NCBI GenBank assembly: GCA_021831685.1
Contig: JAKBMG010000159.1
Coordinates: 1 to 61,659, forward strand
From: Bacteroidota bacterium
GTDB lineage: Bacteria; Bacteroidota; Ignavibacteria; Ignavibacteriales; Ignavibacteriaceae
DNA: 61,659 nt
Reading direction: 5' to 3'
Positions 1 to 61,659 of this stretch are shown here, piece after piece; position 1 is the first letter of the stretch, and each line of letters begins with the position of its first letter. Position numbers and translations under genes: made by a program. The notes beneath the pieces are model-generated. The model ran no database searches, was not told the origin of the DNA, and worked only from the letters and a program-made list of their open reading frames with translations.

Positions 1-1
1 G

Positions 2-154
2 TTCGCAAGAAAGATGAACAACCGAAAGCTAAAGGTCAGAGGTTTATTCAAAGCGGCGATATTTGCCTTTGCCGTTGGGATAAGTGTGAACTTTGGTAGA
101 ATCTATCGTTACCTGAGAGCACAAGAACTAGAACGAGCGCTAGCAGTTGCCTAA
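2..154 (+). CDS. transposase, C-terminal fragment (5' end outside window)
   Basis: An open frame runs from the window edge to a TAA at 152-154 and encodes about 50 residues. The peptide contains KMNNRKLKVRGLFKAA and then a hydrophobic stretch ending NFGRIYRYLRA. This basic-plus-hydrophobic tail is typical of the C-terminus of DDE-type insertion-sequence transposases, though I cannot assign the IS family. No clear terminal inverted repeat could be paired in the 230 bases that follow, because the other end of the element is outside the window. It marks an insertion sequence bordering the ATPase gene. Confidence 0.6.
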   Translation, partial: FARKMNNRKLKVRGLFKAAIFAFAVGISVNFGRIYRYLRAQELERALAVA

Positions 155-390
155 AAACAGAGGGAAAAGAGTGTCGTTTAGGTCAAGGTAAGTCAAAGAA
201 CGAATAAAAAAATGTAAAACTCAAATAAAAAAATATTACACAATTTTTTTTGGACTGATAGCACCAAAAAAAATAAATTAATAGTCTTTTTTCAAAAATA
301 AAACTAAAAAGCATGGCTACTTAAAATTAGCTTTTTAGACCAGACTCATATATATTTATGGAAAATTATATCAAGCCTATAGGATAAAAA

Positions 391-2892
391 ATGAATAATT
401 TAAAAACCGGAATTGATTTTAGTAAACTTTCGATTGAAGAAAGTTTAAAACAGCTTAACGTTGATATCCAAAACGGACTATCGCAAGCGGAGGTTGAGAC
501 TAGACTTAAACAATTTGGTCCAAACGCTCTTGAAGAAAAAAAGGAAAGTTTGCTACTCAAATTTCTATCTTACTTTTGGGGACCTATTCCCTGGATGATT
601 GAAATTGCTGCCATTCTTTCCGCTCTTATTCAGCATTGGCCCGATTTTTTTATTATTCTGTTTCTTCTTCTATTCAATGCTGCAGTTGGTTTTTGGCAGG
701 AACATCAAGCCGCCAGTGCTGTTGAAGCTTTAAAAAAACAATTGGCTATAAAAGGCCGGGCTAAACGTGATAGCAAATGGATGGAAATCAATCCTTCAAC
801 ATTAGTACCCGGAGATATTGTACGAATAAGACCGGGCGATATTATTCCCGCCGATACTAAGTTGATTGAAGGTGATTATCTTAGCGTTGACCAATCGGCA
901 CTAACCGGGGAATCATTACCGGTTACGAGAAAGCCGGGTGAAATTGTATATTCAGGTTCCATTGCTAAGCAAGGGGAAATGGTGGCATTAGTAACTTCAA
1001 CCGGAAAAGAAACTTTCTTCGGGCAAACAGCTAAACTCGTATCTGAAGCAAAATCCGTATCGCATTTCCAAAAAGCTGTGTTAAAGATTGGTGATTATTT
1101 AATCTATTTAAGTTTGGGACTTGCTGCGGTGCTTGTTCTGAGCGAGCTTTTTAGAGGTTCTTCATTCCTTACTTTAATTCAGTTTACATTAATTTTGGTA
1201 GTTGCAGCCATTCCGGCCGCGATGCCTGCGGTTCTTTCCGTAACAATGGCAATCGGTGCTGTAGTGCTTGCAAAGAAAAAAGCTATTGTTACCAGGTTAG
1301 AATCAATTGAAGAAATGGCGGGAATGGACATTTTATGTTCGGACAAAACCGGAACTTTAACACAGAATAAGCTTACACTTGGAGAACCCGCTCCGTTCGA
1401 TGTAAATAATCCGCAGGAAGTTATCCTTGCGGGGGCATTAGCGTCTAAAGCAGAAAACCAGGATGCAATTGACTTAGCTGTTATTGCCGGGCTGAAGGAT
1501 TCAAAAGTTTTAGAGAACTATACTCAGCAGAAATTTTTTCCTTTTGATCCGGTTCATAAACGGACGGAAGCGGATATTACGGCTGAAGACGGAAGTACTT
1601 TTAAAGTAGCAAAAGGAGCTCCGCAGGTAATTTTTGAAATGTGTAATCTACCTAAAGAGAAAGTGGATAGCATTAAAATAAAAGTTGATGAATACGCTAA
1701 AAAAGGATACCGCACGCTCGGAGTTGCCAGAGCCGATGAGAGCAATAACTGGAAATTTCTGGGATTGTTGCCGCTTTTCGATCCGCCGCGTGAAGATTCG
1801 GCCGATATGATAAAACGCGCCAAGGAACATGGAATCGAAGTTAAGATGGTTACAGGAGATAATGCAGCGATAGGAAAACAAATTGCCTCAGAGCTTGGAC
1901 TTAAAACAAATATTCACACAGCAAGCGAGTTTTTTAAGGATGAAATAGATGGAAAAGACCTTTCTTCACAAATGCTTAAAAATATAGAGAAGGCTGATGG
2001 ATTTGCAGAAGTTTTTCCAAAACATAAATACGAAATTGTTAAAGCATTGCAGGCCCGCGGTCATATTTCCGGAATGACGGGAGACGGAGTAAACGATGCG
2101 CCAGCTTTAAAACAGGCGGATATTGGTATTGCCGTTAGCGGAGCAACCGACGCTGCGCGGGCTGCCGCTGCATTGGTATTAACGGCTCCAGGTCTCTCGG
2201 TTATTATCAAAGCAATAGAGGAAGCCAGAAAAATATTCGAGCGTATGAATTCATATGCAATCTACCGGATTACCGAAACAATCCGCATTATGTTTTTTGT
2301 TGTGCTGGCAATGTTAGTGTTCGACTTTTATCCTATTACATCAGTTATGATAATTCTGCTCGCTGTTCTTAATGATCTGCCCATTATGACTATTGCTTAT
2401 GACAATACCTGGCTTGATCCGAAACCGGTACGCTGGAATATGCACCGGGTTCTAACAATTTCTACCACTTTAGGACTTATCGGGGTGATCGAAACATTTT
2501 TATTGCTCGCTATTGCAAGGCTATGGCTGGGATTAGATATTACCCATTTACAGTCTTTTATTTACTTGAAATTAGCCGTTGCAGGCCATATGACATTGTT
2601 TGTCGTCCGTACTAAGCAGCCGTTCTTATCAAAACCTTATCCGAAAAAAATACTTTTGATTGCCATTGTCGGGACGCAAATTTTAGCAGCTTGTATAGTT
2701 GGATTCGGCATTTTCGTGCCGTCTATTCCATGGAGTTATGTAGGCTTGATTTGGGGTTATTGTATTGTTTGGGCATTTATCGAAGATTGGGCAAAATTAG
2801 AAGTTTATAAACATCTTAATTTAACAGGCAAAAGGCATGTAGGTTTCTTAAACATTTTAAAATCTCCGTTACACGAACACAACTCTAATTGA
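391..2892 (+). CDS. plasma-membrane proton-efflux P-type ATPase (type IIIA)
   Basis: The 833-residue protein has the full P-type ATPase layout. An N-terminal cation-ATPase domain is followed by membrane helices, the actuator motif TGES at residues 172-175, the phosphorylation site DKTGT with Asp318, a nucleotide-binding domain, the hinge motif TGDGVNDAPA near 563-572, and C-terminal membrane helices. Length, order and the sequence around DKTGT match the H+-exporting IIIA family known from plants, fungi, archaea and some bacteria. It should hydrolyse ATP to expel protons across the inner membrane and support pH homeostasis or secondary transport. It stands alone, with no partner gene beside it. 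The ATG at 391 fits the family's N-terminus. The proton as substrate is inferred from family similarity. Confidence 0.9.
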   Translation: MNNLKTGIDFSKLSIEESLKQLNVDIQNGLSQAEVETRLKQFGPNALEEKKESLLLKFLSYFWGPIPWMIEIAAILSALIQHWPDFFIILFLLLFNAAVGFWQEHQAASAVEALKKQLAIKGRAKRDSKWMEINPSTLVPGDIVRIRPGDIIPADTKLIEGDYLSVDQSALTGESLPVTRKPGEIVYSGSIAKQGEMVALVTSTGKETFFGQTAKLVSEAKSVSHFQKAVLKIGDYLIYLSLGLAAVLVLSELFRGSSFLTLIQFTLILVVAAIPAAMPAVLSVTMAIGAVVLAKKKAIVTRLESIEEMAGMDILCSDKTGTLTQNKLTLGEPAPFDVNNPQEVILAGALASKAENQDAIDLAVIAGLKDSKVLENYTQQKFFPFDPVHKRTEADITAEDGSTFKVAKGAPQVIFEMCNLPKEKVDSIKIKVDEYAKKGYRTLGVARADESNNWKFLGLLPLFDPPREDSADMIKRAKEHGIEVKMVTGDNAAIGKQIASELGLKTNIHTASEFFKDEIDGKDLSSQMLKNIEKADGFAEVFPKHKYEIVKALQARGHISGMTGDGVNDAPALKQADIGIAVSGATDAARAAAALVLTAPGLSVIIKAIEEARKIFERMNSYAIYRITETIRIMFFVVLAMLVFDFYPITSVMIILLAVLNDLPIMTIAYDNTWLDPKPVRWNMHRVLTISTTLGLIGVIETFLLLAIARLWLGLDITHLQSFIYLKLAVAGHMTLFVVRTKQPFLSKPYPKKILLIAIVGTQILAACIVGFGIFVPSIPWSYVGLIWGYCIVWAFIEDWAKLEVYKHLNLTGKRHVGFLNILKSPLHEHNSN

Positions 2893-3038
2893 AAATTAGA
2901 TTGATTGTTTTATTCCCTTATTGAGCGGACAATTGTAATTATGAAAATATTTGTTATAATAGATTTTATAAAGGTTAAAACGTATAAAATACTTGATCAA
3001 AGTAATATGGTTTTTGCAATGTAATAAGAAGGCTGTTT

Positions 3039-3518
3039 ATGGAAAATAAAATAGAAGAACTTATAAAAATATTTTACGGCAGAGATGTTATAAAGAGAAA
3101 AAATGCAAGATACGAACTGGTGAAAATTGGTAAACCGGCAATAAAATATTTAACCGGTTTAATCAATGAACCCAAAGAACACATTAGGTGGGAAGCAATA
3201 AAAACATTAAGCCAGATTGCCACACCGGAATGTATACCTGTTTTGATTTCTGCTTTAGACAGCGATGACTTTGATGTTCGCTGGCTTGCTGCCGAAGGAT
3301 TGATTGAGATCGGCAAAAAATCCATAAAGCCGTTATTAAAAGCATTGATCAAAGAGCAAGATTCAAAATATTTGTTGGAAGGGGCGCACCATGTGTTGAA
3401 AGGTCTTGAATTTAAAAAAATTTATATAGACGATATAGGACTAATAAGGAAAATTGAGAGCTATAATTTACATCCGGAAATTGCGTTTGCCGCTAAAGAG
3501 CAGCTTTCTAAATATTAA
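3039..3518 (+). CDS. HEAT-repeat protein
   Basis: This 159-residue soluble protein is built of short helical repeats. Recognisable units include VKIGKPAIKYLTGLI, WEAIKTLSQIATPECIPVLISAL and WLAAEGLIEIGKKSIKPLLKAL, typical of PBS-lyase-type HEAT repeats. Such repeats form a curved scaffold for protein-protein contact, and no catalytic domain is present. It lies 146 bp downstream of the ATPase on the same strand and could be co-expressed, but nothing shows a functional link. An AGAAGG stretch precedes the ATG. The function is unknown. Confidence 0.75.
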   Translation: MENKIEELIKIFYGRDVIKRKNARYELVKIGKPAIKYLTGLINEPKEHIRWEAIKTLSQIATPECIPVLISALDSDDFDVRWLAAEGLIEIGKKSIKPLLKALIKEQDSKYLLEGAHHVLKGLEFKKIYIDDIGLIRKIESYNLHPEIAFAAKEQLSKY

Positions 3519-3743
3519 GAGAAATTATAACTTATCGACGGATAGAAAGGTGAAGTATGAAGTAAAGTTTTTTAAAAAAATCTAGTGTAAACTGTTTTGA
3601 GAAAATAATTGGAAATCTATATCTGCAATTCTTAAAATTATAATGAAGCACAATTTAAATTTATGAATATTTAAGGAGACTTTCAGACTGGGCAGGAATG
3701 CAACAAGATCAAATAAAGCAGATGGGGCTGGGAAACTATCTGG

Positions 3744-4676
3744 CTATACAATAACAATTATTAATTGACCAGATGTTTTATTCCCAAATATATTTCTTCG
3801 GATTCCAGCGCTCTTTATCATCAGAAAAACCGGCTCGATGAATGAGTTTATCTTATCAATAACTTTAGCGAAATTACTTTCAGCAGTTAATTTATTACGA
3901 TTAAGAAATGAAGCCCACTGAGTTTGTTTCTGAGAATTGCTTTTGAAAGTATCTTCATAAATTTTATGCCGCAGCTCTATATTTGTTTCCCGGTGATTGA
4001 ATGTTGTTGTCATTGCCTTTTTAAGCAAATCTTTTTTGAACCGATAGTTACCCGCAAAAAAGAGGATATCATAAAAGTCTTTCATTCTGCTTGTCTCAAG
4101 CTGAAGTGAGACAACAGCCTCGAACTTTTCAGCAATGGCGCTTTCTACGGAGTAAACCTTCAAATGGGGGGCTGGAAAATCGAGCAAAACCGGAAATTCA
4201 ATTTCAACCGGGCCGCCGGTGATTTTATCGCCATAGCCAATATCTAATTGAATTCTTTCTTTTGTATTCTCAAGAAAAGCAAAGAACTTAATCCGGACGC
4301 CGTGGTAATCTCCATCCTCAACAATATTTTCAGAATCAATAAGAGAAGCGTCGAAGCGCAAACCGTCCTCATAATTTATATTTAGTATTTCTGCAATAAT
4401 TTCAGCAATCTCATCTTTTTCATTTGTTATGGAAGAGCCGAGAAAGTCAATGTCTTTTGTAGGGCGTGAACGGCTAATGTCGTGTGCGACGAAAAGTAAA
4501 GCGCCTTTTAAAATTAGGTTATTTGAATATGCTGACTTAGAAAGACGAAAAAGAAAACGTTCCTGTATATACTGGCGTAATAAGCTCTGAAATTCTTTAT
4601 CTGTTTGGATTGAAATGTTTCTAAGTCTTTCCTTAACCGAGGCGGATATATTTTTTAATTCTTTTTTCTTCTTCAT
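3744..4676 (-). CDS. abiEii: AbiEii-family nucleotidyltransferase toxin
   Basis: The 310-residue protein belongs to the AbiEii/nucleotidyltransferase-toxin family. It has the N-terminal LKGALLF segment followed by RPTKDIDFLG, the nucleotidyltransferase active-site motif with DxD. It then carries the conserved KDFYDILFFAGNYRF block. In the family this toxin transfers nucleotides (GTP, or pyrimidines onto tRNA in MenT relatives) and arrests growth, giving phage abortive infection. Its start overlaps the stop of the upstream antitoxin gene by 4 bases (ATGA), the usual translational coupling of AbiE pairs. The last residues (GQLIIVIV) look unlike the family, so the extreme C-terminus may have been replaced by foreign sequence. 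Confidence 0.88.
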   Translation of the reverse strand: MKKKKELKNISASVKERLRNISIQTDKEFQSLLRQYIQERFLFRLSKSAYSNNLILKGALLFVAHDISRSRPTKDIDFLGSSITNEKDEIAEIIAEILNINYEDGLRFDASLIDSENIVEDGDYHGVRIKFFAFLENTKERIQLDIGYGDKITGGPVEIEFPVLLDFPAPHLKVYSVESAIAEKFEAVVSLQLETSRMKDFYDILFFAGNYRFKKDLLKKAMTTTFNHRETNIELRHKIYEDTFKSNSQKQTQWASFLNRNKLTAESNFAKVIDKINSFIEPVFLMIKSAGIRRNIFGNKTSGQLIIVIV

Positions 4677-5269
4677 GAAAGTATTGCCTTTGTCATCGGT
4701 TCAATTTTTTTCTTTACGCCGCAGATATTTGAATATTCAAGAAGCTTCGGGATGTTTCTGGTTTTACGGTTTTTCAGATATTCTTTTAGTGATTCAACAG
4801 CTACATCTTCACCGAGCTTGTTCATATAACGGAAAAGGTCGCCGATTGTTTTTTCTTTGTTATAAATTTTAATTGTTCCGCTTTTTGTCTCGAGCGTTTC
4901 GATACCGGGTTCATAATAATTATCACCGAAGTAATAAACTTTTACTGGCGGATACCGAAGGACAAATTTATCCGTGTTGTTCGGAACTGCTACATAGATT
5001 TCCGACGGATTGAATGTCGTCAGCTCATAGTATGATGCAGCAGAGAGAAGGCAGATAACAGCTTTCTTGTTAGAGTTGCATACATCAGCAAAGCTGCCGT
5101 GTTCGTCCCAGGGATAATTAACAAGCTTGTAAAGACCGGGTTTGATCTTATCTATAATTCCACCTTCAACAGCCTTTGCAATATCTCTCGTCTGAATCCC
5201 GGATTTGCGGAGTTCATTCATCCGGGAATAGCCATTGTTTCTTTTAAATATTTTAGTGAGATTTTCCAT
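4673..5269 (-). CDS. abiEi: AbiEi-family antitoxin / transcriptional repressor
   Basis: The protein is about 198 residues. It has an N-terminal winged-helix region (NNGYSRMNELRKSGIQTRDIAKAVEGG, then IKPGLYKL) and a C-terminal antitoxin domain (VYYFGDNYYEPGIETLETKSGTIKIYNKEKTIGDLFRY), the AbiEi arrangement. AbiEi proteins neutralise AbiEii without forming a stable complex (type IV) and repress their own operon by binding inverted repeats. I prefer the ATG at 5269 over a TTG one codon earlier. A strong dyad lies 16-62 bp upstream and is annotated separately. Confidence 0.88.
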   Translation of the reverse strand: MENLTKIFKRNNGYSRMNELRKSGIQTRDIAKAVEGGIIDKIKPGLYKLVNYPWDEHGSFADVCNSNKKAVICLLSAASYYELTTFNPSEIYVAVPNNTDKFVLRYPPVKVYYFGDNYYEPGIETLETKSGTIKIYNKEKTIGDLFRYMNKLGEDVAVESLKEYLKNRKTRNIPKLLEYSNICGVKKKIEPMTKAILS

Positions 5270-5284
5270 CAATATTAATGCTGT

Positions 5285-5331
5285 GAATCGTTTACAAGGT
5301 AAATATAATAAATTTACCTTGAAGTTGATTC
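5285..5331 (-). promoter_or_regulatory. nested dyad upstream of abiEi, probable AbiEi operator
   Basis: A 10-bp perfect inverted repeat, caaggtaaat / atttaccttg (5295-5304 and 5312-5321), has a 7-bp spacer. It is flanked symmetrically, 5 bp outside each arm, by gaatc (5285-5289) and gattc (5327-5331). The AT-rich centre would hold a promoter -10. AbiEi repressors of other bacteria bind inverted repeats at this place, so an autoregulatory operator is the natural reading. The dyad is seen directly; the binding is inferred. Confidence 0.6.
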
Positions 5332-5509
5332 GTAAAATTGAAATAAAAATAAACTATAAAACGGCAGCAAACAGGAAGTAGTGACGAAAATTAGAGATGT
5401 TATTTGTTTGTAGTCTGTAGTTTGTCGTACATGTAAAGTGCATGAGTTTTTGTTTGCGATAATTATTGGAAAGTGATAACTATTGCAAATGGAAACTTAT
5501 TATCCGTTC

Positions 5510-5582
5510 TTTTGTCTTGATACCACGATTTTTATCGGGGCAGGCGCCTGAACCAAAAAATCAAGACTGCAAATAAATCCCT
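5510..5582. repeat. left part of a palindromic dispersed repeat, cut by the group II intron
   Basis: The stretch carries the module ...tcttgat...atcggggcaggcgcc...aaaaaatcaagactgc followed by aaataaatccct, ending where the intron begins. The same order occurs uninterrupted near 25520-25580 and 10235-10305. The continuation expected from those copies (aaaatttt...) appears at 7545, after the intron, as aaaatgtt. Confidence 0.7.
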
Positions 5583-6082
5583 GTGTGCCAAGCAAAGCTC
5601 GGAGTATCTAATTGGTGAAAGTCCGATACATATAAAGATTAGCAATCTACATGTAACTAAATCCTGCATAGTGTAAGGTAACGAACATTATGAAGCCAGG
5701 AGGCGGGAGTTGTCAGACCACAACGAAAGTGAAGGTATTGAGCCCCGAAATTATTAAGCTCATAGAGGTTGACCTTGTAGGAATAAGGGAAGACAAAACT
5801 TTCATAACCGTTAAGCGAGGCGATGAAAGCTCTATCGGGGTCTGAGTCCGTAGTATGACAACAAACAGATGCACCGGGAACTTGGGAGAGCCTGTCTAAC
5901 CGGCCAGGTGGCCAGAGAAAACTCAATGCCGAAAAGGAGGAGAGTTTACTTGATGGATAGACAGGCGGTCGGATCGGTTCATAGTAAAGATAAGGGCAAG
6001 GGAAACCCTGCCTCAGTAATGCATTTATGCATGAGCTTGAAGGGACTGACAATCATATGTAATTAAGTAAGGAGAAACGTAA

Positions 6083-7393
6083 ATGACACTTCGAGGTCAT
6101 GAAAATACGGCAACAAAACTACTTAAAATAGCAAAGGTGGCTTCAGAAAGTCATACATACAGATTTACCTCATTGGCAAGTTTGTTAAATGAAGAATATC
6201 TGGAAAGCTGCTTTAGCGAATTAAATAAACATAGAGCATCCGGGATTGACGGAGTCAGTCTGGAGGAATATGGCAGCGCACTAAAGGAAAACATTCACAA
6301 ACTCTGTGAAAAGATGAAGGAATTTTCCTATCGGCCACAGGCAGTACGAAGAGTAGGAATACCCAAAGCAAACGGGAAACTCCGCATGCTTGGAATACCA
6401 ACAGTGGAAGATAAAATCGTGCAGAGAGCCATAGCCGGAATACTGGAGGCGATATATGAACCATCGTTTTTAGACATATCCTATGGGTTCCGACCCAAAA
6501 GAAGCTGTCACGATGCGCTTGAGAAACTGGATAAAGCAATAGCCACCCGGCCAACGAGCTATATAATCGATGCTGATATTAAAGGGTTCTTTGATAACGT
6601 AAAGCATGAATGGATTATAAAATTCTTGGAACACCGGATAGCAGACAGAAACTTTATTAGGTTAATCAAGCGACTACTAAAAGCAAGTATAATGGAAGAG
6701 GGTAAATATTATGCGACAGAGGAGGGCACACCGCAGGGTGGAGTCGTCAGTCCAATACTTAGTAATATATACCTTTACTATGTACTTGACTTATGGGTAG
6801 AGAAAGTAGTGAAGAAGAAATGCAGAGGATATGTAGAAGAAATCAGATATGCAGATGATTTTGTAATCTGTGTGAAGAACAAAGAGGAAGCAGAAGACAT
6901 AATCAGTATGCTAAGAGAAAGACTAAAGAAATTTGGTCTGGAGCTGTCTGAGGAAAAGACGAGGTTAATACTATTCGGCAGATATGCCAAAGAAAAGCGG
7001 AAGCGACCTGAAACGTTCGATTTCTTAGGCTTCACACACTACTGTGATACCTCAAGAAGCGGGAAGTTTAAGGTCGGCAGACAGACAAGCCGGAAGAAAC
7101 TTATATCGAAGATAAAGGAAATGAATGTATGGCTAAAGAACATTAGGAATGTCTTTCCAATTGAGGATGTCTGGAAAACACTAAAGCAAAAACTCAGAGG
7201 GCATTATATGTACTACGGTATAGGCGGGAATTACCGCAAAATTGCCGGTTACTATTTTAGTGTCATCAAGCTAGTATTTAAGTGGCTGAACAGACGAAGT
7301 CAAAGGAAAAGCTATAACTGGGAGGGATTTATAAAATACCTGACCAAATATCCTTTACCTAAACCGAAAATATATCATGCTTATGGAAAATAA
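6083..7393 (+). CDS. ltrA: group II intron reverse transcriptase/maturase
   Basis: The 436-residue intron-encoded protein has the RT domain blocks: GIDGVSLEEY, IPKANGKLRMLGIPTVEDKIVQRA, SYGFRPKRSCHDAL, TPQGGVVSPILSNIYL, and the catalytic YADD at residues 256-259. A thumb/maturase X domain follows, ending in WLNRRSQRKSYNWEGF. The protein stops right after X, so the HNH endonuclease domain is absent. Such proteins splice the intron and retrohome using nicks or replication forks. A GGAG ribosome-binding site lies 8-11 bases before the ATG. The ORF is intact, so the intron may be active. Confidence 0.92.
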   Translation: MTLRGHENTATKLLKIAKVASESHTYRFTSLASLLNEEYLESCFSELNKHRASGIDGVSLEEYGSALKENIHKLCEKMKEFSYRPQAVRRVGIPKANGKLRMLGIPTVEDKIVQRAIAGILEAIYEPSFLDISYGFRPKRSCHDALEKLDKAIATRPTSYIIDADIKGFFDNVKHEWIIKFLEHRIADRNFIRLIKRLLKASIMEEGKYYATEEGTPQGGVVSPILSNIYLYYVLDLWVEKVVKKKCRGYVEEIRYADDFVICVKNKEEAEDIISMLRERLKKFGLELSEEKTRLILFGRYAKEKRKRPETFDFLGFTHYCDTSRSGKFKVGRQTSRKKLISKIKEMNVWLKNIRNVFPIEDVWKTLKQKLRGHYMYYGIGGNYRKIAGYYFSVIKLVFKWLNRRSQRKSYNWEGFIKYLTKYPLPKPKIYHAYGK

Positions 7394-7416
7394 AGTCGCA
7401 AGTGAATATGATTGAA

Positions 7417-7450
7417 GAGCCGTGTGAAGGAAAACTTCAAGCACGGTTCT
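7417..7450 (+). ncRNA. group II intron domain V
   Basis: The sequence gagccgtgtgaag-gaaa-acttcaagcacggttct folds into the 34-nt two-helix domain V hairpin with a GAAA-type tetraloop and a bulge, the catalytic core of group II introns. It lies 23 nt after the maturase stop codon, as expected. Confidence 0.85.
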
Positions 7451-7671
7451 GTGAGGGGAAGCGAATAAATAAATAGAAAAGATGGATCGGAGAGGCGGAA
7501 CTCGAAGATGAAAATACATTTATTTATCCAGCTTCCTACTCGACAAAATGTTACACTGTTATTTTGTCTTGATATCCCGATAAAAAATCGGGACAGACGC
7601 CAGAACCAAAAGATCAATAAGACAAATAAATACTTTTCTTGGCGCAAGAAAAGTATCAAAAGAACATGCGC

Positions 7672-7790
7672 TGTAAAAGAATTACTATAATTTTTCTTCG
7701 CTTCGTTAAGAAAAATAAACTCGCTTCGCTCAGATAGTATTTTTCTTTATACACTTCGCTGCGAAAAATTATTTAACGTAATTCTTTTAA
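7672..7790. repeat. long interrupted palindrome, family member
   Basis: The left arm aaaagaattac..aatttttc and the right arm gaaaaatt..cgtaattcttttaa are near-complementary over about 25 bases. The centre is aactcgcttcgctcagatag. The same centre motif and arm logic recur at 9383-9514, 10290-10422 and 25559-25681. Confidence 0.7.
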
Positions 7791-8145
7791 GGCGCGAAGG
7801 CATATAGGACAGAAATTTATTTGAGGTCATTTCGGAAATATCTTGTGTGATTGATTGAATTTTTGTTTTAGGATTTGAGGTTGGATTTGGATAATGATGA
7901 CAAGGGAAAGTTAGGAATTGATTCTGAGATTTTGTGTTTTGGGATTACGGCGGCGGCAGGCGAAGCGGAACAAGTGTATTTGCATTCAACTGAGAAATAA
8001 AATTAAAGCAAATACTCTTGTGTAGCTGAGCGGAGTCTTCGACCCGCCGCCGTTCTTATTAATGTAAGGGAGCGGAATGCTGGCAAAAATTGTCTTCACC
8101 CAGCATGGAGCGACCGATGATGAGGTGACAAGGTTTCGTGCCGAG

Positions 8146-8235
8146 TTTACATAAATCAACATTATAGGACGGTCGACAGAAAGATAAGGGAAAGTAAAGA
8201 TGATTTATTCTGTACTATAATGTTTTTTATGTAAA
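8146..8235. repeat. inverted repeat, ~21-bp arms
   Basis: The segment tttacataaatcaacattata at 8146-8166 is nearly the reverse complement of 8216-8235 (tataatgttttttatgtaaa), with 49 bases between. It is a second kind of hairpin in this gene-free stretch. No coding content was seen. Confidence 0.55.
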
Positions 8236-8333
8236 TCTGGCTGACAATGTCAAGATGAGGTGAGTTCATCTCATGTCAAGTAAGTTTGCAAATGTGAGAT
8301 TTGAATTTATGGGTTTTGTGTTAGTGGAGTGAG

Positions 8334-8440
8334 GGCGGAATTTTTGTCAGTGGAACGAAGCAAGGGGAAAAGGGATAAATTATTTTGCTCTTCCTCTTTT
8401 TACCTTGCGAAGTGTAGCAGCGAAAAATATGACCGAACGG
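8334..8440 (+). repeat. dispersed repeat shared with 52.4 kb
   Basis: The stretch with gtggaacgaagcaagggg at one end and ccttgcgaagtgtagcagcg at the other has a close reverse-complement counterpart at 52429-52532. The two arms are themselves partly complementary, so this is also a palindromic element. Confidence 0.6.
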
Positions 8441-8449
8441 AATGTCATA

Positions 8450-8686
8450 TTATTTTTTAACCTTTGATATTTCTGATTCGATCTTCTTGTTGATTTCGTC
8501 TTTGACTTGATCGAGTTTCTCTAAAAGAAGTGTGGTGTTGACTTTGTATTTCATTTCGGATTCTATGATGGAGATGCGCTTGTCCATGGAGTTGAAGGCG
8601 AAGGCAATTGAAATAATAAGTGTAACGATGTACAGGAAAAATTTTATGAGTTCAATTGCAAGTTTTATTTTGTCCTCGTGTGCCAT
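8450..8686 (-). CDS. small membrane protein with C-terminal coiled coil
   Basis: The protein has 78 residues: a short polar N-terminus, one transmembrane helix (about 15-32, FFLYIVTLIISIAFAF) and a charged, heptad-rich tail (SIIESEMKYKVN...VKDEINKKIESEISKVKK). Phage lysis accessory proteins and holin-like proteins often look like this. It is last in a same-strand series with an endolysin and a holin-like gene, supporting a lysis-related role, but no family is recognised. The stop codon lies within the trailing edge of the dispersed repeat. Confidence 0.5.
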   Translation of the reverse strand: MAHEDKIKLAIELIKFFLYIVTLIISIAFAFNSMDKRISIIESEMKYKVNTTLLLEKLDQVKDEINKKIESEISKVKK

Positions 8687-8763
8687 TTTTTTAATGATGA
8701 ATTATGAATGAAGAATGACGAATTAGAAACAATTGGATTGTATGAGTACATGTTGAAATCCTT

Positions 8764-9261
8764 TTAAGGAATAAAGTGAATTAATAATATTACTACTAAA
8801 GCTGTTGTCAGAGCGCCGAATAAAAAGGTGTTGTAAAATGGCGGATCGATTCTTTCTGAAATTGTTTCTTTGATTTTTAGTGTGTCGACACGAAGTTGAT
8901 AAATCGTGTCGATCCGGATTAAGTCTTTAGATGTTAGGTTTAAAAAATATTCTAGGGCAAAGCTGCTGTCAGTTTCCGGTTTGATGTTTATTGAAAGATC
9001 ATACAGGCTATCGCTTTTTGAAAAGCAATATGAGGAATCTTTTTCAGAAGGCTTTAAGATAACTTTGTTGTGGATAGATTTTGTTTTTGTTGTAATAGAA
9101 TCTTTGCCTTGTTTGTATAGCTGCTGTGTCTTGCCGGTGGAAAAGGTTGTTTTGGTTTTTGTCATAGTTTTCGGTTCTGTGTTTTTTATAGGACGGAATA
9201 GGACAAAGAGGACGGATAAAACAATGGCTATGATTGTGATATAATAAAATTTTTGTTTCAT
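8764..9261 (-). CDS. two-TM envelope protein, spanin-like (putative)
   Basis: The 165-residue protein has an N-terminal membrane anchor (about 6-23), a Lys/Thr/Ser-rich stretch, a mostly periplasmic middle of alternating polar residues, and a second transmembrane helix at the very C-terminus (about 146-163). It lies between the endolysin and the 78-residue membrane protein on the same strand. Placement after an endolysin, and a segment that could bridge the periplasm, suggest a spanin-like function. A true unimolecular spanin would have a lipobox at the N-terminus, which is missing here, so the assignment is tentative. Confidence 0.45.
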   Translation of the reverse strand: MKQKFYYITIIAIVLSVLFVLFRPIKNTEPKTMTKTKTTFSTGKTQQLYKQGKDSITTKTKSIHNKVILKPSEKDSSYCFSKSDSLYDLSINIKPETDSSFALEYFLNLTSKDLIRIDTIYQLRVDTLKIKETISERIDPPFYNTFLFGALTTALVVILLIHFIP

Positions 9262-9382
9262 GTTTTTATCTTTTTTTGGAGCAAAGAAAGGAATGGAAAA
9301 TTTGCGATGTAATGTAGAATTGAGGAAGCATTTTTTTATGTACTTTTCTTAGCGTAAGAAAAGGTACCCAAAGAAGCATGCA

Positions 9383-9514
9383 CTTAAAAATAATTGCTAA
9401 AATTTTCTTTCCGCTTCATTGCAACAAAATAACTCGTCTGGTAAGAACCGGACTCAGACAGATTTTATTGCGGGCATTTCGCTACAAGAAAATTTCTTAA
9501 CGCAATTCTTTTAA
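9383..9514. repeat. long interrupted palindrome, family member
   Basis: The left arm ttaaaaataattgctaaaattttctt and right arm aagaaaatttcttaacgcaattcttttaa are near-complementary. The centre aactcgtctggtaagaaccggactcagacag matches the centre of the copy at 10290-10422. It lies between the spanin-like gene and the endolysin. Confidence 0.7.
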
Positions 9515-9564
9515 TGTGCGAAGGCATAAAAGCAAAGACAAAAAGAGTATGGAAACGTGAAATG

Positions 9565-10143
9565 TTATTTTATTATGGCGATGCGGGAGAACCAGCCTAT
9601 GAATATTTCCTGGGAGCGGTCGCGCTCCATTATTGCTATGTAACGTTTTGCCTGGTAAAAGTTGAGAAGGTTGAATACGAGTTTCGCGCTGTTTGCAGTA
9701 ATACATTTGTTTAACGCTGAAAGTGTCAGGTTGCCGATTATGCCATCGACTATAATGTAGGGATATAAGTTTGCATTTCTGTTGAGAAGGTTGATTGTCT
9801 TTTGCAGGAATTCTGAGGCAACCGGCACGCCAAGATTGATGGAGCTGTCGAACAGTTCATCTGCGATGAGCTGAGACGGTAGAAGATCTCCTTTGAGTTT
9901 GTTCCAGAATTCTGAATGGTAGAAGTCTTCAACAAGCTGGTTGAGCTTATTGACCTCACCCCCAGCCCCTCTCCTAAGTAAGGCGAGGGGAGTTGAATCT
10001 ATGATTTTCCAGCCGGGCCAGGTTGGGTGCATGATACGAGAAATGCCTTTATAGGTAAACCCGCCGTGATCGGATTTGTTGTTGCTTATAAAGCCTTCCG
10101 CTTGCATTACTTTATTGAAGGATATTTGAAAATCGGGTTTCAT
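9565..10143 (-). CDS. GH108-type peptidoglycan muramidase (phage-like endolysin)
   Basis: The 192-residue protein starts with the GH108 signature FNKVMQAEGFISNNKSDHGGFTYKGIS, where Glu16 aligns with the catalytic Glu of the family's EGG motif. It continues with a helical part and ends in a predicted peptidoglycan-binding segment (DGIIGNLTLSALNKC). It should hydrolyse the murein glycan backbone. There is no signal peptide, so release would need the neighbouring holin-like protein. Residues around 50-64 (TPLALLRRGAGGEV) are encoded by a palindromic dispersed sequence (agcccctctcc...ggcgagggg near 9962-9990) and interrupt the expected WPGWKIID...NKLNQLVEDFYHSEFWN alignment in frame. Confidence 0.8.
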   Translation of the reverse strand: MKPDFQISFNKVMQAEGFISNNKSDHGGFTYKGISRIMHPTWPGWKIIDSTPLALLRRGAGGEVNKLNQLVEDFYHSEFWNKLKGDLLPSQLIADELFDSSINLGVPVASEFLQKTINLLNRNANLYPYIIVDGIIGNLTLSALNKCITANSAKLVFNLLNFYQAKRYIAIMERDRSQEIFIGWFSRIAIIK

Positions 10144-10289
10144 AATTTTATTTTTCTTTTTGCAACAAAGAAAAGATTGTAATAGAATGGATACACTGTA
10201 GATTTAGGAAAGGAATGATTCACTGTACTTTTGCGTTGATGTCCCGATATAAAAATCGGGACAGGCGCCAGTACCAAAAAATTAGGACC

Positions 10290-10422
10290 GCAAATAAATT
10301 CCTAAAATTTTATTCTGTTTCACTACAGAAAAATAACTCGTCCAGTAGGAACCGGACTCAAACATATTTTTCTGTTATACGCTACACTTCATAAAATTTT
10401 TATACGGAATTTATTTGATGTC
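10290..10422. repeat. long interrupted palindrome, family member
   Basis: The arms gcaaataaattcctaaaatttta and taaaatttttatacggaatttatttg flank a centre aactcgtccagtaggaaccggactcaaacat. The arms are identical in kind to the copy at 25559-25681. The right edge overlaps the stop codon of the holin-like gene. An upstream module tcccgat..atcgggacaggcgcc (10242-10270) accompanies it, as at other copies. Confidence 0.75.
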
Positions 10423-10651
10423 ATTTGGATTCTGAAAAATTTTGCGTTGCTTTTAAGCCGAAGACGGATGTGAGCAGAGTGAGTTTTTCCCAGGTGAGTG
10501 TGTAAATGCCTTTGGAGTGGAATTCCATTAGCCAATCTGTAAGGAACCAAAGAACTATTATTAGCATTGCGATTCTTGTGGAACTGGGATTGCCTTTGTT
10601 GTCGGAAATGATTTGTTTAAAAAGCTGTAAGATTTTTTGTAGCGTCTGCAT
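10421..10651 (-). CDS. small membrane protein, phage holin-like
   Basis: The 76-residue protein begins MQTLQKILQLFKQIISDNKG. It has one clear transmembrane helix (RIAMLIIVLWFLTDWLME) and a second hydrophobic stretch (LTLLTSVFGLKATQ). Size, topology and position directly upstream of an endolysin on the same strand suggest a holin, which would let the muramidase cross the inner membrane. I chose the ATG at 10651 because the diverged copy at 12444-12709 also conserves the sequence from this codon. The family call rests on context and hydropathy only. Confidence 0.55.
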   Translation of the reverse strand: MQTLQKILQLFKQIISDNKGNPSSTRIAMLIIVLWFLTDWLMEFHSKGIYTLTWEKLTLLTSVFGLKATQNFSESK

Positions 10652-10893
10652 GGTGATTTTTTTGAGGTGAAAGAAATAAGAAAAGGAATAGAGAAGCACT
10701 GTAGAATTTGTAAAGGACGGAGGTATATTTATTATTTTTGAATGGCGATATAAAAAGAATTTAATCCGTCGAAGCCGGACAGGTGAATCAAATTCCTACG
10801 AATGGTTTAATTGGAAAAATAGAAGAAGAAATTTTATACCCTCAATTGTACCCTCATTTAAACCCTCTCATTTGAGAGGGAATAAATGGGGGA

Positions 10894-12215
10894 TTAAATA
10901 TTTTTAACATAATAACCGCCAATTTTTTTAGAGCCCTTAAATTCTATTAAATCTTTTTGTCTTAGTTTCTTTATCCATTTTTCGACTGTTTTAAGCGGCG
11001 TTGATACAGATTCAGAAATATAGTTTGTATTATAACCGGGATTCTTTTTTATGAATTCATATACTTCTTTTATTCCCCCACTTAATCCCCCACTTGGTTG
11101 GGGGATTAAATTCTGCTGCCGGGTAGATTTAATTTTTCTTTTAAATGTGGTGATAAAAATGCCAGCCACCCAAGCTAATTCTGTTTCAGGTTCTTTTTCA
11201 AATATAAAGGCAATGCCTCTACCTTTTCTTTCGCCAAGATGGGCGCGATTAAATAAATCTGCAAGTACTTCATTCCGTCTTTTAGAAATGTTTCTAGAAG
11301 TAATAATAGGGATTGTGAGACCTCCGAAAAGATCGCCAGGATTTTTTATTTCGACTCTATCTTTGAAAATGCTTATGGAAATAAAATCCGGATCGTAATA
11401 ATCTCGGTGGAGGAAGGCATTGATAATAGCTTCGCGTAGTGCTTCTTTGTTTAATTCGGGGACATCCTTTCGATAAAGACCGTCAACCGTCATGCCAATG
11501 TGTATATTTTGCAGAATATATTTTTCTGCTTCTTCCATTAGAAAGAGCAAATCGCCTTGGAAATTTTTCTGATCAATAATTGTGGATGCGGTTTCTGATG
11601 CAAAGACAGCGCAGCTTAAGAAAATATTTGGGAAATATTTATTGGGACTTTTTGAAAAAAGCGCAATGGATGCGTTTAACAGATGACCATTTTTGTAGAC
11701 GTTTAAAGATGCAAGAACATCTGAAAGGTTTGTAAATTTAATACCGGCAATATTACAGTAATTCTTTACTTTCTTTGAGTCGATGTCTCTTAGAGTTGCG
11801 GAGGGGTTTAACGAACTATCCCAACGCTGGTCTTTATTCTTTAGAATAAATTTCTTCAATTCTTCTGCAGACATTTGTTTGTCTTCGTCGGCTACACGAA
11901 TATAATATCTACCTTCAGCGGCATAGGGAGTTTGAATGCCCTCGAAGGTAACTTTTATAATGTCAATATTATTGTATTTTATTAGAGAGATTGAAGGATA
12001 AATTTTCGGTTCAATGTTATCGGAAATAATTTGTGAAATATCTCTAAGTGTTTTCTCAGAATGAAGGTTTTTAACAGGATTGCCTTTGGGATCGATGCCG
12101 AAATAGAGAGTGCCTTTTGATGTTTGTTGAGAATTGAGGAGATAGATTTTAGGGACTCTCTTAATTGAGCAATTGATTTTTTTGTTTCTATGGTTTCGGA
12201 TTCTAATATTTTCAA
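10894..12215 (-). pseudogene. AlbA/Schlafen-type DNA-binding ATPase-like protein, frameshifted
   Basis: Two overlapping frames together encode one protein of the COG2865 kind. The first frame, from a possible TTG at 12215, gives ILESETIETKKSIAQLRESLKSISSILNKHQK, the start of the AlbA_2 domain. It then shifts within a run of A residues near 12108-12112. The second frame continues with KGTLYFGIDPKGNPVKN, a complete AlbA_2 core, an ATP-binding-like domain (NKEALREAIINAFLHRDYY) and a C-terminal winged helix. A single missing A explains the break, so it is either a recent pseudogene or a sequencing error. Such proteins act as regulators or in defence contexts. Within the C-terminal linker, NLIPQPSGGLSGG is encoded by a palindromic sequence (ccccactt-gg-ttggggg region near 11090). 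Confidence 0.75.
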
Positions 12216-12443
12216 TTTGTCTTTAGGCTTTAGGAAATTAATATAATGTAATTGTTTTGTAAATATAAATAATAAAACAAATTTATACGATGAACCTGAA
12301 GATGAAGAAATAAGAATTTGTCCCGGCTGACTCGGTCAGGCACTTCGTTGGATGATAATTTCTAATTCGCCTTCGTTAAAGCTACTGCAGACAGATGCAA
12401 TTTTTTTAAGGTGCGAAGACAGAAAAAAGGGAAGACATATTCT

Positions 12444-12709
12444 TTAAGGAGCAGGGGGATTAGTGTTTGAGGTGTTATTGTTGGAATTTTCAGAAAAGTT
12501 TTGGGCGGCATTAGTACCGAAGGCGGAGGTAAGCATGATTAGCTTTTCTCATGTGAGTGTGTAAATGCCTTGGAGTGAAATTCCATAAGCCAATCTGCGA
12601 TGTACCAAAGTATTATGATTAACATTGAAATTCTTGCGGAACTTGGAGTGCCTTTGGTGTCGGAGATGATTTGTTTGAACAGTTGTAATATGTTTTGCAA
12701 AGTTTGCAT
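12444..12709 (-). pseudogene. second, decayed copy of the holin-like gene
   Basis: The stretch aligns base for base with the gene at 10421-10651 and with its upstream region. The ATG at 12709 begins MQTLQNILQLFKQIISD as in the intact gene. One T is missing near 12570 (aatgccttgg against aatgcctttgg), shifting the frame in the second half. After the shift the frame reads AQNFSENSNNN and stops at 12444. A direct duplication followed by decay is the simplest explanation. The AlbA-type gene lies between the two copies. Confidence 0.75.
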
Positions 12710-12959
12710 AGTAATTTTTTTTGAGAGGAAAGAAATAGCAAAGGGATTTTATAAGCACTGTAGAATTTGGTAAGTATTTCTAAAATAATTTATTAATAAA
12801 AGAAAAGTGGCCCATTTTAGGTGAACAAGAATAGTTTTATTAATGCAAACTGAAAGTTACAATAAACGATTTAAATTACCGAGAAGATCACCTATATAGT
12901 TGGTTATATAAAATTTATTTATGTGATAACCGCTTATTCTACATTAAAAGAAAAGAAGG

Positions 12960-14120
12960 TTAAATAATTTTTCTGAAATAACGAATTAACAGATCAATAA
13001 TTCTTCCGGAATCAGTAATTATTTCTCCATTTACTTTATATTCATATTTTAGCTTTGATAAATCAGACTTATCGTTATTAAAATTAACTTTAACAGTTAC
13101 CCTGTACAAGCCTGCATAGTTTGTATAGTTCCCATTATTGTTATTAATTTTTTCCGCGCCAATTGATATTATTGAGGCATCAAAAAGGCGATAATCGTCT
13201 TCAGATTGTAACGCAGTTAGCTTTATTTTTACCTTATCATTAATCTTAACCCGGTTTATGTCATCTTCTTTTACAAATAGTACTGCATCCCAATTCTTTG
13301 TCTCCGCTATAGCCATTAGATTAGCCCCCTGCTGTACAAAGCTGTTTGGAAGGTTTTCAATTCCTTCGGTTAATACAATGCCGGTAGAAGGTGATTTTAG
13401 TATTAACTGTTTTAATTTTTCTTGGATAATTCTTTCTTGCAGTAATAATCCTTTTAATTCAATTTGCAGTTGTGCAAAGGCGTACTTAAGTAATGTTTCC
13501 TTATTAATGTTTAGCCTGCATAATTTAATTGCAGTTTCAGCGGCATGTACATCAGCCATTGCATAATCTAAGGTAATATTTTCCCCTGACTTATAATTAT
13601 TTATTAAAGAATCTAAATTTGCCTTCGGAAAGAAACTCGAAATCCTATCTCTGAAAGAGGCTTTCGATTTAATTAGCCCCGCTTCGGCGCTATTTAATTC
13701 GAGTTCATTCTGTGTTTTATCAAAAACAGCATTTTTCATTTTTTGGTTAACGGCATTTTCATCAGACGCTATTTGAGATTGAATATCAAAAAGACTTTTC
13801 TTTAATTCTAATGAATCAAGAATTATTAATACCTGATTAACATTGACCGTATCGCCGCTTTTAACTAAAATTTTATTTATTATTCCGCTTTCCGGCGAAC
13901 GCAAAAGGATTATCTTTGAAGGAGAAAGTATCCCTTCGGCGCCTATTGTTAAATTAGTTTTAACAGTGAATAGAATAATTGCAGCAATTAAAGCAAAAGA
14001 AATTAGAATAATGAATGTTGCACTTACGGACTTATTTACAAGGCGTATTGGAAAAGTTCGTTTTATCTCAATCTCGGGAAGAGAAAAAATATTTTCTTTT
14101 TTATTTTGCTTTGCGTCCAT
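12960..14120 (-). CDS. HlyD-type membrane fusion protein of the RiPP exporter
   Basis: The 386-residue protein has a short cytosolic N-terminus, one transmembrane helix (about 31-52), a lipoyl/barrel-sandwich half motif (ILLRSPESGIINKILVKSGDTVNVNQVLIIL), a long coiled-coil hairpin, and the returning half (LKSPSTGIVLTEGI) followed by beta-barrel domains. This is the periplasmic adaptor architecture of ABC-type peptide and protein exporters. Its start lies 9 bp after the ABC transporter stop, so the two are translationally close. It would connect the exporter to an outer-membrane channel, which is not encoded here. It is the last gene of the minus-strand cluster beginning with the Cys-rich precursor. 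Confidence 0.85.
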   Translation of the reverse strand: MDAKQNKKENIFSLPEIEIKRTFPIRLVNKSVSATFIILISFALIAAIILFTVKTNLTIGAEGILSPSKIILLRSPESGIINKILVKSGDTVNVNQVLIILDSLELKKSLFDIQSQIASDENAVNQKMKNAVFDKTQNELELNSAEAGLIKSKASFRDRISSFFPKANLDSLINNYKSGENITLDYAMADVHAAETAIKLCRLNINKETLLKYAFAQLQIELKGLLLQERIIQEKLKQLILKSPSTGIVLTEGIENLPNSFVQQGANLMAIAETKNWDAVLFVKEDDINRVKINDKVKIKLTALQSEDDYRLFDASIISIGAEKINNNNGNYTNYAGLYRVTVKVNFNNDKSDLSKLKYEYKVNGEIITDSGRIIDLLIRYFRKII

Positions 14121-14129
14121 AAAAATTAA

Positions 14130-15917
14130 CTATAAAATTTTTAATAAAGATTCGTTTCTATTATCGCCGTTAAAATATATTTTCCTGTAAGTTTCACATC
14201 TTTCAATTAAGTCTTCATGAGACCCGAAATCCTGCACCTTTCCATTTTCAAGCAAACAAATTTTATCTGCAAGTGATGCGGTGGCAATTCGGTGTGTTAC
14301 AAAAATTATGGTCTTATCTTTTTCTTTTTCAAACAAATCTTTTAATATGTCAGCTTCCGTTTTCAAATCTATGTTTGAGGTGGCTTCGTCAAAAATAATT
14401 ATAGGCGTGTTTCTTATTATTGCTCTTGCAATTGCAAGCCGCTGGCGCTGCCCGCCGGAAATACATGCTCCCCATTCTGCAACGGGTGTATCTAATCCTT
14501 TGGGTAGCTTATTAATCAGCTCATCCATCCTTGATATTTTAATTGCGTTGGTTAAATCATTTTGATTAACATTATTTAATCCAATAGTAAGATTATCTAG
14601 TATAGACCCCTTAAACATGCTGAATTCCTGCCAAATAACAGATACTTGTTTCCTTAAATCAGACAGGGGTACTTGAGCTAATGGTATCCCATCATAAAAA
14701 ATATTACCTTCATCCGGAGTTTCCATTCCAACCAACAAACGTAAAAGTGATGTTTTCCCTGAACCGCTTGAACCTACAATTGATACAATAGATCTTGGCT
14801 TAATATTTAAACTTATGTCTTGAAGTACTTTGATATCTGTATTGTAACCAAAAGTCACTGCATTTATTTCAATATCACCCTTAAGTTGATTTATTATTTC
14901 AGAATGATTTTCTATAGAGCTGTCTGGTTCAATTTCAACCGGAGAATCTAAATATTCAAACATGCGGTTTAAGTTAATTGCAGATTGTTGGAAGTCTGAA
15001 AAGAGACCTACAAACTGAGTTAATGGGTTATACAAATACCCAATATAGGATGTAAATGCTATATAATCACCCAGGGTCATCTGATGCGATAATATAAACA
15101 TCCACCCTATCCATGTAAACAATGCAGTATTTAACGAACTTAGTACTCCGTTAGAAAGACCTAATACCTGTCCTATTCCACCTGCTTTTAATTGTATGTG
15201 CAGTGCGTTTTCTATTTGTTTTTTTGATTCTGAATATACATGGTGTTCAAGCGACATTACTTTTAGTGCACGGATATGTGTCAGCATTTCAAATTGAAAT
15301 GCGTTTAGGCTTGCATAAGCCTCAGCAGATTTTTTCCAATACCTTCTCAAAAATTTTCCGGTTAAGGTAATTATCATAATTGTTATTGGAAGGCTAATGA
15401 GAGACACTATTGCCAATTTCCATTGTAATAAGAACAAAAATGGTGGAACTAGGAGCAGGTAAATACCATTTACAAAAACAGTCTGCATAACTTTATTAAC
15501 AGCACCAAGGGATTGGCTTACATCGCTAAAGCGGCTCATTATTTCCCCAACACGATGTTCATCAAAGAATCGAATCTTTAGATGCTGAAGATGATTGAAA
15601 AACAACAAGCTTGTAGCATTACTTAACTTGGAATTTACATATAGATTAAAATAACCCTGTATAGTTCCAATTAATGTTGAAGTAATGTTTATTGCCAAAA
15701 TGCCAGCAACAATAACCTGCATTAGGGTTACGTCCTGAGATGGGTATACATTATCAATCAATAATTTTATTAAATAGGGAACTGCCAACCCGATAATACC
15801 AATTACAACTCCAAGTGATGTCCCTTTTACTAATTTTATCCAATAAGGTTTTATTAAAAGGAACAATCTTTTAAACTGCTGAAATGATTCCTTGAGCTTA
15901 GGTGTTTCATTACTCAT
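14130..15917 (-). CDS. ABC exporter (fused TM and ATPase domains), probable RiPP exporter
   Basis: The 595-residue protein has six transmembrane helices (about 20-330), a conserved FFDEHRVGEIMSRFSDV coupling region, and a nucleotide-binding domain with Walker A GSSGSGKT, signature ISGGQRQRL, Walker B IIIFDEAT and the H-loop THR. This is a type IV ABC half-transporter that works as a dimer. No N-terminal C39 peptidase domain is present, so the precursor leader must be removed elsewhere or not at all. Its place between the small membrane protein and the HlyD adaptor, in the maturase cluster, makes the modified peptide the likely substrate. Confidence 0.88.
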   Translation of the reverse strand: MSNETPKLKESFQQFKRLFLLIKPYWIKLVKGTSLGVVIGIIGLAVPYLIKLLIDNVYPSQDVTLMQVIVAGILAINITSTLIGTIQGYFNLYVNSKLSNATSLLFFNHLQHLKIRFFDEHRVGEIMSRFSDVSQSLGAVNKVMQTVFVNGIYLLLVPPFLFLLQWKLAIVSLISLPITIMIITLTGKFLRRYWKKSAEAYASLNAFQFEMLTHIRALKVMSLEHHVYSESKKQIENALHIQLKAGGIGQVLGLSNGVLSSLNTALFTWIGWMFILSHQMTLGDYIAFTSYIGYLYNPLTQFVGLFSDFQQSAINLNRMFEYLDSPVEIEPDSSIENHSEIINQLKGDIEINAVTFGYNTDIKVLQDISLNIKPRSIVSIVGSSGSGKTSLLRLLVGMETPDEGNIFYDGIPLAQVPLSDLRKQVSVIWQEFSMFKGSILDNLTIGLNNVNQNDLTNAIKISRMDELINKLPKGLDTPVAEWGACISGGQRQRLAIARAIIRNTPIIIFDEATSNIDLKTEADILKDLFEKEKDKTIIFVTHRIATASLADKICLLENGKVQDFGSHEDLIERCETYRKIYFNGDNRNESLLKIL

Positions 15918-16158
15918 TACTTATTACAAATTACTGTTTTTATGAACGATGGGAATAGACTTCATTCTCTATTCACATGTAAAAATGGAAGTAAGGATTT
16001 ATTAGCAAATTCTATAAGATTATTCTAATGTCAAAAATTATAATTACAAAATTTTTGTAATTTCTATAGAATAAAGACCATTTTTCATTTTCTTCTTTAC
16101 AATAATTAAAAAATAATGAATTTAAATTAGCTGCTATGAAAGCCGATTATTTCCTCTT

Positions 16159-16548
16159 TTATTCCGACTTATCCAAGTAACTTTCAAAGTCATACACTTT
16201 TATTATTGTACCAATACCAAATACAAAAATAAATATACTTAATTGATTAAGTTCGTGAAAAATCAATGCATTTTTCAAGAAACTAATAATGGCTACTACA
16301 CAAACGGATATACCAACCCACAATGATTGGGTATATGAACTATGAAAAGAAAGTTTGTTTTTTAATTTTACTTTTTCCAGTTTTTCTTTATTTAATAATG
16401 AACCACTATTAATCATAGTTGGAAGAGCTGTACCTAAAATAAATGCTAGTATTACTGTACCGACTATTAGAAAATTGTTAATCGGAAAATTTGAAATTGG
16501 CAAAAAATAACCGATGGAAATTGACAGTAAAACTAATAATATTTTCAT
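16159..16548 (-). CDS. small four-helix membrane protein in the RiPP cluster (possible immunity protein)
   Basis: The 129-residue protein has four hydrophobic segments: about 2-18, 24-46, 74-92 and 98-116. It ends in a charged tail (DFESYLDKSE). No known family is recognised. It begins 28 bp after the radical-SAM gene stop and precedes the exporter, the usual spot for immunity or export-helper proteins in peptide clusters. The immunity role is inferred from position only. Confidence 0.55.
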   Translation of the reverse strand: MKILLVLLSISIGYFLPISNFPINNFLIVGTVILAFILGTALPTMINSGSLLNKEKLEKVKLKNKLSFHSSYTQSLWVGISVCVVAIISFLKNALIFHELNQLSIFIFVFGIGTIIKVYDFESYLDKSE

Positions 16549-16576
16549 TCTTAGTTAATTTAACAGATTAATAAAT

Positions 16577-17929
16577 TTATATTTTGCTTTCATTATTTAT
16601 TGATCTATTTTGGATCATAATGTTTGTGTTGATGAAATCGTCAATAAAATGTTTAGAAATATGACATGAATCAAAATCCGTACCATACCATTTATTTTTT
16701 AATCTTAGTAACGAACAGCCACCACCGCATACCATAAATAGATTACAATTCTTACAATTCAAATCATCCAAGTAATCTTCTTCCACAAGAAACTGAGCTA
16801 AGATTTTTGTGTTTGTAATATATTCGGGATCATTTACATTACCTACAGCAAGTTCAGATTCACCAACTATTGTTGCACATTTATAAATATACCCTTTGGG
16901 ACCAATTGCATAACTATTTTTTGTTCTTGCCATACAGCTACCCTGATTTTTCTTGGGAAGGAAATCAGTCCCAATAATACCATTATTTCGATACAAATCT
17001 AAGAAAAAAATTGCTTTCTCAGTATTTGACAGATTAAAACTACAATCATCTGGAACAGATTTACAAACTCTACCATATTCTGTAATAAAACCTGGATATA
17101 TTTGTATTTGTTCTTTGTGTTCAAAAAACTTTTCAATTAAGAATTGATAGATTTTTACAAATTGAGATTTATTATTATTATCAATATTTACGCGAATCTT
17201 AATTTTGAATTTCTTACTAATCATAACAGTCTGTTTTATATTTTCTATAATAATATCAAAAGTGTTCTTGTTATTTTTTGCTGGTCTTCTTTGATCGTGT
17301 TCATTAAACAAACCATCTATGGTTAATTGTATTTCATATATCTTTAGTCTATCTAACTTCCTAATTATTTTGTCACTCAATAGAACCCCGTTGGTTACTA
17401 TTGATTGCCTAAATTCTATATTATCAATATTCTTAATATTAGCATTCAAACCATCTATGATTTTTTCAATTTTATCAACAGCTAATAGTGGCTCCCCGCC
17501 AATCCAAGTTATCCCAACTATTTTTTTATCGCTTTTATTAATGTTTGAAGAAACAAAATTAATTGTATTGGAAACTGTTTCTACATCCATAGTATGGCGG
17601 GTATAAGTCGATTGGAAACAATAGGGGCACTCTAGATTACAAGCAAGAGTTGGATAAATAAAAACGTCAAAAACACTATCTGATTTTCTATAATTTTTGA
17701 CTTCATTAATGTAATTATTAATTTCTTCTGTTTCATTTTCTATAAAAATTTTGTATTTAATTAATTGCTCTCTTTGTTGAACATTTTCTAACAACGCTGG
17801 ATCTTTTTTAACATTCATAAGTTTAACTAAATTATTTGGATCCAATTTTATCAAAGCATTTGTATTAAAATTATAAAGATAATGTTTTTCATCTTTCTGA
17901 AAGATATAATTATATTGCGACCACTGCAT
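16577..17929 (-). CDS. radical SAM/SPASM peptide maturase
   Basis: The protein is 450 residues from the ATG at 17929, which has AAGGGA 8 bases upstream; I prefer it to an upstream in-frame start. The N-terminus (WSQYNYIFQKDEKHYLYNFNTNALIKLD) is the short domain usual in peptide-maturing SPASM enzymes. The radical-SAM cluster motif is C97-x3-C101-x2-C104 (TLACNLECPYCF), followed by WIGGEPLL. The C-terminal SPASM region includes GSCMARTKN, YKCATI, C392-KN-C395 and MVCGGGC, enough Cys for auxiliary 4Fe-4S clusters. Such enzymes make thioether (sacti/ranthipeptide) or C-C links in a ribosomal peptide. The Cys-rich precursor 262 bp upstream is the likely substrate. Confidence 0.9.
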   Translation of the reverse strand: MQWSQYNYIFQKDEKHYLYNFNTNALIKLDPNNLVKLMNVKKDPALLENVQQREQLIKYKIFIENETEEINNYINEVKNYRKSDSVFDVFIYPTLACNLECPYCFQSTYTRHTMDVETVSNTINFVSSNINKSDKKIVGITWIGGEPLLAVDKIEKIIDGLNANIKNIDNIEFRQSIVTNGVLLSDKIIRKLDRLKIYEIQLTIDGLFNEHDQRRPAKNNKNTFDIIIENIKQTVMISKKFKIKIRVNIDNNNKSQFVKIYQFLIEKFFEHKEQIQIYPGFITEYGRVCKSVPDDCSFNLSNTEKAIFFLDLYRNNGIIGTDFLPKKNQGSCMARTKNSYAIGPKGYIYKCATIVGESELAVGNVNDPEYITNTKILAQFLVEEDYLDDLNCKNCNLFMVCGGGCSLLRLKNKWYGTDFDSCHISKHFIDDFINTNIMIQNRSINNESKI

Positions 17930-18190
17930 AATATTCCCTTGTAATGATTGATAATATAGTGTTATTAGTAGATGCATTTCCAAACCAAACACACCATTCA
18001 AGGAATCCGTAAAAACAGGTTTACTGGGAATGGATGAACCTTTAACATATTTTATTAGTATACTTAATTAAACTGTGGCTATTATCAGGCACATCTTTAA
18101 TTCATCATTATAATTTCGCATATGATAAACTTATACATGGATGAAATTAAATTTTGAACGGCGACCCAGTGAAATTAACACAAAAAATGG

Positions 18191-18412
18191 TTATGTGTAC
18201 ACTACATTGGTACATGCACAACTAATTAAACACATTAAGCAAATAATAGCTGGGAAACATAGATCTGTTGAAGCCGGTGTAGCAGTAGTAGGCTCATTCA
18301 ATACATCAAATTGAATGTTATTATGATCTGTAATAGAATTGGAATTATTAGGAACTTGGTTCTGTAAATCAGCACTATAAGAACCAACAAAAGGAACATT
18401 AATTTTCGGCAT
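18191..18412 (-). CDS. Cys-rich RiPP precursor peptide
   Basis: The 73-residue protein has a polar leader (MPKINVPFVGSYSADLQNQV..., no membrane segment) and a hydrophobic Cys-rich core near the C-terminus. The core contains CFPAIICLMCLISCACT with Cys52, 58, 61, 65 and 67. A perfect GGAGG ribosome-binding site stands 7 bases before the ATG. It is first in the minus-strand order precursor, SPASM maturase, membrane protein, ABC exporter, HlyD adaptor. The Cys spacing (5,2,3,1 residues between) and the hydrophobic core fit a thioether-linked sacti- or ranthipeptide, but I do not recognise the family. There is no double-glycine cleavage site, so leader removal is unclear. Confidence 0.8.
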   Translation of the reverse strand: MPKINVPFVGSYSADLQNQVPNNSNSITDHNNIQFDVLNEPTTATPASTDLCFPAIICLMCLISCACTNVVYT

Positions 18413-19231
18413 GACAATCCTCCAATATTGTTGTTATAATGTAATAAATATATCCTGATATTAATCGAATCCTAAAATCGGTTTAACATCATGTAAAAAA
18501 ATTAATTCTTTAAATTTATATTAAAAGAATAAAAACCTTTGCACAATATCCAAAACCGGAATTTTATGAAATCCGGTATTCCGGAATAATATACCCTTAG
18601 AATAATTTTTTCAAAACATTAAGAAATTTCTTGATTTAGCATCCTTGTAGTTACAGAAAGTATTTAAATTCTGAAGTAAAGCTACTTAGTTTATTGTTTC
18701 AATTTTGATAGTTCTACAATATTTGTTTTATTTTTCACCATCGTGTACACTATTATGGAAAATTATTGTATGCTACGGATCTCTTTATAATAATAGGGAT
18801 CTTTTTGAAATTTTTTTATACGGCATAGATAATTTTGTTAAATGTTGGCTTTTCCATTTAGATTTGGAACCCGATATAATTTAAACCAAGATAGAATTAA
18901 CCTCTACATCCCTTTACATAACTCGCTAACAATTCCACAAAAATTGCGTAATAATATTATTTGAGAAATACTTTTTATTTTAGGTTTTATTTGTTATCAA
19001 GAAGCTAAAGCGTTTTTAGTGCAGAAACATAATTACTTAATGCCATTTACCAACTACTAATAAAAATACCTTCACATATTTTGAATAAGACTGGCATAAA
19101 AAAACTTTTTATAAAAAAAGATTAACTTAGAAAGTTATCAAAACATGCAGCATCTCCAATATTGAAAAAATAATTGGTTGCCACAGCTAAATGAGTTAGA
19201 TTATAATATTATTCTTCAATATTTTGAAAAA
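18413..19231. other. intergenic region upstream of the RiPP precursor
   Basis: No convincing gene is present on either strand. It is AT-rich and must contain the promoter for the minus-strand RiPP cluster. A hairpin with arms accgga / tccggt (18555-18560 and 18572-18577) and a third ccggaat half-site at 18581 lies about 145 bp upstream of the precursor start. This could be an operator or an upstream terminator. I found no second precursor-like peptide here. Confidence 0.45.
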
Positions 19232-21094
19232 TTATTCTTCAACTGGTAAACCCGCAAGCTTCATAATTTTTAATGCATTTGTTGTAGGACATGGACCGTT
19301 ATATAGTTTATAATCAAAAATCATACTACCATCCTTTATTTCCTCTTTAAAATGGTAATTCTTAAGCTTTGAAATTGTATTCGATAATTTTACAAGCTCA
19401 AAGTCATGCGTTGCTATAGCACCTAAGGCATTTGTTTCTGCGAGCTTTTTAATAATCATCGAGCCGCCTTTCAAACGCTCAATATTGTTTGTCCCTCTAA
19501 ATATTTCATCTAACAAAAAGAAAACAGGATATTCTGATTTTTCAATTTCATCGAGTAACTCTTTTAATCTTTTAACTTCGGCGTAGAAAAAAGAAATGCC
19601 GTTGGTTAATGAATCATTTACCTTTATGCAAGTGAATAATTTAAATAGAGAAATTTTCAGTTCATTAGCATTTACGACGCTTCCTGCATAGGCCAGCGAA
19701 AGGTTAATCCCGAATGTTTTGATCAATGTACTTTTTCCGGACATATTTGACCCAGTTATCAATGCAATTTCTCCTGCTGGATTAAATGTAAAATCGTTAC
19801 ATGTTTTAGTTTCATTTTTAATTAAAGGATGTCCTAAGTTTTTGGCACTGAAGATAATTTGATTATTTGGAGAATCAATTATTACTGGAAAAGTATAGCT
19901 AGGATTTAGATATGCAAAATTAGCTAGCGAACTCAATGCCTCGAGTTTATTCCAACAATACACCCATATAGTGTACTTTTCTAAAACAAGATGTTTATAT
20001 TTATTCAGCTTGAGCTTAAAATAAAGGTCAACAGGGAATAGTATTCTTATCAAATTCCACATATATGGATTAGCCTTTCTCATTCTCAACAACTCAACAG
20101 AGTTCTTTATCTTATTCATTAAAAATGAGGGTTGCTCTTTGCTCGTTTTAAATATTTCGCACATTTTCAATAATCTTGAATTAGCTTTGTAATGGTAATT
20201 CTCAAGGTACTTAAATAGTATAATAATCTTTCCAAGTTCATCGGACATATATTCAGCCTCATCCGAAAGCCTGTCCTTATCTTTATTACAGAAATAAAAC
20301 AGCAGCACATAGATTAGACTTGATATACCCCAGTACGCGGGTAAGATGTTCCAAAGATTCAAGATAATAAAAAATAGATTGGCTGGGGCCAAAATCATTA
20401 ATAAAATATAAATGAAATTAAATTGTTTCGAAAGAACTTCTTTTTTATCAAATAGTTTATGGAACATTTCAGCATCAAACTCTCTACGCGAAGATAATGT
20501 TGAATAAAGTGTCAGCTTGTCTCTGAAAGTAGCTAATGGAATTAATTCTTCAATTAATTTTTGTCTATCGATGATTTCATCAATGGAATGAATATCTGAA
20601 TTGAGCCATTCTTTAAGCATTAATTTGGACTGCCTGGATGTCCCTGTATTAATCAATTGATACAAAGATTCATTGCCAATTAGGTCAAGATCTATCTCAT
20701 TTGGTTTGGACTTTTGCGATATGCCAATATTAGAAAAAAAATCAATTTGCGGGATATTACGCCAATCAAGGTCCAAGCGTGCAACATGAACCGTTTTAAT
20801 ATTTATCCATAGTTCTAATTTTTTGATACCATATATGAGTTTATTGTGGTAGTGAGAAATTACTGCGAAAACTATGAAGAAAACTGCAACCGAGATTAAG
20901 GTTGCGTTATCTGATGCCAAAAAGAAAAGGATGAAAAAAATTATAACTTCCATTAAAAAAAACAACAATCTGAAATTTGAATAATTTTTACTAAGTCTTT
21001 GGAGATTCTTTTTCTTTAAATTTAATTTTTCAATTAATCCTAAAAGATAACTCTTCCTGTTTTCTGAACAATTGTTTAATCCCGAACGCATCAT
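19232..21094 (-). CDS. membrane-anchored MutS-family ATPase (not canonical mismatch repair)
   Basis: The 620-residue protein has two transmembrane helices near the N-terminus (about 44-80) and another pair around 225-265. A MutS core/lever-like region (LNSDIHSIDEIIDRQKLIEEL) and a MutS domain V ATPase follow, with Walker A GSNMSGKST, Walker B FLLDEIFRGTN and ATHDFEL. It lacks the mismatch-recognition domain I with its Phe-x-Glu motif. Membrane MutS-like proteins of this shape are widespread in Bacteroidetes-Chlorobi genomes with unknown function. It lies upstream of the RiPP cluster on the same strand, with 820 bp between, so co-transcription is unlikely. Confidence 0.85.
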   Translation of the reverse strand: MMRSGLNNCSENRKSYLLGLIEKLNLKKKNLQRLSKNYSNFRLLFFLMEVIIFFILFFLASDNATLISVAVFFIVFAVISHYHNKLIYGIKKLELWINIKTVHVARLDLDWRNIPQIDFFSNIGISQKSKPNEIDLDLIGNESLYQLINTGTSRQSKLMLKEWLNSDIHSIDEIIDRQKLIEELIPLATFRDKLTLYSTLSSRREFDAEMFHKLFDKKEVLSKQFNFIYILLMILAPANLFFIILNLWNILPAYWGISSLIYVLLFYFCNKDKDRLSDEAEYMSDELGKIIILFKYLENYHYKANSRLLKMCEIFKTSKEQPSFLMNKIKNSVELLRMRKANPYMWNLIRILFPVDLYFKLKLNKYKHLVLEKYTIWVYCWNKLEALSSLANFAYLNPSYTFPVIIDSPNNQIIFSAKNLGHPLIKNETKTCNDFTFNPAGEIALITGSNMSGKSTLIKTFGINLSLAYAGSVVNANELKISLFKLFTCIKVNDSLTNGISFFYAEVKRLKELLDEIEKSEYPVFFLLDEIFRGTNNIERLKGGSMIIKKLAETNALGAIATHDFELVKLSNTISKLKNYHFKEEIKDGSMIFDYKLYNGPCPTTNALKIMKLAGLPVEE

Positions 21095-21272
21095 AATACT
21101 ATTACCTTCAAGCTGTTAAATTATAAAAATATGAAGAATCAGATAGAAGTTTATAATAAAAGAAATTCCCATTTATGATATGTAGAACTATACATAAAGG
21201 GAGTTACTTTAAAATAAAATAATCTTTTACTCAAATACTATTCTATCTTGCAAATTTTTTAGATCGCCGTTT

Positions 21273-22244
21273 TCACCGAAATGATCTTTTTACAGTAGAC
21301 TCAATCCTTCTAATTGAAAATTCCATAAAGTATAGAATTTCACTTTTGTTTTTTATAGCATATTGACCTATTTCGTCTGATGATAAATTTAAGATTGCTT
21401 GTATATTTAATTTATGCTTTTCTACTGCATTAACAGAAATGTTCAGCTTGGGTGCTATCTGGTGATTTTTTAAACTGTTTGAAATTTCCAATAATACTTC
21501 CAACTGTCTGTTAGAAAGTTTACTGATTGACTGGTTATTTAGATATTTTTGATATTTAGAAATTAAATTGTTTATAAAGGCATCTATATAATTTCCACCT
21601 TTACTTACAACGACAATCGCTTTTAGAACATTTTCCTTCGCAGAAGTAATATGGACAATGCCACTAACTCCAAAATTAATATGGTATTTTAAATATAACG
21701 CGTTATTATTTCCAGTGACTAAAATTGTTTTAATATTTTTTTCTATAGATGTTTTATAAATTGATTGGTATAAACTTTTAAAAAAAGTATTGTCTTCTTC
21801 TTTCGTGCTTTTCCCGTAAGGATAGTTTCCAACTGCCCTGTATGTATTGTCTAAAAATCCATAATCATCAATTAATAAAATATCCGGACATGTCTTCTGA
21901 CTTGCCTGTCCGTCAGGCAATTTCATCAAATGAAAATCTAAATTCTTCAGGGCAACTGAAACATTACATTGTTGACATTGTGCTATATCTAACCGGCTTT
22001 CACATTTATCCGCACATCCCGTAAAGATAAATTCATATCCTGCCGGAATATGATTTACCAAAAAGAATTTTAAACCATCAATTGTAAAAGGTTTTTTACT
22101 AATTATATGTATATATAATTTCCTTCTATTAGAGATGCTCTCATTAGGTTTGGCTGAGATGATCTTTTTATTCAATACAGTTAGAATGGATTTTCCAGAT
22201 CGAATAAGAACTTTAGATTTTTTACTTGTCATGTTTATCATCAT
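21273..22244 (-). CDS. LuxR-type HTH regulator with divergent receiver-like N-terminus
   Basis: The 323-residue protein has a C-terminal LuxR/GerE helix-turn-helix (KLSNRQLEVLLEISNSLKNHQIAPKLNISVNAVEKHKLNIQAIL, about 238-281). The N-terminal part looks receiver-like, with CPDILLIDDYGFLDN in the place of the phosphorylated strand, a 40-residue insertion with four Cys (CADKCESRLDIAQCQQC), and TILVTGN, GVSGIVH. Canonical acidic residues at the start are missing, so phosphorylation is doubtful; the Cys cluster may bind a metal. Residues DGQASQ are encoded by a short palindrome (ttgcctg-tccgt-caggcaa, 21901-21919) and look like an in-frame repeat insertion. Its target is unknown. Confidence 0.7.
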   Translation of the reverse strand: MMINMTSKKSKVLIRSGKSILTVLNKKIISAKPNESISNRRKLYIHIISKKPFTIDGLKFFLVNHIPAGYEFIFTGCADKCESRLDIAQCQQCNVSVALKNLDFHLMKLPDGQASQKTCPDILLIDDYGFLDNTYRAVGNYPYGKSTKEEDNTFFKSLYQSIYKTSIEKNIKTILVTGNNNALYLKYHINFGVSGIVHITSAKENVLKAIVVVSKGGNYIDAFINNLISKYQKYLNNQSISKLSNRQLEVLLEISNSLKNHQIAPKLNISVNAVEKHKLNIQAILNLSSDEIGQYAIKNKSEILYFMEFSIRRIESTVKRSFR

Positions 22245-22340
22245 ACGAATTAAGCTCAGTTATTAATAATCCATTAAAAACTCCGTTACTATTATGAAAG
22301 CTTTTTATAAAGCCATTAAATATGTTTCGATAATTTACGG

Positions 22341-23561
22341 TCAATTTAAATCCAATAGACTTTCAATCTTTAGGATCATATTAGATGAAGAGATTTTCTT
22401 AAAATATTTGTAAGCTGAAAGTAAAACTTTCTTAGCCTCGACTTCCTTTCCGATTCGCTTATACAATATGCCAAGCTCATAATTACTCTCTGCTTCATTT
22501 AAGTCGTTTTGAAGCTCCCGGTTTCTTCGCAAGCTTGTTAATAAATAATTTTCAGCTACGCGATAATTTTTTATTTCGCGTTCAATTATTCCTTTTATTT
22601 TATAAATATCAGCGATTGAAAGTTGATCGTTTAATCGCGTGCAAATTTCCATTGCCTTTCCGGCATATTCATTAGCTCTTAAAAAATTATTGAACCTTGT
22701 ATAAATGTAGGCTGTCTGCAGATAGGACAAGCCAAGATTAAATATATTCCCCGATTTTAAAGATAAGGAAATGCTTTTGTTAAACTCTTTGAGCGCCGTT
22801 TTATTTTCTTCTTTCTGTGTGTAAAGCATCCCAAGATTGTGCCTTACTTCGGCAAGTCTTTTCAAGTCGCCGTTGTTTTCAAATATTTTTTGCGCTTGAT
22901 TATAAAACATTAATGCAGTATCAAAATCACCTTGAATTGTATTTATAATGCCTTTATTTATTGCCAGTACTCCCTTCAAGTTTTCATCGTGCCCTTTACT
23001 TGCGCTAGACAAGTTTTTAGAAAAAATTTCCCCCGCCTTTTTTAAGTTTCCTCTTTCTCCCTCAATTGTACCTATCAGATTATCGCAGCGGCTTAACCCC
23101 TTAACATTTTTTTCTCTTGCAAATATTTTCCGGGCAGACTTAATATAATTAATGCTTTTTTCCCAATAAGCATATTTGCTATAAACCTCAGCAAGTGAAA
23201 GACAAGCCCAAGCTTCAAGTACTTGAACTGGCGGATTGTTTCTTACTTCTATAATAATACACAAAAATATTTTCTCTGCCTCACCGTATTCCCCACGAGC
23301 TATAGCTGTGTTTCCGAGATGAAAAAGCATATTAAGAAATCTATCCCTTTGCAGTCTGCTTTTTGAGTAGGTAATAAGTAGATCAATTTTAATTATAAAA
23401 TTATTCCAATATTTAAATTGAGATCCCGGTTTGATTTTACTTTTCTTGTATTGCTCCTCAAGGATGTTTTTATCGGAAATTAATTTCTTATATTCTCCCA
23501 AATCTTCTTTTGTTAAATAGCCCAATAAAATATTATCTAAGTTATTAATTAGATCAGGCAT
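22341..23561 (-). CDS. tetratricopeptide-repeat protein
   Basis: The 406-residue soluble protein consists of TPR helices: NTAIARGEYGEAEKIFLCII, AEVYSKYAYWEKSINYIKSARKIF, INTIQGDFDTALMFYNQAQKIF, GMLYTQKEENKTALKEFNKSISLS, AYIYTRFNNFLRANEYAGKAMEI. No signal peptide, membrane helix or catalytic domain is visible. It lies 96 bp upstream of the LuxR-type gene on the same strand, a pairing resembling stand-alone TPR sensors feeding LuxR-type regulators. The functional coupling is inference. Confidence 0.75.
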   Translation of the reverse strand: MPDLINNLDNILLGYLTKEDLGEYKKLISDKNILEEQYKKSKIKPGSQFKYWNNFIIKIDLLITYSKSRLQRDRFLNMLFHLGNTAIARGEYGEAEKIFLCIIIEVRNNPPVQVLEAWACLSLAEVYSKYAYWEKSINYIKSARKIFAREKNVKGLSRCDNLIGTIEGERGNLKKAGEIFSKNLSSASKGHDENLKGVLAINKGIINTIQGDFDTALMFYNQAQKIFENNGDLKRLAEVRHNLGMLYTQKEENKTALKEFNKSISLSLKSGNIFNLGLSYLQTAYIYTRFNNFLRANEYAGKAMEICTRLNDQLSIADIYKIKGIIEREIKNYRVAENYLLTSLRRNRELQNDLNEAESNYELGILYKRIGKEVEAKKVLLSAYKYFKKISSSNMILKIESLLDLN

Positions 23562-23695
23562 TTATTGCTTTCGTTATATGAAATTAAGCATAGCATTTAG
23601 TTAAATATATGAAAAAAAGTTTATAAAAGAATCAGTACAATTACGTATATAACCTCAATTTAGGTAAGGCGTTTTAAGAAGTGATATTTAAATCT

Positions 23696-24223
23696 TCAAG
23701 GTGATTTTTCTAATTTGTTAAAGATGGAAGGAGGGTCATTGGGTGTTGTGCGACCGAATTTACCGTTTAAAAATAAAAATAGAATTATAGCTTTTACCGC
23801 CAACATATATCGCGGATCGTTTTTTTGGCATTTGGGAATAATTAATTTGGATAACTTTTCGAAATAATCGGGGTTGTTAACAGGGAAATCAACTTTGCCT
23901 TGAAAATTGGCTGGGAGCGTATTAAAATTGCTACGAACTTTTTCTATTATGGCACTTAACTGCTGTTCATAAATCTTAAAATGTTTTCTAATAAAAAACT
24001 CAACGCAGAGTATATTAAACCAGTTTAAATAAAAAATGTATTTCACTTCATCATATTTGCTTTTAATAAAGTTTGCTTTGATCTTACTACTGAATGTTCG
24101 AAATTTCTTTTCGAAGGGAACAACCGCTACAATATTTTTTGCACCGGAGTTTAGGAAGTGAAAGATTGCCTTAACAACAGAGTGATCAATTTGGGTAAGA
24201 TGATTCACATAATGATGCAACAA
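23696..24223 (-). CDS. hypothetical protein
   Basis: The 175-residue protein belongs to no family I recognise. It is rich in Lys, Phe and Ile, with possible amphipathic helices (KYIFYLNWFNILCVEFFIRKHF) and a hydrophobic stretch at about 143-153 (AVKAIILFLFLNG). It lies between the TPR gene and the start of the integrative element. It might be the last resident gene or the first cargo gene of the element. Confidence 0.4.
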   Translation of the reverse strand: MLHHYVNHLTQIDHSVVKAIFHFLNSGAKNIVAVVPFEKKFRTFSSKIKANFIKSKYDEVKYIFYLNWFNILCVEFFIRKHFKIYEQQLSAIIEKVRSNFNTLPANFQGKVDFPVNNPDYFEKLSKLIIPKCQKNDPRYMLAVKAIILFLFLNGKFGRTTPNDPPSIFNKLEKSP

Positions 24224-24409
24224 TAGCCTACTCTATAAAAAGTATTTTTAATAAAGATTTCATTTACCTAATGTACGGCTATACCGTATTTCTGAATTAA
24301 ATAGAAATCTAATTTACCATGAACTACCTTTTTTGTTTAAGAGTAAGCCAAACGTTTATTGAAAAAATAAAGATTTTGTTTTTTAACTCAAAATCCCGGA
24401 GGGGAAAAA

Positions 24410-24964
24410 ATGGCGCGCTACTGCTGGACAAGAGAGTCCACTTTTGATTTTATTAGAGAAAAAGTTATGGAACTCTGCAATGAGCTACCTACTATAAAAG
24501 ACCAACTCAGGTATTTAAATTTTGTTTTATTAGAAAAGAAAAACCGACCGCCGGAATTAGATGAAAACATAGGATTGAGACCAACCTTTGAAAAGTTCAT
24601 TCAGAATGAAATTGAGTATAGAAAATTTCTTCTAAAATTAGAAGAGGAAGAAACAATAGGATTAACAAGAATAACAGGCAAAGTTTCAGATGTAGTGAGG
24701 ATATTTGAAGCTATGAAGAAAGCTGATATAATTTCATTGAAAACAGAAGCAACACAAATTGGAAGAATATTCTTCAGTGAAAAAATTGATATCAAGGGCT
24801 TTGCAACAAAGTATAATGCAAGGAAAAAAGAAATTAGAGATGAGGAAAGAAGTACATCAAGCGAACCATTGCTAAAGTTTATTAACAGCGTGATAGAAAC
24901 AAACTTCAAAGGTAAGCCGGAAATTTTAGATTTAATTTCAGAACACGTTAAGAGATTGAATTAG
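24410..24964 (+). CDS. hypothetical protein at the edge of the integrative element (RteC-like size and layout)
   Basis: The 184-residue helical protein is charged, with no signal peptide or membrane helix. A GGAGGGG ribosome-binding site precedes the ATG. The second half (VVRIFEAMKKADIIS...ATQIGRIFFSEKIDIKGFATKYNARKKEI) resembles the C-terminal part of RteC-like proteins often encoded next to Bacteroidetes integrases. I could not confirm this. It lies upstream of the excisionase and integrase on the same strand and is probably element cargo or a control gene. Confidence 0.45.
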   Translation: MARYCWTRESTFDFIREKVMELCNELPTIKDQLRYLNFVLLEKKNRPPELDENIGLRPTFEKFIQNEIEYRKFLLKLEEEETIGLTRITGKVSDVVRIFEAMKKADIISLKTEATQIGRIFFSEKIDIKGFATKYNARKKEIRDEERSTSSEPLLKFINSVIETNFKGKPEILDLISEHVKRLN

Positions 24965-25009
24965 CACTTCGACCGCCGCCATTGCGGGGCAGGCAAGCAC
25001 AGTGACCTT

Positions 25010-25054
25010 ACTTCGACCAGCTCAGTGAACTCATTTCGACGGGCTCAATGACCT
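25010..25054. repeat. short direct repeats of the ttcgac..gctca type
   Basis: The units acttcgaccagctcagtgaac and atttcgacgggctcaatgacc lie next to each other. A third related unit, ggttcgacaggctcacc, is at 26838-26854, flanking the excisionase/integrase pair. Repeats of this form are dispersed in intergenic DNA of many genomes in this group. Confidence 0.5.
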
Positions 25055-25163
25055 AAAATCAAAAAGCGTATATACGCAATATACGCATTTCGTTATAATC
25101 CGTATTATATATTAACATCCGACAAATTTTTTAGAAGCAACAAAATTTGAAGGAGTGTTAAAA

Positions 25164-25505
25164 ATGGAAAGTCATATAGGTGAAGAACTTTTTAGGAGAC
25201 TTGAAACAATTGAAAATCTGTTGAGGGGAAAGCAAACCGATCTATTAAACCTAAACCAAGCCGCACAGTATTTAAGCATATCTCATTCACAACTATACAA
25301 GTATACAAGTCAAAGAAAGATTCCATTCCATAAGCCCGCGGGTAAGTATCTTTATTTTTTTAAGCATGAGCTAGATGAATGGATTTGTCGGAATGATGAA
25401 TGTCGATTGACGAATGAGGAAGAGAAAACTGAGGTCGAAGATCAGAAGTCAGAAAATCAGTTGGGGTTATTTGGTGACGAAGAAAAAGATAAGGAACCTC
25501 CTTAA
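25164..25505 (+). CDS. excisionase / AlpA-type DNA-binding protein
   Basis: The 113-residue protein has a winged helix-turn-helix (LLNLNQAAQYLSISHSQLYKYTSQRKIPFHKPAGKYLYFFKHELDEWI, about 24-71), the MerR-like fold of excisionases, with an acidic tail. AGGAG at 25151-25155 supports the ATG at 25164 over a GTG at 25155. It precedes the tyrosine integrase on the same strand. It would bind DNA near an attachment site and steer the integrase toward excision, or regulate the element. Confidence 0.8.
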   Translation: MESHIGEELFRRLETIENLLRGKQTDLLNLNQAAQYLSISHSQLYKYTSQRKIPFHKPAGKYLYFFKHELDEWICRNDECRLTNEEEKTEVEDQKSENQLGLFGDEEKDKEPP

Positions 25506-25558
25506 AGCAGTTTTTATTTTCTTTTGTCTTGATACAAAAGAAACAAAAAATCAAGACT

Positions 25559-25681
25559 GCAAATAAATTCCTAAAATTTTGTTCCATTACGCTAAAGAAA
25601 AAGAACTCGCTTCGCTCAAACAGCTTTTTCTTTATAACGCTTCATTACACAAAATTTTTATACGGAATTTATTTGAGGTCA
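25559..25681. repeat. long interrupted palindrome, best-preserved copy
   Basis: The arms gcaaataaattcctaaaatttt and aaaatttttatacggaatttatttg flank inner arms ctaaagaaaaag / ctttttctttata and a centre aactcgcttcgctcaaacag. The element sits between excisionase and integrase, and an integrase frame stays open through it, though the likely integrase start lies after it. Upstream, tcttgatacaaaag..aaaaaatcaaga (25528-25556) forms the accompanying small hairpin. Confidence 0.75.
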
Positions 25682-25714
25682 GCTTTTGGAACAAAAGAAA
25701 GGCGCAATTTTTCA

Positions 25715-26806
25715 ATGGCGCGGGAACGAAAAAACGAAAGAAAAATAAGTGAGTCTATTATGGAAGGCTTGACAAGTTTGCTTGGAAAATTGAGTGTGGA
25801 AGATATTGAGAAGCTGAAGCTTCTGATGTCTTTTACTACTGAAGCAAAAGAAGTTGTAACGCTGCGGGTGTTTGCTGATGAATATAAAAATCTGATTAAG
25901 AATAATAGATCTACTTCTTACCATCATTCAATAACAATTGCATTGAATAATCTTATTGAATTTTTCGGACCTCAAAAAGCTATTAACAACATTACTCAAA
26001 AAGATGTTGAAACCTTCCTGGTATATCTACAGCAAAAAATAAGGAAAGGACATGTTGTGTATTATAGAAATCTAAAAGCTGCTTTCAATAAAGCTAAAGA
26101 TTGGGGATATGTGAAAGAAAATTTTTTCGTTAAAGTAAAATTGCCTAAGAGACAAAAGACAGCGCCGGCGTTTATCAATAGCAATCAGCTTTCAGCTATC
26201 AGCAATCAGATTAAAGATGATGTTGTTAGAGATGTTGTAACAGTTGGATTTTATACCGGCATGAGGTTGAATGAGATTGTCAAGTTAAAGTGGAAGAATG
26301 TAAATCTTTCAACACGGATAATTACTGTCGGAGATGAGGAATTTATTACTAAAGGAAGAAACCAAAGGTTTATTCCGGTAAGCGATGAAACGCTTACCGC
26401 ATTCCACTTACAAAGGGAGAAAAGGAATGCAATACCTATTGGAGATAGTTATGTGTTTTGCAAAAGTAACGGTGAAAAATTTACCGGTGATCATTTTTCC
26501 AGAAGATTTAAGAGTGCTTGTAAGAAAGCCGGAATAGATAAGTCAATTCATTTCCATTCGCTGAGGCATAGTTTTGCTTCGAACTTAGCACAACAGGGAG
26601 TTTCCTTATATAAGATCAAAGAATTATTGGGACACGCTTCTATTACCACTACGGAAATTTATTCTCATTTGAATATTGATTCGTTGAGGGATGCTATTAG
26701 TAAGCTGGATGATATTGGCCCAGATAGGACAAATTCGACAGAGAGGACAGATAAAAATATGAATAAGCAGTCTACTTCGGGACTCCGATTAATAACAAAC
26801 AAATAA
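25715..26806 (+). CDS. tyrosine recombinase (integrase) of the integrative element
   Basis: The protein is about 363 residues from the ATG at 25715. I reject the longer frame reaching 25529 because it translates the palindromic repeat. There is a SAM-like core-binding domain (about 60-150) and a catalytic domain with Arg in TGMRLNE, HSLRH (HxxR), the GHAS His and the Tyr nucleophile in TEIYSHL. It is closely related in sequence to the second integrase at 33944-34960. It should integrate and excise the element that also carries the excisionase and prim-pol/helicase genes. Confidence 0.9.
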   Translation: MARERKNERKISESIMEGLTSLLGKLSVEDIEKLKLLMSFTTEAKEVVTLRVFADEYKNLIKNNRSTSYHHSITIALNNLIEFFGPQKAINNITQKDVETFLVYLQQKIRKGHVVYYRNLKAAFNKAKDWGYVKENFFVKVKLPKRQKTAPAFINSNQLSAISNQIKDDVVRDVVTVGFYTGMRLNEIVKLKWKNVNLSTRIITVGDEEFITKGRNQRFIPVSDETLTAFHLQREKRNAIPIGDSYVFCKSNGEKFTGDHFSRRFKSACKKAGIDKSIHFHSLRHSFASNLAQQGVSLYKIKELLGHASITTTEIYSHLNIDSLRDAISKLDDIGPDRTNSTERTDKNMNKQSTSGLRLITNK

Positions 26807-26898
26807 ATGGATATTGAAATGACTTACTTATGGCATGGTTCGACAGGCTCACCAACCAGCTCAACCAAAAATATAAAGACTTTTAAAGAAAGGAGGAT

Positions 26899-27144
26899 AT
26901 GATGACTTATTTATGGCAGGAGGAAAGAGGGAAAAAGTTTTATAAGGTTCAGACTGACGATAGGCTTGTAGCAAAGAAAATGAAAAGAAGAAATGGTTTT
27001 CATTTATGCGGGTTTGCAACAAATGATAAGCTTTGGATTTTTAACTGCCAATTTAGGCGACCGGATATTGCAAAAAAAACATTAAAATCTATAACGGGGA
27101 AAAATGCAAAAATCGATTCTGAAGGGATGTTTGTGTATGAGTAG
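26899..27144 (+). CDS. small protein of the integrative element
   Basis: The 81-residue protein is basic with aromatic residues (YLWQEERGKKFYKVQTDDRLVAKKMKRRNGF). It belongs to no family I recognise. An AAAGGAGG ribosome-binding site precedes the ATG, supporting translation. It sits between the integrase and the primase-helicase on the same strand. Its size and charge would suit a nucleic-acid-binding accessory protein, but that is speculation. Confidence 0.55.
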   Translation: MMTYLWQEERGKKFYKVQTDDRLVAKKMKRRNGFHLCGFATNDKLWIFNCQFRRPDIAKKTLKSITGKNAKIDSEGMFVYE

Positions 27145-27323
27145 GGGGAAATGTAGGACAAATAATAAAAACGAAGTGCTGAAAGAAAAAAGTAGGCGAA
27201 AACCTACGCTATTTCGTCAGGAATTTCGAATGTCGAATGACGAATTGCGAATCAAAAAACAATAGAACATGGATGACACTGATTACGCGGATTAACACGG
27301 ATTAAAAAAAGGAGAATAGTAAA

Positions 27324-29687
27324 ATGAAATTTAGTGCGTTAGCAATTTCTTATAATAAAAAGTTTGGGTTTAATGTTTTGCCGGTGCAAGGCAAGAGACC
27401 TACTATAGCCTGGGAGAATTGGCAGCTGATTGAACAAACGGAAAAAGATGTGGCTGGTCTTGGTTGGAATGCCGGAGTAACCGGCATCGGCGGGATATGC
27501 GGGATAAATGATATTAGGAATTTGGATTTCGATAAAATAGTAGATTTAAGTTTTGTTGAAATGTTTGCAAAGCGATTGGGTCTGGGTGAAATTTATCCTT
27601 GGATTATAAAGAGCGGAAGCGGGAACGGTTTTCATATATGGTTTAAGTTAAGTGAGAGCGAAGAGCTGCATAAAAAATTAAATGGTCCTAAAAGCGTTTA
27701 CCATCTTAATCCGAAGGAGGACGAACTTTGCGATCATATTGAACTGAGGTGGTGTAATTCAATGACGGTACTGCCTTACTCAAAGCATCCGTCTGGGAAT
27801 GTTTATACTTTTAAGTACGGAAAGCCTGACGAAGCTCCGAAAGAAATTAGTGCAGATGTACTGCTTGAATGTCTGGAAGAATTTTGCGACTTAGAAAAAG
27901 AGAAGGAGGTGCTTGCCGTAGGCAAGAGAACTTTCGAGCCGGCTGGATTTGATAAAGAAAAATTAGAAAGCGCGATTGAGTTTTTAGGCGCGAAGCTTCC
28001 GGGCAATTGTTATGAGGAATGGTATAGAATAGGATTCGGACTTGTAACTATTGGAGAGGACGGACGGAAATATTTTTTGCAGATGAGTTTAAGTAACCAA
28101 TATTATCATGACTCGGAGTTTGAAATAAATAAAAAATTTGATGAGCTGCTGCGGAAGTATGACGGAAGAATAACTCTTGGAACTGTTTATCATATTGCAG
28201 AGAAGTATGGGTGGCAAAAACCGTTTGTTAAATTCTGGTTTATAGAGAATGATAAAACAAAAATATCAAAACAGAATTTCAAAAGGTTTCTTGAAGAAAA
28301 TGGTTTTTGCAAGATTCAATTAGAGCACGGCTATATTTTGCTGAAGGTAAGCAAAAATATTGTGCGGGAAGTGGAGATATTTAATATCAAGGATTTTGTT
28401 ATTGATAGATTGAAGCGGTTAGATGAAGAATATTTTAAGGACACACCAAAGCTGAAGGTAATTGATGCAGTTATTAAAGGAGCTGGGCAACATTTTGTAA
28501 ATGGGTTCCTTGAATTCCTAGAGACAAGGGACTTAGTATTTTTACGCGATACTAAGGATAAAGGATTTTTATTTTTCACAAATTGTTTTGTAGAGATTGA
28601 ACAAAATAAAATTGCTGTTAAAAGATATGAGGAGCTTGAAGGATATATTTGGGATAAGCAAGTAATCCAGAAAAAATTTAGTGGTGAGAAAAAGGAATCT
28701 GAATTTGAAAAGTTTATCCAGAATATTTGCAATAATGATGAACAAAGAATTTTGTCTTTCCGGAGTGCGATAGGATATCTACTGCATAACTACAAAGACT
28801 CGACAAATGCCAAGGCGGTGATCTTTCTTGATGAGAAGCTTAGCGACGGCGCTTATGGAAGAAGCGGAAAGGGATTAGTTGCTCAAGCAATCGGGAAGCT
28901 TAGAAAAACTGTTAGACTGGATGGAAGGAATTTTAATTTCTCTAAGAGCTTCAGCTTTCAATCGATTACCCTGGATACTGCGATTATTGAGTTTAATGAT
29001 GTAACTAAGAAATTCAATTTTGATAAACTGTTTTCTATCATTACTGATGATATTACTGTTGAGAAGAAAAATCAGAATGAGATAATTATTCCATTTCATC
29101 AATCGCCTAAGATAATTATTTCTACGAACTATACGATTGAAGGATCCGACGATTCAACTTTGGACAGGCAATTTATTATTGAGTTTTCGGACCACTATAA
29201 TAAATCGCATAGACCGATTGATGAGTTTAGACATCGCTTCTTTGATGAGTGGGATAGTCAAGAGTGGAATAATTTTCATAATTATATGATTGGATGTTTG
29301 CAGCTGTATTTGAACCGAGGATTAATTCAGTGTGCTCATGTAAATCTTGAAAAGAAAAAATTGATTGATTCGACTTGTGAGGAGTTTGCAGAATTTTTTG
29401 AAGCTCTGGATTTTTCTATTGAACATAATAGAAAAGTATTGATGGATAATTTCAAGAATGAATATGATGATTTTGAGGAAATGAAGTTGACTAAGTTTAC
29501 AAGATGGTTGAAGGAAGCTGGAAGGATAAAAAATCTTAAAGTGATTGAAAGAAAATCCGGGAGCGAAAGATATATACGATTTGAAAACCCTCATTCCCGA
29601 AATGAATTCGGGACAGGCTCTTTATCCTTCTCCCAAAGGGCGAAGGAATGTTCTAAAGAGTTTGGACAGATGGACACTTTGTTTTGA
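27324..29687 (+). CDS. prim-pol / superfamily 3 helicase replication protein
   Basis: The 787-residue protein has an N-terminal bifunctional primase-polymerase domain with the acidic motif NLDFD near residue 70 and SGSGNGFHIWF near 93-103. A PriCT-like segment follows (AIEFLGAKLPGNCYEEWYRIGFGLV...). The C-terminal SF3 helicase has Walker A GRSGKGLV, a Walker B-like TAIIEFND and sensor IIISTN. This combination starts replication in phages, plasmids and satellite elements. The last ~30 residues (PHSRNEFGTGSLSFSQRAKE) are encoded by a palindromic dispersed repeat (tcccga..tcgggacaggc) and probably replaced the native end. Iteron-like repeats follow directly. Confidence 0.88.
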   Translation: MKFSALAISYNKKFGFNVLPVQGKRPTIAWENWQLIEQTEKDVAGLGWNAGVTGIGGICGINDIRNLDFDKIVDLSFVEMFAKRLGLGEIYPWIIKSGSGNGFHIWFKLSESEELHKKLNGPKSVYHLNPKEDELCDHIELRWCNSMTVLPYSKHPSGNVYTFKYGKPDEAPKEISADVLLECLEEFCDLEKEKEVLAVGKRTFEPAGFDKEKLESAIEFLGAKLPGNCYEEWYRIGFGLVTIGEDGRKYFLQMSLSNQYYHDSEFEINKKFDELLRKYDGRITLGTVYHIAEKYGWQKPFVKFWFIENDKTKISKQNFKRFLEENGFCKIQLEHGYILLKVSKNIVREVEIFNIKDFVIDRLKRLDEEYFKDTPKLKVIDAVIKGAGQHFVNGFLEFLETRDLVFLRDTKDKGFLFFTNCFVEIEQNKIAVKRYEELEGYIWDKQVIQKKFSGEKKESEFEKFIQNICNNDEQRILSFRSAIGYLLHNYKDSTNAKAVIFLDEKLSDGAYGRSGKGLVAQAIGKLRKTVRLDGRNFNFSKSFSFQSITLDTAIIEFNDVTKKFNFDKLFSIITDDITVEKKNQNEIIIPFHQSPKIIISTNYTIEGSDDSTLDRQFIIEFSDHYNKSHRPIDEFRHRFFDEWDSQEWNNFHNYMIGCLQLYLNRGLIQCAHVNLEKKKLIDSTCEEFAEFFEALDFSIEHNRKVLMDNFKNEYDDFEEMKLTKFTRWLKEAGRIKNLKVIERKSGSERYIRFENPHSRNEFGTGSLSFSQRAKECSKEFGQMDTLF

Positions 29688-29880
29688 GGTTTGTGTTGCT
29701 AAATGGTTTTAAAAGTGTCCAAGTGTCCAAATTAAGGGAATTGTTTGAATTTAATTTATTTTCAAAGATTTTGTTGGACGAATTGTTGGACATTTTGTAA
29801 TATGATTAAGAATTTCGGACATGTTGGGAGGGATTTTTAGCGATTTGAACGAAGGAGTAAAGCTCAAAGTGTCCAAATTG
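29660..29880. repeat. iteron-like TGTCCAA repeats, candidate replication origin
   Basis: Copies of tttggaca / tgtccaaa in both orientations cluster here: tttggaca and tggacacttt (29661-29680), agtgtccaagtgtccaaatt (29714-29733), gttggac twice (29773-29792), cggacatgttgg (29817-29828) and aaagtgtccaaatt (29866-29879). Several share the form aaagtgtccaaatt. The cluster follows the prim-pol/helicase gene, where iterons of an integrative plasmid or satellite would be expected. The repeats are seen; origin function is inferred. Confidence 0.5.
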
Positions 29881-29991
29881 ATTAAAAGTCATCAGAGGTA
29901 ACTAAGTTGTATAAGATTCAATTTCTTTTTAGTTTACACTAAGAAAAAAGTAAGGAATTTTTTAGCAGAATAAATTTGTATTATAAATATT

Positions 29992-30157
29992 AACGTAGCG
30001 TTTGCTGTGTTCTTAACCGAAAACTGGTAATTTTCAAAAATCCAAGAACAAGCAAGGAAACTGCGTCCGGAGATGGGCGCACTTTCTTATGTCTTTGGAT
30101 TTGGGCATACCAGTGCCTCGGTTAAGGATGTAATGGAAGTTGCGTCCTTTTTTTTTA
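29992..30157 (+). ncRNA. candidate structured RNA with its own terminator (6S-like rod?)
   Basis: The sequence folds into a long rod. Cttaaccga (30012-30020) pairs with tcggttaag (30118-30126), actggta (30023-30029) with taccagt (30108-30114), aaatccaaga with tctttggattt, and a tip hairpin tgcgtcc-ggaga-tgggcgca closes it. The outer helices are perfect 9 and 7 bp. A -10-like tattataaat stands just upstream. A terminator hairpin and a T run close it at 30126-30157, and there is no ORF. A long rod with internal loops recalls 6S RNA, but no sequence motif proves this. It could instead be a leader element of the response regulator at 30191. Confidence 0.55.
30126..30157 (+). terminator. rho-independent terminator of the candidate ncRNA
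   Basis: The stem ggatgtaa / ttgcgtcc (8 bp with G-U pairs), a 6-nt loop tggaag and about ten T residues follow. Its first base is shared with the outer helix of the RNA, so the two folds could compete. Confidence 0.65.
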
Positions 30158-30190
30158 TTTAAAGGGAATGCAAAAAAATTAACAGAGTAA

Positions 30191-30574
30191 ATGAATAAAG
30201 AGAAAAGTTATAAAATTCTAATAGTTGAAGATGATGAAATAAGCCGGAATATTTACCGGCTGATGTTAAAAAAATTTGACATGGCTTTTTGCGACTCAGA
30301 TGAAACTATGTATAAAGAATTATCGGAAGACAATTTTCAATTAATAATTATGGATATTGGTTTGCCAAATTCAAAAGACGGTTTGACTTTAATTAAGGAA
30401 CTAAAAGGCAGTGAGAAATATTATAAGATACCAATAATTTGCGCCACCTCTTATGACTCACATGAAATAAAGGCTAATGCTATAAAAGCAGGCGCGGATG
30501 TTTATTTAGTTAAGCCAATACTAAAGGATATTTTAATCAATACCATCAATAAATTCCAGACAATAGTGCTTTAA
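30191..30574 (+). CDS. single-domain response regulator
   Basis: The 127-residue receiver domain only. Acidic pair EDD near residue 14-16, phosphoacceptor Asp55 (IIMDIGLP), Thr/Ser in CATS and Lys in VKPI are all present, so it should be phosphorylatable. There is no output domain, so it would act by protein contact or as a phosphate relay. It is convergent with merA (12 bp between stops) and follows the candidate ncRNA. No cognate kinase is adjacent. Confidence 0.85.
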   Translation: MNKEKSYKILIVEDDEISRNIYRLMLKKFDMAFCDSDETMYKELSEDNFQLIIMDIGLPNSKDGLTLIKELKGSEKYYKIPIICATSYDSHEIKANAIKAGADVYLVKPILKDILINTINKFQTIVL

Positions 30575-30585
30575 ATTATACGGCA

Positions 30586-32235
30586 TTAAACGGCACAGCA
30601 GCTAAGCTTTTTTACGTCTTTATCAAATCCTATGGCTGCAATCTTTATCCCTTCGGATAATGCTAGGTACGGATGGAACATTTGTCTTAATTCGCTTACT
30701 TTTATTCCGAATTTAATTGCCAGTGAAACTTCCATTAAAAGCTCCGAGCCTTCGCTGGCTAAAATGCGCGCACCGATAAGCGTATCGTCAGCTTTGTTAC
30801 GAATAAGTTTTATAAATCCTTTGGTGTTTCGTGCAGCCAAGGAACGAGGAATATCTGTAAGCTGAACGGTTGAAACATCATAATCTATCCCGGCAACGTC
30901 GGCCGAATTTTCATCATGACCTACTCCGGCAACTTGAGGATCTGTGAATATTACCCAGGGCAAAGGGTTATAATTTTTAGCTGTCAGTTTACCGCTAAAC
31001 ATATTATCAACTGCAAGCTTGCCTTCATAAGCGGCAGTGTATACGAAAAGATTTTGCCCGGTAATATCGCCAGCACAAAATATATTGGACACGTTAGTCT
31101 TTAAGAATTCGTCTGTCTTAATGAATCCATTACCAAACGTATTTATTTCCAGTTCTTCTAAATCCAAACCTTTTGCATTCCCTTTTCTTCCGGAGGCGAT
31201 TAAAAGATGAGTACCTTCAATATGCTGCCCATTGCCTTCTATATCAGCTTTTACTACAATTTTATCATTCGCTTTTTCAACCGATTGAAGTTTAACACCG
31301 GTTTTAATTTCAACGCCCTCCTGGTTAAGATATTTAGTCAGAGCCTGGGTAATGTCCGGCATTTCGTTAGGCAGAATTCTGTTTGACCTCTGGAGAATTG
31401 TAACTTTAGCGCCAAGGCGTGCAAGCAATTGTGCATTCTCAAGAGCGATGTATCTTCCGCCGATAATTATAATGTGTTGAGGAAGTTCTTCTAGTTCATA
31501 CAAAGAATCGTTCGTTAGGTAAGGAACTGTATTTAGTCCAGGAATATCCGGAATAACAGTAGAAGACCCAGCAGCAATTAAAATATATTTTGACGTATAG
31601 GTTACGCCGTTAACGGTTACGCTGTTTTTACCGGTGAGCTTTCCACGTCCCTCAATTATTTTTACATTTTCATCAGTCGAAAGTATACCGATATATTTTT
31701 TTTGACGAAGTGATTCAACGAGTTCAGTTTTTTGTTTTATCGCAGTTTTGAAATCAAGTTTGCTGCCGCCGGTTTTAATGCTTTCAAAGTTTGTATGATT
31801 AGTATTATGAAAAGCTTCCGCTGTTCTTATTAAAGTTTTGGAAGGCACACAGCCAACATTAACGCATGTCCCGCCAATGGGCAGACCTTCATTTATCATA
31901 AGAGTTTTCTTTTCCAGTTCACTTGCTCTGATAGCAGCCGCAAAAGCAGCAGAGCCTCCGCCAATGATAATTAGATCGTTGCCCGGAAAAGAATTTTTGC
32001 CTTCTTCAGTTAAAAAAGATTTATCTACCTCTGCATTGTAACCGGCTTTCTTAACAGCAGCTACCAGCGCATCAGAATCAATACTATCTTTTAAACTTAC
32101 AGTTGCATGTCCGCTTTTCCATCCGTTAATTTTTACAGTCTCAACGCCGTTTACAGATGCTAATGCCTTGCTAACATGGGATGCGCAGCTATCGCAGGTC
32201 ATCCCTTTTATTTTTAGTTCAATAATATTGTTCAT
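30586..32235 (-). CDS. merA: mercuric reductase with N-terminal HMA domain
   Basis: The 549-residue protein begins with a heavy-metal-associated domain (GMTCDSC, residues about 9-15). The flavoprotein disulfide reductase core follows, with FAD motif GGGSAAFAAAIRA and redox-active GGTCVNVGCVPSK. The C-terminal CC pair (KKLSCCAV) accepts Hg(II) from the partner subunit. It reduces Hg(II) to volatile Hg(0) with NADPH in the cytosol. It is the last gene of the minus-strand mer operon, 25 bp after the small HMA protein gene. All motifs are intact. Confidence 0.95.
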   Translation of the reverse strand: MNNIIELKIKGMTCDSCASHVSKALASVNGVETVKINGWKSGHATVSLKDSIDSDALVAAVKKAGYNAEVDKSFLTEEGKNSFPGNDLIIIGGGSAAFAAAIRASELEKKTLMINEGLPIGGTCVNVGCVPSKTLIRTAEAFHNTNHTNFESIKTGGSKLDFKTAIKQKTELVESLRQKKYIGILSTDENVKIIEGRGKLTGKNSVTVNGVTYTSKYILIAAGSSTVIPDIPGLNTVPYLTNDSLYELEELPQHIIIIGGRYIALENAQLLARLGAKVTILQRSNRILPNEMPDITQALTKYLNQEGVEIKTGVKLQSVEKANDKIVVKADIEGNGQHIEGTHLLIASGRKGNAKGLDLEELEINTFGNGFIKTDEFLKTNVSNIFCAGDITGQNLFVYTAAYEGKLAVDNMFSGKLTAKNYNPLPWVIFTDPQVAGVGHDENSADVAGIDYDVSTVQLTDIPRSLAARNTKGFIKLIRNKADDTLIGARILASEGSELLMEVSLAIKFGIKVSELRQMFHPYLALSEGIKIAAIGFDKDVKKLSCCAV

Positions 32236-32260
32236 TGTTTTACTCCTATATCAAAAAAAA

Positions 32261-32665
32261 TTATTTAGCGGTTGAACAGCCATCAGCACATCTTAACATA
32301 ACAGAACCAATTTTATGTCTCATATCATCAATTTTTTCAGCTTTATAACCAGTTTCTTCAATTTCACTTATAATTTTTGTAACATTTGTTTTTGATGGAT
32401 TGTAATTAACGGTGTTTAATGCATTTTTATATTTAATATCCGTTGATATTACTCCGTTATCCTTATTCAAAGATCTCTGAATTATTTGTGCACAATTTTG
32501 GCAGGTCATTCCGGTAATTTTTAAGCTTAAAGCTGCAGAAGTAGTGCTTCTGCTGTGGATTATTTTGTTATTGGATTGTGCAATACTGCAATTGCTGCTG
32601 CCCAGAAATTCAAATCCTAGTAAAAGAAGAGTTAAAGCAACTGATAAAAGAAGTATTCTTTTCAT
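32261..32665 (-). CDS. merP: periplasmic mercury-binding HMA protein (MerP-like)
   Basis: The 134-residue protein has a signal peptide (about 1-30, LLLSVALTLLLLGFEFLGSS), then an HMA domain with metal-binding GMTCQNC and a ferredoxin-like fold pattern ending ETGYKAEK. A C-terminal Cys pair (RCADGC) is unusual for MerP and may add a binding site. It should capture Hg(II) in the periplasm and hand it to MerT. It lies 13 bp after merT's stop. Confidence 0.8.
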   Translation of the reverse strand: MKRILLLSVALTLLLLGFEFLGSSNCSIAQSNNKIIHSRSTTSAALSLKITGMTCQNCAQIIQRSLNKDNGVISTDIKYKNALNTVNYNPSKTNVTKIISEIEETGYKAEKIDDMRHKIGSVMLRCADGCSTAK

Positions 32666-32678
32666 TTTAGACTCCTAA

Positions 32679-33269
32679 TTAATTTTGACTATTACTGTTT
32701 TCGATTTTTGCAGGGTAGCCGGACTCAGTAAGAACTTTAACAAATTTTGATGCGCTAACTTGCGAAGGGTTGTAATTTATTTTAGCGTTTGCCTTGTTAA
32801 AATTTACCTTAGCATCTTTTACTCCGGGAATATTTTTTAATTGGCTTTGCAAGCCCAAAGCACAAGCTTCGCAATCCATATTATTAATTTTTAGGTCAAC
32901 TGTCTGATATTTTGGATTAACAGTTAATTGGTCTTGACCCGACTTAGCCAAGCCTAAATTTGGGAAGGCTATAAATCCGGCAACAATTAAAACTGCAAAC
33001 CAAACAGAGATCTTATTCCATTTGCCGGCACTTTCGATTTTGCATGAACCGTCTTCGCATTTTACTTCCCGCTTTCTATAGGCAAGATAAAATGCCGGAA
33101 CGAGAAGTAATAAATCAGCTGCAATAAGATAGGGACGGTAAGCATCAAAACGCGAAAAGAAGGCTACGCTGCCAACTCCCAGTCCGACTAAAACAATAGG
33201 ACCAATGCAACAAATTGAAGCTAATACGGCAGTTATTATTGAACCAGCGGTTAGATACTTATTTTTCAT
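32679..33269 (-). CDS. merT: mercuric transporter MerT fused to a C-terminal HMA domain (MerTP)
   Basis: The 196-residue protein has three membrane helices. The first carries the MerT Cys pair (ASICCIGPIVLVGLGVG). A cytosolic loop has KCEDGSC, the third helix is VWFAVLIVAGFIAFP, and a C-terminal HMA domain has NMDCEAC. Fusion of MerT with a MerP-like domain is known in Bacteroidetes-type mer operons. It brings Hg(II) into the cytosol for MerA. It starts 13 bp after the merR stop. Confidence 0.88.
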   Translation of the reverse strand: MKNKYLTAGSIITAVLASICCIGPIVLVGLGVGSVAFFSRFDAYRPYLIAADLLLLVPAFYLAYRKREVKCEDGSCKIESAGKWNKISVWFAVLIVAGFIAFPNLGLAKSGQDQLTVNPKYQTVDLKINNMDCEACALGLQSQLKNIPGVKDAKVNFNKANAKINYNPSQVSASKFVKVLTESGYPAKIENSNSQN

Positions 33270-33282
33270 ACTATAATCCTTC

Positions 33283-33684
33283 TTAAGAAATTAACGCTTT
33301 TACTATCGGGCATTCATCTGAAGATACTTCTTCATTTATACATTGAGTAACTAATTTATCCAGGTGTTTCTTAATATTTTTAAGGTCTCTTATTTTATTT
33401 CCAACATCAATTATTTTTTCTTCGGCTAATTTTTTAATGTCGCCGCATTTAGTTTCCGAATCCACTTTGAGTGAGAGCAATTCCGAAATTTCTTTAAGGG
33501 TAAAGCCCAGCTCTTTTGCGCGAATAATAAACTTAAGTCTTACAAAATCATTCTCATCATAAATTCTATAATGCGATTCCTTTCTTTTAGGCTTAGGCAT
33601 CAGACCAATCTTTTCATAATACCGGACAGTTTCTAAGTTAATGCCTGCTTTATCTGCTAAGGCGCCGACAGTAAAAGAATTCAT
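33283..33684 (-). CDS. merR: mercury-responsive MerR regulator
   Basis: The 133-residue protein has an N-terminal winged helix (TVGALADKAGINLETVRYYEKIGLMPKP), a long dimerisation helix, and Cys80, Cys115 and Cys125. These match the three Hg-binding Cys of MerR, although the last gap is x9 rather than the x8 of Tn501 MerR. It leads the operon and is transcribed with it, unlike the divergent Tn21 arrangement, so it controls its own level. It twists the 19-bp-spacer promoter to activate upon Hg(II) binding. Confidence 0.9.
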   Translation of the reverse strand: MNSFTVGALADKAGINLETVRYYEKIGLMPKPKRKESHYRIYDENDFVRLKFIIRAKELGFTLKEISELLSLKVDSETKCGDIKKLAEEKIIDVGNKIRDLKNIKKHLDKLVTQCINEEVSSDECPIVKALIS

Positions 33685-33708
33685 AAAGTCTCCTAATCAC
33701 TAATGCAA

Positions 33709-33739
33709 ATATAAATACCGTAGTATAGTACGGAGTCAA
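33709..33739 (-). promoter_or_regulatory. mer operon promoter with MerR operator in a 19-bp spacer
   Basis: On the minus strand TTGACT (33739-33734) is followed by a 19-bp spacer and TTATAT (33714-33709). The spacer begins with the dyad ccgtactatactacgg, closely like the MerR operator of Tn21/Tn501 promoters. The overlong 19-bp spacing is the hallmark of MerR-controlled promoters. It lies 25 bp upstream of merR. Confidence 0.88.
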
Positions 33740-33943
33740 GGGGAAAAGTAGAATAACAATTTTTCAATAGAAATGGTTGAGATGTATCACTATGTTGTTT
33801 TTTATCTAAAATCCACTTGTGTCTTAAATATTTAACTACCGGTATCCAATTTCCAATCTTGAATAATAAGCGAAGCTCTTGCTGTTCAAAAATATTTTAT
33901 ATAAAATTAAAATAAATGCCCGAAAATATTAGGGCATTTATGT

Positions 33944-34960
33944 TTATAATAAATTTACTGCATCCATCAAGTTTTGATTTTGCAAGTGCGAATAAATTTG
34001 AGTTGTGCTCAAATCTTCATGACCTAACAGTTCTTTCACAACATAAAGAGAAACACCGCGTTGAACGAGCATTGAAGCGAATGAATGACGTAAAGTGTGG
34101 AAATGTATTTTATCATCAAGACCGGCAGCGCGAACTGATTTTTTGAATTGCTTACTAATAAAATTTTCATTGAGCTTAATTTCACTTGTACGAGTAAAGA
34201 CAAAATCATTATTTTCTAAATCAATAATCTTGCGGGATTGGTTAGCGAATAAATTAATTAAGACTAAATTCATAGGTATAATTCTTTCCTTTTTGCTTTT
34301 GGTTGTGAAAGTAGCTGAGCACTGGACTTTGATTATATTTTGTTGAAAGTCTATCCAGTTCCATTTCATGTTTAGTATTTCGCCTAAGCGCATACCTGTA
34401 TAAAAGGCAGTGATGAATAAATCTTTTAAGTATTGCTGCGGAGTATTCACAATTATATTTTGAAATTCTATTGATGAAATAAAAACCGGAAAAGTTTTTA
34501 TAGGCTTTGGAGCTTTGATTTTCTTAAACGGATTTTCTGAAAGATAATTCCAAACTACAGCTTTGCTGAAGGCAGCTTTTAAAGTTCGGTAATAAAGAGA
34601 AGCTGCTTTAGGTGCACGTGCATAGATGGTAGTTATAAATTTATCCAGGGTTCTTGTATCAATACGATTAATATTTATATCTCCGCAAAATAATTTTAGT
34701 TGAGAGAAAGAAAGACCGATTGATCTTAAATAACTTTTAGATTTGGAATTTGAAATGTACGAGGAATACTCTTCATAAAATTTTGACAATGTGATGTTTT
34801 TAATTTGCTGTTTTTGTTCATGAGGTGAAACATGAAAACCTCCCATAAACTTATAGGCTTCTTGCAGGTTGGTTGTTTTGGTTGAAATGGTTGTACGCTT
34901 ACCGTTTACTTCATAGGTAAGCTGTAAGAAAGGCGACTTCTTAGATTTTGAAATGAACAT
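33944..34960 (-). CDS. tyrosine recombinase (integrase) of the tRNA-borne island
   Basis: The 338-residue protein has an N-terminal arm-binding-like part (MFISKSKKSPFLQLTYEVNGKRTTIST), a core-binding domain, and a catalytic domain with Arg in TGMRLGE, HTLRH (HxxR), the GHED His and the Tyr in TQIYSHL. An AGGAGG ribosome-binding site precedes the ATG. Its start lies about 90 bp from a tRNA 3' fragment, the usual place of a tRNA-targeting integrase. It is related to the integrase at 25715-26806. The mer operon lies on its inner side. Confidence 0.9.
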   Translation of the reverse strand: MFISKSKKSPFLQLTYEVNGKRTTISTKTTNLQEAYKFMGGFHVSPHEQKQQIKNITLSKFYEEYSSYISNSKSKSYLRSIGLSFSQLKLFCGDININRIDTRTLDKFITTIYARAPKAASLYYRTLKAAFSKAVVWNYLSENPFKKIKAPKPIKTFPVFISSIEFQNIIVNTPQQYLKDLFITAFYTGMRLGEILNMKWNWIDFQQNIIKVQCSATFTTKSKKERIIPMNLVLINLFANQSRKIIDLENNDFVFTRTSEIKLNENFISKQFKKSVRAAGLDDKIHFHTLRHSFASMLVQRGVSLYVVKELLGHEDLSTTQIYSHLQNQNLMDAVNLL

Positions 34961-34981
34961 TAGATAAACCTCCTAATGTTC

Positions 34982-35000
34982 GGTAGGGACTGGGTAGGGA
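34982..35000. repeat. ggtaggga direct repeats, possible recombinase arm sites
   Basis: Two copies of ggtaggga start 11 bp apart (34982-34989 and 34993-35000), one helical turn. They lie between the integrase start and the tRNA fragment, where arm-type or excisionase sites would be expected. Binding is inferred. Confidence 0.4.
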
Positions 35001-35050
35001 GTAGCTGAAAAAGTTTACAATTTAAGCGAAATGAACTGAGAATCCCGATT

Positions 35051-35093
35051 ACTCATAATCAGCGGGTCGAAGGTTCAAGTCCTCCCGAGCCCA
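35051..35093 (+). other. tRNA(CAT) 3' half, attachment site of the island
   Basis: From the anticodon loop ctCATaa onward the sequence reads as a tRNA: anticodon stem 3' side tcagc, variable loop gggtc, T arm with ttcaagt, acceptor 3' strand cgagccc and discriminator a. The 5' half is absent upstream. A complete 3' half beginning inside the anticodon loop is what a tyrosine integrase leaves when it recombines into a tRNA gene. It would be tRNA-Met or lysidine tRNA-Ile (CAT). Confidence 0.75.
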
Positions 35094-35097
35094 CTTC

Positions 35098-35133
35098 AAA
35101 AGCCCGATTTTATTACAAAATCGGGCTTTTTTG
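35098..35133 (+). terminator. rho-independent terminator behind the tRNA fragment
   Basis: A perfect stem aaaagcccgatttt / aaaatcgggctttt (14 bp) with a 5-nt loop and a T run. It is likely the original terminator of the tRNA gene. Confidence 0.85.
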
Positions 35134-35399
35134 TTTTGCAGCTTCCCAATAATCCCGATGATTTTTAGCTGCAATGTATGGAGTTTACATTGATTCCAAA
35201 GTCCAAACAGGATTAAAATTGATGAATACACCACCAGGAAAGTTCACAGTTACCTGTTAATATCTTCGCGATACTTTTTCATTTTTTAGCCTATTATTGC
35301 AATATTTATTCTGTTTATATAAGTTATTCATTAAAATTATTATTAATATTCTTTAATCTTTTAAATTATCCAGGATGAACTTCCTAATATGCAAGAGTG

Positions 35400-37468
35400 A
35401 TGACTGAGGCAACTAATTCCTGTATCAATATCAATAAACTGCGAGGCTCTCTAAAGAATTTCTCTATATTTTCTTTACTCTTACTATTAATAACAAATAA
35501 TCTGAATGCTGAACACTTGACGGTAAAGAAAGGCGTTCTAGATTTAAGGACTTGGAACTTTTCGACTGAAGGCATATTAATCTTAATGGTAAATGGGAAT
35601 TCTACCCGTTCAAATATTATACTCCCGGACAATTTTCTTCAGATAAAGTCACTGGTCCGGTTTATGTCTCTGTCCCGGGTGACTGGACTAACTATCATGT
35701 AAATAATAAAAGCATGCCTGCCTTTGGATATGCTACATACAGATTAAAAATTATTCTTGATACCACCTTTATTAAAAATAAGCAAATTTTTGCCTTAAAT
35801 ATCCCCGCAGTGTTTTCAGCTTATAAACTTTGGATAGATACTGTATTAACTATGCAGTGTGGTATAATGGGTCAGAGTGCAAAAGAACATAAAGCTAAAA
35901 TATCTCCTATCATAATTCCGATTGTACTTTCTAAAGATACTGTGGACATCACTATTCAAGTTGCGGATTATTTTTCCCACAAGTTTGCCGGTATAAGAGC
36001 TCCTATCAATTTTGGCTTATATAATTCTGTTTTGAACGAATCCAGGCTTAAAGAATATTTTTATCTAGGCTCATCAATTTTTTGCATGACACTTGGACTG
36101 TTTTTTTTCTTCTTAGCCCTTCTGAAACAGGAAATAAAAATTAATTTACTATTTGCAATAAGCAGTCTTATTATGGGAGTTAGGTATTTATTCGATAAAG
36201 AGGATATTATCCTTTTATTCTTTCCTCATATGAGTACTGCTCTTATGTATAAGATACTTTTTTTATGTATGAATTTTTTCCCGTTCCTATTGTGAACGGC
36301 TTTTTGCTTTTTTCCTCAAGAAATTAGCAAAAGAGTAGTCCAATTAACAGGTGCACTGTTTCTTATTTATACTATAGTAGTGATTATACTGCCTTTCCAT
36401 TCATATGATTTTCTATTAAAAATCTACTTCGTTTTTGCAATTGTAATCATGCTTTACGTAATAATAACCTCCGGCATTGCATACAGTAGAAAAAGAACCT
36501 CAGCCGGAATATTTTTTTATGGGATGCTATTAGCGCCGGCTATATTTTACTTCAATATGTTTACTTCAGAATTCTATGCCCCTGTTGGTGCAATATTATT
36601 ACTGATATTTCAAGCTGCAGCAATAACCTCACGATTCGTCCGCTCGCATAAACGCGTTCTTCAGCTCTCCAGCGACCTTCAGGTTATGAATGAAAAACTT
36701 GAAATCCTGGTGGATGATAGAACTAAAGAATTAAACATCGCAAATAAATCATTAGAAAAATTAAACTTTGCAAAAGATAAATTTATATCGATACTTTCTC
36801 ACGATCTTCGCAATCCCCTTAGCGGCTTGCTAGGACTTTCACGAAGACTAATTATAAATGCTGAAAAAAATAATTCCGATAAAATAATTGATTATAGCAA
36901 AATGATAAACGAATCGGCTGCGGTCTGTTATACCCTTGCCGAAAACCTTCTAGACTGGTCGCTCATTCAGTCCGAGTTAAACGGAGTAACTCCCGTAAAA
37001 ATATATCTGACAAAAGTTGTTGATGAAGTGTTTGAATTACTTAGGAATGAAGCTGCTTTAAAACAAATTGAATTAACCAATAAAATAAACGATGATTGCC
37101 AAATTATCTCGGATATCCAGATGACCAAAAGCGTTGTTCGTAATCTTGTAACCAACGCGATTAAATTTTCTCATCATAACAGCTGCGTGGAAATATCAGC
37201 AAGACGGTACGGTTCTTTTTGGCATATTGATGTAACAGATACCGGAATTGGTATGGGAAAAGAAGAATTAAACAATCTATTTCGAATAGATAGGAAAGTT
37301 TATAACCTCGGAACTGATGATGAGCCGGGCTCAGGTTTCGGATTGGTTTTAACAAAAGAATTTGTTGAAAGCAACGGCGGCACTATCTCGGCAATAAGCG
37401 AAAAAGGAAAAGGAACCGTATTTACATTTACACTTCCTGTTTTCGAAACTGTTTCTTCAATTAATTGA
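35400..37468 (+). pseudogene. 7TM-DISM sensor histidine kinase, disrupted
   Basis: The reading begins with a secreted N-terminus (FSIFSLLLLLITNNLNAEHLTV). It shifts frame near 35570-35580 into a DISM extracellular domain (NLNGKWEFYPFKYYTPGQF...VPGDWTNY...GYATYRLKI). The same frame then continues through several membrane helices but meets an in-frame TGA at 36293-36295 (FFPFLL-stop-TAFCFFPQEIS). After the stop come the remaining helices, a coiled coil, the H-box LSHDLRNPLSG and an ATPase domain (NAIKFS, DTGIGM, GSGFGL). One frameshift plus one nonsense codon make it non-functional as sequenced, though the kinase half could be restarted from an internal codon. Its response regulator follows 10 bp later. 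Confidence 0.75.
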
Positions 37469-37478
37469 AAAAAATATT

Positions 37479-38375
37479 ATGGGAAAAGAGCTTATACTGG
37501 TCGTTGATGACGAAAAAGCAGCGCTTGAAGTAGCATCATGCATACTCGAAGATGCTGGTTATGGCGTTATTAAATCGCTGAGACCATTAGATGGAATTAA
37601 GAAAGCTATTGAACAAAAACCTGATCTCGTTCTTTTAGACTGGTATATGCCGCAAATGGACGGGCTGCAGACTTTGCAAAAATTAAAAGCCGATAAGATT
37701 ACAAAAGAGATACCGGTTATAATGGCAACAGGCATAAAAACAGATAGTGAAGATCTTAAGCAGGCGCTTGATTCAGGCGCTGTAGACTTTATACGTAAAC
37801 CCATAGATGAAATAGAACTGCTTGCACGGGTTAAGGCTGCCTTGAGTTTAGTAAATTATTACAATGAAAACCGGCAGCATCTTAAAACTATTCATAAGCA
37901 GGAAAAAAAGATTATAAATCAAAAAGCCGAAGAATATAAAAAGGAATTGGAATTCAAAAAGCAGGAACTAATTAATAATGCACTGCAGCTTCTGCAGATT
38001 ATGGAAAATACTTCCGGAATGGTAAGTGAGCTGAAAAAAATTAATCTTGAAATCAGCGACGATAATTCTGCCAAGCTGAAACATTTTATAGCAAAATACC
38101 AAAACAAATCCTTTGAAGAAAAATGGTATGAATACGAAAAGCGATTTGAAGAAGTACACTCCGATTATTATCAGAAGCTTTTAAGAGATTTTCCCAGTCT
38201 TTCAGCTAATGAACGAAAGCTATGTGTTTATTTCAAAATGGATATGGAGAATAAAGATATAGCTGCATTAACATTTTCAAGTTATGATGCTGTGCGTAAA
38301 GCCCGTGTAAGGCTTAAACATAAATTGAATCTTTCTTCAGAAGACAACCTTGTAGAATTTCTTAACCGGTATTGA
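37479..38375 (+). CDS. response regulator with coiled coil and LuxR-like C-terminal HTH
   Basis: The 298-residue protein has a receiver domain with phosphoacceptor Asp54 (LVLLDWYMP) and Lys in IRKPI, then a coiled coil (about 125-185, KQEKKIINQKAEEYKKELEFKKQEL). The C-terminal helix-turn-helix (LSANERKLCVYFKMDMENKDIAALTFSSYDAVRKARVRLKHKL) is of the kind found in Bacteroidetes regulators. It starts 10 bp after the broken kinase and is its likely partner. The ORF is intact although the kinase is not. Confidence 0.8.
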   Translation: MGKELILVVDDEKAALEVASCILEDAGYGVIKSLRPLDGIKKAIEQKPDLVLLDWYMPQMDGLQTLQKLKADKITKEIPVIMATGIKTDSEDLKQALDSGAVDFIRKPIDEIELLARVKAALSLVNYYNENRQHLKTIHKQEKKIINQKAEEYKKELEFKKQELINNALQLLQIMENTSGMVSELKKINLEISDDNSAKLKHFIAKYQNKSFEEKWYEYEKRFEEVHSDYYQKLLRDFPSLSANERKLCVYFKMDMENKDIAALTFSSYDAVRKARVRLKHKLNLSSEDNLVEFLNRY

Positions 38376-38611
38376 TCCGCCGGTAATCATTAAATTGAAT
38401 TTGCCCTTCTCATCTTTATTTAAAAACAAACTAATGACCATGGATGACTACTGAATGAATATTTAATAACCGCACAGCTAACTTCCACAATCATTCTTTC
38501 TCTTCATCCGTTTTACATCAATCATCATCTTTCATCCTTGTCTCAATTTGTCCCAATGATTATTAAACATCGCATGATATTTTTATCCTAGAAAAAAACG
38601 AATGATTAGAG

Positions 38612-38791
38612 ATGGGAAAATCAACAAATAAAAACCAGGTTAAAATTAAGGCTGCTTTAAAAAAGTTTATAAAAAAATTAAAGCAAACGGAAAACAAGAA
38701 TGAAGCAAAGAAATCCAAACATTCCGCTTCATCAAAAAATCCGGGTGTTAAATCAACAATTACTGAGATAAACAAAAAACAAGTAAAATGA
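38612..38791 (+). CDS. small lysine-rich protein
   Basis: The 59-residue protein MGKSTNKNQVKIKAALKK... is strongly basic (many Lys, few acidic residues) with no Cys or membrane segment. The stop lies 21 bases before the start of the next gene. Small Lys-rich proteins of this type are common in the phylum and may bind nucleic acid. Expression is not proven; the ribosome-binding site is weak. Confidence 0.45.
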   Translation: MGKSTNKNQVKIKAALKKFIKKLKQTENKNEAKKSKHSASSKNPGVKSTITEINKKQVK

Positions 38792-38811
38792 TTTTCTTCA
38801 AAGGAGTAAAC

Positions 38812-40651
38812 ATGAAAACATATTTATTACTGTTAACAATTTTGATGACTACAGTTTCTTTTGCGCAATGGGACAGACACCATGGAAAACTCGATCTGGT
38901 TCCGCATCAAATAAATAATCTTTCCACGAAAGGGACGGTGAGCAAAACGACATCCGTTGCTGCGGCACCTGGAAAGAAAACGCCCTCATCTCTGCCGACT
39001 TTTCTCGACAACTCCTTCGGGACAAACGGAAGCGTAAGGAATGCGATAAGCGGAGGCAACAGCACTACTGACAAAGCAAATTCTGTCGCAATCCAGTCCG
39101 ATGGTAAGATTGTTGCGGCTGGATATTCGTATGATGCCTCATGGCATGGTGCCTTTGCCATAGCGCGGTACAATACAGATGGAACGCCCGACAACTCCTT
39201 CGGGACAAACGGAAGCGTGAGGAATGCGATAAGCGGCGGCGGCGGCTTTGACGACCAAGCTTATTCTGTCGCCATTCAGTCCGACGGCAAGATAGTTGCT
39301 GCTGGATATTCGCGTGTTGCTACAGGGTCAGGGTATTATGCCTTTGCCGTAGCGCGGTACGATAGCAATGGAACGCTTGATAATACCTTTGGCACAAACG
39401 GAAGCGTAAGGAATTCGATCAGCGGGGGCAATGGACAATATGACGTAGCTAATTCTGTCGCTATACAATCCGATGGCAAGATAGTTGCCGCTGGAATTTC
39501 GTCTGATGCTTCAGGGAATTATGCCTTTGCCATAGCGCGGTACAATAGCGATGGAACACTTGATAGTACATTCGGCACAAACGGAAGCGTGAGGACTACG
39601 ATCAGCGGCGGCTTTAGTGATCAAGCAAATTCTGTCGCCATTCAGTCCGATGGCAAGATAGTTGCCGCTGGATATTCGCGTAATAGTTCAGGCTATGTTG
39701 CCTTTGCCTTAGCGCGGTGCAATACCAATGGAACGCTCGACAATACATTCGGCACAAACGGAAGCGTGAGAAATGCGATAAGCGGCGGCAGCAAGCATCA
39801 GCGATACATCCGCTACATTGAACGGCAGCATATATCCTTGGAATGTGAGCACGACAGTAAGATTCCTATATGGGACAACTTCGGGAGTTTATACCGACAG
39901 TGTAAGCGCATCTCCTTCGACTGTCGATGGAGACACGGTAACATCAGTTTCAGCCGCGCTGAGCGGGCTTACCGAAACAACTACATATTACTATCGTGTT
40001 TCCGGATCAAGCCTCTCTCCTTTGAACTATTTCGTAAGTGATGAGAAGAGCTTTGAGACGATATCCACTCCACCTCTGCCGGTTGAACTAACTACCTTTA
40101 CATCAAATAATCTCGGTGATAAGGTAGAATTGCAATGGCAAACAGCAACTGAAGTTAATAACTATGGATTTGATATTGAAAGAAGTCAGAAGACAGAAAT
40201 CAGTAGTCAGAATCTTCGTTGGGAAAAAATTGGATTTGTAAAAGGCAGCGGCAACAGCAACTCTCCGAAGAATTATTCTTATGTGGATGAGAGCCCATTA
40301 AGCGGAAATGTTCAGTACAGATTAAAACAAATAGATAACGATGGCGCTTTTAAGTATTCTTCTATCGTAACGGTAAATTCGTTGCCTACGCGATTTTCAT
40401 TAGAGCAGAATTATCCGAATCCGTTTAACCCGAGTACAACAATAAAATTTGGATTGCCATCCGATACGAAAGTAACATTGGAAGTATATAATACTATAGG
40501 TCAAAAAGTAGCAACTTTAGTAAACGAAGAAATGACTGCCGGATATCATCAGGTAGAGTTTAATGCAAGCAATCTTGCAAGCGGAATTTATTTTTTTAGG
40601 ATGCAGACAAATGGGTTTGTATCGATAAAGAAGTTATTGCTTCTTAAATAA
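38812..40651 (+). pseudogene. secreted delta-60 repeat protein with T9SS sorting domain, frameshifted
   Basis: An AAGGAG site precedes the ATG and a signal peptide (MKTYLLLLTILMTTVSFAQ). Five near-identical delta-60 repeats follow (VAIQSDGKIVAAGYS...FAIARYNTDGT..NSFGTNGSVRNAISGG). Near 39790-39800 the frame breaks. The following frame carries a fibronectin-like part (ATLNGSIYPWNVSTTVRFLYGTTS), then a further domain (PVELTTFTSNNLGDKVELQWQTATEVNNYGFDIERS) and the type IX sorting domain ending LLLLK. A single shift separates the two halves. It could be a collapsed-repeat assembly error as well as a mutation, because the repeats are so alike. It would be exported across the outer membrane. Confidence 0.75.
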
Positions 40652-40660
40652 TTTCCAAAG

Positions 40661-40691
40661 CCTTGAAGGTTGCAGGCTCAGACCTTCAAGG
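40661..40691. terminator. hairpin between the T9SS gene and the sugar transferase
   Basis: Arms ccttgaaggt / accttcaagg (10 bp, perfect) with an 11-nt loop lie just after the T9SS-protein stop. No long T run follows, so it may be a weak terminator or a dispersed palindrome. Confidence 0.5.
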
Positions 40692-40728
40692 TTACTCTAT
40701 TATCTAAATGTTGCATACCATGGACTGA

Positions 40729-41431
40729 TGTGAAAAGATTCTTAGATGTATTAATATCTTCGTTAATAATAATAATTTGTATTCCGTTAATTGCAGTAAT
40801 ACTTTTAATAGTATATATAGTTACGGATGATTCACCTCTGCTGACACAAGAAAGAAAAATTCACTTGTCGAAGAGTGGTATAAAAATAATTAAGATAAGA
40901 ACGATTAAGAATTCAAAGTCATTTAATGAGTTGAAAAAGAAATCAGTTAAGGTATTTAATAAGGAGGAATACGAAGATTATGTACCATCATTTTGCCGGT
41001 ACTTGAGGAAAACAGGAATAGATGAATTGCCTCAGATAATAAATGTGTTAAGAGGGGAAATGTCGTTAGTTGGTCCTCGTCCGCTTAACGTTCAAGATTT
41101 ACAAATAATGAAAAGGAACCAGCCGCAGCATTATGAACGAAGAAATAGAGTCTGTTCTAAACCAGGTATAACCGGTTACTGGCAGGTATATGGCAAAAGA
41201 GATTTAGGCGAGGAAAACTTATTGGCGGAAGATGAATACTATGAGCAAAATAAATCGTTATCTCTTGACCTAAAAATAATGATTAAGACATTTTTAGTAA
41301 TAATTACGGCAAGACACTCAGATTCGATTGTAAGAAGTATAACAAAAGCGAATAAAGGAAATGCCAGGGTAGCCAAACTGATTGTTTTCGATGGTAATAA
41401 ATCCTCCTTGGATAGTTATAGGTTATTTTGA
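40729..41431 (+). CDS. bacterial sugar transferase (undecaprenyl-phosphate glycosyl-1-phosphate transferase)
   Basis: The protein is about 234 residues from GTG at 40729 (VKRFLDVLISS). An earlier in-frame TTG at 40670 would sit inside the hairpin and is rejected. One membrane segment (IIIICIPLIAVILLIVYIV) is followed by the family core FRKTGIDELPQIINVLRGEMSLVGPRP-like block (LRKTGIDELPQIINVLRGEM, SLVGPRPL) and RVCSKPGITGYWQVYGKRD. It loads the first sugar phosphate onto undecaprenyl phosphate for surface polysaccharide or O-antigen. No other polysaccharide genes are adjacent. Confidence 0.85.
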
Positions 41432-41443
41432 AATAAAGTAAGG

Positions 41444-41518
41444 CTACGAGGTACATATGCCGTCAACAAAATAAACTACCTGGTAATAAGGCGAGTTGTT
41501 ATCTTTAGTAAGGAACAT
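41444..41518 (-). pseudogene. possible integrase N-terminal remnant
   Basis: The reading MFLTKDNNSPYYQVVYFVDGI resembles the N-terminus of the integrase at 34960 (MFISKSKKSPFLQLTYEVNGK). The leader gaggaggtttatt-ca-ATGTTC is almost the same as that gene's leader aggaggtttat-ct-ATGTTC. The frame stops after 24 residues. It looks like a leftover of a related integrase. Confidence 0.4.
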
Positions 41519-41677
41519 TGAATAAACCTCCTCTGAATTGTACCTAAAATGTCCGAGTGGTATAAGAAGATGGTAATTTGGTAATACCTTGTAATGAAAA
41601 AAGTTGCAAGGTATTGCTATTTTAAACAATATCCTCTAAATCAAGTTAAAATCTACTATATGATTTTGAGCAAAATA

Positions 41678-42000
41678 TTATTCCATTCCCAATGATATAA
41701 ACCCTATAACTATTGTTAAATATAGACATACAAATGAGAATACTAAGCGGGAAGGGAATACGATTTCATGGTATACACCGCTGAATGCGTATTCCTTTCC
41801 TGCAGAATCCTTCTGTATAAAACGCCAAACGCCGCCCACTTTCAATTCCATACTTTCTACAACAGTAGTAAGATTTTCCGGTCCCCACCACTCAGGAATG
41901 TGATTTGGATTTGTATAAGCCTTGAACACCAACTCACGATGAGCATCAAAGCTTCGCTCGATGACTATCTGTCTTTCTGCCGGCTTAACAATATTTTTAT
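41678..42000 (-). pseudogene. AHSA1/SRPBCC-domain protein remnant
   Basis: The frame reads RQIVIERSFDAHRELVFKAYTNPNHIPEWWGPENLTTVVESMELKVGGVWRFI and YEHEI-like text up to FPSRLVFSF, the first two thirds of an AHSA1 (Hsp90 ATPase activator-like) domain. It then runs into unrelated residues and a stop. No start codon is found at the 5' end. Both ends are lost, so it is a fragment. Confidence 0.65.
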
Positions 42001-42179
42001 TTGAAAATCCGGAATTGGTAGTACTTAGTGATCAAAATCGAACATTTGAATTACTTTTTATTACTTATGGGTTTTTCAATATATGAGTTTTAAGAGGCGG
42101 GGTAGTTCATTTTGCTTGTCATTATAAAGCTACACTTATTTAGACAGTTGCTTTATTAAGCGCTTGTAGCTCTAAAGAA

Positions 42180-43715
42180 TTATTTTTTCGCAATTGTATA
42201 AATTTCGCCGTCTTTCAACTGAGCTACCTTTACCATTTTACTACTTTTCTTCAACTCATCAATGGTAAATAAAAAATTGCGGTTGATATTATTGAACCAA
42301 ACGAGATATGCTGTGTTATTCCCCTGCCAGATACTTCTTAAATCCGGATTTGTTTTTATAAGTTCTGGAGAATTATACATTGTTTTAGGAGGACTCCACT
42401 TCGCTTCTTTGTTTGCTAAAATGTAAACGGCTTCTGGAACATTGCTGTAAAATGAATATCCTGCTTCAAATTGTTTGTGGTTATTAAGATATTTAATTAC
42501 TGTGTTGTCCCTCCATGATTTGCTGCTGTATTCCCATCCGGCTTGCCCGATATAATCTTCAATATTATAGATTGTTCTTGTAATAGGGTATTTCATCCAA
42601 GCAATTATTCCGATCAAAAACAAAATAGGTATAAACCTTTGATGGAAATGCTTTGATATCCATTCTAAAATATTATCCAGAATTAAGAACATTATAAAAA
42701 TCGAAGGCACAAAAATAGGGGATAGTAATCTATTGGCGATTTTGTCATATGCGGTGGTTGTTGACGAGATAACTATAATCCCCGAATAAAATAATATAAA
42801 GATTAATGCAGGGCCTATTTGTTTTAATCTTACTTCGTCTCTCTTCCATTTATTCGATAAAACAATTACGGCAAAAATTCCGGCAGAAATAATTAGCATT
42901 AAAAAAAATAATTGCTGCTCATTTATTTGCATTGGCAAATACCATTTTAACATCACATTGAATAAGAATAATAGATTCTCGGATAAAGTATAGGATGAAT
43001 CAGCACGCTGCCCAACGAAGGTGCCCGATAATAAATAGTTTCTTAAAATCCATAAACCTGTCGGCAAAATTGTAATAAGTAAAAAGATAATTAAATGCTG
43101 AAACAGCTCTTTGAATGTTTTTCTCTTCCAAATAAAGATGCTAATTGATCCTGTTAAAATGATTATTACGCCTACATATCGGGTTAGACAAGCCAATGCT
43201 GCTGCTGTTGAAAAAAAAAGTAGGGAAGTAATTGTTCCCTTTATCCTATAGTTATCAAAGTAATTCAGATATAAGAGTACAAACAAAATGAAAAGAGGTT
43301 CGGATAATGCAATTAAAGAAATTTGAATTATTACAAAGGATACCATAATCGATAGGGTCCCTATTATAATTAAGGGCAAGGACTTCAAATGATTTAATAA
43401 AAATAAACCAGAGTAATAAACGATTAAACCAAAAAGAATTGCATTTAAATAGCCGGCTGATATCAGAGGGTCTATGGAAAATATTTTTATTATTGCCGCT
43501 AATAATAATGGATATAGTGGGGGCTGAAGGACAAAATAGTAACCATCATAACCGACAAAACCGGTACCGTCAGCTATATGCCTTGCTACTGATATGTAAT
43601 ATACAGAGTCAGGAGACACCCCTACGCCGTAAAGGCTTAGTAAAATAATGATAAAACATGCCCCAATAAGTCCGATAATTGCGAGAAGTGTTTTATGTTT
43701 AAATTTTATATCCAA
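42180..43715 (-). CDS. membrane glycosyltransferase, PMT/ArnT-like (GT-C fold)
   Basis: The 511-residue protein has about 11 hydrophobic segments spread over its length. The first periplasmic loop has GVSPDSVYYISVARHIADGTGFVGYDG, with the Asp expected of polyprenyl-phosphate-dependent GT-C transferases. The family transfers sugars from undecaprenyl-phosphate donors to lipids, proteins or polysaccharides on the periplasmic side. A soluble C-terminal part follows the last helix. The substrate cannot be read from the sequence. Confidence 0.7.
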   Translation of the reverse strand: MDIKFKHKTLLAIIGLIGACFIIILLSLYGVGVSPDSVYYISVARHIADGTGFVGYDGYYFVLQPPLYPLLLAAIIKIFSIDPLISAGYLNAILFGLIVYYSGLFLLNHLKSLPLIIIGTLSIMVSFVIIQISLIALSEPLFILFVLLYLNYFDNYRIKGTITSLLFFSTAAALACLTRYVGVIIILTGSISIFIWKRKTFKELFQHLIIFLLITILPTGLWILRNYLLSGTFVGQRADSSYTLSENLLFLFNVMLKWYLPMQINEQQLFFLMLIISAGIFAVIVLSNKWKRDEVRLKQIGPALIFILFYSGIIVISSTTTAYDKIANRLLSPIFVPSIFIMFLILDNILEWISKHFHQRFIPILFLIGIIAWMKYPITRTIYNIEDYIGQAGWEYSSKSWRDNTVIKYLNNHKQFEAGYSFYSNVPEAVYILANKEAKWSPPKTMYNSPELIKTNPDLRSIWQGNNTAYLVWFNNINRNFLFTIDELKKSSKMVKVAQLKDGEIYTIAKK

Positions 43716-43867
43716 AATAATAAATTTAAGTAGGGTAAAGTTTTATCATAATCTAAGTTATTTTGTTTAATTCTATCTCCCTGCTTAAAATTGCATAGAC
43801 AATCTCAAGTACAATATTTTGATGTGCAGAGAATTAAAACCAGACGCGCATAGTTCTAAGAAGAATA

Positions 43868-43993
43868 TTACTTTTCGAGCAGACTGTGGCTCTTCTTCTC
43901 ATTTTTCTTCTCTCTTTTAGCTTCCTTTTTTTCCTTCATTGTTTTAGCCGGTTTTTTTTTGGAATTTTTTTTGCTGTCCTGACCTTTACTCAT
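43868..43993 (-). CDS. small lysine-rich protein
   Basis: The 41-residue protein MSKGQDSKKNSKKKPAKTMK... is about 40 percent Lys. GAGGAAATAAA precedes the ATG as ribosome-binding site. Very similar Lys-rich peptides with an MSKGQ start are recurrent in this group of bacteria, so a real gene is plausible. It would probably bind nucleic acid or ribosomes, though nothing direct shows this. Confidence 0.55.
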   Translation of the reverse strand: MSKGQDSKKNSKKKPAKTMKEKKEAKREKKNEKKSHSLLEK

Positions 43994-44036
43994 TTTATTT
44001 CCTCTTATAGGTTATTTGATTGAAATTATTATTCTG

Positions 44037-44642
44037 TTAAAAAATCACAGCAAGATCTAGTGTTAAGGCATTTATGCTTGATTCTCCGCTGCTCTTCCCG
44101 ATTAGGTTAAATATATTATACTTTAGACTTGCATCCAGATCGACTATAGGAAGAACTGTAACTACCGCACCTACACCTATCGCACCGCCGTATCTTGTCA
44201 TGCCTCCTTGTGATAAACTGAAGCTGGAAAAATCTGCTTTCAAGTCACCGAAACTGTTTATTGCTGCTTCGATAGAAACATAGGGTTTAATTAAAGGCAA
44301 AGGTAAAATATTAAGTTCTGCTTCAACACCCGCAGACCAAATATTTTGTGAAGTATTTACAGTGAAATTGTCAACATTTCCGCTCCCTCTAAGCATGTGG
44401 TAATTAACAAAAACAATCGGCGTCAGTGGAAGAAGAGGGACGTCAATTCTTGCTTGCACTCCGAAATTAAAATTAGATCCAAAACCTAGACCATTAATTC
44501 CGACGCTGTTTGTGTATCCTGCCGGAGCTGTCATACTGGTTAATCCAGCACTTACTCCCAATCTAAGCATTTGAGCGTGCGATGTATTTGTAAATAATAG
44601 AATTAGAGCTCCACAAAAGAGCAAGGGAATAATTTTTTTCAT
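44037..44642 (-). CDS. outer-membrane beta-barrel protein
   Basis: The 201-residue protein has a signal peptide (MKKIIPLLFCGALILLFTNTSHAQ). Alternating hydrophobic/polar strands rich in Gly and aromatic residues follow, ending in a C-terminal strand (NALTLDLAVIF) with terminal Phe, as needed for outer-membrane barrel assembly. Size fits an 8-10-strand barrel. Function unknown. It follows the small Lys-rich protein gene in genome order but is upstream of it in transcription, with 43 bp between. Confidence 0.7.
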   Translation of the reverse strand: MKKIIPLLFCGALILLFTNTSHAQMLRLGVSAGLTSMTAPAGYTNSVGINGLGFGSNFNFGVQARIDVPLLPLTPIVFVNYHMLRGSGNVDNFTVNTSQNIWSAGVEAELNILPLPLIKPYVSIEAAINSFGDLKADFSSFSLSQGGMTRYGGAIGVGAVVTVLPIVDLDASLKYNIFNLIGKSSGESSINALTLDLAVIF

Positions 44643-44818
44643 AACAACTCCATATTTATGTTTTTTTATCAGTTTACTTTAATATACAATATGAAAAATT
44701 ATAATACAAAAGGGGTGTTATTATATTTGTTATAGGAAAATCGTTTACAAAGGATCGTTTGTTTACATCCAAAAAAATATAGAAATGATTGGAGTTTATT
44801 TTTCATTTATGAATCGCT

Positions 44819-45100
44819 TCAATTTTTTTTAGCAAGATTGAAATCATCTTGAGTAACACCGCCCGCACTTTCAGTTGAAATAGTAATTTTCACCTTATTC
44901 CATGAATGCAAGAATATATCCGGGTGATGATCTATTCTTTCTGCTTCAGCACCAATTTTATTTACAAAGGGAAGTGCGCTCTTAAAATCTTTCAATGAAA
45001 ATTCTTTTCCGATATCATTACCGTTAAAAATCCATCCTGCAATTTCTTTTAGTTTATTTGTTATCTCTTTATGTGATAAGACTTCCACATTGAACTCCAT
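44819..45100 (-). CDS. phhB: 4a-hydroxytetrahydrobiopterin dehydratase (PCD)
   Basis: The 93-residue protein has the pterin-4a-carbinolamine dehydratase fold pattern: LKEIAGWIFNG, FKSALPFVNKIGAEAERIDHHPDIFLHSWNKVKITISTESAGGVTQDDFNLA. The catalytic Er.dHHPd block is intact. It recycles the carbinolamine pterin formed by aromatic amino-acid hydroxylases or acts in molybdopterin-related roles. No partner hydroxylase is in the window. Confidence 0.9.
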   Translation of the reverse strand: MEFNVEVLSHKEITNKLKEIAGWIFNGNDIGKEFSLKDFKSALPFVNKIGAEAERIDHHPDIFLHSWNKVKITISTESAGGVTQDDFNLAKKN

Positions 45101-45368
45101 AAATAGTGTATAAAAAAATCGTTGCTTGTCCCGCAGTTTTTAAGCTTAATAATTTCAATCGCGAAAAGAGAAAGGCAATTACTACTGTCGCAAATATTTC
45201 GAAAAATCCTTCTACCCAAAGATGGACAACTCACCATCTCATTTACTTTTTTATTAGAAGGCAATTGTTTTTTTATGTCTGATTTGTTTATATTTCTTAT
45301 ATGTTTTGTGACGTAATATGATATATTATACTTTATAGGATTATTTATTATATTGATAATTTCCTGAA

Positions 45369-47543
45369 ATGATTTATTCAACCTCTAAACAAAAAGTAAT
45401 ATTTATTATTGGGATTATTTCCTTACTTATTCTTTTTTACTCCATTTATAATATCCACAATGAATTTGATAAAGCAATCTCAAACCGCTTTGAAGAGCAT
45501 CAAAAGAATTTAACATACATAGTTGCCTCCCAAATACAAACCTACATTTTCAATCGGTCTATTGATTTTAAAGCTTTAGCAAAAACTATTTCGTATGAAA
45601 ATAATAATAAAAAAAATATTCAAAATGATATTAACGAATGTTTCAACTTTGTTAAAAATCATTATGCCACGGAATTGCAATTTATCGATGCAAATAGAAA
45701 AGTCAAATTTTCTACAGACTCCTCCAAGATAGGACAAAATTTTGCCGGTACTTCCATTTATAATTGGTGCCGTAATTCTTCAAACTATCAGCAAATTAAA
45801 TTATCAACAAGTGATGATTCAAATTTAACCTTAAATAAGCTGACCCGTTATTTGAAGATAATTACTCCCGTCTATGCTTCCTCTAACAGTATTCATCCTC
45901 TAAATAAAAAATTAAAATTTCAAGGTTTATTAGTCTTAAAAGTTAATCTTGACAGTCTTCTTAATGAAAATATTTACAAATTGAGTCTATTAGCTAAAAA
46001 GACTGAATTTATGATAGTCGATAATAACGGTTTAATAATTTCTCCTAATTATAATAAGCATCCTCAGTTCTTCTCAAAAAACCTCAATAGTAATTCTTGT
46101 ATTACCTGTCATCCGGCTTATCCTGTAGGAATAGATTCTGAAAAGAATTTAACTTTTAATCCTTTCATCCTAAATGAAAGTGTTTTACTCCAGACAAAAA
46201 ATAATGGAAAAAAAATAGTCACTTTTTATAATATTAAATTACCTGGTACTAAATGGCTCTTGATTACCTCCGGCTCATTCTCTTTAATGAAAGCTATTGA
46301 AAATAATGCGCAATTAAAATTTTCTTTCCTTTTTCTATTGATTACTGCTATTTCTATAGCCGGTTCGATGATTATTTACCGTAATTATATTCGTAAAGAA
46401 AAAGCCGAGGAAGAAGTTCAACGATTAATTGAAAAACATAAACTTGAAATGGAATTAATGGAGTCTGAAAAAAGATATAAGCTGGTAGTTGAAAAATCTC
46501 CCTTACCAATTATTTTGCACGAATCACAAAGTATTTTTTATGCCAATGATAGCTGTGTTAATTTATTTGGTGCGAAAAATAAAGATGAAATTATTGGCAA
46601 ACCTTTAAACTTATTCTTTACGGGCACAAAAAAAATATTAGATGGACGAAAAGGGAATAAACCCTCAACTGATAATAAAGAATTACCCTATGAACAAAAA
46701 TTACTTCGGATTGACGGTTCAACATTAGATGTCGAAATTACAGAAATGGATTTTATCCTTAATGGAAAGTCAGTTATGCTTGCAATTTGCGCTGACATTA
46801 CTTCTAAAAAGAAAGAAGAAGAAGCCATGTTAAAATATAATAAGGAGCTGGAAGATTTACACTCAAAAAAGAATTTCCTATTTTCAATCATAGCTCAAGA
46901 CTTAAAAAGCCCTTTTCAATCGCTTATTGGTTATACCGACCTCCTCGCGAATGAGCTTGATGCTTTAGATGAAAATGAAATCAGAATGTTCTCTATAGCG
47001 CTAAACAAAAACGCTAAAATTTATTTTAATCTTCTTGAAGGTCTTCTTTCATGGGCTACTATCCAAATACAAAGTGAAAGTTTCTCGCCTAAAGAACTTG
47101 AATTATTGACAATAGTTAATGATGCTATTAAAATTCTTGGACACAATGCGTCTCAAAAGGGAGTACAATTATTAAATGAAATACCGGGCGGACTTCTTGT
47201 TAAAGCAGATAGTGATATGCTTTCCATAATTTTAAGAAATCTTATTTCTAACTCAATTAAATTTTCTTATCCAACCGGCAAAATTAAAATTATTCTTTCT
47301 CATTCTGATGATAAAGTCGCAATATGCATTGTCGACAATGGACGAGGAATTCAAGAAGAATATCTGAAAGATTTATTTAAGTTTGAAAAGATATATTCTT
47401 CTTCCGGAACTCGTGGCGAAAAGGGTACTGGGCTTGGACTTACTATCTGTAAAGATTTAGTCGAAAAACACGGGGGTAGTCTCTGGGCGATAAGTAAACC
47501 GGATATCGAAACATCATTTATTTTTACTCTTCCTAAAATTTAG
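45369..47543 (+). CDS. membrane sensor kinase with periplasmic CXXCH heme motif; acceptor His replaced by Gln
   Basis: The 724-residue protein has a first membrane helix (about 10-27) and a large periplasmic Cache-like sensor domain. That domain contains the c-type heme motif C244-x2-C247-H248 (SNSCITCHPAYPVG). A second helix (about 315-333) precedes a PAS domain (about 368-485). The histidine-kinase dimerisation helix reads IIAQDLKSPFQSL, with Gln510 where the phosphorylated His belongs. The ATPase domain is intact (NSIKFS, VDNGRGI, GEKGTGLGL). The heme could sense redox state or ligand gas. Without His the protein cannot autophosphorylate classically and may act as a regulator of another kinase. 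Confidence 0.85.
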   Translation: MIYSTSKQKVIFIIGIISLLILFYSIYNIHNEFDKAISNRFEEHQKNLTYIVASQIQTYIFNRSIDFKALAKTISYENNNKKNIQNDINECFNFVKNHYATELQFIDANRKVKFSTDSSKIGQNFAGTSIYNWCRNSSNYQQIKLSTSDDSNLTLNKLTRYLKIITPVYASSNSIHPLNKKLKFQGLLVLKVNLDSLLNENIYKLSLLAKKTEFMIVDNNGLIISPNYNKHPQFFSKNLNSNSCITCHPAYPVGIDSEKNLTFNPFILNESVLLQTKNNGKKIVTFYNIKLPGTKWLLITSGSFSLMKAIENNAQLKFSFLFLLITAISIAGSMIIYRNYIRKEKAEEEVQRLIEKHKLEMELMESEKRYKLVVEKSPLPIILHESQSIFYANDSCVNLFGAKNKDEIIGKPLNLFFTGTKKILDGRKGNKPSTDNKELPYEQKLLRIDGSTLDVEITEMDFILNGKSVMLAICADITSKKKEEEAMLKYNKELEDLHSKKNFLFSIIAQDLKSPFQSLIGYTDLLANELDALDENEIRMFSIALNKNAKIYFNLLEGLLSWATIQIQSESFSPKELELLTIVNDAIKILGHNASQKGVQLLNEIPGGLLVKADSDMLSIILRNLISNSIKFSYPTGKIKIILSHSDDKVAICIVDNGRGIQEEYLKDLFKFEKIYSSSGTRGEKGTGLGLTICKDLVEKHGGSLWAISKPDIETSFIFTLPKI

Positions 47544-48176
47544 CCCCCTTTCACTTTAACTCCTTTTTGAATTCCATTAACCAATTCGATTATTTATTAT
47601 AGCACTACCGTTTAAGTTATTATGTCAAGATATTCTTTGTGATAACTTATCGCAATTTCATTGTGTCTAATTCAAAACCTGCCGGCAGGTCTGCCTATAG
47701 GCAGATTTAAAATTCAACATTCATCCGCCGCGGAAGAAATCCCCTAGATACACAAAGAGTAGACGACTGGAAGGAGGAGAAATCCCATGTATAGAGGTAT
47801 ACGAACTGACCATGGGATATTTTCCTCGGCGGATCGAGGACCCCTACGATATGACACACAAATAATTGTCATTTCCACGATCTGCGGTGGATTGTGGCTT
47901 TCCGCGTTATGAAATTATGAAATAACGTATATTACAATAGATTACAAAATAATTATCAAATTAAATAATAACCAAAATTATTTAACCTTCTGTCATTTGT
48001 TAGTTAATTATTTTCCCATTATTTTGTATCTTTTAAAAAATGGAAATAGCTTTCAGATATTTTTATATAATTATCGATATGATAAATTATTCATTGAATT
48101 TCAATCAAAACCTTGAACTTAATTCAAAATCATGCTATTAGTCATTGAGTTAAAATTTAATTAGACTTGTAATAAA
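47544..48176. other. non-coding region with palindromes
   Basis: No gene is recognised. It contains cctgccggcagg and ctgcctataggcag palindromes (47682-47706), a long inverted repeat (47723-47834) and AT-rich DNA up to the TTG start of the next kinase. Promoters for that kinase presumably lie in the last 150 bases, but no clear one was identified. Confidence 0.5.
47723..47834. repeat. nested inverted repeat, ~21-bp outer arms
   Basis: The outer arm atccgccgcggaagaaatccc (47723-47743) is nearly complementary to 47814-47834 (gggatattttcctcggcggat). Within it, tcccatg (47783-47789) and catggga (47811-47817) form a second dyad. It could be a miniature mobile element. No gene is inside. Confidence 0.6.
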
Positions 48177-50795
48177 TTGTCTGATTCAAAACAAAAACTA
48201 CTAATTTACTTCGAATATCTTCTCAAGTACGCAAACGATATAATCATAATTGCTGACTCTAATTTTAATATAATCGATGCAAACAACTTCGCAGTCCAAA
48301 CCTATGGCTATTCAAAGAATGAACTTCTTAAACTATCTTTTTACGATTTAATATCCCCTGAAGCTAAAAATGATATTGAAACACAAATTAAAATTCTTAA
48401 CCAAAAATATTTCCTAACTTTTGAAATCAAGAACCTAAAAAAATATGGTTCCATTTTCATTGCAGAAGTTAAGTCGAGCTTGATCCGGCTTGATAATGAA
48501 GTTTACTATAAAATCATTGTAAAAGATATTAGCGAGCGAAATAAATTAGAAGCTCAATTATTTGAGGAAAGGGAACAGCTCCGCACTATTATTGACGCTT
48601 CGCCGGCTTCCATTTGGTTCAAAGATACTAAGAATAATTTTATCCGGGTTAACAAAGCGGCGGCTGAAATCGCAAATAAAAATGTTGGTGAAATTGAAGG
48701 AAAGTCTACGCAGTCTATTTTTCCCATTGAGTTCGATAAATACTATGCAGATGACCTCGAAGTAATTAATTCCGGAATACCGAAAATTGGAATTATTGAA
48801 TCCGTCACTACCGGAAATAGTGTAAAATGGGTCAGAACTGATAAAATCCCATGGATCAACGCTAAAGGTGAAATTGCTGGTGTTATCGCTTTTTCTCTCG
48901 ATATCACCCAACAAAAACAAACTGAAGAATTGCTGTCGCGAGAAAGCAATTTATTGGGTTCATTACTTGATAATATCCCTGATCGCATTTATGCAAAAGA
49001 TCTCGAACATAGATTTATTATTTACAACAAGGCTTTAGCCAACCGGTGGGGATTTAATAATCCGCGCGAGTTAGTTGGCAAATCTGATTTTGACCTTTTC
49101 CCTTATGATGTAGCTTTAAAGTACCGTGCAGAAGAACAAGAAATTATCCGAACCGGAAACCCCATTCTTAATCGCGAAGAATCAATGACCGATACATCCG
49201 GTCAGACAAATTGGAGCCTCGTAACAAAATCCCCATTCTGGGATGACAAAGGGAATATAATTGGTATTGTGGGGTTAAGCCGCGATATCACCGAACTCAA
49301 AGTTGCCGCTGAAGCTCTAAAGGCGAGTGAAGAAAAATACAGATCTCTATTTAATACCGCACCTCTTGGTATTGCTCATATAAATTTTAAAATGGAGATT
49401 ACTGATTGCAATAATATGCTTTTGGAAATTTTAGATATCCCCGAAACTGAATCTTTAGGATTTGATTTTAAAAAAATTAAAGACCAAAAACTTAAGAATG
49501 CTATTGAACTCGCCTTTGCAGGAAGCATAGGGCATTACGAAGGCGATTTCCAATCAATCTCTTCTCATAAAATAATTTCCTTAAAGGCAATGTTTTCTCC
49601 TATTGTCCATGAGAAAGAAAAAATATTATCTGTAGTAGGTATTTTTGAAGATATTTCTGAGCATAAGCAAATAGAAAGATTTTTTTTCCACGATATTCTA
49701 AATACTGCCGGTAATCTTAGAAGCTTTGCTGACTTACTTAAAGATAATTTATTCGATAACCAAGTAAACTCATCATTGCTTTCTGACGCACGTCAAATTG
49801 CTGCAATCTCCAATAAAGTTATACAGGAAATTATTTCACATAGGTCAATCCTTACTTCCGATAAAACAGAAATAAAACTTAACCCTACTACCATTAGTAC
49901 CTCGGAATTTATCGGTGGATTAATCAGGAATATCTTTCAAAAAGCAACTGAAGTAAATAAAGAGATAATAATCGCTGATAACTTTGAAGATATAATAATT
50001 CAGACAGATCAAGCATTGCTCAGCCGTGTGATTGAAAATCTTATTAAGAATGCAATTGAAGCCTCATTACCCGGAGGTATTGTTACTATTGGATGCCAAA
50101 AAGAAAATGAGCAAATCTCTTTTTGGGTTAACAATCAAACAACCATATCTGAAGAGATCAAAGCAAAAATATTTAAACGCTCCTTTTCAACAAAAGGACC
50201 CGGAAGGGGAATAGGCACATATAGTATTAAATTTCTGACTGAAAAATATTTGAAAGGGAGTGTGTCTTTTGTCTCTTCAGAAAATGAAGGAACCACTTTT
50301 AAAATTGTGCTCCCAATTAATTTGAAATCAACAAATCACAAACCATCTTTAGATCCCTTTAAGGAAGATGATAACAAAAAAATCATAGAAAAGAAAGTTG
50401 CCTCTACATTAGTAAAAGGGAAAAAACTACCCAATATATTACTTGTTGAAGATGATGAAATTACAACACACGTTACAAAATTATTTTCAAAAAAAGTATT
50501 TAATATTGACAGTGTAACCAATGGCCCAAGCGCAGTAGAAGCAGTAAAATCAAAACCCTATTCCGCTATTCTTATGGACATACACCTTGGTAATGGAATG
50601 AGCGGCCTTGATACCTTAAAAATAATAAGAACCATCCACGGATACGAAAACATTCCGATTATAGCTTTTACTGCGTACGCCATGCAGGGATCAAAGAAAG
50701 ACTTTCTTGCTGCAGGCTGTACACATTACTTAGTCAAACCATTCACTAAGGATCAATTAATCGACATACTTAACGAAGCAATTAACCCAATTTAA
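48177..50795 (+). CDS. cytosolic PAS-rich hybrid histidine kinase with C-terminal receiver
   Basis: The 872-residue protein starts at a TTG (48177) just before the first PAS domain. Four PAS domains follow (about 5-125, 128-250, 258-380, 385-490), then a kinase dimerisation helix with FFFHDILNTAGNL (His505). An ATPase domain has NLIKNAIEAS and the glycine-rich lid GPGRGIGTYS. A C-terminal receiver domain has phosphoacceptor Asp801 (ILMDIHLG) and Lys in VKPF. No membrane segment is seen, so it senses a cytosolic signal. The receiver would receive the phosphate within the protein. Confidence 0.85.
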   Translation: MSDSKQKLLIYFEYLLKYANDIIIIADSNFNIIDANNFAVQTYGYSKNELLKLSFYDLISPEAKNDIETQIKILNQKYFLTFEIKNLKKYGSIFIAEVKSSLIRLDNEVYYKIIVKDISERNKLEAQLFEEREQLRTIIDASPASIWFKDTKNNFIRVNKAAAEIANKNVGEIEGKSTQSIFPIEFDKYYADDLEVINSGIPKIGIIESVTTGNSVKWVRTDKIPWINAKGEIAGVIAFSLDITQQKQTEELLSRESNLLGSLLDNIPDRIYAKDLEHRFIIYNKALANRWGFNNPRELVGKSDFDLFPYDVALKYRAEEQEIIRTGNPILNREESMTDTSGQTNWSLVTKSPFWDDKGNIIGIVGLSRDITELKVAAEALKASEEKYRSLFNTAPLGIAHINFKMEITDCNNMLLEILDIPETESLGFDFKKIKDQKLKNAIELAFAGSIGHYEGDFQSISSHKIISLKAMFSPIVHEKEKILSVVGIFEDISEHKQIERFFFHDILNTAGNLRSFADLLKDNLFDNQVNSSLLSDARQIAAISNKVIQEIISHRSILTSDKTEIKLNPTTISTSEFIGGLIRNIFQKATEVNKEIIIADNFEDIIIQTDQALLSRVIENLIKNAIEASLPGGIVTIGCQKENEQISFWVNNQTTISEEIKAKIFKRSFSTKGPGRGIGTYSIKFLTEKYLKGSVSFVSSENEGTTFKIVLPINLKSTNHKPSLDPFKEDDNKKIIEKKVASTLVKGKKLPNILLVEDDEITTHVTKLFSKKVFNIDSVTNGPSAVEAVKSKPYSAILMDIHLGNGMSGLDTLKIIRTIHGYENIPIIAFTAYAMQGSKKDFLAAGCTHYLVKPFTKDQLIDILNEAINPI

Positions 50796-50915
50796 CATTG
50801 GAAGCTGGTGAGCCAAAAAAATAGGGAACTTCATAGCTAGGCAGGATTACAATTGCTAACTTACCATGAAACGAGAATGAAATATTTTTAAGGGAGCCGA
50901 AGCTCCCTTAATTCT

Positions 50916-51500
50916 TTATTCTTTTATAAACTTTTCAGCAATCATGTTCGGAGGTATTGGAGTAGGCACTCTATTTATGATAGGGGGAATTGATTGAAGA
51001 TAGGCAAACATACATCCCAAGTCTTTATCTGTAAGTCCACCGATAGCTTGCCAGGGCATAGGAGGTAAAAGATCATTACCCGCACCCATGTGCTTTCCTG
51101 TGCGCATGGTTTTAATAAAAATATCCCGAGTCCATAGCCCTAATCCTGTTGAAGGATCAGGCGTTAAATTAGCAGCAAATGAAATTCCCCAGGGTCCAAC
51201 CCATGCGTTCAGGTTTCCTGTAGTAAGTATCCATCTTCCCATAGCAATCATGCCGGTATCAATTGGCGGTAGCTGTAAATCGGAAGGTTGGCCGGATAAT
51301 AGCCGGGTTGTATCAGGTATTGGTCCCATTGCGGTCATGATTTTAGGAGAATGGCAATCGTTACATACTCCAATATTCACAAGATATTTTCCCCTTGCTA
51401 TCTGTTCTTCTTTTGTCATTTTAGAAGAACAGTTTAATTCAGTCAGCAATAGAATTAAGCAAAAAGTACACAAGGAAACAAATAGTATTTTTTTATTCAT
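50916..51500 (-). CDS. monoheme cytochrome c lipoprotein
   Basis: The 194-residue protein has an export signal ending LTELNC, where Cys24 fits a lipobox. It then has a heme motif C46-ND-C49-H50 (GVCNDCHSP). The distal Met is probably in LPPMPWQ. The fold is the cytochrome c with LTPDPSTGLGLWT..DIFIKTMRTGKHM and LTDKDLGCMFAYLQSIPPI, typical of electron-transfer c-type cytochromes linked to alcohol/aldehyde dehydrogenases. No such enzyme is adjacent; a sensor with a heme motif lies 3.4 kb away. Confidence 0.85.
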   Translation of the reverse strand: MNKKILFVSLCTFCLILLLTELNCSSKMTKEEQIARGKYLVNIGVCNDCHSPKIMTAMGPIPDTTRLLSGQPSDLQLPPIDTGMIAMGRWILTTGNLNAWVGPWGISFAANLTPDPSTGLGLWTRDIFIKTMRTGKHMGAGNDLLPPMPWQAIGGLTDKDLGCMFAYLQSIPPIINRVPTPIPPNMIAEKFIKE

Positions 51501-52798
51501 AAATACACCTTAATTAAATATAAATAACTAATGAACTCACTAGTTCAAAGCAAAGAGATAAATGGTTTTTTTAGGTGCATCCATTTAGCAACGTTCCCAG
51601 ACCTATAATCAAATGGTAAAATGACTTTATTTAGGAGACATCCTAAAAACTTGTAAACAATCCATGCACAGATGAATCGTATCCAAAGTTTTTTATTCAT
51701 AAGATGTAATAAGACGCTCCAAATACTTGATAAGCGATTCTTGATTCAAAAAAAATACATTTTTGTTTATGTATTTACAATACAATCATTAACATTATAC
51801 ATGTGTAATGCCTCTGATGTTGTACAGCTCACATAAATTGCACAACCTACTTGATCATGAAATTAACTATAAAATCTTAAGAGGTTACTAAGGCGTTTCA
51901 ACCTGCCACCAATTTCCCGCTATACTCAATCCGCCCGTGTTCCATATCATTTTAGATTGTGAGGAAGTTAGTTAGGTTCAACAATCAATAAATAAATCAA
52001 TAGGAGATGTGCATTATTTGTGTCTGCGATATGTTTCATTCCCTTTGTCTTTAGTTATATTATTAGGTATCTATTGACCTCCTTCGCCCCGAAGCGGGGC
52101 TCGTTAGTAATCTTTTGCACCGCTTCGCTTACGCAAAAAAAGGCGTAGCATTTTCGTGAATTTATGTAACTACTAATGTTCGTCAAATGGAAAAAATAAC
52201 TTACTCCTTCGCTCCACTTCACTACTCTCCGCTACATTTCGCAAAGCTTCATTCCGTTCCGTTTCCGCTTCGTCTCAGTCGCAAGATGTTTTTTCCGAAT
52301 AACGGAGCAGGCGCAACTTGCAGCTCCATTCGAAGACTCGTTGCGCCGCAAGATGCTTAAGAAAATTACATTGGCAGTGATGTCCTTTTTGTCATGGTTA
52401 TTGCCAATGAATCATTGTAGATAAACACCCGCTCAGTCATATTTTTTGCTGCTACACTTCGCAAGGGGGAATGGGATAAAAGCAAAATATCCCCTTCCCC
52501 CTCGCTTCGTTCCGCTGGCAAAAAAATATGCCTTCGCTCCGGTTAGCTGCCCTTATATTCTCCCCATTGTTTTATAATAAATTCAATAACCATGACAAAA
52601 ACATTTGGCAATCTTAACTGATATAATAGGGAGTATCAGCTTTTCTAAATTAATCCTATAAATGAATCTCATGTTGCTTCGTTCTTGAAGAAATGCTCAA
52701 TGGGAATGCTGAATAGTGGTTAATTTTGTTAATTGCAATATTTAGTAGCTTTACTTATTATATTATTATTTAAAATAGAAAGATAATAATCAAAATTT
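51501..52798. other. 1.3 kb without genes, repeat-rich
   Basis: No ORF here resembles a protein. The first 500 bases are plain AT-rich DNA. From 52080 there are GC-rich short repeats built on gcttcgct/ctccgct units, a hairpin gcccc-gaagc-ggggc (52092-52106), and the element shared with 8.3 kb (52429-52532). Coding resumes at 52799. The promoter of the large kinase presumably lies in the last 200 bases. Confidence 0.5.
52429..52532 (-). repeat. dispersed repeat shared with 8.33 kb
   Basis: The stretch with tttgctgctacacttcgcaagg and ccctcgcttcgttccgctgg is, reversed, closely similar to 8334-8440. The two ends are partly complementary to each other, so it can form a long hairpin. Confidence 0.6.
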
Positions 52799-55700
52799 AT
52801 GGGAAATAAGTCTTACACTATCTTAACAAAAAAAATACACGTCTTTGCATTGGCAGGCGTTATCATTTTTTTGCTTATCCTTGGTGGTTATTTTTTCTAT
52901 TTACATGAAGCTAATATCGAGCGCGATGATGCTTTTAATGAATTAAAAGCTGTCGCTCAACTTAAGATTGATCAAATTTCAAGCTGGAATAAGGAAAGGT
53001 TATTGGATGTTAAAGCGCTAGCTAATGATCACCATTTCGTTAAAAGCGTTGAAAATTATTTGCACAAACGGAATGCTTCTAACAAGCAAATAATAGTAGA
53101 TCAGCTCTCTTTAGTGGCAGTCAAAAATATTTATGAAAACGAACTTCTCTTTTCAGCCAACGGAGATTTATTGTTTTCACATAATCCTTTAACCGGTCTG
53201 GTAGATACAATAACCCCGCGCCTTGTGAAAGAAGCCATAAATAATAGAGGGATTTTTTCCAGCGACCTATATTATTATAGTGCTGAAAACGAAATCCTAG
53301 ATGATTTTATAGCTCCTATCATTAATCTTAAAAAACAAACAATTGCCGTAATTATTTTACGCATTAGACCTAAAGACTATCTTTATCCTTTGTTAAACTT
53401 CTGGCCTTTACCGGGAAATTCACCTGAAAATATAATCGTTGAAAGAAATGGCAGCAAGGTTCGTTTCTTAAGCGAGTTAAAACAAATAAAAAATGCTATT
53501 GTTAATTTTAACCTTCCGCTTACAGATAAAATTAGCCCTGCAGCTCAAGCTGCTTTGGGATATAGAGGTTTTTTGGAAGGTAAAGATTATTACGGAATAA
53601 ATATACTTGCCTATGTTTCTCCGGTACCTGGGACCAATTGGTCCTTAATTTCCTCGGAACATACAAGTGAAGCATATTCCAGGCTCCATTCTAAAGTAGG
53701 CGCAATAATCCTATTTACCGTCCTTATGATCTTACTTTTTGCGACGGGCATTATTTGGATTTACCACTATCGCCAAAAAAATATTTATAGAGAACTATTT
53801 ATTAAGGAAAAAGAACTTCGCGAATACCACGAAGAGTTTAGAACTATTTTATACAGTATCGGCGATGGTGTATTGACTACAGATACATCAGGTAACATTA
53901 AACAGATGAATTCTGTAGCAGAGGAATTAACGGGATTTAATGAAAAAGTGGCATTAGGAAAACCACTTGATGATATCTTTAATATTATTAGTGAAAGAAC
54001 GAGAAACAAAGTTGAAAATCCGGTTCATAAAGTTTTAAGAGACGGGGTAATAACCGGGCTTGCAAACCATACAATTCTAATTTCAAAAGACGGGAAAGAA
54101 ATTCCAATTGCCGATAGCGCTGCGCCTATTCGTAATGAGCAAGGTGAAATTGAAGGTGTAGTATTAGTTTTCCGAGATAAAACTGTAGAATATCATCAAG
54201 AGAAGGTGTTAAGAGAAAGTGAAGCAAGGCTTAATGAGTCACAGCGTGTTGCCGCCTTAGGGCATTATATTTTTGATATTAAAAAGGGAAACTGGACAAA
54301 TTCTGAAAATCTAGATGCTGTCTTTGGAATTAACTCCAGTTATAATAAGAACATTGAAGGCTGGTTAAATATAATTGACACTTCACAAAGAAACGAGATG
54401 TTGTTTTTTCTTACTGAAAATATTTTGAAGCAAAAACAGATATTTGACAAAGAATATAAAATTATCAGACAAAATGATGGAGAAACTCGTTGGGTGCATG
54501 GATTGGGAAACCTGGAATTTGACTTGCAAGGAAATCCAATTAAAATGTTCGGGGTAATTCAGGATATTACTGAGATAAAATTACTTAATGAAGAACTTAA
54601 AGAAAGCGAAGAGCTATTCCGCACTACTTTATACGGTATAGGTGACGGAATTATTTCTTCTGATAATCATGGAAACATTATCCAAATGAATCCGGTTGCA
54701 GAAGCCTTAACCGGTTGGAAGCTTGCTGATGCAAAAGGTCTGCCTGTCGGAAAAGTATTTAATATAATTAATGCCGAAACAAGAAGCCCTGTGGCTAATC
54801 CAACCGGTAGAGTCTTGGAAACCGGATCCGTCGTTGGACTGGCAAACCATACAGCATTAATTTCAAAAGATGGTAAAGAATATCAAATCGCTGATAGCGC
54901 TGCTCCCATAAGAAATCATGAAGGGAAAATTATTGGTGCAATAATGGTTTTCTCTGATATTACTGAACAATATGCTGCAAGAGAAGCTTTAAGGAAAAGT
55001 GAAGAAAAATTCCGTAAAGCCTTTATGACAAGTCCTGATGCGATTAATATTAACCGCCTTGAAGATGGAATGTATATTTCTATCAATAAAGTCTTTACTC
55101 AAATAATGGGCTATACCGAAGATGAAGTCATTGGTAAAACTTCAGTTGATCTAAATATTTGGGTTAAAGCTGAAGACAGGCAAGAATTCCTTGACAGGTT
55201 AAAGAAGAATGGTGTTCTTGAAAATTATGAAACGCATTTCCGGTCAAAAAGCGGTGAAATAAAAGATGGTTTACTGTCAGCCTCCCTTCTTGAAGTGGAA
55301 GGCGTACCACATATTATTAATATAACAATAGATATTACGGTACGAAAAAAATTGGAAAAAATATTAGCAGAAAGCGAAGAAAGATTTCGTTCAATTTTCC
55401 ACGAGAACAAAGCTGTAATGATATTGATAGATATTGAGAATGATTCCAAAATTGTGGATGCAAATGAAGCAGCATGCAAATATTATGGATACACAAAAGA
55501 ATATTTGTTACAAAATATTCATGCCTACCATTTATCTATCGACTCAGTTGATAAAATAAAGCAAAGGATGGGAGAGTACTTAAGCGGTGAGCAAAATTAT
55601 CTTACTTCAAAACATATATTGTCTAATGGTAAAGTCAGAGATGTTGATATATATATATCCGTCATATCTACTTTAGGAAAAAAATATGTTTTTTCTATAA

Positions 55701-56869
55701 TTAATGATATTACCGATGAGAAGATGATTCAAGTTCAACTCGATGAATATAAAAAACATCTTGAATCTTTAGTTAAAGAAAGAACTGCGGAGCTTGAAGC
55801 ATCAACAGAAAGATTCCGTCATTTGTCTGAAAATTCTAAAGACTCAATATTTAGAATTGACAGTAAATTCGTTATGCATTATATGAATAAATCAATGAAG
55901 GAAAGGTGGGAAATAAAAGAAGAAGAGAATTTATTAGATGTACTAGCCCAAAATAAAGTGCCTAAGAGCTTAATTAATTCAATTTCAAGCGCTCTTGAAA
56001 AGACATTTGAGACAAAAACCATTGTAAGGGAACAGATTTTTCATGTGAATAAATTCTGGATGGATTGGGTGTTCATTCCGGAAATCAGCGCATTCAATGA
56101 AGTGAAAAGTATACTTGGCTTCGGTAGAGACATAACCGAGATAAAATTGCTACAAGAAAAAATACAGTCAGCATTTGAAAAGGAAAAAGAACTAAACCAA
56201 CTAAAAACTAATTTTATTTCTTTTGCTTCACATGAATTTAGAACACCACTTACAAAAATTCAAACATCTGCTGAGTTACTCAGACTTTTCGGAAGGAAAT
56301 GGGATGAAGGAAAATACAACAATCATTTCAACCAAATCGAAACTTCAATAGACGAAATTACTCACATGCTCGACCAGGTGCTAACAATTAGCAGAGTAGA
56401 AAGAGGGAAGTATGCTTTTGAACCTGCAAAAGCGAATATAAGATTTTTGATTGATGAGGTAATAGCCGGTATAAATCTGCTTCCATATTTCAACCATATA
56501 ATTTCAGTCAATTATGCAATTGAAAGAGCAGAATTTAACATTGATACAAAATTAGTAAAAAGCATTCTACAGAATCTAATATCCAATGCTGTAAAATATT
56601 CAGCTGCAGCAACCAGAATTGAAGTATATGTGATTCAAGAAGAAAATTCTCTTCGATTTGAATTATTAGACCATGGCATAGGTATTCCCGAAAGTGAAAT
56701 TGAAAAAATATTTGAGCCGTTTCATAGAGCGTCTAATATTGGTGCAGTAGAAGGTACGGGCTTGGGCCTGGCTATAGTGAAACTGATGGTCGAATTGCAC
56801 CGCGGTACAATATCAGTCCAAAGCAAAATTAATGAGGGCACAAAGTTTATGGTAATAATAAAAACCTAA
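52799..56869 (+). CDS. large multi-PAS sensor histidine kinase
   Basis: The 1356-residue protein has an N-terminal helix (about 12-32), a periplasmic sensor part (about 33-300), and a second helix (about 302-324). About six PAS domains follow in the cytosol. Two of these, near 345-465 and 605-720, are close duplicates (GLANHTILISKDGKE..IADSAAPIRN and GLANHTALISKDGKE..IADSAAPIRN). A coiled coil leads to a PAS and the H-box ASHEFRTPLTKIQ (His1145), then an ATPase domain (NLISNAVKYS, GTGLGLAI). No receiver is fused; the response regulators at 57062 and 57989 follow on the same strand and are likely partners. Confidence 0.88.
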   Translation: MGNKSYTILTKKIHVFALAGVIIFLLILGGYFFYLHEANIERDDAFNELKAVAQLKIDQISSWNKERLLDVKALANDHHFVKSVENYLHKRNASNKQIIVDQLSLVAVKNIYENELLFSANGDLLFSHNPLTGLVDTITPRLVKEAINNRGIFSSDLYYYSAENEILDDFIAPIINLKKQTIAVIILRIRPKDYLYPLLNFWPLPGNSPENIIVERNGSKVRFLSELKQIKNAIVNFNLPLTDKISPAAQAALGYRGFLEGKDYYGINILAYVSPVPGTNWSLISSEHTSEAYSRLHSKVGAIILFTVLMILLFATGIIWIYHYRQKNIYRELFIKEKELREYHEEFRTILYSIGDGVLTTDTSGNIKQMNSVAEELTGFNEKVALGKPLDDIFNIISERTRNKVENPVHKVLRDGVITGLANHTILISKDGKEIPIADSAAPIRNEQGEIEGVVLVFRDKTVEYHQEKVLRESEARLNESQRVAALGHYIFDIKKGNWTNSENLDAVFGINSSYNKNIEGWLNIIDTSQRNEMLFFLTENILKQKQIFDKEYKIIRQNDGETRWVHGLGNLEFDLQGNPIKMFGVIQDITEIKLLNEELKESEELFRTTLYGIGDGIISSDNHGNIIQMNPVAEALTGWKLADAKGLPVGKVFNIINAETRSPVANPTGRVLETGSVVGLANHTALISKDGKEYQIADSAAPIRNHEGKIIGAIMVFSDITEQYAAREALRKSEEKFRKAFMTSPDAININRLEDGMYISINKVFTQIMGYTEDEVIGKTSVDLNIWVKAEDRQEFLDRLKKNGVLENYETHFRSKSGEIKDGLLSASLLEVEGVPHIINITIDITVRKKLEKILAESEERFRSIFHENKAVMILIDIENDSKIVDANEAACKYYGYTKEYLLQNIHAYHLSIDSVDKIKQRMGEYLSGEQNYLTSKHILSNGKVRDVDIYISVISTLGKKYVFSIINDITDEKMIQVQLDEYKKHLESLVKERTAELEASTERFRHLSENSKDSIFRIDSKFVMHYMNKSMKERWEIKEEENLLDVLAQNKVPKSLINSISSALEKTFETKTIVREQIFHVNKFWMDWVFIPEISAFNEVKSILGFGRDITEIKLLQEKIQSAFEKEKELNQLKTNFISFASHEFRTPLTKIQTSAELLRLFGRKWDEGKYNNHFNQIETSIDEITHMLDQVLTISRVERGKYAFEPAKANIRFLIDEVIAGINLLPYFNHIISVNYAIERAEFNIDTKLVKSILQNLISNAVKYSAAATRIEVYVIQEENSLRFELLDHGIGIPESEIEKIFEPFHRASNIGAVEGTGLGLAIVKLMVELHRGTISVQSKINEGTKFMVIIKT

Positions 56870-57061
56870 AATTAAGAAAACATTTGAGATTTTACCTTAC
56901 GTAGAAACATCTATTAGGAAGAGAATAGTGGTCGAATAATGGCATAGTGAAGTAAAGGGAAATGTACCGTTTAATTCTACTAATAAGTTATTCCATAGAC
57001 TGTTTATACATAATATGAATAGGGAAACAATACTTATTTTCAAGAATAGAATATCATCTTA

Positions 57062-57817
57062 ATGCAAAGACAAAATAAAATACTCGTGGTAGAGGATGAT
57101 CCAATATTATCCTCAAACCTAAATGAGCTCCTGACCTCCTTTGGCTATTCTGTTTCTTTATCATGCAATGGCATTGAAGGATTAAAATTTCTAAAGTCCG
57201 GTCTTCCGGATCTAATTATCTGCGATGTAATGATGAATGGAATGGATGGTTTTTCTTTTTTTGAGGAAGTAAAACAGGTTTACACTTATTCCGTGCCTTT
57301 TATCTTTCTAACTGCCAGAAGCGATTTAGATAGCCTTCGCTACGGAATGAATTTGGGCGCTGATGATTATATCTTCAAACCTTATAAAGCCGGCGAACTG
57401 CTAAAAGTAATTGAAACAAGGTTAAAAAAACACAATATAACTTCAATCGTTAAGGATATCGAAAGTACTGCTAAGCTTAAATATTCTGATATAATATTTG
57501 TGGATGATTCCAGAAAAAGCATTCCGTTGAATGTATGTGAGATTAAATTTATTTCTTCAAATGGCGATTATTCAATAGTTAATTCATCTAAAATTAAAAA
57601 TTTAATTATTAAACAAACTCTAAAAGAATGGGAAGAAATACTTCCGGTTAGTCAGTTCATAAGGATACATAGATCAACAATAGTGAACATTGAATTCATC
57701 GATAAAATTGAAAAAGGTTTTAACAGGGAATTATTGATTAAGGTAAAAGATTACGATAAAAATCTTGTAGCAAGTATTCGCTATTCCGCCAAACTAAAAG
57801 AAAAATTATTTAAGTAA
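57062..57817 (+). CDS. LytTR-family response regulator
   Basis: The 251-residue protein has a receiver domain with Asp55 (LIICDVMMNGMDG) and Lys in FKPYK. The C-terminal LytTR DNA-binding domain (ICEIKFISSNGDYSIV...QTLKEWEEILPVSQFIRIHRSTIVNIEFIDKIEKGFNRELLIKV-like) is recognisable from IKFISSNGDYS and FIRIHRSTIVN. LytTR regulators bind direct repeats upstream of target genes. It lies 192 bp after the large kinase and is its probable output. Confidence 0.9.
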   Translation: MQRQNKILVVEDDPILSSNLNELLTSFGYSVSLSCNGIEGLKFLKSGLPDLIICDVMMNGMDGFSFFEEVKQVYTYSVPFIFLTARSDLDSLRYGMNLGADDYIFKPYKAGELLKVIETRLKKHNITSIVKDIESTAKLKYSDIIFVDDSRKSIPLNVCEIKFISSNGDYSIVNSSKIKNLIIKQTLKEWEEILPVSQFIRIHRSTIVNIEFIDKIEKGFNRELLIKVKDYDKNLVASIRYSAKLKEKLFK

Positions 57818-57988
57818 TTCAGCTTGATTAAAATAGTTCTTAAGAATCCTAAGTTCTGGTACCTAAATCCTCTATTGTAACGCTCACCCTCAATATTGCG
57901 ACGCTTATCGAATAAAATTATCATTTTACAGAAACTATCCGAATATAAACCAGAAAGATTTTTTCTTTCTGCTATAAAGGATTAAAAA

Positions 57989-59062
57989 ATGAAGAAAATA
58001 TTATTTGTAGAAGACGACAGCACCATTAGATCGAACATTAAAGAAATTCTTGACATAGCTGGGTATGATTGTATCCTAGCCGGAGATGGGTTTGAAGCAT
58101 TAGAAAAAGCAAGAAAGAATTTACCTGATCTCGTCATCTCGGATATTATGATGCCTGAAATGGACGGTTATGAATTTTTCCGCAATTTTAATGACCAATA
58201 CTCCGATTATGGTGTCCCATTTATTTTCCTATCTGCTAAAACAGAGCAAGATGAAATTAGAAAAGGAATGAATCTTGGTGTAGATGACTACTTAACCAAG
58301 CCATTTAGAATAAAAGATTTGGTCAACGCCATAGAAGTGCGTTTTACTAAAAGTGAAAAACAGAAAAGACAATTAGAGAAATTTACTTCAGAAATTGTCC
58401 ATCAATATATACCCCATGAATTAAGATCTCCGCTAGTAGCTATCCTCGGGATCTCAGAAATTATACGGGATGATTACGGGCAACTCTCCGGAAGTGATAT
58501 TATTCAATTTGCAGAAAAAATATATAAAGCTGGGGAAAGGCTTCACGAAAGAATAGAAAAATTTTTATCTCTTATTGAATTAGACCAGGTTCAAATGAGA
58601 AATATTTTGGACTCATTTGTAAACTCAACCGAATTAACAAAAATACAGGATATAGTATTAGACTTTATTTCTAAAAGCTGTCGTATAATTGATTTACCTG
58701 TTTTACCTCAACAAAGGATCAAAATAAATTTTCACTTCCTTAGTGTTCTTCTTAATGAGCTTCTTGAAAACGCGGATAAATTTAGCCCTAAAGATTCTGA
58801 AATTAAAATTATTTTTTCTGTTACCGAACATCAATTTCAACTGAATATCATAAATCCTTCGGAAGAAAATATTATTTCAATCAATGATTATCAGATAATA
58901 GACTTTTTCCAAATTGATAAAGAAACAAAACAACAACCAGGTAATGGAATCGGACTGGCTATTGTTAAACGTATTTCTAAACTCTATAAACTTGACTTTA
59001 AAATAAGCAAAAATGAAAATGATGAAGTGGTGTCAACAATGATATTTCCTTTAATAAAATAA
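57989..59062 (+). CDS. receiver domain fused to a histidine kinase (hybrid, REC first)
   Basis: The 357-residue protein has a receiver domain with Asp52 ([13 protein letters not shown]) and Lys in TKPFR. A kinase with H-box [14 protein letters not shown] (His143) and ATPase domain ([21 protein letters not shown]) follows. The receiver comes before the kinase, so an upstream kinase may phosphorylate it. There is no membrane segment. It sits 171 bp after the LytTR regulator and 28 bp before the chemoreceptor gene, suggesting one transcription unit with the latter. Confidence 0.85.
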
Positions 59063-59090
59063 TTCTATAATAAATTTAAGAGGTGTTCTT

Positions 59091-61172
59091 ATGAATTGGT
59101 TTACTAATCTAAAAATCAGCGTCAAACTTGCCATTGGCTTTGGAGTAAGTTTGCTAGCGATTATTATTGCCATTTTTGTTTCCGACTCCAATAGCTCAAA
59201 CATAGATCAAATGATAAATAACATAAATAATGTCCAATTTCCTAAAACCGTTTGGGCAAATAATGTAGTTAATATGATCAATGAAGAAAGCAAAGCCTTA
59301 AGGGATATGGTTTTAATCAACGATCAGCAGGCGCTTGAAGAATTAATGACGAAATATCAAACATATGTCGATAGTGCAAATGAAAATTATGATTCTCTTA
59401 GTAGAGCTGTCGTGTCTCCGGAAGGGAAGGCGTTATTAACAAAAGTAATAAGCAAAAGAGATAAATATAAAAAAGAAGCTCAATCAGTATTGGATCTAAT
59501 CAAATCCGGAAATAAAGACTCTGCTTTAGCAGTTTTGTATGGAGGATTTAGAACTGCGGAACATGAATATTTAAGCGACATAAATGATTTAATAATTTTA
59601 CAATCAAAGCGAGTAAAAGATGAGGCTAATATTGCTGATCAATCTTCAAGTAATGCTAAAATAACATTATTTGTGGTCGGTGGCCTTGCATTTCTATTGA
59701 TTTTAATTCTTGGTCTATTAATTTCAAGCAGAATAGTACAACCGCTGAAAATTGTTGCTGATAGATTAGTGCAACTTCAAAGTCACCTAATAACAAACTT
59801 AGGAGAAGGTTTACTTGCATTGTCTAAAGGCGATCTAAGCGCAAAAGTCGAAAAAGATATTAAGCAACTTAATTTCATCAGAACAGATGAAATTGGCTTA
59901 TTAGCAATTACTGTAGATAAAGTTATTGCACAATCTCAAGGTAGTGTCGATGCTTATGAAATTGTTCGTGCTAAAATTAACCAGCTTAGTAATGAAACAT
60001 TAAGGCTAATAGATACCTCTAAAGAAGGGAAACTCGATAACAGAGGAGACTTGACAAAATTTGAAGGTTTCTATAAAAATTTGCTTTATGGATTCAACTC
60101 TGTACTTGACGCTATTATTATGCCAATAAAGGAAGGCGCCCGTGTTTTGGAAATTTTTGCGAATGGAGATTTTACTCATAGAGTTACTGCTGAGTATAAA
60201 GGCGACCACCAATTAATTACGAATAGTATAAATAAACTTGGAGACTCAGTAGGTTCGGTACTTGCAGAAGTTTCCGAAGCAGTTTCAGCCACAGCAAGTG
60301 CATCGACACAAATTTCGTCAAGCTCAGAGGAAATGGCTGCCGGTTCTCAGGAACAAAGCTCTCAAGCTCAGGAAGTTGCTGCAGCTGTAGAGCAAATGAC
60401 AAAAACAATTCTTGAAACTACTAAGAACGCAGGCAGCACGGCTAATGAAGCAAAGAATGCAGGTAAGATAGCAAAGGACGGTGGAAAGGTTATCTCCGAA
60501 ACTATCGATGGCATGAATAGAATTGCAATAGTTGTAACAAAAGCTGCTGACACAGTTCAAGAATTAGGCAAAAGTAGTGATCAGATTGGAGAAATTGTCC
60601 AGGTTATTGATGATATAGCAGATCAGACTAATTTACTAGCATTGAATGCGGCCATTGAAGCTGCTCGTGCTGGAGAACAAGGACGGGGATTTGCAGTTGT
60701 CGCTGATGAAGTTCGTAAGCTAGCTGAACGTACTACAAAAGCAACAAAAGAAATCGCTAATATGATTAAAAGAATTCAAAAAGATACAAATGGTGCAGTC
60801 GAGTCAATACAGCAAGGTACAGCAGAAGTGCAAAAGGGAAAAGACCTCGCAGCTAAAGCAGGTGAATCTCTGGAACAAATTATCTCTGGTTCTGCAGTAG
60901 TCGTAGATAGTGCAATGCAAGTAGCTGCCGCAAGCGAGGAGCAATCCGCATCTGCTGAGCAAATTAGCAAAAATATAGAAGCTATTAGCAGTGTAACTCA
61001 GCAATCAGCTGCGGGCACCCAGCAAATAGCACGGGCAGCAGAGGATTTAAATAGACTCACTGATAATTTGCAGAATCTTGTTTCAAAATTCAAAATTGAT
61101 GTTAATGAAAGAAGAAACGACAGATCATCACTTGCTGTCAGGTCAAATGGTCATATAGTACATGCTAATTAA
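59091..61172 (+). CDS. methyl-accepting chemotaxis protein
   Basis: The 693-residue protein has an N-terminal helix (about 8-30), a four-helix-bundle ligand domain, a second helix (about 192-213), and a HAMP domain. A further cytosolic region and the signalling domain follow, with the highly conserved tip [38 protein letters not shown]. It should cluster with CheA/CheW and control motility or another output. AAGAGG precedes the ATG. cheW follows 12 bp after the stop, so they are translated together. Confidence 0.92.
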
Positions 61173-61184
61173 GAAAGGTAAAAA

Positions 61185-61552
61185 ATGCAAACTGATGTTC
61201 AAGAAATTGTGAAACATGAAGTAGATAACGAATTGCTTCAGCTCGTTACTTTTAAGTTAGATGTGGAAGAATTCGGAATCGATATTTTGCGTGTTCAGGA
61301 AATCATTAGAATTATGAGTATAACCAAAGTACCAAACTCACCGGAGTTTATAGAAGGAGTCATCAACTTAAGAGGTAGAGTAATTCCAGTTATTAATTTA
61401 AGGAAAAGGTTATTGCTACCTACTATAGAGAAAGACAACAAAACTAGAGTAATCGTAGTAGAACTAAGTGGTAAAACAGTAGGGTTTATAGTTGATGAAG
61501 TCAACGAAGTATTGCGTATTCCAAAAAGCATAACCGAGCCGCCGCCGGAGAT
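61185..61552 (+). CDS. cheW: CheW adaptor protein, cut by the sequence junction
   Basis: An AAGGTAAAAA leader precedes the ATG at 61185. The protein shows the CheW core: [89 protein letters not shown]. It couples chemoreceptors to CheA. After about residue 122 the frame enters the high-GC tail and stops resembling CheW ([15 protein letters not shown]). The true C-terminal part is missing from this sequence. Confidence 0.88.
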
Positions 61553-61657
61553 GAGGCACAGCACCAGGTCGTCGGGCGTGAGGCCCTGGGCCAGTTGCAG
61601 GATGCGCTGTGCCGCGGCCAGGCCCGCGGCGTCGGGGACCGGGTGCGCCGCCTCGAC
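61536..61657 (-). CDS. fragment of a glycerate 2-kinase from high-GC DNA (probable chimera)
   Basis: Read on the minus strand the tail encodes [12 protein letters not shown]...[27 protein letters not shown]. This is the conserved HPVPD...SGGGS region of the MOFRL/GckA-type glycerate 2-kinases. Codon third positions are almost all G or C, unlike the rest of the window. Both ends are missing: one leaves the window, the other stops at the junction inside cheW. It does not belong to the same genome as its neighbour in this order. Confidence 0.75.
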
Positions 61658-61659
61658 GA

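Follow-up and report, generated by a model that had tools for sequence, protein, structure and literature searches.

What does a compact gene set built around a radical SAM enzyme and a small cysteine-rich open reading frame (ORF) produce, and is the system new? The locus lies in a window of 61,659 nucleotides (the whole stretch of DNA analysed here) and comprises five genes in sequence, all on the minus strand: a candidate precursor peptide of 73 aa (positions 18,191 to 18,412), a radical SAM/SPASM maturase of 450 aa (16,577 to 17,929), a protein of 129 aa with four hydrophobic, putatively transmembrane (TM) segments (16,159 to 16,548), an ABC exporter of 595 aa without a peptidase domain (14,130 to 15,917), and a HlyD-family adaptor of 386 aa (12,960 to 14,120). 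An earlier note on this DNA had described this order on one strand, and all five genes were recovered where it had placed them. All five ORFs are intact. A single operon is not established, because gaps of 261 bp and 241 bp separate the precursor from the maturase and the four-TM protein from the ABC exporter, respectively. A simple scan of positions 12,500 to 19,300 found no terminator-like site. The stretch that separates precursor and maturase has a fold z-score of 0.16, and a structured RNA element there was rejected. The assignment of the locus to the radical SAM RiPP clusters is well supported, and it is reasonably probable that a leader-core precursor, a maturase with RRE and SPASM domains, and a pinensin-type exporter together yield a thioether-linked hydrophobic peptide.

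Family and predicted fold of the maturase

The maturase has a radical SAM domain (PF04055, 51.9 bits) with a CX3CX2C motif (C97, C101, and C104) that is invariant in the alignment. Its SPASM domain scores below the Pfam cut-off (PF13186, 17.2 bits against 21.5). The SPASM cysteine pattern is CX9-15GX4C ... CX2CX5CX3C ... C, and alignments place all seven of these cysteines in the enzyme (C332, C351, C392, C395, C401, C405, and C422). The identity given in the earlier note therefore holds, but the gene start does not: it moves from the TTG at 18,001 to the ATG at 17,929, because the conserved N-terminus of the homologues (MxWSRYN) begins there.

Membership in a named NCBIfam family was rejected for the best 25 of the 64 models matched, all of which score the enzyme below their curated cut-offs. 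The three closest models, which align nearly end to end, describe maturases named for Cys-rich peptides: TIGR04463 (the highest score, 188 bits; cut-off 525), Clo7bot (182 bits; cut-off 600), and CefB (181 bits; cut-off 600). The geopeptide maturase model (162 bits; cut-off 400) and TIGR03974 (99 bits; cut-off 425) score lower. Identity to relatives is at most 37% among the matches listed, and the maturase alone retrieved no relative from the genome-contig and viral-contig collections. The searches at class and phylum level covered samples. The alignment-based scan of the genome-contig collection likewise covered a sample, so closer relatives may exist. In a tree that takes in only sequences chosen for similarity to the window maturase, the related maturases fall in one supported clade (53 of the 131 rows, SH-aLRT 99).

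Is the substrate a peptide at all? Grouping with the anaerobic sulfatase maturases had been named beforehand as the outcome that would speak against it. This assignment was rejected, since TIGR03942 gives 89.9 bits (cut-off 349) against 188 for TIGR04463, and the anaerobic sulfatase maturase structures cover only residues 85-443 of the model whereas the ranthipeptide maturase CteB covers residues 4-440, although the Z-scores of the two tie. Judged by its sequence and modelled fold, the enzyme is a peptide maturase. CteB is the best Foldseek match of the whole AlphaFold model (pLDDT 90.2) and also the best PDB sequence match (residues 85-407). The N-terminal domain (residues 1-81) is predicted to be a leader-binding RRE domain: in the predicted structure three strands are followed by three helices, the order that defines RREs (PMC12710340, excerpt). 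Searched alone, this domain retrieves RiPP-pathway proteins as all nine of its best solved entries (TbiB1, lasso B1, McbBCD, ThcOx, and PbtF), with Z at most 7.6. Its Foldseek matches are weak (best E 0.2), and CteB's own domain ranks 12th-13th, after two unrelated NO66 entries.

The other full-length fold match is TigE (8vpo; model residues 1-441, Z 22.2), and TigE acts on isoleucine. This match bears on the chemistry, as the same RiPP cluster could contain a maturase that forms no thioethers and instead acts on Ile, Val, and Leu in the core, for example by forming cyclopropyl-type or C-C bonds at their side chains, or epimerises residues, leaving the cysteines to form disulfides or bind metal. 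The core is indeed rich in I, V, L, and M, and a precedent exists in the radical SAM maturase TvgB, which makes cyclopropylglycine from Val (PMC9062424, excerpt). However, CteB leads by both PDB sequence and Foldseek, the nearest NCBIfam models point to Cys-rich substrates, and the core stands out above all for its five clustered cysteines. We thus regard side-chain chemistry of this kind as rather unlikely and retain a thioether-forming enzyme as the preferred reading.

The small ORF as candidate precursor

The ATG of the candidate precursor lies 6 nt downstream of a GGAGG Shine-Dalgarno sequence (18,419 to 18,423, minus strand), and its cysteines occupy positions 52, 58, 61, 65, and 67 (C-X5-C-X2-C-X3-C-X-C). 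The peptide is predicted to divide, with an approximate boundary, into a hydrophilic leader (about residues 1-49) and a hydrophobic Cys core (about residues 50-73), with a hydropathy of 2.08 across residues 52-70. The calculated monoisotopic mass of the unmodified 73-mer is 7889.72. The length, ribosome-binding site, five cysteines, and strongly hydrophobic core had all been read from the letters in the earlier note and stand, as does the absence of a double-glycine site; apart from GS at position 10, the sequence contains no GG, GA, or GS pair. Within the core, SCACTN presents a C-X-C with a T, G, or N close behind it, an arrangement also seen by eye in small ORFs of other loci (L101, L110, L113, and L116).

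We simulated the 1230-bp intergenic stretch with a first-order Markov model, taking as target an ATG-initiated ORF, 40-120 aa long and accompanied by GGAGG, whose 25 C-terminal residues include five or more Cys. Not one of 3000 simulations gave such an ORF, and two of 3000 did so when GGAGG was not required. The precursor is the sole ORF of this description in the 61.7-kb window, even with no ribosome-binding site required. A chance ORF is unlikely and was rejected on the outcome of the simulations. Codon usage, scored with a table from 25 genes of the window, is gene-like: among 89 shadow ORFs of 55-95 aa, 5 equal or exceed the precursor's score, and 117 of 150 gene segments lie at or below it.

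The precursor matches no family in Pfam, NCBIfam (SCIFF included), or PHROGs, and so falls in no known sactipeptide or ranthipeptide precursor family. A search of 116 relatives at E 0.01 returned two matches, the genome itself and G067 (E 0.008, 35% over 40 residues, with internal stops). Among 160 genomes of the order, 51 match at E up to 1 (own genome included), the best foreign match again being G067. We read the foreign matches as chance, because stops interrupt 12 of the 14 that were given a locus. Plasmids gave no match better than E 5. We thus recognise no convincing homologue among the relatives, genomes of the order, and plasmids searched, and the core is consequently not testable by conservation.

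Failure of the small ORF to recur beside homologous maturases had also been proposed as a reason to doubt the pairing. The outcome is divided: a small Cys-bearing ORF adjoins 15 of the 22 related maturases inspected, and the small ORF combines a double glycine with Cys at 13 of the 22 loci, yet no homologue of the window precursor appeared in the searches. Could the ORF instead be a short membrane protein or a remnant, with the maturase orphaned or acting on another peptide? The want of a conserved relative and the gap before the maturase would fit. On the other hand, the rarity of the ORF in simulations, its gene-like codons and strong ribosome-binding site, its place before the maturase, and its being the only five-Cys candidate in the window make this quite unlikely, and we take the ORF to be the probable substrate.

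Exporter cassette, four-TM protein, and probable leader cleavage in trans

Pfam agrees with the earlier proposal of a peptidase-less ABC exporter with a HlyD adaptor: the exporter contains PF00664 from residue 33 and PF00005, with no peptidase domain at E 0.01, and the adaptor matches PF13437. HlyD matches occur in 5 of 164 genomes of the order (own included). At a locus of the same genus (G001), ABC and HlyD are 77% and 83% identical to those of the window. By blastn, the cassette (12,957 to 15,918, minus strand) is 77.5% identical at the DNA level to a 19-kb stretch of G001, and the similarity does not extend past the gene borders of the cassette. The window exporters nest among those of pinensin-type lanthipeptide clusters and so share their exporter family; in the tree they group, together with those of G001, with G101 (support 95/95; ABC 68% and HlyD 47% identical to the window). 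LanB and LanC are encoded at the exporter-pair loci of G101 and G705, LanC at that of G077, and pinensin leaders at those of G101 and G077. Among the five window genes, Pfam and NCBIfam detect neither LanB/LanC nor a pinensin leader. Two other exporter loci carry radical SAM sequences, with a CcpM/RumMC-like enzyme and a 71-codon Cys-rich ORF in G276, and a sequence in two frames plus Cys-rich ORFs in G001. From these sequence comparisons it appears as if the exporter cassette had changed partners. If true, this suggests that peptides of two chemically unrelated classes leave through one and the same cassette; the exporter is then probably indifferent to the modification and would therefore be reusable.

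Homologues of the four-TM protein, whose segments were identified by hydropathy, occur in 3 of 164 genomes of the order (own included), all of one genus, and were read as lying outside RiPP loci. A role in immunity or as an export helper is a guess.

An S8 protease is encoded at five of the six sister exporter loci (Pfam). None was found in the window by tblastn with six S8 proteins of sister loci (best E 0.09), in agreement with the absence of a leader peptidase from the cluster, as previously noted. The leader is therefore probably removed in trans. S8 proteases are encoded elsewhere in the genome, including one in the sister exporter cluster on contig C143; this one scores 26.6 bits by hmmscan yet is absent from the PF00082 search of the genome, so the S8 count from that search is a lower bound. 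Unclustered proteases have been documented for lanthipeptides (PMC8960859, excerpt). The missing protease would also suit a decaying cluster, assembled by exchange and no longer making an active product. We give this little credence, given the intact ORFs, the retention of every catalytic cysteine in the maturase, the lanthipeptide precedent, and the S8 proteases elsewhere in the genome. A signalling or metal-binding role for the peptide, in place of bacteriocin activity, is highly improbable. Thiol-rich peptides can bind metals, but nothing specific points this way, the core is strongly hydrophobic, and the sister exporters stand in lanthipeptide-type clusters.

Proposed pathway and relation to known systems

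In the functional cluster that we favour, the gene set probably makes a short hydrophobic Cys-rich peptide whose cysteines are ringed by the radical enzyme before export. The RRE domain would dock the precursor leader, and the maturase, with SAM and three Fe-S clusters, would form thioethers between a subset of the five core cysteines and residues close to them, as in sacti- or ranthipeptides. The exporter would then move the peptide out of the cell, and a protease from outside the cluster, subtilisin-like or of another type, would cut the leader. The product may be a small membrane-active peptide, probably directed against competitors. The leader-core precursor, the SPASM maturase with its RRE, and the ABC and HlyD exporter are supported by sequence or predicted structure, while we infer the thioether chemistry and the bioactivity. 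A bolder proposal, which we hold only tentatively, is a RiPP subclass of its own, with a leader lacking double glycine, a transmembrane-like core, a new branch of RRE-SPASM maturases, a membrane-spanning thioether peptide, a pinensin-type cassette that swaps between lanthipeptide and radical SAM clusters, and an S8 protease, supplied in trans by a different cluster of this genome, that removes the leader.

If the favoured pathway is correct, an orphan precursor with an unusually hydrophobic core and a distant SPASM maturase would join the radical SAM RiPPs of Bacteroidota. Orphan radical SAM RiPP clusters are common, so the surprise is moderate. The closest maturases in the tree belong to Bacteroidales clusters (e.g., L089, L091, L107, and L084), where a small Cys-bearing ORF likewise adjoins the maturase. 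Most of those ORFs have a double glycine, unlike the window precursor, and their most hydrophobic 19-mer with two Cys reaches at most 1.03 (n=16), against 2.17 in the window; some of their exporters have a C39-like start, as judged by eye. CteB, the maturase of SCIFF (PDB 5wgg and 5why), shares the full-length fold including the N-terminal RRE domain, the SPASM cysteines, and the leader-core substrate logic, but is about 21% identical, and the window precursor matches no SCIFF model. The TIGR04463, Clo7bot, and CefB maturase models align nearly end to end but score far under their cut-offs, and the window precursor likewise matches no NCBIfam model. Pinensin-family clusters (L178 of G101, L180 of G077, and, by LanB/LanC, L179 of G705) have ABC and HlyD proteins of the same family, whereas the window has a radical SAM maturase in place of LanB, LanC, and the S8 protease. 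The G276 locus (L205) is alike in its radical SAM enzyme, its Cys-rich small ORF with a strong ribosome-binding site, and its exporter of the same family; its maturase is of another subfamily and its ORF has Gly/Cys repeats, unlike the window. To call the locus an undescribed system, as the earlier note did, is therefore too strong, because the maturase superfamily, the RRE, and the exporter are of known kinds; the type of system is already known, and what is new is the precursor and the combination of genes.

Gene layout and the precursor

The earlier note had described a set of five genes, and all five are indeed co-directional on the minus strand: a precursor (18191-18412), a maturase (16577-17929), a four-TM protein (16159-16548), an ABC exporter (14130-15917) and an HlyD adaptor (12960-14120), separated in that order by 261, 28, 241 and 9 bp. 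No terminator-like site was found by a simple scan of 12500-19300. A TTG at 18001 could also open the maturase ORF; we take the protein as 450 aa because the conserved N-terminus of its homologues begins at ATG 17929. Third-position GC is 0.20, 0.21 and 0.20 in the precursor, maturase and four-TM genes, versus 0.28 and 0.26 in the ABC and HlyD genes.

The precursor ATG is preceded by GGAGG (18419-18423), which ends 6 nt ahead of it. When the 1230-bp intergenic stretch was simulated 3000 times with a first-order Markov model, ORFs of this class (ATG start, 40-120 aa, at least five Cys among the last 25 residues) arose in no run with such a ribosome-binding site and in two without, and the precursor is the sole such ORF in the window even when the ribosome-binding site is not required. 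Its codon usage is gene-like (equal or higher score in 5/89 shadow ORFs). The core, DLCFPAIICLMCLISCACTNVVYT, contains a single acidic residue and lacks basic ones, and the mean hydropathy of residues 52-70 is 2.08. The precursor has no family match in Pfam, NCBIfam or PHROGs, and searches of 116 relatives, 160 genomes of the order and a plasmid collection yielded no convincing homologue; the top foreign match, in the related genome G067 (E 0.008), is interrupted by stops. Among the open-licence papers listed, none describes such a precursor in its title or the opening of its abstract.

Homologues of the four-TM protein are confined to the same genus (3/164 genomes of the order, its own included), and no RiPP link was seen among the genes adjoining them; an immunity role would be a guess. 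Elsewhere in the window, two phage-type integrases (25529-26806 and 33944-34960) and a primase-polymerase (27324-29687) suggest one or two integrative elements. The window also encodes a reverse transcriptase (6083-7393) and an AbiEii-type nucleotidyltransferase with an adjoining gene lacking a Pfam match (3744-5272).

The maturase and its predicted leader-binding domain

In Pfam searches the maturase scores over the cut-off for Radical_SAM and slightly under it for SPASM. It keeps all three radical-SAM cysteines (C97, C101, C104) and the SPASM cysteines C332, C351, C392, C395, C401, C405 and C422. The top NCBIfam models are TIGR04463, Clo7bot and CefB, and the enzyme falls under the cut-off of each model among the best 25 of 64.

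An AlphaFold2 model (pLDDT 90.2) places three strands, then three helices, in residues 1-81; PMC12710340 defines RREs by this order. The CteB structure aligns to residues 4-440 (Z 26.7) and TigE to 1-441 (Z 22.2). The score of anSME is level with that of CteB (Z 27.8), but its match covers residues 85-443 only. When the N-terminal domain was modelled alone (pLDDT 85.5), the nine top entries all came from RiPP pathways (TbiB1, lasso B1, McbBCD, ThcOx and PbtF; Z 7.6 to 5.2); CteB's own domain ranks 12th-13th (Z 4.8-4.7), after two NO66 entries, and Foldseek returned a weak match (E 0.2). Together, these structural results support a predicted leader-binding domain at the N-terminus and speak against a sulfatase maturase.

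Maturase matches occur in 6/80 genomes of the family (no more than 35% identity in the five besides its own), 25/391 sampled genomes of the class and 35/395 of the phylum (at most 37% identical), its own genome included in each count. The family-level matches form another subfamily, adjoining a methyltransferase and a thioredoxin-reductase fusion, identified by sight and, for the corresponding genes of L080 and L081, by Pfam. The highest-scoring phylum matches belong to one family, f26, and many adjoin small ORFs of Nif11-like appearance. One f26 match is identical to a locus named Chlorobium phaeovibrioides (L103). Among the matches listed, the best named relatives are mostly Bacteroidales (at most 36% identity). 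In a 131-row tree the window enzyme falls inside a 53-row clade (SH-aLRT 99), where it groups at 90 with one gene from a Parabacteroides plasmid and one from Marinilabiliaceae, on a branch of 0.71.

Small ORFs beside related maturases

We surveyed 22 loci of the maturase's clade for same-strand ORFs with at least two Cys within 1.2 kb. By reading, a double glycine precedes the Cys region at 13 loci; L095 and L100 have a Cys-bearing small ORF without one, L094 is doubtful, and none was seen on the same strand in six (L090 carries one on the opposite strand). In 16 of these ORFs, scores for the most hydrophobic two-Cys 19-mer run from -0.44 to 1.03; the window's reaches 2.17. On the strength of this survey, Cys-bearing small ORFs are common beside such enzymes. 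The expectation of a conserved small ORF is half borne out: Cys-bearing ones lie beside 15 of the 22 maturases, and no homologue of this precursor turned up in the genomes searched. A precursor with a hydrophobic core and no double glycine was seen only in the window among the 22 loci read.

Nine loci encode a conserved 31-37-residue peptide, MKSLIKK...AQCCAKxSxxxxGCHD (L042:2838-2933, L080:2847-2957, L081:7675-7788, L082:4836-4949 and, by six-frame translation, L009, L010, L011, L012 and L070). In L080-L082 it is flanked by a methyltransferase gene on one side and a SPASM radical SAM gene on the other, and in L080 a thioredoxin/thioredoxin-reductase fusion adjoins the latter enzyme, of which the peptide is a candidate substrate. 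In genus g59 of the class, a short ORF with C-terminal PGxNCxxCNxxxCVPD, presumably geopeptide-like, lies downstream of a radical SAM/SPASM gene (L073:7791-7907, L075:1596-1712, L077:6608-6757, L078:7390-7539).

The exporter cassette and its relatives

At E 1e-20, HlyD matches are rare (5/164 genomes of the order, 6/391 sampled from the class, its own included in each), and, counting the window, there are seven exporter loci. Identity to the window's ABC/HlyD is 77/83% in G001 (same genus), 68/47% in G101, 62/43% in G705, 62/40% in G077, 56/33% on C143, another contig of the window's own genome, and 47/31% in G276. In G101 a pinensin leader (29.7 bits against a cut-off of 24) accompanies LanC and the N- and C-terminal LanB proteins; G705 carries LanB N, LanB C and LanC, its tested precursor lacking an NCBIfam match; G077 has LanC and a pinensin leader at 25.4 bits. 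Cys-rich small ORFs occur in G001, where radical SAM/SPASM sequence is broken across two frames. The radical SAM enzyme of G276 is CcpM/RumMC-like (328 bits of 500 and 236 bits of 720); beside it and the same-family exporter lies a 71-codon Cys-rich ORF with GGGGCSCNCSCGCVCSC and a strong ribosome-binding site (L205:12753-12968).

In the concatenated ABC and HlyD tree, the window pairs with G001 (100/100), G101 joins them (95/95), and the three nest inside lanthipeptide-type loci (88/92 and 94/97), with G276 on a long branch. DNA similarity to a 19-kb G001 stretch spans 12957-15918, that is, ABC and HlyD, the sole other match being 44 bp at 5284. The similarity is bounded by these two genes, and third-position GC differs too; the simplest reading is that the cassette has swapped partners. 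The same-genus cluster (L177:2437-10740) contains the close homologue of the window exporter, a 131-aa Cys-rich ORF, a two-frame radical SAM gene and two S8 proteases.

By Pfam, an S8 protease lies downstream of HlyD at five of the six sister loci (G001, G101, C143, G705 and G077), and a sigma-54 activator at G276. The cluster had been described as lacking a leader peptidase, which stands for the S8 type: none was found in the window by tblastn (best E 0.09). The genome has PF00082 at no fewer than four places elsewhere, plus one on C143 at 26.6 bits. There (L181:7822-12165), a second ABC and HlyD pair is followed by a short S8-like protease; the locus also has a 51-aa ORF preceded by AAGGAGG, and none of the neighbours tested was recognised as a RiPP-modifying enzyme. 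PMC8960859 reports unclustered proteases for lanthipeptides, among them an S8 protease for paenilan. We infer that the leader is cleaved in trans.

The kept cluster cysteines, the predicted leader-binding domain and the Cys-bearing ORFs beside relatives support the earlier note's reading of a radical-SAM RiPP cluster. A RiPP cluster is highly probable, its putative product likely a thioether peptide, and on present evidence it is a known sort of system and not a new class.
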